30,360 bases of DNA from a virus: positions 1 to 30,360 of IMG/VR virus record IMGVR_UViG_3300023233_000010; one strand, 5' to 3'. The position numbers and the translations under genes were made by a program. Below, one piece after another: positions 1-30,360 of the stretch. Below the pieces are notes generated by a model. It was not told where the DNA came from, searched no databases, and saw only the letters and a list, made by a program, of their open reading frames with translations. Within the stretch, counting starts at the first letter, position 1. Each line of letters begins with the position of its first letter.

Positions 1-966
1 AACTTCCTTGGGATTGATCACCAGCTTAATGTTCATCCGGCGCTTATGGAAATCCTCACTGCTAAAAATAAACTTGTTGAGCAGGAGCAGAAGATTATCC
101 GGCAGGGTAAAGATTCGGAGGAGGAATTTGAGGAGCCCACGGTTGCGCCAATATTGTTTGAGCAGCACAAGGATCGATTTGGAGAGTGGGATCAGCGGTT
201 ATGGCCAGTGAGCGATATTTACACCCTGTCTGATGCTTTCGGGAATTCTGCAATGGCGTCTGTGGAGGACCTCCAGAAGATCGGAGATATGTACGATACT
301 GACTGGGCGATTATGGCGGGGATGGATAGGGCGGACCCTATGAAGACCCGGACAGCGGCCAGGACAATCGTGACGGCCATAGCGAAGGGATTGGCGGGCT
401 CCCGGTCGAATCCGTATCCGGCTGACAATGCGGACGCCCCGCGGTATTTATATTTTCTTCTTCATCTGGTAGACGTTGAGGATCATTCGATTGAGGTGGT
501 GAAGGATGTCTTGACAGCCATAAAAGATGAGTATAATGGAATTGACGTGTTCGGGACTGAACGCTGGGGAGCGGTGGATACCGTGCAGTGGTGTGAGGAC
601 AATGATATCTTGCCCATAATCTATTATCCGGTATACGCTCGGCAGAGGACTATGTTCACGGAATTATATTTGGCGTACAAGAGTGGCAGGTTTAAGACCC
701 CGCCTGTTTTAGTCCGAGGGCAAAAGCAGGATGATATTCTCAAAGAAGAGGCGAGTGTGTTTGACCATAATCCCGAGGCGTCAAAGAGTAAGTTTGGGAG
801 CCCCGAGAAGTCCGAGAAGTACGGAATCCAGGATGATTGCATGTTTTCAGTGGGGTCAGCGGTGTACGCTGGGTTGAATTTAGGCGTGGACAGTTTCCGG
901 GAGCGGAAGGGTGCTAAGAGTTTTGGGATGTTTTTTAAAGCGGGGGGATTGCTGGGGAAATGGTAG
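1..966 (+). CDS. Terminase large subunit, C-terminal part (cut by left edge)
   Basis: This is the C-terminal 321 residues of the DNA-packaging motor and nuclease; the reading frame is open from base 1, so the ATPase half lies outside the window. The RNase H-like nuclease fold is suggested by an acidic strand reading AGMDRADP (Asp codon at 325), a second strand IDVFGTERWG near 541-570, and a late QDDCMFSVGSA segment near 829-858, which sits where terminases carry their last metal-binding acids (usually HDD). The protein cuts concatemeric DNA and docks on the portal, whose gene lies about 1 kb downstream, as expected for tailed phages. An ATG at 46 lies within the frame but is internal, not the start. 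The identification rests on these motifs plus gene order; the ATPase motifs cannot be checked here. Confidence 0.85.
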   Translation, partial: NFLGIDHQLNVHPALMEILTAKNKLVEQEQKIIRQGKDSEEEFEEPTVAPILFEQHKDRFGEWDQRLWPVSDIYTLSDAFGNSAMASVEDLQKIGDMYDTDWAIMAGMDRADPMKTRTAARTIVTAIAKGLAGSRSNPYPADNADAPRYLYFLLHLVDVEDHSIEVVKDVLTAIKDEYNGIDVFGTERWGAVDTVQWCEDNDILPIIYYPVYARQRTMFTELYLAYKSGRFKTPPVLVRGQKQDDILKEEASVFDHNPEASKSKFGSPEKSEKYGIQDDCMFSVGSAVYAGLNLGVDSFRERKGAKSFGMFFKAGGLLGKW

Positions 967-1166
967 AAACTAATTATATACTGGATGGTGTGAAAATCTA
1001 TGATCCAAGGGATAATTCATGGAAAGTGTCCGACAATCCGGCATTGGTTATGGCTGAGCTGGCCTGTCGAGGACATATACAAACGGGATGGAGACTCGAC
1101 AAGGCATTAGATAATACATTTTGGGATAAAATTGGGGAGCTTGCTGATTTTTGTGACGGTATTTAA
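960..1166 (+). CDS. Small protein resembling a piece of a central tail-tip (J-like) protein
   Basis: A 68-residue protein whose ATG overlaps the terminase stop by 7 bases, so translation is probably coupled. Its sequence reads like a short section of phage central tail-tip proteins: a KIYDPRDNSWK segment, then SDNPALVMAELACRG, then WDKIGELADFCDG, which matches the order seen in J-like proteins (a DPR segment, a DNPAL helix, and a final helix ending A-x-CD). Standing alone beside terminase is unusual for such a segment. It may be a conserved small phage protein that shares this fold, or a fragment moved by recombination. The function is unknown; the resemblance is from memory of the family and needs a profile search. 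Confidence 0.6.
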   Translation: MVETNYILDGVKIYDPRDNSWKVSDNPALVMAELACRGHIQTGWRLDKALDNTFWDKIGELADFCDGI

Positions 1167-1209
1167 AGACGAACTACGTGATTGTGGCATTGCAAAAAGG
1201 AGAATTCAA

Positions 1210-1596
1210 ATGAATGAAAAAGCGGAATTGACGATGGGGCGTCCTCGGGACGCACTTACAAACGAGAAATTAACCGTGTACCTCGATGTGATTAGCCTGT
1301 TCACCAGTTTTACGGACCCGAAAATTCAGCGGCAGGTTGCCAAAAGCCCACAGAAGCAAGAGGCCCTGGGGCAACAAATGGCAAAGATCGGAATGCGCTT
1401 AGCCTTGATTGGTGCGGACAGTGTTGTTAAGGGATACTGTGAGTTCCGGGAGTTGTCACAACTGGAGGGTGCAAAATCAGAGGACATTGTACGGAGTTTC
1501 GGTGATTTAATGTTGAAAATGCGAGCTGACCTGTATGGTACGCAGACTTGTGATGTGAACGATATGCTGGGATCGTTTATCGTGGGGAAGATGTGA
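1210..1596 (+). CDS. Hypothetical phage protein, helical, 128 aa
   Basis: I choose the ATG at 1210 because AAGGAG (1197-1202) stands 7 bases before it; the frame is open upstream to 1132, but that start has no ribosome site and would overlap the preceding gene. The protein is mostly helical with no signal peptide or membrane segment. The C-terminal portion, DLMLKMRADLYG followed by VNDMLGSFI, recalls unnamed proteins found in many bacterial and phage genomes that end with a similar MRKDLG...LL..FI pattern. It sits between terminase and portal, where packaging or regulatory accessory genes are common. I cannot assign a function. Confidence 0.7.
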   Translation: MNEKAELTMGRPRDALTNEKLTVYLDVISLFTSFTDPKIQRQVAKSPQKQEALGQQMAKIGMRLALIGADSVVKGYCEFRELSQLEGAKSEDIVRSFGDLMLKMRADLYGTQTCDVNDMLGSFIVGKM

Positions 1597-1683
1597 TTGT
1601 GCATTTTTTCCTTGACACTCATAAGTTTTTGTGATAGGTGATAATTATACATAAATTTTTCTTATATAAAATAATGAGATTAA
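1597..1683 (+). promoter_or_regulatory. AT-rich gap, possible promoter
   Basis: An AT-rich, non-coding stretch just upstream of the Com-like gene. It holds a consensus -35 hexamer TTGACA at 1612-1617 and several -10-like sequences (GATAAT at 1640-1645, TATACA at 1646-1651, TATAAA at 1665-1670), but none lies at the ideal 16-18 base distance from the TTGACA. A weak or activator-dependent promoter is possible. No clear ribosome site precedes the ATG at 1684. Confidence 0.3.
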
Positions 1684-1806
1684 ATGGCTGAGATTGAGAT
1701 TCGTTGCCGAAAATGTAACGCTTTATTGTTCAAAGGAAAGCGGGAATATTTAGTGCGGGGAATTTCTGTCAAATGCAGGAGTTGCAAATGTGTGAATAGA
1801 TTTTAA
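1684..1806 (+). CDS. com: Com-like zinc-finger translational regulator, 40 aa
   Basis: A 40-codon gene that is easy to miss because of its size. It encodes two CxxC pairs: IRCRKCNALLFKG near residues 7-18 and GISVKCRSCKCVNRF at residues 26-40. This pattern (RCxxC near the N-terminus, about 17 residues, IKCxxCxxxN) is the hallmark of the phage Mu Com family, small zinc proteins; Mu Com binds the mom mRNA and opens its translation start. Here there is no mom-like gene next door. Instead a long hairpin and then the portal gene follow, so a mRNA target just downstream is an attractive but unproven idea. Two stop codons (TAA TAG) end the frame. The family match is firm by motif; the target is inference. 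Confidence 0.75.
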   Translation: MAEIEIRCRKCNALLFKGKREYLVRGISVKCRSCKCVNRF

Positions 1807-1851
1807 TAGGCAGTTGAGCGTCCCGAACGCCGAATAGTCCCAGAGCTTTTC

Positions 1852-1924
1852 AAAAGCCGAATTTAGAGAAAAGACGGAATTTAGTTCAATTCCTCCTTCG
1901 TCTTTCTCTGATTCGGCTTTTTTT
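1852..1924 (+). terminator. Long hairpin with U-tract running into the portal start
   Basis: The arms AAAAGCCGAAT (1852-1862) and ATTCGGCTTTT (1911-1921) pair perfectly, and inside them AGAGAAAAGACG pairs with CGTCTTTCTCT with one bulge. A further small hairpin, GGAATT/AATTCC, caps the structure. A run of seven T ends at 1924. This has every mark of a Rho-independent terminator, yet the portal ATG begins at the next base. It could separate the upstream genes from the head operon, attenuate portal transcription, or act as a structured leader controlling portal translation. The preceding bases 1807-1851 show no gene. Confidence 0.7.
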
Positions 1925-3571
1925 ATGGAGCCCATGCCAAAACCAAAGAAACCAGAACTTACTATAAATGATGTCCCTGATAAGTATCTCGAAGTTGTTG
2001 CCCGGGAGCTGTCCATGAGTACCCCGTGGCAATACGATCCGGACGAAGCGGGTTATCGAGATCCTGACACCGGACAATCCTCCGCCTATCCTGACAAGGA
2101 TGATTCCGCGACAACCAGGAGCGTTCTACAAGAGCAGTGCTTTGTTAAAGCTACCCGAAACCCCCAGGTAGCAACTGCCACCAAAGGTCTTGTAGGGCGT
2201 CTCACTGGTTTTGGTTTTGAGACCAGTTCTGAAATTCAGCAAATACAGGATGTTATTGAGGAAATTGAGCTTGATCCTCGAAATCGTCTCTATAATTACT
2301 GGCCGAAGTACGTTGGCCGGGGAAAAATTGAAGGGGAGTTGTTTCTTTGTCTCACCTGTCATACCACGGGTTTCATAGAAGTTGATTTTATTGACCCATC
2401 CGCCATTGAATCCAGTCAAGAAGAATCCGGTATTATATTCCATCCCACTAAAACCACAACTCCCCTTATTTACTGCATAAAAGACGATGAGAACGGCGTA
2501 GATGAGCAAATCCCGTCCATTTTTATCGCTCGATACCCCGAATGGCTTGAGTATGCAAAGCAAAGTCAGGCGTATTCGTCGACCGCGCTGAAAAATAGTA
2601 AGTCCGGAAAGAAAGTTTTCAAGAAAATGGGCGGGTTCAACCGTTTCATCGTGGCATGGGATCAGGGATATATCACAAGACGAAACATTGGCCACATCCG
2701 GACGGTTCTTGAGTGGGTACAGTATTACGAGGACATTAAAAAGTATGAACTGGACCACAAGAAATCCGCGGGAGCCTATGTGTGGATTGTGAACTTCACG
2801 GACGTGAAATCGTGGATCCAGTGGTTGAAAATGTCAGATGCAGATCGGCAAAAGACAGGCATTGCAGCCAAAAAGACCCCGGGCGGAACGATGGTGCTGG
2901 GGCCAAACATGGAAATGAAGGCGTCAAACCCGAATCTACCGAATATCTCCGATTCAGATTCAGATATTATGGCCATGGTTACGTCAGGCTTAAATGAAGA
3001 ATCAGGTGTAACTACAGGGCAGTCAACCGGGACGTTTGCGTCTGTTAAGGAATCCCGGGGACCTATGAGTGACCGGACTTCTGATGAGATTGCCTATTTC
3101 GAGCGGTTCCTCCGGTATGATTTCTGGGGGAGCATTTTTTTCTTACGGTCACAAGTGACTGCATTTCCGGAATTCTTCAATGTCGAAGAGGCTGTGGCGT
3201 TTAAACCCGGGAAAAGTGACGGCGAATCCGAGCCGATTTTCAAAAAAGTCAAGAAACATCCCGAGGCTATTATCGACATCAATTTCCCGACTTCTGAAAT
3301 CAACGATATGGAATCCAGGGCGCGGAGCCTTTTTGGTGTAAAGCACAGTGATCTGAGCGATACAGCGGGGATCCCGAAATCCGAATTGGTTAAAAAATTG
3401 GGTTATGCAAATTATCCAAAAATGAGACTTCAGTATGAGACTGAAAAAAGAAAATATCCGGAATTACCAATGACAGTAGATGCGGAGAGCATCCAGGAGA
3501 GTCAGCAGGCGGAACCGGCAAGAAAGAAGGTGAAAGACGATGGCAAAGGGAGTTCCAAAGAAAAACGGTAG
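1925..3571 (+). CDS. Portal protein
   Basis: The 548-residue portal subunit forms the dodecameric ring through which DNA enters and leaves the capsid. Evidence is its length (usual range about 450-550), position after terminase and before a protease-scaffold gene, and typical content: an N-terminal segment with TRNPQVATATKGLVGRL, a central wing with FIEVDFIDPSAIE, a KYELDHKKSAGAY-like helix and a FASVKESRGPMSDRT segment as in lambda-B/HK97-like portals. The C-terminus is charged and disordered. The start is uncertain: ATG 1925 directly follows the U-run of a hairpin and has no ribosome site, while ATG 1934 has a GGAG only 3 bases upstream. No alternative start codon exists upstream because the frame closes at a TAG at 1835. 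Confidence 0.9.
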   Translation: MEPMPKPKKPELTINDVPDKYLEVVARELSMSTPWQYDPDEAGYRDPDTGQSSAYPDKDDSATTRSVLQEQCFVKATRNPQVATATKGLVGRLTGFGFETSSEIQQIQDVIEEIELDPRNRLYNYWPKYVGRGKIEGELFLCLTCHTTGFIEVDFIDPSAIESSQEESGIIFHPTKTTTPLIYCIKDDENGVDEQIPSIFIARYPEWLEYAKQSQAYSSTALKNSKSGKKVFKKMGGFNRFIVAWDQGYITRRNIGHIRTVLEWVQYYEDIKKYELDHKKSAGAYVWIVNFTDVKSWIQWLKMSDADRQKTGIAAKKTPGGTMVLGPNMEMKASNPNLPNISDSDSDIMAMVTSGLNEESGVTTGQSTGTFASVKESRGPMSDRTSDEIAYFERFLRYDFWGSIFFLRSQVTAFPEFFNVEEAVAFKPGKSDGESEPIFKKVKKHPEAIIDINFPTSEINDMESRARSLFGVKHSDLSDTAGIPKSELVKKLGYANYPKMRLQYETEKRKYPELPMTVDAESIQESQQAEPARKKVKDDGKGSSKEKR

Positions 3572-3647
3572 TGGTGGTGGAACCAGGAATAACCGTGGGC
3601 GCGGGGGTTGTAAACCGACCCGGAAAACAGGAAAAGGCAGGAAGTAA
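3540..3647 (+). CDS. Small basic Gly-rich phage peptide, 35 aa
   Basis: A 35-residue gene that begins inside the end of the portal gene, in another frame, with GAAGGTG upstream of its ATG. It ends in TAATG, sharing bases with a possible start of the next gene. The product starts MAKGVPKKNGSGGG, continues with NNRGRGGCKPTRKTG and ends GKGRK: very basic, rich in Gly and Lys/Arg, with a single Cys in the context GRGGC. I recall similar tiny GRGGC peptides next to portals in other phages, but no function is established. It might bind nucleic acid or the portal; that is inference. Codon spacing and tight overlaps make it likely to be real. Confidence 0.65.
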   Translation: MAKGVPKKNGSGGGTRNNRGRGGCKPTRKTGKGRK

Positions 3648-3670
3648 TGAAAAAAAAGGAGAAACAATCA

Positions 3671-4840
3671 ATGGAAACTACAGTTACGAAAATGCCGAAA
3701 GCGGCTCTTCATTTTATGGATCACGAAGGGTTTGCTCAAGTGAAAGATCAAGACGGCGAGGATGATTTCCAGATGGTTGCGTATAGCGGGGGGATTATTG
3801 AAGACCACTGGTATTGGGGAAATTTGTCAATTGATTTGGCGGGGATGTCTTTCCCGAAAAAACAGTATCCTATCCTTGAAAACCATGAAACGTCTAAAAA
3901 GATTGCATTTGCTAAAAAGCCGGATACCAGTATGGGGGCAATTAAATTCAATGGTGCTCAATTTGTTGATACTCCGGAAAGTAAGGAATTCAGGAAGCTA
4001 TCAAAATCCGGATTTCCGTTTGAGGCCAGTATTTATGCTTCCCCTACTTCTGTGGAAAGACTTAATAAGGGTGAAAAAGCGGAAGTGAACGGGATAGTTC
4101 TGAAGGGACCAGGGACTGTTTGGCGCAAATCTACATTCAAAGAGGCTTCGGTTTGTGTATTCGGGTATGACACCAACACAAAATCAGCGGCTTTTGCAAG
4201 TGATGAGATAGAGATAAGTCTTAAAACCATAAGCAACGCTCGGAGCGACCAAGCCGATAAACAATTTAACGAGGAGGTGAAGGAAATGAACTTTGAGCAG
4301 TTAAGCAAGGAACACCCTGAGCTTTTGGCCGAAATCGTGACTAAAACCACTGATGATGTGACCAAAGAGCTTTCTGATAAGTTCGATAAGGAAAAAACGG
4401 ACCTTGAGGACAAGCTGGCCCAGGAGCGAGATGGTCGTAGCGATGAGCGTAAGGAATCAAAGAAAGAGATTGCCGCGCTTCAGAAGTCTGATGCCATCCG
4501 CACGGAAAAGGAGCTGAAGTCTGATGCCAAAGAGATCTGGAATGAGAAATTGAGCGAGAGCACAATTCCGGATCGACTGAATGACAAGGTGAGGAATCAA
4601 GTCAGTCATGAAGATTTCATCAAAGATGACCAGCTTGATGCCGAGGCTTTCGGGAAGGCGGTCGATGCCGAGATCGAAGATTGGGAATCCAGGGGCATAA
4701 CTTCAGAAACGTCTGGTTTTGGTGTTTCGGTCAAGGAGGTTGAGGGCGAGAGCGCCAAACTGAAGAAAGAAGACCAGGCCGATGAAGATTTGGCGGATGA
4801 GATATTCGTCATGTCCGGTGGAAAAAAGGAGGTGAAGTAA
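3671..4840 (+). CDS. Prohead protease fused to scaffold
   Basis: A 389-residue capsid maturation protease with a C-terminal scaffold. I choose ATG 3671 because AAAGGAG stands 9 bases upstream; ATG 3647, giving 8 more residues, is the alternative. The protease domain (residues about 10-175) shows the serine protease pattern of the S78/U35 type: a His in YPILENHET (about residue 72), the segment GFPFEASIYA, and a Ser in FKEASVCVFGYDTNT (about residue 160). From about residue 206 onward the protein is highly charged and coiled-coil-like, as expected for a scaffold that fills the immature head and is then digested. It lies between portal and decoration protein, as lambda C/Nu3 does. Confidence 0.85.
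   Translation: METTVTKMPKAALHFMDHEGFAQVKDQDGEDDFQMVAYSGGIIEDHWYWGNLSIDLAGMSFPKKQYPILENHETSKKIAFAKKPDTSMGAIKFNGAQFVDTPESKEFRKLSKSGFPFEASIYASPTSVERLNKGEKAEVNGIVLKGPGTVWRKSTFKEASVCVFGYDTNTKSAAFASDEIEISLKTISNARSDQADKQFNEEVKEMNFEQLSKEHPELLAEIVTKTTDDVTKELSDKFDKEKTDLEDKLAQERDGRSDERKESKKEIAALQKSDAIRTEKELKSDAKEIWNEKLSESTIPDRLNDKVRNQVSHEDFIKDDQLDAEAFGKAVDAEIEDWESRGITSETSGFGVSVKEVEGESAKLKKEDQADEDLADEIFVMSGGKKEVK
4286..4840 (+). CDS. Nested in-frame scaffold protein from internal start
   Basis: Within the protease-scaffold gene, GGAGGTG (4273-4279) stands 6 bases before an in-frame ATG at 4286. This is a near-perfect ribosome site, as strong as those before the capsid genes. Starting there would give a 184-residue protein (MNFEQLSKEHPELLAEIV...) containing only the charged coiled-coil scaffold. 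The arrangement is the same as lambda C with nested Nu3, where the shorter product is made in excess and acts as the free scaffold. The sequence supports initiation here strongly; actual production of the short form is inferred. Confidence 0.7.
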   Translation: MNFEQLSKEHPELLAEIVTKTTDDVTKELSDKFDKEKTDLEDKLAQERDGRSDERKESKKEIAALQKSDAIRTEKELKSDAKEIWNEKLSESTIPDRLNDKVRNQVSHEDFIKDDQLDAEAFGKAVDAEIEDWESRGITSETSGFGVSVKEVEGESAKLKKEDQADEDLADEIFVMSGGKKEVK

Positions 4841-4841
4841 T

Positions 4842-5537
4842 ATGCCACAAGGAGATACACCATATATTTTGAGAGGTTCACAGTCCGATATGAAACGGCT
4901 GTTTTACAGTGACCCCAACAATGCTTTATCGAGGGCGATAACCATTCCTGCCGGCTACGGAATTATAGAAGCTGGTGCAGTTATGGGGATCATCACGGAG
5001 AGCACAAGTCGAGTGGATCAGTATGTGCCGTACACTGGCATTGATACTGTTGGGAACGTAGCGGCTGGAATTGCCGATCTGTTTGGGGCTGCATTCTTAG
5101 TGTCCGACCCGAGTACCGGAACGACCGGATACACTACGTTGAATGACAGCTACAAGTTTCTCGTGGGTGATCATCTGGTTTGCGGGGACAGCGATCGTGC
5201 TGGGACCGAAACGGACCTTGGCGCGATTACGGCCATTGACAGAACAACTTATACCCACATGGGGGTAATCACGGTAACGAATGCTTTTGAATCGCAAACC
5301 ATAGCCAAAGGCGCTGTGATCACCATCCAGAGCTTTGCCACAACTCCATTTGTGAAAGGCGTTGGGATTTTGGTTGGAACCGTAGATGCTGGGACGGGCG
5401 AGGACGCCAAGGGAGCGCAGGGTGTTATGGTCATCAAAAACGCCATGCTTTATAAGGATTCGCTGTATAACTATAACGCCGATGTTCTGACGGACCTTTC
5501 GGGTTCTGTTGAGAACGGGCGATACCTGGTTATGTAA
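4842..5537 (+). CDS. Head decoration protein (lambda D-like)
   Basis: A 231-residue capsid decoration protein. The start is set by AAAAGGAGGTG ending 7 bases before the ATG and overlapping the scaffold C-terminus. The segment RAITIPAGYGIIEAGAVMG is typical of head decoration proteins, which carry a hydrophobic PAG...L/I..G.V.. strand, followed by GVGILVGTVDAG and a C-terminal YNYNADVL portion. Its place, after the protease-scaffold and just before major capsid, is that of lambda D. At about 230 residues it is roughly twice the size of lambda D, with a Gly/Thr-rich beta insert in the middle (about residues 75-165). It probably sits on the capsid surface and stabilises the expanded head. Confidence 0.75.
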   Translation: MPQGDTPYILRGSQSDMKRLFYSDPNNALSRAITIPAGYGIIEAGAVMGIITESTSRVDQYVPYTGIDTVGNVAAGIADLFGAAFLVSDPSTGTTGYTTLNDSYKFLVGDHLVCGDSDRAGTETDLGAITAIDRTTYTHMGVITVTNAFESQTIAKGAVITIQSFATTPFVKGVGILVGTVDAGTGEDAKGAQGVMVIKNAMLYKDSLYNYNADVLTDLSGSVENGRYLVM

Positions 5538-5560
5538 GAAAGGAAAGGAGGTGAACAAAT

Positions 5561-6784
5561 ATGCCTATTAGTATTAGTGATATACCTGCCTTGAAGTTAA
5601 CGGTACTAAATAAGCTCGTTACCAAATTCATGGAACCACCGAATTTGATTCTGAGGAAGATGTTTAGTGCGGTAAATTACGAGTCAGCGGACATTGAATG
5701 GGAATCTCAGATCGGCAGCAGGGGTTTAACCCCGTTTGCGGCTGAGGATGCAGCGGCTCCGGATGCTGTTGTGCCGGGCAGTTCAACAAGCTCTGCTCAC
5801 GCGGCATTTTGGAAAGAAAGAACCTTTTTTGGGAGTTCTTTTTTGAACAACATTCGTCAGCTCGGGACCGACCGTAAGTATCAGAAGTCGGCCCGGACTC
5901 TCTCTCAACAGGTACGTAATCTGAGTAATAGATCGTATCGCAGGGAGGAATGGATGCTTGCCCAGATGCTCTGTAATGATGGCTTCACATATAAGGATTA
6001 TAATGATGTCTACATTACCTTGGATTACGGCATTCCCGATGACAACAAGGTTTCCCTGGGAGTTGATTACAAGTGGAGTGATGGGACCAAACGAGACATT
6101 GCTCAGGACATTTTTGCTGCAAAGCTGGTGATCAGCAATGCCAATGCGGGGATCTTGAACCATGCTATCTTCACTACGGAAGTTTTGAAGTACATGATTT
6201 TCGACGATACCATCCAGACCCTTCTGTCAAAGTCGTCTTATGGCGATGGGGATCTTTTCCAGAACCCGTTAAGCGTGATTGGCAGTTTGGTTGGAATCCA
6301 GAATATGCACCTGTATGACGAGGCGTATCAGATCCGGGCATGGATAACCACTGCCCTGACCGCTGGTGCATCCCCGACAGTGTATGTTGATAACACCACC
6401 GATTTTGAGGTGGGTGGAACTTTAACTTGTCTGGATACTTCGGCAAACACAAAAGAAGATTTAACCATTGCGTCCATAGATACAAATGCAGGGACCATTA
6501 CCTGTACCGGGACGCTTGCCTCGGCTTATAAGGCTACTGAGGATTATGTTTATATGACAAAGAAGTTTATCCCTACGGATAAGTTTGTCATGTGGGCCGA
6601 TAGTGTGGATGGCGAGCCGATTGCTGAAATGATGAAGTCTCCCCATGAACTTTCCAGAAAATGGGGTCAGCAGATTGATCGTTGGGTGAAAACCGATCCT
6701 GATGGAATCTTCGTGCGAGTTGAAGATAAGGGTTTACCCGTTCTGTATCACGAGGATGCAGTTTACCAGTTAGACGTAGCATAA
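5561..6784 (+). CDS. Major capsid protein (lambda E-like)
   Basis: The 407-residue major head subunit, HK97 fold, of the phage capsid E family. The start has AAAGGAGGTGA upstream. Family features include the N-terminal helix with MEPPNLILRKMF, the SSFLNNIRQLGTDRKYQKSA segment, WMLAQMLCNDG, FTTEVLKYMIFDD and the C-terminal VMWADSVDGEP...DPDGIFVRVEDKGLPVL. Lambda E is about 340 residues; the extra length is explained by a Thr/Ala/Gly-rich beta insertion at about residues 261-332 (TALTAGASPTVYVDNTT to SAYKATEDYVYM), inserted where the family reads straight from LYDEAY to FIPTDKF. Gene order and family resemblance make this one of the firmest calls in the window. Confidence 0.92.
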   Translation: MPISISDIPALKLTVLNKLVTKFMEPPNLILRKMFSAVNYESADIEWESQIGSRGLTPFAAEDAAAPDAVVPGSSTSSAHAAFWKERTFFGSSFLNNIRQLGTDRKYQKSARTLSQQVRNLSNRSYRREEWMLAQMLCNDGFTYKDYNDVYITLDYGIPDDNKVSLGVDYKWSDGTKRDIAQDIFAAKLVISNANAGILNHAIFTTEVLKYMIFDDTIQTLLSKSSYGDGDLFQNPLSVIGSLVGIQNMHLYDEAYQIRAWITTALTAGASPTVYVDNTTDFEVGGTLTCLDTSANTKEDLTIASIDTNAGTITCTGTLASAYKATEDYVYMTKKFIPTDKFVMWADSVDGEPIAEMMKSPHELSRKWGQQIDRWVKTDPDGIFVRVEDKGLPVLYHEDAVYQLDVA

Positions 6785-6796
6785 GGGGGTGACGGT

Positions 6797-7267
6797 ATGA
6801 AACAGAAAATGGGACCATACTCTTCCCCGGGTGCTCAAAGACAGTGGGCAGCAAATGAAGTGTCACCCATGATGGCCTTACATTCTGGTGAAATTACTGG
6901 CAATATTACTGATGCTCCTTTGGGGGCGGCAAATGTTGGTGGTAAGCTCCAGGATGTTTGGCTGTCTTGCGAGGAAAGTGGCAAGGATGATAGCAATACC
7001 TTGTCCTTAACTGTTGATGTGAAAATCAACGGGACAACTTGCCTGACCACTGCTCCCATTATTGCTCACGTGAGTGGGGAGGCGTCAAGCAACAAAACAA
7101 CTAAGGTGAGTGGTGACACTGGTATTACGCAGGCTGTAATGAGCGCGTCTGCTAATGATGTGTCTCCTGGAGATATGATAACCTATGACATGACCTTAAC
7201 CAGAACAACCAGTCCCACAACCGAGATGCGGAATTTGGCCGTGGTTGTAGCATTTGAACCTACTTAA
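6797..7267 (+). CDS. Virion-associated protein next to major capsid
   Basis: A 156-residue beta-rich protein preceded by AAGGGGGTGACGG. It contains LQDVWLSCEESGKDDSNTL, TVDVKINGTTCLTTAP and ISHVSGEAS-like text followed by TKVSGDTGITQAVMSASA; I recall proteins with these same strings just after the capsid gene in many environmental phages and prophages. They are thought to be structural, possibly a second decoration protein or fibre, but I know of no tested function. There is no signal peptide or membrane segment. The position, between major capsid and connector genes, supports a head role. Confidence 0.6.
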   Translation: MKQKMGPYSSPGAQRQWAANEVSPMMALHSGEITGNITDAPLGAANVGGKLQDVWLSCEESGKDDSNTLSLTVDVKINGTTCLTTAPIIAHVSGEASSNKTTKVSGDTGITQAVMSASANDVSPGDMITYDMTLTRTTSPTTEMRNLAVVVAFEPT

Positions 7268-7282
7268 CGGAGGGCAATCGAC

Positions 7283-7798
7283 ATGAAAGTCGAAGTCTTG
7301 AAACATATTAAAGGTGAAGAACTTTGGAAGAAGGGAATGGTGTTTGATGACACCATATCCCCGATTCCAAGGGATGTAATGGCTGAAGTGGCCCAGGGAG
7401 CCAGGACAGTAAGGGTACTCCCTGAGCCCAAGCCTGAAGTGACGGAAACGATTCACGAAACAACTATCAATGTACCCGAGGAAGAAGAAACCCCGGAGGC
7501 CGCAACCGAGAAAACCGTTGAGGCAGAACCCGATAACGCGAGCTTTTTAACCAAAGAGAAACCTACCAAGCACCTTCCAGAGCTGGAGGGTCTAATCCAT
7601 GCAAAGGGCACAATAGCCGCTGTCTCAAATTTACTTAACGTAAGTTACCAGACAATAACGAGATGGCGAAAGGGTGCCACACCAAAACCTGAAATACTTA
7701 CGAAAATTAAGAAAGAATACGAGAAACTGAGGCCGAAACATGACCAGCACAGAAATGGCAGCGTTGCTTCAACAGGAATTGAAGGGGCTTTCGAGTAG
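7283..7798 (+). CDS. Head-region protein with C-terminal helix-turn-helix
   Basis: A 171-residue, two-part protein with CGGAGGGC upstream of its ATG. The first 45 residues (KVEVLKHIKGEELWKKGMVFD...PIPRDVMAEV) look like the small lambda FI-type or head-associated proteins found after the capsid gene. A Glu/Pro/Thr-rich linker follows (about 46-95). Residues 105-130 (HAKGTIAAVSNLLNVSYQTI) read as a helix-turn-helix, continued by TRWRKGATPKPEIL, then a basic helix. Joining a DNA-binding domain to a head protein is odd; it might help DNA packaging or regulate late genes. The last 59 bases overlap the next gene in another frame. Confidence 0.65.
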   Translation: MKVEVLKHIKGEELWKKGMVFDDTISPIPRDVMAEVAQGARTVRVLPEPKPEVTETIHETTINVPEEEETPEAATEKTVEAEPDNASFLTKEKPTKHLPELEGLIHAKGTIAAVSNLLNVSYQTITRWRKGATPKPEILTKIKKEYEKLRPKHDQHRNGSVASTGIEGAFE

Positions 7799-8183
7799 CA
7801 TTGAAGATGATGACTATACCAATGCGATATTAGCCGCCGAGCGTGATACCGGATGGTCATTGCCACAAACTGCTGATTTTAAGCTCACTTGGTTAATCTC
7901 ACGAAGCAAAAGGCATTTATTCTTTTACCTGCTCTCGCAGTCAGCGGAAGATTTCAGGTTTAAGAATATATTCCTTAATCATCAGTTTGACCATTACTCG
8001 AAATTAGTTGACCGGATGGATAAAGATTTTAATGTGGCGATAGAGGACAACGCCCTGGAATTTGCCGGTGTTGCAGCGACAGAAATTGCTGGGACAAAGA
8101 TTGATTCTGGATTTGGATATCAGGGGCAAACAAGCCGAGATTACACATATGATGAAGATAATGAAGTTATCATAACACCATAA
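7740..8183 (+). CDS. Head-tail connector (adaptor) protein
   Basis: A 147-residue protein starting inside the previous gene with GAGGCCG upstream of its ATG. It begins TSTEMAALLQQELKGLSSS and continues with ILAAERDTGWSLPQ and TWLISRSKRHLFFYLLS, an all-helical pattern typical of the adaptor that binds beneath the portal (HK97 gp6 / SPP1 gp15 type). It is followed at once by a beta-rich stopper-like protein, the usual pair in siphoviruses. The C-terminal YGQTSRDYTYD-like tail is polar. Function is inferred from helical character and gene order; the exact family is not certain. Confidence 0.6.
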   Translation: MTSTEMAALLQQELKGLSSSIEDDDYTNAILAAERDTGWSLPQTADFKLTWLISRSKRHLFFYLLSQSAEDFRFKNIFLNHQFDHYSKLVDRMDKDFNVAIEDNALEFAGVAATEIAGTKIDSGFGYQGQTSRDYTYDEDNEVIITP

Positions 8184-8190
8184 TGCAAAC

Positions 8191-8808
8191 ATGGCGATTG
8201 GCGAAAGTATAAAAAAGGCACTGGCCAAAGTCGGCAGTGCGTACACTATCATACGAGATGCCGGAAACATATCCGGTGAGTATGCTATTTATGATTATGT
8301 CCAGCAAGCTACGAAACCAATAAGTTTGGAGCATTTCAGGAAGGCGGACCTGTCTTACGATACTGATGTTGTAGTTGGGGATGTAATCGATTTTGAGGAA
8401 ACCAGCGAGCGATTTCTTATCATGAATATGCTCCCTGATTTGTTCAAGAACGATACGATTGTTTACGGTGGTATCTTTTACAAATGCAACATATCCAGCG
8501 GAGAATTACTCAGACCCAGCGGTGAAGTGTGGGGGTCTGATTATCACAAGGAAACTCAGTGGGAAGGAATAAAAGATAATTGCGATGCCATGCAGGTGGC
8601 GGCGCTCTATGGGAATTCATTGGAGGACGATGAGGAGCTTGCATTGCTTCAACTCCGCAAGGATGAATTGTATATAGCTCATTCGATAGGCGTTCAGTCA
8701 ATGGATAGGTTCCAACCTGTAAGCGGGGAATATTATCAAGTGTCTACAGTAGAGACTCGTAGGTTCCCGGGAGTGGATGTCGCAATTTTAGAAGAGGATC
8801 ATCGATAA
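8191..8808 (+). CDS. Head-closure (stopper-like) protein
   Basis: A 205-residue protein starting 7 bases after the adaptor stop. The ribosome site is weak, so coupling to the upstream gene is likely. The first part is helical (MAIGESIKKALAKVGSAYTI), and the middle is beta-rich with VVGDVIDFEETSERFLIMNMLPDL and NDTIVYGGIFYKCNISSGELL, a pattern seen in head-closure proteins (HK97 gp7 / SPP1 gp16 / lambda FII function) where a barrel closes the DNA channel. A second beta half, including DRFQPVSGEYYQVSTVE, doubles the usual length of about 110 residues. It is the last head gene before the glycan cassette. Confidence 0.55.
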   Translation: MAIGESIKKALAKVGSAYTIIRDAGNISGEYAIYDYVQQATKPISLEHFRKADLSYDTDVVVGDVIDFEETSERFLIMNMLPDLFKNDTIVYGGIFYKCNISSGELLRPSGEVWGSDYHKETQWEGIKDNCDAMQVAALYGNSLEDDEELALLQLRKDELYIAHSIGVQSMDRFQPVSGEYYQVSTVETRRFPGVDVAILEEDHR

Positions 8809-8825
8809 TCACCGGAGGGTGAAGG

Positions 8826-10850
8826 ATGAAAAAAGTTCTTTTTGTGGGTGAACACATGCTGAGTAAAGTCGGCAATGGCAATATGCTTGCCGCCGTTCTT
8901 TCTCAAGTGAATAAAGAAAAATATCAGGTAGCCTGTTTCTGTTCTCATGATGTGGATCCGATAAAAACAGTATTTGACCCAATGCCGTTCACGGTCATTA
9001 ACGCCACAACTCCGAAGGATTTTTGGGGTAATGAACGATTAGTTAGCATTGTCCAAAGAGTTGATCTTGATATTCTCTGTTTTGTTGGAATTGATATTTG
9101 GCGATATCAACTGATTTGGAATCGTATAATACAACTCAGGGATCACAAGAAATTTAAGATCATATTTATTTTCCCTTACGATGTTCAACATTTAAGACTC
9201 GATTGGGCGAAGTTGGCGGCGACCTGTGATTTGCCATGCGTATACTCACAATATGGCATTAAGATGCTTAAAGAAAGAGTGCCACACCTTGCCTACTTCA
9301 AGCCACCACTTTTCAACAAACATTTATTCAAACCGCAGGATAAGGCTTTAGTGAGAAAAAAGGTTTTCTCAGGTGTAGCCGCTGACAAGATAATATTTGG
9401 GTTTGTCGGGCAAAACCAAGTTAGAAAGTCTCCTGAACGGTTACTGAAAGCATATTTTGAGGCCAAGCGTGAGAATCCTAATATTTTACTGTATCTTCAT
9501 ACGGATTTAGAAGGTGGGGTTTACAACCTAAAACAGATTGCGAAAGATTATGGCGCGATTTCGGGCGATTTAATTCAGAAAACCCAAGGATTCAAATATC
9601 CCGTCGAACAAATGGTGCATGTTTACAACGCTATGGATTGCCTCGTAAACTGCACGATTCAGGAAGGGTTGTCATGGACGCCTCTTGAAGCAATGGCCTG
9701 TGGGACCCCGGTAATTGCCTCAGATACCACATCTCAGACAGAGTTAGTTATAGGTGCAGCGGAGATGGTGCCGTGCAATGATCTGGCTTTTGTTCCGCTA
9801 ATGACCGAAGGCGGAAAATCCGAGGTGGAATCAAGGGCGTGTAAAGTGAGAGACATTAAAGACACCATTTTAAGGGTAGCTGCTGATCCGGACTTACGTA
9901 AGCAGATGAGCGAGAAAGGGATTGAAAGAGCAAGGAATTGGTTGGAAGGGGTAGGAAACGTCAACGACCTATTTGATTCAGTCGATAAAATCAAACCAGC
10001 GGCTAAAATCAATAAGGTGTTATTCGCTCAACACTCGTCTGCGGGTGATGTGCTGATGGCGACCCAGTGCTTCAAGGGGATTAAAGAGCGACATCCGAAA
10101 CTGCCTTTGGTGTATATGACGCAGAGGATTTATCAAGATATCATCGAAGGCAATCCGTACATTGACGAAATCATTGATTGGGATACGCAGTCATTAGGGC
10201 AGTATCAAGTTGTCTACAATCCTCATGGCGAGCACATTCTTGAGGGTGGATTTAATAATCTGGATGTGACCCTTCACAGCATGTACCCGTACTTCTGCAA
10301 GGTGGATGCGGATGATTTGGCGATTGAGCAGGTGAAACCTAAAGTGCATCCTGCCCAATTGTTATCTCTTTCAATGGGAAAAACAGTGGAAGACTACATC
10401 ATTGTCCACACAACCGGTGGGAATGCGAAATATCGATCATACCCTCACATGGATGTAGCCTTGAAAGGGATTGGCCTCCCGGTGATTCAGATCGGTGGCT
10501 TGAGCGATATCAGGTGTAAGTCCGATCTTGACCTTTGCGGGAAATTGACCTGGCGGGAGAGTGCGTGGGTAATGGCCCATGCGAAGGTCGCGGTTGTGAT
10601 TGATAGTTTCTTGTCTCACCTGGCCGGTGCGGTAGGTACGGATGCCGTTGTCATTTACGGACCTGCCCCGCCGCGCGTGGTTCAACCTAAAGCTCAAGGC
10701 TGTAAAATCATTAACCTGAAACCGGATATGTTGAAGGTTTGCTCGAAGATGACCCATTGTTGGGGGGAGAATCCTCAGTGTAATTCGCCGTGTATCCACA
10801 CAATATCGCCCATGATTGTAAAGAAGGTGTTGAAGGAATTGTTGAAATGA
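8826..10850 (+). CDS. GT4-GT9 glycosyltransferase fusion
   Basis: A 674-residue protein joining two GT-B fold glycosyltransferases; CCGGAGGGTGAAGG precedes the ATG. Residues 1-385 form a GT4-type enzyme: FGFVGQNQVRKSPERLLKAY at 191-210 opens the nucleotide-sugar half and EGLSWTPLEAMACGTPVIAS (280-299) holds the E-x7-E donor-binding motif (E280, E288). Residues 394-674 resemble GT9 ADP-heptosyltransferases: SSAGDVLMATQ near the start, YIIVHTTGGNAKYRSYP in the middle and VVIDSFLSHLAGAVGT (590-605), the usual DSxxxHLA site. The C-terminus carries a Cys-rich CSKMTHCWGENPQCNSPC stretch (639-656). It would transfer sugars in the cytoplasm; donor and acceptor are unknown. It opens the cassette placed between head and tail genes. 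Confidence 0.85.
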   Translation: MKKVLFVGEHMLSKVGNGNMLAAVLSQVNKEKYQVACFCSHDVDPIKTVFDPMPFTVINATTPKDFWGNERLVSIVQRVDLDILCFVGIDIWRYQLIWNRIIQLRDHKKFKIIFIFPYDVQHLRLDWAKLAATCDLPCVYSQYGIKMLKERVPHLAYFKPPLFNKHLFKPQDKALVRKKVFSGVAADKIIFGFVGQNQVRKSPERLLKAYFEAKRENPNILLYLHTDLEGGVYNLKQIAKDYGAISGDLIQKTQGFKYPVEQMVHVYNAMDCLVNCTIQEGLSWTPLEAMACGTPVIASDTTSQTELVIGAAEMVPCNDLAFVPLMTEGGKSEVESRACKVRDIKDTILRVAADPDLRKQMSEKGIERARNWLEGVGNVNDLFDSVDKIKPAAKINKVLFAQHSSAGDVLMATQCFKGIKERHPKLPLVYMTQRIYQDIIEGNPYIDEIIDWDTQSLGQYQVVYNPHGEHILEGGFNNLDVTLHSMYPYFCKVDADDLAIEQVKPKVHPAQLLSLSMGKTVEDYIIVHTTGGNAKYRSYPHMDVALKGIGLPVIQIGGLSDIRCKSDLDLCGKLTWRESAWVMAHAKVAVVIDSFLSHLAGAVGTDAVVIYGPAPPRVVQPKAQGCKIINLKPDMLKVCSKMTHCWGENPQCNSPCIHTISPMIVKKVLKELLK

Positions 10851-10888
10851 AAGATGTAAGAGATGGTCAAAGGAGAAAGAGGTGTTAG

Positions 10889-11086
10889 ATGGAAAAAGCA
10901 CAAATTGATATTGAGTGTGATGGAGAAGATTCGAATTTTACTGTGAACGGAGAAGTTATGTTCCCCCGTAATTTCCCCATTGAAGAAAACAGGGCGATGC
11001 TAATTGGGGAAATTATGTGTATGAGAAACCGTGACCTTTTAACTTTATCTCTAGAGCGGCTTATGGCCGAAAAACTGAACTACTAA
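10889..11086 (+). CDS. Hypothetical small acidic protein, 65 aa
   Basis: A 65-residue protein with AAAGGAGAAAGAGG upstream of its ATG. It begins EKAQIDIECDGEDSNFTVNG, is acidic in the first third, then has PRNFPIEENRAMLIGEIMCM and a helical end. No motif is recognised. It directly follows a 13-codon mini-frame (10847-10888) that overlaps the stop of the glycosyltransferase and ends with TAG touching this ATG, so ribosomes may be handed on. Confidence 0.55.
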   Translation: MEKAQIDIECDGEDSNFTVNGEVMFPRNFPIEENRAMLIGEIMCMRNRDLLTLSLERLMAEKLNY

Positions 11087-11106
11087 AGGCTAAAAAAGAG
11101 GACTCT

Positions 11107-11325
11107 ATGAATATAGACCGAATGATTTTACCTATTGACGACAAGGATCTCCAAAATCAGGTTAAAGTTCAATTGATTGAGGCGATTATGTCTGGTGATA
11201 TTACGGAGTGTGGCGTGAAGAATATAATTGCTGATGCCTGGGATGAAAACGAAAATAGAACGGGTAAGGCATTTACAGGGGAACAAGTTTTGAGAATTTA
11301 TATAGTGCAAAAGGAAAAAGAATGA
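11107..11325 (+). CDS. Hypothetical small protein, 72 aa
   Basis: A 72-residue protein with AAGAGGA upstream of its ATG. It is mixed helical with SDGITECGVKNI-like text in the middle (residues 29-41) and ends IVQKEKE. No motif is recognised. Its stop overlaps the ATG of the next glycosyltransferase by 4 bases (ATGA), which ties it to the cassette by translation. The function is unknown. Confidence 0.55.
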   Translation: MNIDRMILPIDDKDLQNQVKVQLIEAIMSGDITECGVKNIIADAWDENENRTGKAFTGEQVLRIYIVQKEKE

Positions 11326-12071
11326 TAATCGGAATGAAGGGCTTAAATGAATCCCGCTATGTCAAACCCGTAATCGGTGACATCCACGACGAGCCATGGG
11401 TTGACCGGATTATCGTGATCGATGGCCGCAGTTCTGATGATACGGTTCATGAGCTTCGTCAATTCGATAAGGTCGAGGTTTATTCTCACAAGTGGGAAAA
11501 ATGGTTTCACGCTCAGGAAATCATACAATCCAACATTTTGCTTCAGTATATTCCACTGGGCTCAATCTTCTTTATCTTGGACTTTGATGAACGGTGTTCT
11601 GACGACCTGAAAATGCTTCTGGCAGACATTGATGATAATGGTATGCCTGATGACATGGATTGTGTTCACGTATCCCGGAAGTCATACGAATTAATGCGAT
11701 TTGATGATTCGCCGTTTGCGATTCCGGATATGGCACGCCCCGGGTTTTGGATTACGTCTCATACCATTGGCCAGTACCCGGATTACCAGTTGCGGATTAT
11801 CCGGCGGAAGCTGGGAATGCACTGGATTAATTCCCCGCACCATATCATGTATGGAATGCAGGAGAATTTATTTACCAACAAAAACATTCAGGCGGATTTA
11901 ATTCATTACCATGGCAAAGAGGATGCCCGAGATCGGCACAATATTGAACGACAATGGCTGAGGAACCAGGCGCGGCGTAAAGAGCTTGGGCTGGAAGCGG
12001 ATATATTCGAGGGAGATCCGAGTCCTGAAATGGCGAAGTATGCAGACCCGGAGTATTTCACCAAAGACTGA
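11322..12071 (+). CDS. GT2-like glycosyltransferase
   Basis: A 249-residue GT-A enzyme of the GT2 type. It starts MIIGMKGLNESRYV (the N-E after the first strand is typical), has IIVIDGRSSDDTVHEL at 30-44, matching the D-G-S-x-D-x-T motif that binds the nucleotide sugar, and ILDFDERC at 85-92 as the metal-binding DxD (D87, D89). The rest holds QLRIIRRKLGMHWIN, where GT2 enzymes read their acceptor-side DFRLRI segment, and a HYHGKEDARDRHNIERQ helix. It would add a sugar in the cytoplasm using a nucleotide-sugar donor. Start and stop fit the overlapping gene chain. The specificity cannot be read from the sequence. Confidence 0.85.
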   Translation: MIIGMKGLNESRYVKPVIGDIHDEPWVDRIIVIDGRSSDDTVHELRQFDKVEVYSHKWEKWFHAQEIIQSNILLQYIPLGSIFFILDFDERCSDDLKMLLADIDDNGMPDDMDCVHVSRKSYELMRFDDSPFAIPDMARPGFWITSHTIGQYPDYQLRIIRRKLGMHWINSPHHIMYGMQENLFTNKNIQADLIHYHGKEDARDRHNIERQWLRNQARRKELGLEADIFEGDPSPEMAKYADPEYFTKD

Positions 12072-12133
12072 AGCGTGGTTTTAAAGGACAAGATTCACTG
12101 AGGGGAGCGACACTGGCAACACCTGGGTTTATA

Positions 12134-12328
12134 GTGAGACGTTGTGAGTATACAAACCCTGAATTTATCGAGTATTACAATAAAACTTTTAGTGAAAGAA
12201 CCATGTTGACGGAACTTGCCAGAAGAAGAAAATTGGAGGCGGAAGGGAATGCCTCGTTGATATCTTTTGAATATCGGTATAGTCTTAATTGGGAAGAATT
12301 TTTAAAGAAATATTATCCGGAGAAGTAA
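12134..12328 (+). CDS. Hypothetical small protein, GTG start, 64 aa
   Basis: A 64-residue protein read from a GTG; the frame continues open upstream to about 12074 but has no ATG, and the ribosome site is poor, so the start is uncertain. The sequence is basic and helical with SERTMLTELARRRKLEAEG and ends NWEEFLKKYYPEK. No motif is recognised. It is kept because codon spacing is regular and the next gene starts 2 bases after its stop, using the GGAG inside its end. Confidence 0.45.
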   Translation: MRRCEYTNPEFIEYYNKTFSERTMLTELARRRKLEAEGNASLISFEYRYSLNWEEFLKKYYPEK

Positions 12329-12330
12329 TC

Positions 12331-12966
12331 TTGAGTGATCTAAAAGAGCTTGCATCAAAAATAGGGGTAGAAAAGATCGGGGGATCTTCTTTGGATCAGG
12401 GTAAGTTATACCACGATATCCCTTTTATGTCCTTGCCGAGCCACAGGAAGAATACCAGGTTGAGGGTAGATAGAATCCTGATGGAGATTGACGTAAAGGG
12501 CAAGAAAGGTCTCGACTTGGGTTGTTCGGCCGGTGGGATAACCTTTCGCCTGCAAGCTGCCGGGGCAAGTATGACTGGGATTGATTACGATAAGGCCATG
12601 ATAAACCTTGCGACGGCAATAGGGAACAAATTTAAAACCAGTGCCAAATTCGTTCATTCGATTATCAATAAGGAGTTGATATCCGGATTAGAACAATATG
12701 GCTTCATTGTTTGGTTCGATCAGTGGATGTGGTTGTTAAAGCAGGCGGGAGAAGATGCGTATGAATGTATCTCGATTGTGTCACAAAAGACAAATTGCCT
12801 GTTCTTCTCAACCACACAGGGCGATGCTATGGCAAAGAGCGCCAATATATCGTCAAGTCAAGATGTGTTCAATATTCTAAAAGACAATACCGATTATCAA
12901 ATTGATGATCTCGGGACAGTAAAGGACGGCTGGTATCCACGAAATATTTTCAGGTGTTATAGATGA
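12331..12966 (+). CDS. SAM-dependent methyltransferase
   Basis: A 211-residue class I methyltransferase. I choose TTG 12331 because CCGGAGAAG lies 5 bases upstream; the frame extends to another TTG at 12289 without a ribosome site. Motif I is GLDLGCSAGG at about residues 60-69, followed by GASMTGIDYDKAMINLA, where the Asp at the end of the second strand binds the ribose of S-adenosylmethionine. Later strands are GFIVWFDQWMWLL and NCLFFSTTQGDA. Placed between glycosyltransferases and a kinase-like gene, it may methylate a sugar or glycan end, a common capping step in surface polysaccharides; this is inference. The stop overlaps the next start (ATGA). Confidence 0.8.
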   Translation: MSDLKELASKIGVEKIGGSSLDQGKLYHDIPFMSLPSHRKNTRLRVDRILMEIDVKGKKGLDLGCSAGGITFRLQAAGASMTGIDYDKAMINLATAIGNKFKTSAKFVHSIINKELISGLEQYGFIVWFDQWMWLLKQAGEDAYECISIVSQKTNCLFFSTTQGDAMAKSANISSSQDVFNILKDNTDYQIDDLGTVKDGWYPRNIFRCYR

Positions 12967-13448
12967 GAGGGAATACCGCAAGGATTGAACTATTAGAGGG
13001 GAACATATTGAAAACTATTGACCTTAATTCCTCTACAACCAAGCTGATAAACTCGTTCTTGAGGCCACACTACCCAGGTGATATTGAGCCGATTGTGGCA
13101 CATGAAGTCAAGGCATTAGAGATATTGGCTAAATATGATATATCGCCTATTGTCAAGAAATACGGCAAGGATTTCATTGTGATGTCCTATGTGGGGGAAG
13201 AAGCGAAAAGTGTTTCGGCCGAACAGGTTAACCATATTGTAAGTACTTTAACTAAGGCCGATATCGTTCACAATGATCTGGTGTTTAACGAGGAGCTTAG
13301 AAATATTACGATTCTTAATGGCAGGGTTTACCTGATCGATTTTCAATTAGCATCCATGTCTGGCATACCGTCTGTTAAAGATATCCGGAAAGCATTCTGG
13401 CGACCAAATTATGAGAGTGACGAAAAACAATTAAGGGAAATGATATGA
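12963..13448 (+). CDS. Minimal Bud32/RIO-like kinase
   Basis: A 161-residue protein with the core of a kinase fold. K17 in EGNILKTIDL matches the ATP-binding Lys, E48 in AHEVKALEIL the helix-C Glu, then a hinge-like FIVMSYVGEE (71-80). Residues 101-117 read IVHNDLVFNEELRNITI, matching the catalytic H-x-D with a later Asn but with a few extra residues between, and VYLIDFQLAS (122-131) matches the metal-binding DFG as DFQ. Size and lack of a glycine loop recall Bud32, RIO and WaaP sugar kinases. Among glycosyltransferases it may phosphorylate a sugar or glycan, or a protein; this is unknown. Both ends overlap neighbours by 4 bases. Confidence 0.7.
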   Translation: MRGNTARIELLEGNILKTIDLNSSTTKLINSFLRPHYPGDIEPIVAHEVKALEILAKYDISPIVKKYGKDFIVMSYVGEEAKSVSAEQVNHIVSTLTKADIVHNDLVFNEELRNITILNGRVYLIDFQLASMSGIPSVKDIRKAFWRPNYESDEKQLREMI

Positions 13449-14017
13449 CAGAAAGACTGTTTATTGAAACTGTAATCCCATACGAGCCATGCAAGAAAGT
13501 AGGCTTTGCGTATAACCGGGCCATGGAACACGCAAATGATTGGGTTCTGATAATGGATCATGATTTGTTTTTATGTAACCCAAACTGGTACGAGGCGTTT
13601 TTGGCGGCAGCAACAAGACTTGGCCACCAAGCAGGTTGGATAACTGCCGTCACTAACCGCTGCGCGTCCGGATCTCAAAAGTCTCTCGGGTGTCCGGAAG
13701 GAAGTGATGATTTAATCGACCATATTAGATGGGCGGAGAAGGTTTGGAAAGAGCATGGGACAGCTACCGTAGAAGGTGGTGGTTGTGACAATGGTCATAT
13801 GATCCTGACACACAAGGGGGCATGGGAAGATGCAGGCGGGTTTAACCAAGCAAAGGGAATGCACTGTGACGGTGATTATTTCAAAAGAATCATCAAGGCT
13901 GGGTACAAGGCGTATTACATGCCTGGAAACTATGTTTACCACCTTCAAGACCGGAAATATCAGGTTTGGAAATGGCACAAATGGAAGGACTATGGCCATG
14001 AATGGAGGGTGTTATGA
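13445..14017 (+). CDS. Short GT2-like glycosyltransferase
   Basis: A 190-residue GT-A protein. YNRAMEHANDWVLIMDHDLFL (residues 23-43) carries the DxD as D38-H39-D40. GGFNQAKGMHCDGDYFKRII includes the usual acceptor-side Asp pair, followed by AGYKAYYMPGNYVYHLQ, the final strand of many GT2 enzymes. The normal first strand and the D-G-S-x-D-x-T donor site are missing: the protein begins about where the second strand should lie, so it is shorter than the family's usual 230-300. It may be a truncated enzyme or need a partner in the cassette. The ATG overlaps the kinase-like gene's stop. Confidence 0.7.
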   Translation: MTERLFIETVIPYEPCKKVGFAYNRAMEHANDWVLIMDHDLFLCNPNWYEAFLAAATRLGHQAGWITAVTNRCASGSQKSLGCPEGSDDLIDHIRWAEKVWKEHGTATVEGGGCDNGHMILTHKGAWEDAGGFNQAKGMHCDGDYFKRIIKAGYKAYYMPGNYVYHLQDRKYQVWKWHKWKDYGHEWRVL

Positions 14018-14328
14018 GTGTTGTCTATGTGTGTAAAATGTGCGGCCGTTCGATGCGGGCTGAAGAAAAACCAGCGTGTTGTTATTTTGATCACATGGAC
14101 GCAATTGAAAACATCAGTGACGAGGATGCGGTCAAGATGGGGCTTAATATCCCAGAGGGCGAAATCTTTGAGTTCCCTGGGGATGTGAGGTGGGACCCGG
14201 TGACGGGAGAACCTGCCATGGTTACGCTCAAGAAGATTGAAACTGGATCAGGGTGGCCGAAACTTGTAGTGGAAGGTCGAACGCTTAGGCAGTTCCAGGA
14301 CGCGATTATGGTGGAGGTGCGGGCGTGA
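14014..14328 (+). CDS. Hypothetical protein with zinc-binding-like N-terminus
   Basis: A 104-residue protein. ATG 14014 is chosen because GGAGG lies 5 bases upstream and it overlaps the previous stop as ATGA; ATG 14002 is also in frame. The N-terminus VVYVCKMCGRSMRAEEKPAC (then C) has a CxxC and a CC pair, which could bind one zinc. The rest has a DAVKMGLNIPEGEIFEFPGD section and a beta-rich end. There is no known family that I can name. It sits between two glycosyltransferases and is coupled to both. Confidence 0.6.
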   Translation: MSVVYVCKMCGRSMRAEEKPACCYFDHMDAIENISDEDAVKMGLNIPEGEIFEFPGDVRWDPVTGEPAMVTLKKIETGSGWPKLVVEGRTLRQFQDAIMVEVRA

Positions 14329-15164
14329 TTAGCATCGCTATAAATCTCGACACGCGCCCCGGATTCATGGAGCAGTCCACAAAACAGGGGACCATGCTCA
14401 ACGGGACCCGTTCACTTGACTTCTTTACCGAGGGTATAATCAACAAGGTCAAATTCTTCGAAGGCCATGAGATCGAAACGACTGTGTTTATTGATGTCCA
14501 TGATCCGCTCCCAAAGGAAACGCAGGATTGGCTACTAAACCAACAGGCAAATGGGATTATAGACAATCTGGTGTTCAACCGGCATACGGAGAAGTATTTG
14601 GGAGCGTTTGAACCGAAATGGAATGATATTAACTTTTTGAATGCCATAGTATTGACAAGGGGTGACTACCTCGTTCATTTTGATGGAGATATGAATGCCT
14701 TCATTAATGACAAAAATGTAATTAAGGAATGGCTTCAGTGGCTTGATGAGGAGCGGTTTGATTATATCAGTTATCCAAGTCAATATTCCCCGATGCCTGC
14801 AACGGATGGACGGTATAAATCGTATTGGTGGGCCTCGACAAGATTTTTTCTCTGCAAGCGAAAGATTATCGACTATACGGAAATTGTCAAATGCCTGCGG
14901 AGTTCAGAATATCTTTACGGAAAATACGGGACCGAAGGCGAACCAAAAAACCCATGGCTTGAACATATCTTAGGGCTTATGACCAGTGGGCAGAACCGGG
15001 TGTTTTATCCACCGATACAATCTCAGCGATATTTAATCTTCGCATGGTCCAGTTACCTCTCAGGGGTATTGAAACAACTCAACGAATGGCCTTATAAGAA
15101 GGTCATCGAATATATCAATCATATCAGCTACCCATGTGATTGCGCGGCAAAGGAGTTGAAATGA
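14325..15164 (+). CDS. GT-A fold glycosyltransferase with DGD motif
   Basis: A 279-residue enzyme read from GTG 14325, which overlaps the previous stop and has GGTGGAGGTG upstream. It starts ISIAINLDTRPG, a strand typical of glycosyltransferases, has ETTVFIDVHDPLP (51-63) in the donor half and DYLVHFDGDMNAF at 114-126 with the metal-binding D120-G-D122. The second half includes WWASTRFFLCKRKIIDY and a long C-terminal helical part. No retaining/inverting class can be told with certainty; GT2-like is the best guess. It likely works with the neighbouring GT4 and GT8 enzymes on the same glycan. Confidence 0.75.
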   Translation: MISIAINLDTRPGFMEQSTKQGTMLNGTRSLDFFTEGIINKVKFFEGHEIETTVFIDVHDPLPKETQDWLLNQQANGIIDNLVFNRHTEKYLGAFEPKWNDINFLNAIVLTRGDYLVHFDGDMNAFINDKNVIKEWLQWLDEERFDYISYPSQYSPMPATDGRYKSYWWASTRFFLCKRKIIDYTEIVKCLRSSEYLYGKYGTEGEPKNPWLEHILGLMTSGQNRVFYPPIQSQRYLIFAWSSYLSGVLKQLNEWPYKKVIEYINHISYPCDCAAKELK

Positions 15165-16237
15165 AAATTATCCTAACAGGGAATTCTTTTCCATTTGGCG
15201 AGGGTCACGCATACGGGGGTGAACGTATTTTAGGCTATCTTACTCAAGAGTTGATTAAGCTCGGCCACGAAGTCTATCTTTTTGCCCGGGAAGGCACAAA
15301 CGTTTCTGAAGCCACGGATTATATCCCAATAGGTCCGCTTTGTGATGATAGAGATGTCCATTACGAAGCGGTAAAAGAATACGTTGCCAAGACTGGCATA
15401 GAACCTGACATTTATTTCTGCGGATATTTCGGAAAGGGAGACCAGGGAGCATTAGAGCGATGGCCCTACGTGGAACTTATTTGGTGCAGATGGTCTCACG
15501 CAAAATTTGAATTTCCGAAGGTCAAGCCGTTCAATGTTGTGTCATATTCCAATTTATTACAACAGGATATGATTGACAGTGGTGTTCCCACCACCATGAT
15601 TCATTACGGTCTCCCGAAGGATTTATACAAATTCCAACCTGACAAGGAAGATTACGCTGTCTGGATTGCAAAGGCTGAAGGTGGTAAGGCTCCCAGGCTT
15701 GGGGCTGAATTGGCAAGAGCGGCAGGCCTGAAATTGGTATTTATGTGTCCTCCTTACAATACTGGGGTAATGTGGGATCAGGTGCTTCCCTATGTGGACA
15801 ACAAGAATATCTTTTGGGTCCGTGGTGTAGATGATCAAATGAAATATGAGATCATGAGCAAGGCAAAGGTTTTTTTATACACGAACTCAAACGAATGGCG
15901 CGAACACGCAGGGATTGTTTTACTTGAAAGCCTTGCCATGGGAACCCCTGTAGTGGGGATGAACCGCATCAATCAAGATTGCGCTATTGTAACCGACAAA
16001 ATCATCGAGCACGGCAAGCACGGATTTATCCTGAATTATTACGATTCGAATAACTTGTCTGAAATTCTCAGCGTGGGTGTCCCGCTTATTAATCGAATTC
16101 ACGAGATCGATCCGATTGACTGCCGGGAGCAGTTTGAAAAGCGATTTACCGCTGATTTAATGGCCAGGCGGTACGAATGGTTATTTGAGAGAGTGGCCTC
16201 GGGCGAACGATTTGGGACGGTGGAGGTGCCGTTTTGA
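15161..16237 (+). CDS. GT4-like glycosyltransferase
   Basis: A 358-residue GT-B enzyme. ATG 15161 overlaps the previous stop (ATGA) with AAGGAG upstream; an upstream start at 15140 would overlap more and has no ribosome site. It begins MKIILTGNSFPFGEGHAYGG, includes the Gly-rich acceptor loop YGGERILGYL and the phrase LGHEVYLFAREG common to GT4 enzymes. EHAGIVLLESLAMGTPVVGM (248-267) is the E-x7-E donor site (E248, E256). It is a complete GT4 of normal length, probably a retaining enzyme using a nucleotide sugar. Its substrate is unknown. Confidence 0.85.
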   Translation: MKIILTGNSFPFGEGHAYGGERILGYLTQELIKLGHEVYLFAREGTNVSEATDYIPIGPLCDDRDVHYEAVKEYVAKTGIEPDIYFCGYFGKGDQGALERWPYVELIWCRWSHAKFEFPKVKPFNVVSYSNLLQQDMIDSGVPTTMIHYGLPKDLYKFQPDKEDYAVWIAKAEGGKAPRLGAELARAAGLKLVFMCPPYNTGVMWDQVLPYVDNKNIFWVRGVDDQMKYEIMSKAKVFLYTNSNEWREHAGIVLLESLAMGTPVVGMNRINQDCAIVTDKIIEHGKHGFILNYYDSNNLSEILSVGVPLINRIHEIDPIDCREQFEKRFTADLMARRYEWLFERVASGERFGTVEVPF

Positions 16238-16404
16238 TTTATGATGCTCAAATAGAAACCCAGCCAATGGGCCTGACCCACAAATTGCCATTGAATTTTA
16301 TCGAAAAGAATTGGAGGACGGATCATGAAAATAGCATTTGCAACAACGGTAACAAGAAATTATTTACCATACTTGAGGGCATTGCTGAACAGCATAAAAA
16401 TTAA
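16234..16404 (+). CDS. Possible small protein, TTG start, 56 aa
   Basis: A possible 56-codon gene starting at a TTG that overlaps the GT4 stop as TTGA, with GGAGGTG about 6 bases upstream. It reads IYDAQIETQPMGLTHKLPLN, then FIEKNWRTD, before running for 80 bases into the GT8 gene in another frame. It fills the otherwise empty 87-base gap. The good ribosome site speaks for it, the long overlap and lack of any motif against. Treat as doubtful. Confidence 0.3.
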   Translation: MIYDAQIETQPMGLTHKLPLNFIEKNWRTDHENSICNNGNKKLFTILEGIAEQHKN

Positions 16405-17035
16405 TAGCCCTTCGGTCGCAGGCACCCCGTTCATCTGTTTTACCGGAACTAACGATACGGCAGAAATCAAAAAAAAGGAATCTGCCCTGAGTTGGAAAGA
16501 AAAGCAACAGCTTAAAGAGCTGTATCCCTCGGTTGAATTTAAGACCGTAGACGTGTCCAAGTATGTAGCTACTTCAAAGTTAACCCCTATTTTCTGGCGA
16601 ATGGAAGTCTTTAATCTGCGCGGATACGACAAGGTGATATTCATCGATGCGGACATGATCTGCTTAAAGGATATCTCCGGACTTTTGAACATCGAGTGTG
16701 ATATTGGAACCACAGAGCAAACCAAGGGTTGGAAGGATTGGAATTGGGGATTATTCATTGTTGGCAGGAAGTACCTGAATTCCAAGACTTATAAATGGTT
16801 GCTTGATGCGAAACATGATCAGACAAAGCCAGCGGAACCCATGCACCTTTTTACGAAGCTGTTCGGGAAGGAGCTTTACGAGATCCCGCAGAAATACAAC
16901 AGGATCGTTCCGCAGTTGAGTGTTGCTAAAATGTTTGATAATGAAATGATACATTACATTTACAAGCCTCTCACGAAACTTGAAGGCCATATTAAACCGG
17001 AGTATCTGGAGTTATGGAAAAAGTACAGCGTCTAA
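16325..17035 (+). CDS. GT8-like glycosyltransferase
   Basis: A 236-residue GT-A enzyme of the GT8 (glycogenin/galactosyltransferase LgtC) type, with GGAGGACG before the ATG. The opening MKIAFATTVTRNYLPYLRAL matches the first strand, and YDKVIFIDADMICLKDISGL (101-120) is the hallmark GT8 DxD segment (D108-A-D110). Later, WNWGLFIVGRKYLNSKTY corresponds to the family's FNSGVMVxxP step, and IHYIYKPLTKLEGHIKP holds the final His-x-x-G/KPW-like motif. Enzymes of this group add glucose or galactose while keeping the anomeric form. The acceptor is unknown. Confidence 0.85.
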   Translation: MKIAFATTVTRNYLPYLRALLNSIKINSPSVAGTPFICFTGTNDTAEIKKKESALSWKEKQQLKELYPSVEFKTVDVSKYVATSKLTPIFWRMEVFNLRGYDKVIFIDADMICLKDISGLLNIECDIGTTEQTKGWKDWNWGLFIVGRKYLNSKTYKWLLDAKHDQTKPAEPMHLFTKLFGKELYEIPQKYNRIVPQLSVAKMFDNEMIHYIYKPLTKLEGHIKPEYLELWKKYSV

Positions 17036-17045
17036 TGGTGCATAA

Positions 17046-18251
17046 ATGAAGCCTGATATCACACTGATATTCTCATCCAGCCCATTTCTTCTTGACCAGT
17101 CGGTATTTCCGCCCTTGGGAATTCTATATCTATCAGCGTTTTTGAAACAATTTGACTTAAAAACCCAGTGTCTTGATATGGGACTTGGCCATACACCGGA
17201 CATGGTGGAATCGGATGTTGTTGGGATTTCGTTTACCTCACCTCAACGGTTAGAGGCGTTTGGGTTGGCAAACAAGTTCAACCACATGGGTAAACAGGTC
17301 ATTGCCGGGGGTCCTCACGCTACACATAAACCTCAAGAGTGTCTTGGACGTGGCTTTACCCATGTGGTTCGGGGGCAGGGTGAGACAGGGCTGATGTTGT
17401 TTTTGTCTCAGATATTGAAAATGAATTTCAACGTACCGCTACAAATAGATATTGACGACATTCCTTTTCCTGACCGGGACGCATTACCAATACGCGATTA
17501 TCATTATGAAATTGAGGGTATTCCGGCTACGCCTATTATGACCACCCGGGGATGTCCATTCCATTGTGCTTTCTGTGCCAAGATAAATGATGACTTTCAG
17601 ATTCAGTCTACTGAGCGAACCATTGCAGAGATTGAGCACGTTCACGACAAATACGGATACAAAGCCTTTATGATATTTGACGATGTGTTTATTGCCAGCA
17701 AAAAGCGGCTTGGTAGAATAGTTGATCAAATTGGCGGGAAATATCTTTTCAGGTGTTTTGCCAGGAGCAACCTGCTTGACGATAAAGTATGTGAATTACT
17801 CAGTAAGCTCGGGGTTGTGGAAGTTGGTATAGGCATTGAAAGTGGATCTAATGATGTGCTTGAAAGAAACATGAAGGGGACTACCCGCAAAATGAATACC
17901 CGGGCCGTTGAGAGACTTCACAATCATGGCATTCGTGCGAAAGCGTTTTTAATTGTCGGGCTCCCCGGGGAAACAAATGAAACAGTGGTTGAAACTGCCG
18001 ATTGGATTGAAGAAGTACGTCCGGATGATATCGACATTTCGATTTTTCAACCAATGCCTGGTTCAAGGATCTTCGCTGATCCTGCCAAGTGGGGAATTAA
18101 ATTCAACTATAATGGCCAGCCAGGTTGGTATAAGGGTACGCCAGGTCAATACGAAGCAAATATCGAGACAGAGGAACTTAATGCTGAGGAAATTGTTGCG
18201 TGGCGAGACATGCTTGAACTTGAATATAAACCGAGAGAACTTTTGAGATGA
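17046..18251 (+). CDS. B12-type radical SAM enzyme
   Basis: A 401-residue protein with an N-terminal cobalamin-binding-like domain (about 1-130) and a radical SAM domain. The first part has FPPLGILYLSAFLKQ, DVVGISFTSPQRLEAFGLA and VIAGGPHATHKPQECL, all standard for BchE/Elp3-like class B enzymes; the DxHxxG that coordinates B12 is not evident. TTRGCPFHCAFC at 166-177 is the [4Fe-4S] CxxxCxxC site (C170, C174, C177). VEVGIGIESGSNDVLERNMK and AKAFLIVGLPGET follow in the expected order. Class B enzymes often methylate unreactive carbons or phosphorus; here it may modify a sugar or virion protein. This gene is rarely seen in phage late regions. The stop overlaps the next start. Confidence 0.85.
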   Translation: MKPDITLIFSSSPFLLDQSVFPPLGILYLSAFLKQFDLKTQCLDMGLGHTPDMVESDVVGISFTSPQRLEAFGLANKFNHMGKQVIAGGPHATHKPQECLGRGFTHVVRGQGETGLMLFLSQILKMNFNVPLQIDIDDIPFPDRDALPIRDYHYEIEGIPATPIMTTRGCPFHCAFCAKINDDFQIQSTERTIAEIEHVHDKYGYKAFMIFDDVFIASKKRLGRIVDQIGGKYLFRCFARSNLLDDKVCELLSKLGVVEVGIGIESGSNDVLERNMKGTTRKMNTRAVERLHNHGIRAKAFLIVGLPGETNETVVETADWIEEVRPDDIDISIFQPMPGSRIFADPAKWGIKFNYNGQPGWYKGTPGQYEANIETEELNAEEIVAWRDMLELEYKPRELLR

Positions 18252-18418
18252 TGATCTGGGTTTGTCCAAAATGTCATTATAAAAATGAAATCGAAGATGA
18301 CAAACTTGATGATTATTGGTGTGAGAATTGCGGGCGGACAATGGAAAAGGTAACAAGAGTTGAATGGGAAATTAAACCAACCACCTTTATGCCGCCCGAT
18401 CCGAGGCATATATGTTGA
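18248..18418 (+). CDS. Small zinc-ribbon protein, 56 aa
   Basis: A 56-residue gene beginning with ATGATG and overlapping the radical SAM stop. It has two knuckles: WVCPKCHYKN near residues 4-13 and YWCENCGRTM at 23-32, a classic zinc ribbon. The C-terminal part (VEWEIKPTTFMPPDPRH) is proline-rich. The product may bind nucleic acid or simply brace a complex; no target is known. Its stop overlaps the next ATG by 7 bases, as is usual in this chain of genes. Confidence 0.65.
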   Translation: MMIWVCPKCHYKNEIEDDKLDDYWCENCGRTMEKVTRVEWEIKPTTFMPPDPRHIC

Positions 18419-18798
18419 CACTATTTGTTGTTCAAAGTAGGGCAGATAAATTGGATTCAGCATTGGTGGTAAAATCATTTGAGGGATTAGCTGATGAAAT
18501 TCATTTCGTGCCAAACATTCAGAGCATTAACGATAAAGCTAAGAAGAACGAATGGTATGCTGTGATCTACGATGATGAATATATTGATGAGCCGCTTAAA
18601 GAAGGGCTGAAGGTATTTATTGAGCAAAGTGAGGTGGATGTGTTGGTATTGGGAAAACAGTCAAAGGATAAATTCTTTAAAGCGCCCAGGTTATTTCGAC
18701 GCGCTGTTCAATTGGAGGAAGATTCGCTTATTCCTGTCAGGGCCGATTTAATGTTTGAAACCGTATTGAACGGGTGGGTTTATGATAACAATAATTAG
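18412..18798 (+). CDS. Hypothetical protein, possibly a reduced GT-A fold
   Basis: A 128-residue alpha/beta protein. It starts MLTLFVVQSRADKLDSALVV with a strand-helix like the start of a GT-A fold, has NEWYAVIYDDEYIDEPLKEG (46-65), where YDDEY could stand in for a DxD, and DVLVLGKQSKDKFFKAPRLF, then RRAVQLEEDSLIP, resembling the acceptor half of small glycosyltransferases. At half the normal length, it would be a remnant or a minimal form. The call is weak. It is coupled to the zinc-ribbon gene upstream. Confidence 0.55.
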   Translation: MLTLFVVQSRADKLDSALVVKSFEGLADEIHFVPNIQSINDKAKKNEWYAVIYDDEYIDEPLKEGLKVFIEQSEVDVLVLGKQSKDKFFKAPRLFRRAVQLEEDSLIPVRADLMFETVLNGWVYDNNN

Positions 18799-18807
18799 GA
18801 GGGAAAG

Positions 18808-19332
18808 ATGGTAAGCCGAAGAGGTTTCTTGAAAGTAGCTGGCGGCACAGCAGCCTTGGCAGTTGTTAATCCTTTTAAGGCATTCGCTGGGTTTATTCCT
18901 GATGATATCAAAGAGGGTGAAAATGTATTTTCGTTGGGTTTAGGCAATGTTTGTATTGGCAGTGCCATTGCAAATCTTCATGAAAAAGATATTTGTTTAA
19001 AGAAAACTGGATTGGCAACGATAAAAATTCGGACCTTTACTGATTTCAATAAACCAATGAATGGTTTCCCAACAGCTAACGATTTTCAAGTTTCTATGTC
19101 TTCTGAAATAGTAGCCGAGTGTTTCTTTAAAAAGGAGCCGAATATATTTGGGAGTGTCGGGCGTGTAGAAGTTGTTGTTATGTATCCAGATGGCCACAAT
19201 TTTATGGCGATAATCTTCCCAAAAGCCCGAATGACAAGAAAGAAGGATATGTTTGTCTTTACATCTATTCCCGTGAAACACGAAACATGGAAAGATATGC
19301 CCCTTGGACGATTTTATTGGGATCGAAAATGA
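18808..19332 (+). CDS. Tat-exported protein resembling the tail tube protein
   Basis: A 174-residue protein with AGGAGGG before the ATG. Its N-terminus is a textbook Tat signal: SRRGFLKVAGG with R4-R5, a hydrophobic stretch TAALAVV, and a likely cut after A25-F-A27. The mature part follows the phage's own tail tube protein (21216-21800) segment by segment: SLGLGNVCIGSAIANL versus ALGLAQIRVGSSSDNI, NGFP versus SGFP, AECFF versus LECAF, VMYPDGHNFMAIIFPKA versus YTYPDQSSTMIIIFPRA, and PLGRFYWD versus ALGHILWA. The pair are therefore likely paralogs, one given a secretion signal. A folded copy outside the cytoplasm has no known role. The Tat call is firm; the homology is by eye. Confidence 0.75.
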   Translation: MVSRRGFLKVAGGTAALAVVNPFKAFAGFIPDDIKEGENVFSLGLGNVCIGSAIANLHEKDICLKKTGLATIKIRTFTDFNKPMNGFPTANDFQVSMSSEIVAECFFKKEPNIFGSVGRVEVVVMYPDGHNFMAIIFPKARMTRKKDMFVFTSIPVKHETWKDMPLGRFYWDRK

Positions 19333-19850
19333 TAACAATCAAATTTAAAGAAGCGGATTTCCAGCGATACATGAGGGCGCTTACGAAACTTCAGCAGAGT
19401 GTAAAGCTGTTTGGCCAGGATGAAATGCAACGGCGGTGCGCGGTGGATTATTTTCAGCTACTTGTGAATAATATTAAAAAAAGGTACTTTCCACGACCTG
19501 CATACTCAATACGATATAGAAGCTGGAAGTATGAATATGGCTGGCAAGGCTATCCGTCTCCGTGGCGATTAAGGGGGGACCTGGTAGGCAGTCTGTCTGC
19601 GTTTAGGGCGCCTGATGGAAAGAGCTGGATTGGTGGGGTCCCGATAGGGGCAATGGACTCAGGAGGTAAGTCATGGTTTGGAAAGGGTTCAAAAGGGCCG
19701 AGCGGTGGTTCAAAATCAATAGCTATGTACGGATCTATTGAAGAGAAAAGAAGGCCGGTGTTTGGACCGACCGCAAGCGAGTATGCTGGGGCAGGCTGGT
19801 CGAAGCGTGGGCAGGAAGCGTTAAATAATCTAAGAAAGGCGTGGGCATAA
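19329..19850 (+). CDS. Tail completion protein (HK97 gp10-like)
   Basis: A 173-residue protein starting at ATG 19329, which overlaps the preceding stop (ATGA). The frame extends upstream to 19287, but that would overlap more and has no site. The N-terminal helices KEADFQRYMRALTKLQQSVK and QRRCAVDYFQLLVNNIKKRY, followed by the P-rich PAYSIRYRSWKYEYGW and SPWRLRGDLVGSL, look like phage minor tail/tail-completion proteins (HK97 gp10, lambda Z function), where a helix pair is followed by WKPL/LRGDL-like text. It connects head and tail. It is the first gene of the tail module after the cassette. Confidence 0.65.
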   Translation: MITIKFKEADFQRYMRALTKLQQSVKLFGQDEMQRRCAVDYFQLLVNNIKKRYFPRPAYSIRYRSWKYEYGWQGYPSPWRLRGDLVGSLSAFRAPDGKSWIGGVPIGAMDSGGKSWFGKGSKGPSGGSKSIAMYGSIEEKRRPVFGPTASEYAGAGWSKRGQEALNNLRKAWA

Positions 19851-19851
19851 A

Positions 19852-20061
19852 ATGAAATTTATAATTAGAATACATTCATGGGTAACTTGGTTGATCCAGC
19901 ATCTTCCTAAATATCGGTGTGCAAACGGTAATCACACTTGGCTATGGAGTGGTGCTTCAAAAGCAACAAGGCCAGACCCTCTTTCGTTTTGTAGATGTGG
20001 AAAACATCAGTGGTGGGAAGTTGAAAAGAAACACCAAGAGTTAAATAATGCAAGTTCTTAA
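19852..20061 (+). CDS. Small Cys/His/Trp-rich protein, 69 aa
   Basis: A 69-residue protein with AAAGGCG before its ATG. It starts with an amphipathic or membrane-touching helix (IHSWVTWLIQHLPKY), followed by CANGNHTW and, further on, SFCRCGKHQWWE; C23, H27, C47, C49 could bind zinc. It is notably rich in Trp and His. No family is recognised. It lies between tail completion genes and overlaps the next gene by 14 bases. Confidence 0.5.
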   Translation: MKFIIRIHSWVTWLIQHLPKYRCANGNHTWLWSGASKATRPDPLSFCRCGKHQWWEVEKKHQELNNASS

Positions 20062-20269
20062 TATAGAACCCAAAGACATCCATGTTACTATTGATCTAAG
20101 TATTAGGGAAATCAAAATGCTATTGAAAGCATTAGATAGAGTTAAGATCGATTATGACGGAAAGAAAGAGCCGGACATGATAGAGGCCGCCGGGTTTTTG
20201 AAACTGTTTTTTAAGTTTCTATCTGAGGTCGAGGAAGAGATTGGACCACCTAAGCGTAATGCAGCGTAA
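20048..20269 (+). CDS. Hypothetical small helical protein, 73 aa
   Basis: A 73-residue protein beginning in the tail of the previous gene. It has a short beta start (IEPKDIHVTIDLS) and then two helices (REIKMLLKALDRVKIDYD and AAGFLKLFFKFLSEVEEEIG). No motif is known. Helical small proteins here may be tail or morphogenesis accessories. The following gene begins inside its last codons. Confidence 0.5.
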   Translation: MQVLNIEPKDIHVTIDLSIREIKMLLKALDRVKIDYDGKKEPDMIEAAGFLKLFFKFLSEVEEEIGPPKRNAA

Positions 20270-20414
20270 AGAAGCCTTGGACGATGTGATTTATCGGGCG
20301 ATTATCCATTTTGAATCGGAGACGGGTGTTTCGGTTTTAGGTGTTAATGTGAGCAGGGTAGACAAAACAGCCTGCACCAGCGTATCAACAGAGGTTAAAG
20401 ATAGATGGCTTTAG
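20259..20414 (+). CDS. Small protein in the tail-terminator leader, 51 aa
   Basis: A 51-codon gene filling what would otherwise be a 135-base gap. Its ATG overlaps the previous gene by 11 bases and its stop overlaps the tail terminator start by 10. It reads MQRKEALDDVIYRAIIHFES, then ETGVSVLGVNVSRVDKTA and a short polar end; an N-terminal helix followed by two strands. A compact, tightly overlapped frame without stops is consistent with a true gene. The function is unknown. Confidence 0.5.
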   Translation: MQRKEALDDVIYRAIIHFESETGVSVLGVNVSRVDKTACTSVSTEVKDRWL

Positions 20415-20875
20415 ATAATACTGCGAAGGAAAGTAACATACGAGATTCGATAAAAAAGTTCTTTATCGATTCACTCTATACTGCCGAAGGCGTTCAAGTC
20501 ACATTCGACCGATATCTCAGTACTCCGGATGTCCGTTCAAAATCAGTGGATCGATGGGTGTCCATTAACTTCGGCGGGATGGAACTCAGTGAGTTGTCGT
20601 CTCATATGCTCAACATCTATTGCTGTACCCGGGCAGACGGTGAAGGGTTTAAGTTGGCCCAGCTTCGGGACAAAGTTTATAAATATTTAACTGACAATAC
20701 TCAGACTGATGGTATGGCCCGGATTACTTTTTACCGTAGCCGAGCCGATGGTAATTGGACGGGGATAGGGTATTTTATTGTCCAGGACGTTATTGAAAGC
20801 CAGCAATTTGAGGCAGATGATGGCACAAAATACAAAATCTTAACAGCGAGACTCAGGTTTTCATCAAAGGTTTAA
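20405..20875 (+). CDS. Tail terminator protein (lambda U-like)
   Basis: A 156-residue protein with AGAGGT before the ATG. It shows the alpha/beta layout of lambda U/HK97 gp10-partner tail terminators: an N-terminal helix IRDSIKKFFIDSLYTAEG, strands VQVTFDRYL and RWVSINFGG, a HMLNIYCCTRADGEGFK segment, a helix LAQLRDKVYKYLTD and final strands with GYFIVQDVIESQQFE and YKILTARLRFSS. The protein caps the tube end and joins tail to head. Its position, just before the tail tube gene, fits. The exact family is not proven. Confidence 0.65.
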   Translation: MALDNTAKESNIRDSIKKFFIDSLYTAEGVQVTFDRYLSTPDVRSKSVDRWVSINFGGMELSELSSHMLNIYCCTRADGEGFKLAQLRDKVYKYLTDNTQTDGMARITFYRSRADGNWTGIGYFIVQDVIESQQFEADDGTKYKILTARLRFSSKV

Positions 20876-20876
20876 T

Positions 20877-21107
20877 ATGGATAAGAAGATTTTCGTTACT
20901 TGCGAGAAATGTGGAAAGCGTTTAATCGAGCGGTTGCCGAACGGATTATGGCGATTCTGTTTTGGGCGCAATCCTGAAGATCCCGGGAAGCCTCCGGTTG
21001 ACATTCTTATTCATGGGAACCTTCAAATAAAATGTCTGCGGCGTACTTGCGGGCATGTCAACACTTTAAACTATCTTCCTTTCAAGGAAAATAGAGACGC
21101 TGCTTAA
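20877..21107 (+). CDS. Zinc-ribbon protein, Com-like, 76 aa
   Basis: A 76-residue protein with AAAGGT before its ATG, starting one base after the terminator gene. It has FVTCEKCGKRLIERLPNG at residues 6-23 and LQIKCLRRTCGHVNTLNYL at 49-67, the Cys-pair, spacer, IKC-x-x-x-x-C-x-x-x-N-x-L pattern related to Com proteins. Between them lies WRFCFGRNPEDPGKPPVDIL, longer than in the 40-residue Com near 1684. It may regulate translation of late mRNA as Com does in Mu, a guess. Downstream is a 108-base gap leading to the tail tube gene. Confidence 0.6.
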   Translation: MDKKIFVTCEKCGKRLIERLPNGLWRFCFGRNPEDPGKPPVDILIHGNLQIKCLRRTCGHVNTLNYLPFKENRDAA

Positions 21108-21215
21108 AGCCCTTCAATCAGTTCTACTCTGAATCTTACCTCAATCGGTCTATCCGAAAACTCCGACTTATAAATGTAATGTTGTGAATATTGGTTCACA
21201 GAAAGGAGTTTTACT
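21108..21215 (+). promoter_or_regulatory. Tail tube leader with small hairpin
   Basis: A 108-base non-coding leader before the most abundant tail gene. TGTGAA (21183-21188) pairs with TTCACA (21195-21200) around a TATTGG loop, right before the AAAGGAG ribosome site, so it may tune translation or bind a small zinc protein. No promoter of good quality is seen, nor a terminator. Confidence 0.35.
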
Positions 21216-21800
21216 ATGGCAAGATCAGGTCCCGTAGCGACAGATACGACAACTATTGCGCTTGGATTGGCGCAAATACGAGTTGGTAGTTCGTCTGACA
21301 ATATTACCAAACCTGGAGCTGAACTGTCTTCCAGTGATTCGATTGGAGCCTTGGCGAATACTAAGTTCACCGGGAATACCGATTGGTACAAACTGGAATC
21401 AGGCTTTCCTCTAATTGAGGATTATACCACGCCTATCAGGGAAGGAGCTATGCTGGAGTGTGCGTTTAAGGAGATCACTCCGGAGCACATGGCTCTGGCT
21501 CATGGTGATGACATCAGTGGAGGTGGATATGATGTCCATTCTGGTGAGGTTACGTTAGGTAGCCGATCTGCTCCCGATTACGTGCGGATGGAAGCGGTAT
21601 ACACTTATCCTGACCAGTCAAGCACTATGATCATTATCTTCCCGAGGGCGCAGGTGTCAGCGAACGTGGAGATGGATTTGCAGTCTGAGACTGCTGCTGC
21701 TGTTCCGATTACATTTGAGTCCAAGAATGCGTCAAGTGACGTTACGGACGGCGATGCAATTTGGGATGACAAAGCCCTTGGTCATATCCTTTGGGCATAA
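21216..21800 (+). CDS. Major tail tube protein
   Basis: The 194-residue tail tube subunit; AAAGGAG before its ATG is among the strongest sites in the tail region. It is beta-rich with ALGLAQIRVGSSSDNI near the start, WYKLESGFPLIEDYTTP in the middle, MLECAFKEITPEHMALAHG, RMEAVYTYPDQSSTMIIIFP, and a final DKALGHILWA. This arrangement is standard for phage tail tube proteins: an N-terminal strand, a helix after E-I-T-P-E, and a paired final sheet. It lies just before the chaperone and tape measure genes, as lambda V does. It shares several segments with the Tat-signal protein at 18808. Confidence 0.8.
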   Translation: MARSGPVATDTTTIALGLAQIRVGSSSDNITKPGAELSSSDSIGALANTKFTGNTDWYKLESGFPLIEDYTTPIREGAMLECAFKEITPEHMALAHGDDISGGGYDVHSGEVTLGSRSAPDYVRMEAVYTYPDQSSTMIIIFPRAQVSANVEMDLQSETAAAVPITFESKNASSDVTDGDAIWDDKALGHILWA

Positions 21801-21813
21801 ACCTTTAAAATAA

Positions 21814-21840
21814 TTGTGGTGGGCGTTGTGCTCATCACAA
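21814..21840 (+). repeat. Hairpin between tail tube and chaperone genes
   Basis: TTGTGGTGGGC (21814-21824) and GCTCATCACAA (21830-21840) pair over 11 bases with two G-U pairs around a 5-base loop. No U-run follows, so it is probably not a terminator; it may stabilise the 3' end of the tail tube mRNA or lower read-through into the chaperone gene. Confidence 0.55.
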
Positions 21841-21856
21841 AATAAGGAGAATTATC

Positions 21857-22339
21857 ATGTCGGAGAATGAACAGAAAAAGATTAATCCGCAAATCACGGA
21901 GATCGAGATCGGTATCCGTGAAATGCGGAAGATTAAAATTTATCCCTTGTCCATGTCGGATCAGTTAAAGCTGACTGGTTTAATATCCACGGCAGTTGCG
22001 GCGCAGGTTGCCAAAGAAGAAGGTGGGGACATAGCTATAGTGGCGTTTATTGTGGAATTAGTGAAGGAAAACCTTGGACGTATCCTAACTATGGTAACGG
22101 GAGAGGATGACAAATTATTGGAAGAGGTTTCCAATCTTCAGGCGGCTGCAATATCCGAAGTGGTTTATGAGATGAATTACGGCATTGTAGTAAAAAACTT
22201 CAAGAGCCTCTTCGAGAAAGTGATGACGCTGTTTCCATCGGAGAGGCCGTTACCGCAGTTTGCGAGCGATACGGATACCGAATTGACGACTTCTACAGAA
22301 AATCCTTCAGAGACGGAGGAGTTACCTTTGGACAGTTGA
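21857..22339 (+). CDS. Tail assembly chaperone, short form (gpG-like)
   Basis: A 160-residue protein with AAGGAG before its ATG and located between the tail tube and the tape measure gene, the place of lambda G. It starts ENEQKKINPQITEIEIG and is mainly helical, with IYPLSMSDQLKLTGLIS and ILTMVTGEDDKLLEEVS, as in tail chaperones that hold the tape measure protein before tube assembly. A slippery heptamer at 22192-22198 lies inside the gene and sends some ribosomes to another frame, so this frame gives the main, short product. The frame after the slip site continues 46 codons, ending with an acidic, low-complexity stretch. Confidence 0.8.
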   Translation: MSENEQKKINPQITEIEIGIREMRKIKIYPLSMSDQLKLTGLISTAVAAQVAKEEGGDIAIVAFIVELVKENLGRILTMVTGEDDKLLEEVSNLQAAAISEVVYEMNYGIVVKNFKSLFEKVMTLFPSERPLPQFASDTDTELTTSTENPSETEELPLDS

Positions 22340-22602
22340 TTGTGCTGTTCGAGCATTCGGAAAAGAGGTTCGGGGATAGGCTGAAGTTTGAGGCACAGAT
22401 TCATGGAGTTAATATTGAAGAGAAAACTGCCCCGGCAGGACAAGCTAAAAAGCCAAAGGGTGGATTTATGTTCGGAGATCCGGAAGCGTACAAGGATATG
22501 CCAAAGGCTGAAAAAGAGCGAATAACGCAGCAAATGATGAACCGGCACAGGATTTGGGCTCAGGAGAGTAAACCCATGGGCGGGAAAACGAGGGTAAGAT
22601 AA
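21857..22602 (+). CDS. Tail assembly chaperone, -1 frameshift fusion (gpGT-like)
   Basis: Ribosomes slipping back one base at A_AAA_AAC (22192-22198) would read the codon at 22198 next and run without stops to 22602. The product has 114 residues of the short form followed by 134 from the other frame, 248 in total. The second frame reads like a real protein from the slip site on: SIGEAVTAVCERYGYRIDDF, then YRKSFRDGGVTFGQLIVLFE and FEAQIHGVN, ending QQMMNRHRIW. An independent start (TTG 22336) would lose that first section. The stop touches the tape measure ATG, as in lambda GT. Join: 21857-22198, 22198-22602. Confidence 0.75.
22192..22198 (+). promoter_or_regulatory. -1 ribosomal frameshift site A_AAA_AAC
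   Basis: In the chaperone frame the codons are GTA AAA AAC, so the bases A AAA AAC form an exact X_XXY_YYZ slippery heptamer. The -1 frame is open across the site and downstream to 22602. Only a short hairpin (AAGA/TCTT) is seen after it, so the stimulating structure is not clear. Confidence 0.8.
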
Positions 22603-25600
22603 ATGGCTGATAAAACATTGACACTTGGAACGTTGTTTTCGGCAGATGCTAAAGATTTGTTGGCGGTTTTGAAAAGGGTCAAGACCCAAATAAATATGAT
22701 TGCGACTGCGGCAAAACAGTTGCAAACCTCTATGGGTGCGATGAATAATGCGGTCAAAACTGGCGCATCAGGAATGTCCGGTTATGCTTTAGCAACTAAG
22801 TCTACAGTGGCATCCATAAAGGGTGCTGTTGGGGAATCCTCAAAGTTTAAGCAAGCCCTTAGTCAATTGAATTCAGTGGCAGCTAAAACAAAAACTGGAT
22901 TCGATGCGGCTCACTCCACATTAATGAAGGTTGAAAAAGCCATTCATGCTACTGGCCAAAGAATGACAGCAGCAGGAAAAAATGGCCAAGGTTTTGTTAA
23001 TACTGCAAATCGTATGGCATTGGTTAACCAAACGCTTACCGGAAAACTCAAAGCAACTTCTGCAGGATTTCAGCAGGTTGGCACACAAACAGTAAAAGCC
23101 TCCACCGCAACTAAAAAAGCCACAGAGCAATACGCTGGCTTTACTAAACAAATATCTCGGGTTCATGGTGGCCTTGAGCGCGTCAAAGCGGCGTTCAAGG
23201 TTACAGCGTCCTACGGTATTGCAGCCACAGCGATTTATGCGGTTGTAACCGCTTTTAAAACGGGCGTCCAAGCTATGATTGATTATGATCAGGGGTTGAA
23301 GAATCTCCAAGCCATTACTGGGGCAACGGATGCTGAAGTGATGGCCATGGGAGAGACCATTAAGACCGTTGCGAGAGATACTAAATTTTCAACATCTGAA
23401 GTAGCAGAAGGAATGACGTTATTGGGCCAGGCCGGTTTTGACGCTGGTGAGTCTATGGCCGCCATGCACGATACCGCAATGTTGGCCACCGGAACCTTGT
23501 CTGACATGAAACTCACAACCGACCTTGTAACTACTACAGTTAGGGCGTTTGGATTGCAAGCCACTGATTCTGGGCGCGTTGTAGATGTTATGGCGAATGC
23601 TATCAATAAATCAAAACTCACCATTGATAAACTAAGAATTGCATTTAATTATATTGGTGCCACTGCCGCGCAAGCTGGACTAAGTATTGAGCAGGTTGCC
23701 GCAACCGCCATGAATTTTGCTAATAGTGGTCTTAGAGCCTCCACAATTGGAACAGGGTTCAGGCAAGTCCTAAGTAAACTTTTAAAGCCAAGTGAGAGAT
23801 TGAGTAATGCGTTAGCAGCGGTGGGGTTAAACCTGGATGATGTGAACCCTAAGATGGTTGGGTGGCAGGGGTCGCTTAATGCTCTTACAAATATCCTTTA
23901 TGATTCAGAGACCAAAACAGTGGATATGGCCAAGGCGTTTAGTCTATTTGGTTTACGTGGTGCTCAGGCAGCGGCAGTCATTGTCTCATCCTTTGTTTCC
24001 GGGAAGTATCAAGATGCGTTGAATAAGGTTTATGAACTTGGAACTGCTGAGGAAATGGCAGCAAAACAAGCTGAAGGGCTTGGTATTAAAATCAAGAACT
24101 TGGTTGATAGGGCTAAGAATGTCGCTGTTGCTTTTGGTGAGGCTGGGGCCGCTAATGCATTAAAACTCTTTATTGATGGTTTAAGGGGGGTTGTGGTTGG
24201 AATTGAAACCTTTGCGGGGGCAATTGCAGGGCAGGCCATAATTCAGTTGGCAGCTTTAACTGGGGCATTGAAAGTAGCACAGATAGCGGCAGCTTTTCTT
24301 TATTCAACACTTATGAAGTTTACTGCAATCCAAGCTGTTGTTATGACTTTCAGGGGATTGGCCACGACTCTTTCTGGAAAGACCGGTCTCGTGGGGGGCT
24401 TGGCTACTGCGGGGCTTTATCTAAAGGGTTTCCTTGCTGCATTAGGTCCACTTAAAATTATATTATTAGCAATTACAGGGGCATTTTTGGCTTATCGAAA
24501 TGCTATGCAGGCATCCGTGAAGGAAGTTGAACTGAATGCTGTCAAGTATATGCAACTTGTTAATTCACTTAAAGCATTTGGCGGAGCGTTAGAGACAACA
24601 GGCCAGAGGGCTATAAGATTTAAAGATGATACCTTTCAAGGCAATGCTACGAACCAAGCATATTTAGCCACGTTGCAGAGATTGATTAAAGCACACCCTG
24701 AGTTGGCAGATAAAATTCAGCTTACTATTGATGCTTACAAAGAAAACAATAGAGTACTAAAAGAATTTGCCAGTGAAGCTCATCTATCAAAGGTGGAAGC
24801 GTTAGTTCAATTACATAGAGAATATGGTGAGGCTGCTGAAGATGCAAAACTTTGGGCTGGGGTGTGGGAAGAAGTTAAACTCCAACTTTCCGCTGTATGG
24901 GATGGAATCAAATGGGTAGGTAATGAGATTGACAGATTAAATGACAAGGTAGGGGACCTTAAGTCCTCTTTTGCCGGTTGGTTGGCAGATGTTGCTGAAG
25001 CACATATTCCGGTAGTGGGCAAGATGTTAAGTAAGATGTTCCGAATTTTAGAGGAAGGCTGGAGAAAAAGTTCAAAAGCTGTGGCTAAATATTTTAAATC
25101 GTTTGGTGAAGGAACTACTGAAGTTGAAAAGTTTAGCAAAAAACAAAAGGAGGTTATAGACAGCATTGCAAATGGTTACTTAACTCTTAAAGAAAAAACT
25201 AAGCTGTCATATTTTGAAATTTTACATGAATTACAGGCTATGACAGTTGAAGGTAAAAAGTTAAGCCATGAACTTGTATTTGCAATTTTGGAAGCTATCA
25301 CAAAAGGTCAGGAAGCGATAAGTACATGGGTTAAAACACATGGGGAAGCTGTGCAATCAATGACAGAGACTTGGTTGACGTATTATAGAAAACAGGACCT
25401 CATGGGTCAGTTTGATCTCCAGAAGAAGAAAGCCTCCTTGGAAAGCTCGGCTAAAAAATTAAAGGAGTTCTTACAGGGTAAACTTGGAGACGAAGAAGAT
25501 GCTCAAAAAAAGATAAATACTGTAATGACGAAATGGTGGAATATGCAGTTACGTGAGTATATTGCCATGCTCGACAAAAAGGATGCTAAATCCCAAAGTA

Positions 25601-26718
25601 GTGAACAAAAACTTATGGATATGATAGATAACGGTCTTGCGAAACAACAGAGCGTTTACGTAAAAATTGAACATGATCGCCAAAAGATGTTGAAAGTGTA
25701 TGCCTGGACGGAAGCCCAAAAGGACAAAATAAACCAATTTTATAATAACAAGAGGGATGCCGCAAATGCAAAAGAAGAAAAAAAGGCAGAGGAACGCCAT
25801 GCTAAATATCTAAAAGAAACTGGAAGGGCTGCGGAAATAAATTTAGCAGATCTTGATCGTGAATTTAAAGAACGTGAAGATTTGGAAGAAGACTTAACTG
25901 ACAAAATCAAGCAAATGACCCTCTCAACCAAGGATTACAAATTAGGGGCTCTTGACGAAGAAATCGATAAAATTAAAGAGAATTACACCATTACTCAAGA
26001 ATTGTTAGAATTACTTAATGAATATCGTACAGCCTCTGTCCGGAAGATCCAGGAAGGTGCTACCAAATGGGTAGAAATTACCAAAAAAACCCGCAGGTTG
26101 ATCCAGACTGAATTCGGTGATCTATTCGGTAGTATTCTTCAAGGCGAAGTTAAATCCTTTGGTGACTTCCTGCTTGATTATTGGAAGGCAATGGCCAATT
26201 CTCTCGGAGACATTCTTGCCGAGGCCCTTGTAAATAGTGTGTTTGGGAAACAAAAGGATAAGGGTATTTCGTTCGGAGACATATTTGAAGGGATAATGGG
26301 AATGTTTGGCGGTGGTGGCGGAGGTGTAGGTGTAGAAAGTGGTGGCTTTGACCCAGGAGGGTATTACGGTCAATGGCACAAAGGCGGTATTGTAGGCGTG
26401 AGCCCTGCCCCTGTACGAGCCGTAGACCCCATGGCCTTTATAAACGCTAAACGATATCATAGCGGTCTTGCTTCGGACGAGATCCCGGCAATTCTTCAAA
26501 AAGGTGAACAGGTTATTCCAAAAGGCCAAGCCCAACAGTCCCAGCCGGCCCAACAGTCCCAGGCACCACAACAAACATACAATATTAATATTCAAGCCGT
26601 TGATGCAAAGTCTTTCACGGAATTGGCAAGACGTAACCCCCAGGCAATTATTGGGCCATTCAAGGATGCGTGGAAGGCCGGTAGTGACGTAAGAGATTTA
26701 ATCCGCTCCACAATTTAA
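22603..26718 (+). CDS. Tape measure protein (TP901 type)
   Basis: The 1371-residue tape measure protein sets tail length; at about 0.15 nm per residue it predicts a tail near 200 nm. The first 190 residues are helical. The TP901 core covers about 195-480 and contains AMIDYDQGLKNLQAITGATD, TKFSTSEVAEGMTLLGQAGF and NYIGATAAQAGLSIEQVAAT. A hydrophobic part follows at about 520-640 (IILLAITGAFLAYRNAM), which may insert into the host membrane during DNA delivery, and long charged coiled coils fill about 700-1200. The C-terminus has a Gly-rich loop near 1235 (FGGGGGGVGVESGG), DEIPAILQKGEQVIPKG and a Gln-rich stretch, as in many tape measures. Confidence 0.93.
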   Translation: MADKTLTLGTLFSADAKDLLAVLKRVKTQINMIATAAKQLQTSMGAMNNAVKTGASGMSGYALATKSTVASIKGAVGESSKFKQALSQLNSVAAKTKTGFDAAHSTLMKVEKAIHATGQRMTAAGKNGQGFVNTANRMALVNQTLTGKLKATSAGFQQVGTQTVKASTATKKATEQYAGFTKQISRVHGGLERVKAAFKVTASYGIAATAIYAVVTAFKTGVQAMIDYDQGLKNLQAITGATDAEVMAMGETIKTVARDTKFSTSEVAEGMTLLGQAGFDAGESMAAMHDTAMLATGTLSDMKLTTDLVTTTVRAFGLQATDSGRVVDVMANAINKSKLTIDKLRIAFNYIGATAAQAGLSIEQVAATAMNFANSGLRASTIGTGFRQVLSKLLKPSERLSNALAAVGLNLDDVNPKMVGWQGSLNALTNILYDSETKTVDMAKAFSLFGLRGAQAAAVIVSSFVSGKYQDALNKVYELGTAEEMAAKQAEGLGIKIKNLVDRAKNVAVAFGEAGAANALKLFIDGLRGVVVGIETFAGAIAGQAIIQLAALTGALKVAQIAAAFLYSTLMKFTAIQAVVMTFRGLATTLSGKTGLVGGLATAGLYLKGFLAALGPLKIILLAITGAFLAYRNAMQASVKEVELNAVKYMQLVNSLKAFGGALETTGQRAIRFKDDTFQGNATNQAYLATLQRLIKAHPELADKIQLTIDAYKENNRVLKEFASEAHLSKVEALVQLHREYGEAAEDAKLWAGVWEEVKLQLSAVWDGIKWVGNEIDRLNDKVGDLKSSFAGWLADVAEAHIPVVGKMLSKMFRILEEGWRKSSKAVAKYFKSFGEGTTEVEKFSKKQKEVIDSIANGYLTLKEKTKLSYFEILHELQAMTVEGKKLSHELVFAILEAITKGQEAISTWVKTHGEAVQSMTETWLTYYRKQDLMGQFDLQKKKASLESSAKKLKEFLQGKLGDEEDAQKKINTVMTKWWNMQLREYIAMLDKKDAKSQSSEQKLMDMIDNGLAKQQSVYVKIEHDRQKMLKVYAWTEAQKDKINQFYNNKRDAANAKEEKKAEERHAKYLKETGRAAEINLADLDREFKEREDLEEDLTDKIKQMTLSTKDYKLGALDEEIDKIKENYTITQELLELLNEYRTASVRKIQEGATKWVEITKKTRRLIQTEFGDLFGSILQGEVKSFGDFLLDYWKAMANSLGDILAEALVNSVFGKQKDKGISFGDIFEGIMGMFGGGGGGVGVESGGFDPGGYYGQWHKGGIVGVSPAPVRAVDPMAFINAKRYHSGLASDEIPAILQKGEQVIPKGQAQQSQPAQQSQAPQQTYNINIQAVDAKSFTELARRNPQAIIGPFKDAWKAGSDVRDLIRSTI

Positions 26719-26731
26719 TGAGGTAATAATC

Positions 26732-27361
26732 ATGGCGGCGTTCCCCACATTATCACGATTCTCATACATTATCCCGCTTGAAATGAATTTGGTAAGCGGC
26801 AAAACTTTGATATCGAGTTTCGATGAATACGGAGAAGAGAAGAGGCGGAAAAAACAGACCTTTGTGAAACGCGATCTTGCTTTGGTTTTCGAGAACTTAT
26901 TGAAAGATGATATCCGATTATTGTGGAGATTCCATGTTGCCAGGCATGGGAGCTATGAAGCCTTCAACATTTTCCTTGATACCAATTTTGGGGCGTGGAT
27001 CTCAACTGATTCATACATTGACGAGTATGTTGGTGTAGGGAATGACTCAACGGTGCTTTTTAATCTGCCAGCTAAGTCCAGTTCCGATTACAAAGTCTAT
27101 GTGCAGAACCCTGGTGAATCCAGCGCGGTCGAGAAGACAGGCGGGGGAGTTGACTATACGTTTTCTGCTCTTGGCGGTACAGATGGTGCGGACGAGATTA
27201 CGTTTACAACTGCTCCTGAAGCTGGAGCAATAGTAACGTATGATTTCACGGGAACTCTAAAGATTCGATCGAGATTTAAAGAGGATGAAATGACATATCA
27301 ACAATTTTACGATCGATTATTTAATGCAGGTCTTGAAACAAAGGGTTTATTGAATTCATGA
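26732..27361 (+). CDS. Distal tail protein (DUF2460-like)
   Basis: A 209-residue protein with GAGGTAAT before the ATG, right after the tape measure. It reads FPTLSRFSYIIPLEMNLVSG, then KKQTFVKRDLALVFENLL and DDIRLLWRFHVARHGSYEAF, the layout of DUF2460/distal tail proteins that start the tail tip. A beta insertion at about residues 95-180 (YVGVGNDSTVLFNLPAKSS, VYVQNPGES, DEITFTTAPEAGAIVTYDF) is the common sheet domain found in this family and other tail proteins. The final part carries SRFKEDEMTYQQFYDRLF. The stop overlaps the next ATG by 4 bases. Confidence 0.75.
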   Translation: MAAFPTLSRFSYIIPLEMNLVSGKTLISSFDEYGEEKRRKKQTFVKRDLALVFENLLKDDIRLLWRFHVARHGSYEAFNIFLDTNFGAWISTDSYIDEYVGVGNDSTVLFNLPAKSSSDYKVYVQNPGESSAVEKTGGGVDYTFSALGGTDGADEITFTTAPEAGAIVTYDFTGTLKIRSRFKEDEMTYQQFYDRLFNAGLETKGLLNS

Positions 27362-27984
27362 GAACATTAACTCCTGATATTATTGCAGAGCTGGAAGCAT
27401 CCGAGCTCACTCCTTTTTATGGTCTCAAGATTGAATTGGAAGGACTCGAACAACGGTATACCGATTGTGACATCCCTCTTATAATATCTGGAGAACTTTA
27501 TTACCCGAGAAAGTTTAGTTTTGAGGCCATTAGATATTCGATGAATAACGTTGTTGATCAATTGAAGCTCAAGGTTGATGACATTGATGAGGTTTTAAAA
27601 CAACCTTTTGCAGATGCCGTAGTGCAAGGAACAACAGTAGAATTAAAACAGGCACTGTTAGACTCCAACCGGAATGTGTTGAGTGGTGAATTTACTATGT
27701 TTGAAGGAGAGATAGACGCATGGGATTTAGATGAGACTGATGTTAATATGACGATTGCCAGCCAGTTTGTCCAATGGTCGCAGCAAACGTTATCGAGACA
27801 CAGTGCATCCTGTAGATGGAAAGAATTCGCAGGAACGGAGTGCGGATATTCCGGAGATGATAAATGGTGCGACAGGAGCTATACAAGGTGTCAGGCGTTG
27901 AACAATACAGCTAATTTCGGTGGATTCAGATTTTTGCCTGCCTTGATGGACAAAGAGGTGTGGTGGGGGAGTACTCAATCATGA
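27358..27984 (+). CDS. Minor tail protein, lambda gpL-like (DUF2163)
   Basis: A 208-residue tail tip protein. The N-terminal two-thirds include FYGLKIELEGL, YYPRKFSFEAIRYSMNNVVD and VDDIDEVLKQPF, as in DUF2163 proteins. The C-terminal part has four Cys (C152, C162, C171, C178) in SCRWKEFAGTECGYSGDD and KWCDRSYTRCQALN, followed by FGGFRFLP, closely like the C-terminal domain of lambda gpL that holds an iron-sulfur cluster. It would join the distal tail to the tip. The usual following lambda K/I homologs are absent, the fibre gene coming at once. Start overlaps the previous stop. Confidence 0.75.
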   Translation: MRTLTPDIIAELEASELTPFYGLKIELEGLEQRYTDCDIPLIISGELYYPRKFSFEAIRYSMNNVVDQLKLKVDDIDEVLKQPFADAVVQGTTVELKQALLDSNRNVLSGEFTMFEGEIDAWDLDETDVNMTIASQFVQWSQQTLSRHSASCRWKEFAGTECGYSGDDKWCDRSYTRCQALNNTANFGGFRFLPALMDKEVWWGSTQS

Positions 27985-30360
27985 AAAGATATTTATCACT
28001 ATTAATAATTATTGTTTCGCTTGGGTTGGTATTTAATGCACCTGTCTCGTTTGGTAAAATAACGTACCAAAGAACTGCTATTTCTGGAGGAGGATCGGGC
28101 GCTTTAGATGAGATTGATGGAAGCGGCCTTAATGATGGAGTGCTTGCTTTTGTTCACGTGAGCGGCAAAAAATATAGCTACATCCTGGATGCTGATAGCG
28201 GATTAAGTGAAGCTCTCCCGGGTATAGTGGCGCCTGATACCAATGCCGGAACAAAGAGGTGGATCTTACAGAAAGACAGTACTGAGGGCGGTGGAACCAA
28301 CTTCGATTCTTCAGGTTCGACGGGTCTTGTAAAGGTTACAGGGGGGTCGTGGTCTACCACCACAAACAACTCAAGTACTTGGGATTCCACAGCCACAACG
28401 GTTACGGCAGGATCAGCTAATTGGGATACTGCATATTCTGATCGTTTGAAGTGGGATGGAGGGGCTACTGATTTAGTAGCGGCAACCGGAAGGTCTTCTT
28501 TGGGGATTGATGGTCATGCTTCAAATATAACCTCGGGGGCGTATTATACTGGGGTTTTTGATGAGTTTGATTATTCGGCGGCAGAGAATGTGCAGGATGT
28601 GTTAGACGATTTGGATGCAGCTATATCCTCTGCGAATACCCATTCTGATGCTCTATACAATACCTACGTGGGGACTGACGCTCTTGCAGCCAAAACAACC
28701 GGGGAACAAAATGTGGCAGTGGGTTATTATGCGCTTGATGCGAATACCTCTGCAATTGGCAATGTGGCGGTTGGATACAATGTCATGGGGAGCAATACGG
28801 TCGGATTTGGTAATTCTGTACTTGGTGCTTCAGCTCTCTTATATAATATTGATGGAGACTTGCACGCAGTTCTTGGATGGCAGGCTGCTCAGGGCAATAC
28901 CACTGCTGACAAGAATACCGCTATCGGAGCAAGTGCTTTCTTCAGAAATAAAACAGGATCAGGCAATGTGGGGCTTGGATATAAAGCAGGCTATGGTGTA
29001 TACAACAATAGCAATGAACACAATGTCTTCATCGGATACCAAGCAGGCGATAGTGTAACAACCGGATCTGATAACATCGTTATAGGTTACGATCAAGACC
29101 TTTCCTCTCCCTCAGCGAGTAATTATCTCAATATCGGTGGAGTGTTGACCGGGAATTTGTCAACAGGTGCTTTGGATGTTACAGGTGCATTTAAGGCTCT
29201 AACACTTGAGAGCACCCAGGCTACAGGAACAGCGCCTTTCACGGTAGCTTCGACCACAGAAGTGGCCAATCTGAAAGCGGCTACCGCGACTTTGGCTGAT
29301 GCTGTAGATATCACGGAATCTGCCGGGGGTATTGTCTGGACTGATGCAGATAGTTTGGAGGTTCTTGCAGGAACAGCTACAGCGGCCCAGTTCTTATTAT
29401 CAGGGGCTAATGTTACTCCATCATGGTCCGGGGCAACATTTGGAGAGGGTGCCGATGATTTCACTATAACCAGGGGAACTACGCTGCTTAATATGGATGG
29501 CGATCTTCAAGTTACGGGATTTGGAGTGGTTCTTACATCTGAAGATGCCGCAGCGGATATGGTTTTCGATAATGTCAATTTTGAGGTTGAGAATACCAAT
29601 GCAAGCAAGAGAAGTGTTAAAATTACTTCAGCAAAAGCAGCAGATACCACCCTGACCTTTGAAGAGGATTTTACAGTTGCAGATGGTAACAGTGGAAGCC
29701 TGTATTATTCGGCGGCGGGGAAAACCCTTACCGTTGAAGATGATGCCATTGTAAGCCAAGATTATTCTACTGATGCTTCGCCACAACTTGCCAGGCTTGG
29801 CCTTGGCGCAATCGCAGACGGTACAGGTCAACTCAAATTAGCCTTTGATGCGGATGCACATACTATTTTCACTCAGGCCGACGCCGGGGCCTTGACCATA
29901 GCTCAGGTGTCAGACGGTACAGATGAAATCATCTTTACAGCAGCGGGGAATGAAGAGCTAAGCATTACAGATGCAGGGGTTCAGTTAGCAGGTGCAGAGG
30001 CCAGGATTAATCAATTCACCACGGCAGGGACAACACTTCAGGATAACGATACATCAGTGCCTACCGGGGCGGCAGTTAAGGCTTATGGTGATGCTAATTG
30101 GATGGATGGCGCAGGAGATTTAAAAGCAGACGGTTCAGTCCCTCTCACCGCTAACTGGGATGTCGGAGCTTTCACGATTACGGCTCTTACGTTTGTTAGT
30201 GATCAGGCCACAGGAACGGCTCCTTTTACAGTGGCTTCGACCACAGAAGTGGCCAATCTGAAAGCGGCTACCGCGACTTTGGCTGATGCTGTAGATATCA
30301 CGGAATCTGCCGGGGGTATTGTCTGGACTGATGCAGATAGTTTGGAGGTTCTTGCAGGAA
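27981..30360 (+). CDS. Tail fibre/adhesin with signal peptide and YadA-like repeats (cut by right edge)
   Basis: At least 793 residues, open to the window end. The ATG overlaps the previous stop. The N-terminus looks like a Sec signal: K2-R3, then LSLLIIIVSLGLVF and a small-residue cut region near 25, odd for a phage fibre assembled in the cytoplasm. Residues 228-373 hold repeats of the type N-x-A-x-G-x-x-A (NVAVGYYALDANTS, NVAVGYNVMG, NTAIGASAF, NVGLGYKAG, NVFIGYQAG, NIVIGYDQD), the left-handed beta-roll of YadA heads and some phage fibres. Further on the sequence is Ala/Thr/Asp/Gly-rich with a long repeat (413-464 and 742-793). It probably forms a trimer that binds the host surface. No chaperone or lectin end is visible yet. 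Confidence 0.75.
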   Translation, partial: MKRYLSLLIIIVSLGLVFNAPVSFGKITYQRTAISGGGSGALDEIDGSGLNDGVLAFVHVSGKKYSYILDADSGLSEALPGIVAPDTNAGTKRWILQKDSTEGGGTNFDSSGSTGLVKVTGGSWSTTTNNSSTWDSTATTVTAGSANWDTAYSDRLKWDGGATDLVAATGRSSLGIDGHASNITSGAYYTGVFDEFDYSAAENVQDVLDDLDAAISSANTHSDALYNTYVGTDALAAKTTGEQNVAVGYYALDANTSAIGNVAVGYNVMGSNTVGFGNSVLGASALLYNIDGDLHAVLGWQAAQGNTTADKNTAIGASAFFRNKTGSGNVGLGYKAGYGVYNNSNEHNVFIGYQAGDSVTTGSDNIVIGYDQDLSSPSASNYLNIGGVLTGNLSTGALDVTGAFKALTLESTQATGTAPFTVASTTEVANLKAATATLADAVDITESAGGIVWTDADSLEVLAGTATAAQFLLSGANVTPSWSGATFGEGADDFTITRGTTLLNMDGDLQVTGFGVVLTSEDAAADMVFDNVNFEVENTNASKRSVKITSAKAADTTLTFEEDFTVADGNSGSLYYSAAGKTLTVEDDAIVSQDYSTDASPQLARLGLGAIADGTGQLKLAFDADAHTIFTQADAGALTIAQVSDGTDEIIFTAAGNEELSITDAGVQLAGAEARINQFTTAGTTLQDNDTSVPTGAAVKAYGDANWMDGAGDLKADGSVPLTANWDVGAFTITALTFVSDQATGTAPFTVASTTEVANLKAATATLADAVDITESAGGIVWTDADSLEVLAG
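29217..29373 (+). repeat. Direct repeat, copy 1, in the fibre gene
   Basis: First copy of a repeat spaced 987 bases (329 codons, in frame) from its partner. The last 127 bases (29247-29373) are identical to 30234-30360, and the first 30 bases differ at five or six sites that all keep the amino acid (TGTAPFTV). The encoded block runs from QATGTAPFTV to TDADSLEVLAG. Confidence 0.9.
30204..30360 (+). repeat. Direct repeat, copy 2, in the fibre gene
   Basis: Second copy, reaching the window edge, so the identity with copy 1 may continue further. It keeps the reading frame and encodes the same block. The identical length is too great for chance and points to recent duplication or gene conversion inside the fibre gene. 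Confidence 0.9.

What the first reader, a model, noticed from the sequence alone, without database searches (positions are those of the whole stretch)
18808..19332. Tail tube-like protein carrying a twin-arginine (Tat) export signal
SRRGFLK followed by a mild hydrophobic stretch and an AFA cut site is a full Tat signal. The rest matches the phage's own tail tube protein in at least five ordered segments. Phage tail proteins assemble in the cytoplasm, so a folded tube-like protein sent across the membrane has no known use. It could block incoming tails in the periplasm, cover the cell surface, or act as an accessory that receives the cassette's glycan. This is potentially a new kind of phage exclusion or envelope factor.
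Basis: partly seen in the sequence, partly recalled or inferred. Interest (0 to 1): 0.78.

Follow-up and report, generated by a model that had tools for sequence, protein, structure and literature searches.

The report
Exported tail-tube look-alike in a phage
One phage lineage carries an extra gene that joins a shortened copy of the phage's tail-tube protein to a bacterial export tag, so a virus building block seems to be sent out of the cytoplasm, perhaps to stop rival phages injecting their DNA.

Summary
The 174-aa ORF at 18808-19332 has a strong ribosome site and a twin-arginine signal that passes NCBIfam's cut-off. Its mature part is homologous to the phage's own tail tube protein at 21216-21800 (BLASTP 1e-12; TTP profile 44 bits, against at most 7.9 in 2000 shuffles). 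It is a trimmed tube subunit: the strands and 14 of 36 invariant tube residues remain, but the N-terminal arm, the helix plus long loop, and part of the C-terminal segment are gone. It is also basic (pI 8.8), whereas the TTP is acidic (4.4).

The gene is a clean 547-bp insertion between two neck genes that abut or overlap in relatives, flanked by an 11-bp repeat found nowhere else in the window. The nearest relative (TTP 91% identical) lacks it. It occurs in only five near-identical records. None of 37 other family contigs has a Tat-tagged protein over the cut-off, and I found no homologue in annotated phages, plasmids or 791 sampled bacterial genomes.

Best reading: a horizontally acquired moron encoding a Tat-exported, non-polymerising tube paralogue, most likely a periplasmic superinfection-exclusion factor acting on the incoming tube or tape-measure conduit. 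Export and function are inferred. The glycan-acceptor idea is disfavoured.

The parts
18808..19332 (+). Tat-tagged, shortened tail-tube paralogue (174 aa)
   Evidence: ORF; TIGR01409 over cut-off; homology to TTP
18797..18802 (+). ribosome-binding site AGGAGG, 5 nt before the start codon
   Evidence: read directly from sequence
18808..18888 (+). Tat signal peptide coding part, residues 1-27, S-R-R-G-F-L-K motif and AFA|G predicted cleavage
   Evidence: TIGR01409 19.2 bits against cut-off 16.7, residues 2-27; Pfam TAT_signal 2.4e-4, just under its cut-off; low hydrophobicity h-region; cleavage site by inspection
18889..19329 (+). mature tube-like domain, 147 aa, lacking the TTP helix and long loop
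   Evidence: alignment A1; AlphaFold model, core pLDDT mostly about 80-90, mean 68
18782..18792 (+). left copy of 11-bp direct repeat ATGATAACAAT flanking the insertion
   Evidence: only two exact + strand copies in the 30-kb window; single copy at the empty junction of L011
19329..19339 (+). right copy of 11-bp direct repeat; also the start of the downstream gene (ATGA overlap with the stop of the Tat gene)
18412..18798 (+). conserved gene upstream of the insertion (neck or joining region), present in most relatives
   Evidence: synteny
19329..19850 (+). conserved gene downstream (probable head-tail joining protein); directly follows 18412-18798 in relatives
   Evidence: synteny
21216..21800 (+). 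the phage's own tail tube protein (194 aa)
   Evidence: PHROG 476 major tail protein 9.6e-4; Foldseek to solved tail tubes, E to 1.2e-5

Best explanation
A horizontally acquired single-gene insertion (moron) in the structural operon encodes a tail-tube paralogue cut down to its core and fused to a Tat signal. It is translated with the late genes, folds in the cytoplasm, is exported by the host Tat system and is released in the periplasm after cleavage at AFA|G. There, a soluble tube-like subunit that has lost the elements expected to be needed for ring stacking most likely binds what a tube subunit normally binds, namely the tape measure protein or the end of the tube of an incoming related siphophage. 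This would block the trans-periplasm DNA conduit and exclude superinfection, or keep progeny from wasting genomes in dying cells and debris. Shown here: the gene, the signal motif, the homology, the trimming, and the insertion into an ancestral gene junction. Inferred: export, cleavage, target and exclusion.
For: Intact ORF with AGGAGG and ATGA coupling to the next gene. TIGR01409 over cut-off. Only Tat-tagged protein over the cut-off in 39 family records. TTP homology: BLASTP 1e-12, TTP profile, shuffle control. 16 of 36 invariant TTP columns match; two of these fall by chance inside the signal, so 14 lie in the tube domain. The TTP positions absent from it are the N-terminal arm, the helix and long loop, and part of the C-terminal segment. 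Mature pI 8.8 against 4.4 for the TTP. Insertion between 18412-18798 and 19329-19850, which directly abut or overlap in L011, L012, L014, L016 and most others. 11-bp repeat ATGATAACAAT with exactly two + strand copies in the window and one at the empty site of L011. Long branch (3.98 against a median of 0.24), so not a recent copy of the resident TTP. Precedents: TP-J34 Ltp sits outside the membrane and acts on the tape measure protein (PMC3952083). [quoted passage not shown] T4 Spackle is a periplasmic protein that binds an incoming tail component (PMC7677548).
Against: No functional data. The gene is carried by one lineage only, identical in all five records, so selection on the protein cannot be measured. 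It lies in the late operon with no convincing promoter of its own, whereas T4 Spackle is an early product and Ltp is expressed from the prophage. The AlphaFold model is moderate (mean pLDDT 68) and its PDB matches are individually weak (best E 0.04). The host is unknown, so the presence of a Tat system is assumed.
Confidence: 0.42

Rival explanations
1. Tat-exported protein, but used for something other than exclusion: a lysogenic-conversion or envelope factor of the host, or a helper late in infection.
For: The signal is good. The 51-kb sister contig has a tyrosine recombinase, so lysogeny is possible. The TTP fold is a simple beta-sandwich that can be re-used for binding. The basic mature surface (pI 8.8) might bind polyanions of the envelope.
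Against: No enzymatic or envelope family is found in the mature part beyond chance-level hits. It sits in the late operon without its own promoter, unlike typical conversion genes.
Confidence: 0.2
2. The Tat-like N-terminus is not used and the protein is a cytoplasmic accessory tail or neck part, for example a tube-end or joining subunit.
For: It lies between neck genes. L030 carries another TTP-like paralogue of similar length (173 aa) without a signal, just after the tape-measure gene. Foldseek hits include neck and terminator proteins.
Against: A complete Tat signal (RR motif, mild h-region, lysine before AFA, strong start) passes a curated cut-off and is the only one over it in 39 records. 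Relatives build tails without this gene.
Confidence: 0.15
3. Dominant-negative or decoy in the cytoplasm: it co-assembles with a competitor's tube protein, perhaps dragging it out through Tat (hitch-hiking), or it distracts immune sensors that recognise tail tubes, such as DSR2.
For: DSR2-type defences sense tail tube proteins (PMC11087589), and the TTP model matches the DSR2-activating SPR tube. The protein is diverged from the resident TTP, so it might spare it.
Against: A decoy needs no Tat signal, and export removes it from the cytoplasm. The helix and loop of real TTPs are missing.
Confidence: 0.1
4. A recent chance fusion of a Tat signal with a stray tube-gene fragment, with no function.
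For: Single lineage, no homologues, no polymorphism to test selection, GC3 33% against 46% for the TTP.
Against: The mature part is far diverged from all TTPs yet keeps an open frame, the beta core and 14 of 36 invariant tube residues, which implies a long history as a constrained protein. Ribosome site and coupling to the next gene are intact.
Confidence: 0.1
5. Acceptor of the glycan made by the cassette at 8826-18251.
For: Physical proximity only.
Against: The gene is outside the cassette, beyond a conserved neck gene, and relatives that keep cassette genes lack it (L011, L012, L014, L016).
Confidence: 0.03

Closest known systems
Siphophage tail tube proteins (Foldseek matches: 9jgh, DSR2-bound SPR tube 8ygc, Bxb1, HFTV1, SPP1 6yeg)
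   Same: sequence homology to the resident TTP; strand order and core residues (GFP, R-E...YPDG, FPKA, W...LG)
   Different: Tat signal in place of the N-terminal arm; no helix or long loop; shortened C-terminal segment; basic instead of acidic; separate gene beside a normal TTP
Ltp of phage TP-J34 (superinfection-exclusion lipoprotein acting on the tape measure protein; PMC3952083)
   Same: phage-encoded, exported single gene proposed as a moron; proposed target is the incoming tape-measure conduit
   Different: Ltp is a lipid-anchored repeat protein, prophage-expressed from the lysogeny module, and not a tail-tube relative
T4 Spackle (PMC7677548)
   Same: periplasmic phage protein that binds a component of an incoming tail
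   Different: early gene; inhibits the tail lysozyme domain of gp5; not known to derive from a tail structural gene (own knowledge)
HK97 gp15 / P22 SieA (PMC10883804)
   Same: block DNA entry at the envelope; [quoted passage not shown]
   Different: inner-membrane proteins (predicted for gp15); no tube fold known (own knowledge)

Membership tests
Tat (twin-arginine) substrates | S/T-R-R-x-F-L-K motif, mild h-region, A-x-A cleavage | tested here: met
   TIGR01409 19.2 bits over cut-off 16.7; Pfam TAT_signal 2.4e-4 but just under its cut-off; hydropathy; AFA by inspection
Tat (twin-arginine) substrates | TatC-dependent export and cleavage | not testable with these tools
   needs cell fractionation
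Tail tube protein family of this phage group | sequence homology to the group profile | tested here: met
   E 8e-12 with a profile that excludes it; shuffle control
Tail tube protein family of this phage group | complete set of elements: N-terminal RxGP arm, helix plus long loop, full C-terminal segment | tested here: not met
   helix, loop, RxGP arm and part of the C-terminal segment absent in alignment and model
Tail tube protein family of this phage group | position between tail terminator and assembly chaperone | tested here: not met
   that place is held by 21216-21800; this gene lies between neck genes
Phage moron | extra gene inserted between genes that adjoin in relatives | tested here: met
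Phage moron | own promoter and terminator | tested here: not met
   the only close upstream promoter-like match leaves no room for the ribosome site; no + strand terminator found. So it is moron-like by insertion, but not a classical moron with its own transcription unit
Superinfection exclusion factor | lowers infection by related phages when expressed | not testable with these tools
   needs a plating or DNA-entry assay
Superinfection exclusion factor | located in the envelope or periplasm | tested here: inconclusive
   predicted from the signal only

The most novel reading that the evidence does not exclude
A phage has turned a tail tube subunit into a soluble periplasmic inhibitor: by fusing it to a Tat signal and deleting the polymerisation elements, it exports a pre-folded monomer that caps the tube or grabs the tape measure protein of incoming related phages. 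This would be a superinfection-exclusion mechanism built from a virion part and depending on Tat because the domain must fold before export.
Probability: 0.3. Interest if true: 0.85.

Novelty: new variant of a known kind. Interest (0 to 1): 0.58.

Why it matters
Four literature searches returned no report of a Tat-exported tail tube homologue (open-access library only). If it works as an exclusion factor it would show that virion parts can be recycled as exported antagonists of competitors, give a ready handle on what the tube and tape measure do in the periplasm during siphophage DNA entry, and add a phage-derived substrate to the Tat repertoire. It is testable with one gene in a laboratory strain.

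Tried and rejected
Start downstream of the signal: rejected, because AGGAGG lies at the right distance before ATG 18808 and the next in-frame ATG is at residue 84. Chance similarity to the TTP: rejected by a 2000-shuffle control. Chance Tat motif: in ORFs of 80 aa or more from all loci, 11 of 2298 match a loose RR pattern, and by eye only this one has a full signal layout; only this gene passes TIGR01409 in 39 records. Recent duplication of the resident TTP: rejected, 24% identity and branch length 3.98. Glycan acceptor of the cassette: disfavoured. Searches that found nothing: phages and plasmids by tblastn; 395 and 396 genomes of two phyla (the screen was weak, since even true TTP relatives scored only about E 0.002); PDB by sequence profile; relatives of L030's second TTP-like gene. 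The genome-contig scan gave TTP relatives only in metagenome bins with conflicting organism labels, so the host is unresolved. Papers that hold 'tail tube protein' or 'phage-encoded' together with Tat terms do not, by title and abstract, concern such a protein.

Full report
OBSERVATION. The ORF at 18808-19332 (+) encodes 174 residues. It starts at an ATG 5 nt after AGGAGG, and its stop overlaps the ATG of the next gene (ATGA at 19329). The first 27 residues, MVSRRGFLKVAGGTAALAVVNPFKAFA, pass the curated cut-off of NCBIfam TIGR01409 (19.2 against 16.7 bits). They hit Pfam TAT_signal at E 2.4e-4, just under that model's cut-off. The h-region is only mildly hydrophobic, and a lysine stands before AFA, as expected for Tat rather than Sec. 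Among 39 related phage records this is the only TIGR01409 match over cut-off.

HOMOLOGY. Residues 39-171 align to the phage's own tail tube protein, 21216-21800, in ordered blocks (BLASTP 1e-12): LGLGN.CIGS, LA..K....TDF.K..NGFP..NDF, ECFFK, RVEVVVMYPDG.NFMAIIFPKARM, W.DMPLGRFYW. A profile of 22 TTPs made without it recovers it at E 8e-12 from an ORF database in which the only other non-TTP hit is one more paralogue, in L030. The real mature sequence scores 44.3 bits and the best of 2000 shuffles 7.9. The resident TTP is identified by PHROG 476, gene order before chaperone and tape measure, and Foldseek to solved tubes with E down to 1.2e-5 despite a low-confidence model. The model of the Tat protein (mean pLDDT 68, core strands mostly about 80-90) gives weak PDB hits that are mostly tube, neck and tail proteins, and better hits to predicted viral tail proteins (best E 2.3e-4).

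WHAT IS MISSING. Compared with 13 aligned TTPs the Tat protein lacks the N-terminal RxGP arm, the helix and long loop between residues 86 and 120 of the TTP, and part of the C-terminal segment. Of 36 invariant TTP columns 16 match; two of those fall in the signal peptide by chance, so 14 matches lie in the tube domain. From general knowledge of tube structures, arms and loops of this kind serve ring stacking and neighbour contacts, so I infer a monomer or small ring rather than a tube. The mature domain is basic (pI 8.8) while the TTP is acidic (4.4).

INSERTION. In most relatives with both genes the upstream gene (18412-18798) and the downstream gene (19329-19850) abut or overlap. In the closest relative L011/L040 (TTP 91% identical) they overlap and no extra gene is present. 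In the window the junction sequence ATGATAACAAT is present twice, at 18782 and 19329, and nowhere else on the + strand. At the empty site it is present once. The insertion of 547 bp therefore preserved both neighbours. GC3 of the insert is 33% against 46% for the TTP, and the branch of the Tat protein is 3.98 against a median of 0.24, so it is an acquired, old paralogue and not a local duplicate.

DISTRIBUTION. Only four other contigs carry it, all 100% identical in the protein, with no substitution in the gene although the neighbouring TTP, chaperone and tape-measure genes vary. The IMG sample numbers (3300022864, 3300022868, 3300022890, 3300025736) suggest, from memory only, Ace Lake in Antarctica; this was not verified. 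All 38 related records searched have a TTP; only G001 has this second copy, and G019 (L030's record) has a different TTP-like gene after the tape measure, without signal. No match in annotated phages, plasmids or 791 sampled genomes. The 51-kb sister contig encodes a tyrosine recombinase, sliding clamp, ParB-like protein, AAA ATPase and ligase, so a temperate life style is possible but not shown.

MECHANISM. Tat exports folded proteins (established knowledge), so a folded tube domain with a Tat signal should reach the periplasm. [quoted passage not shown] Ltp of TP-J34 acts on the tape measure protein from outside the membrane (PMC3952083). T4 Spackle is a periplasmic protein that inactivates a tail component of incoming phage (PMC7677548). 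A tube-like monomer in the periplasm could bind the same partners and block entry. This is the best reading (0.42), with an unrelated envelope role (0.20), an unused signal (0.15), a cytoplasmic decoy or hitch-hiker (0.10), a functionless fusion (0.10) and a glycan acceptor (0.03) as rivals. Late-operon expression without its own promoter is the main awkward point; it would fit protection of progeny or late exclusion better than prophage immunity.

VERDICT. Observation confirmed; interpretation partly supported. An unusual and well-defined single-lineage feature, with function inferred.

Noticed in passing
window 8826-18251: Cassette of glycosyltransferases, methyltransferase, kinase-like and B12-binding radical SAM genes inserted between neck genes; many cassette genes are kept but with variable content in L011, L012, L014, L016 and L020, and no cassette gene was detected at this place in L023 or L027.
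   Followed up: partly
L030:13997-14520: A second tail-tube-like gene (173 aa, no signal) directly after the tape measure gene; no relatives found in viral contigs.
   Followed up: partly
L034, L035, L036 (and L102, L110) TTP genes: TTPs carry an insertion of roughly 100 aa at the loop after residue 103, the loop that the Tat paralogue has deleted.
   Followed up: no
L023, L026, L027, L028 TTP C-termini: Thr/Ser-rich low-complexity tails (TTTTTTTTT) at the end of the tail tube protein.
   Followed up: no
window 21952-22135, 23328-23535 and 26004-26076: Tight clusters of substitutions between near-identical contigs in the tail chaperone and tape measure genes, suggesting local recombination.
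   Followed up: no
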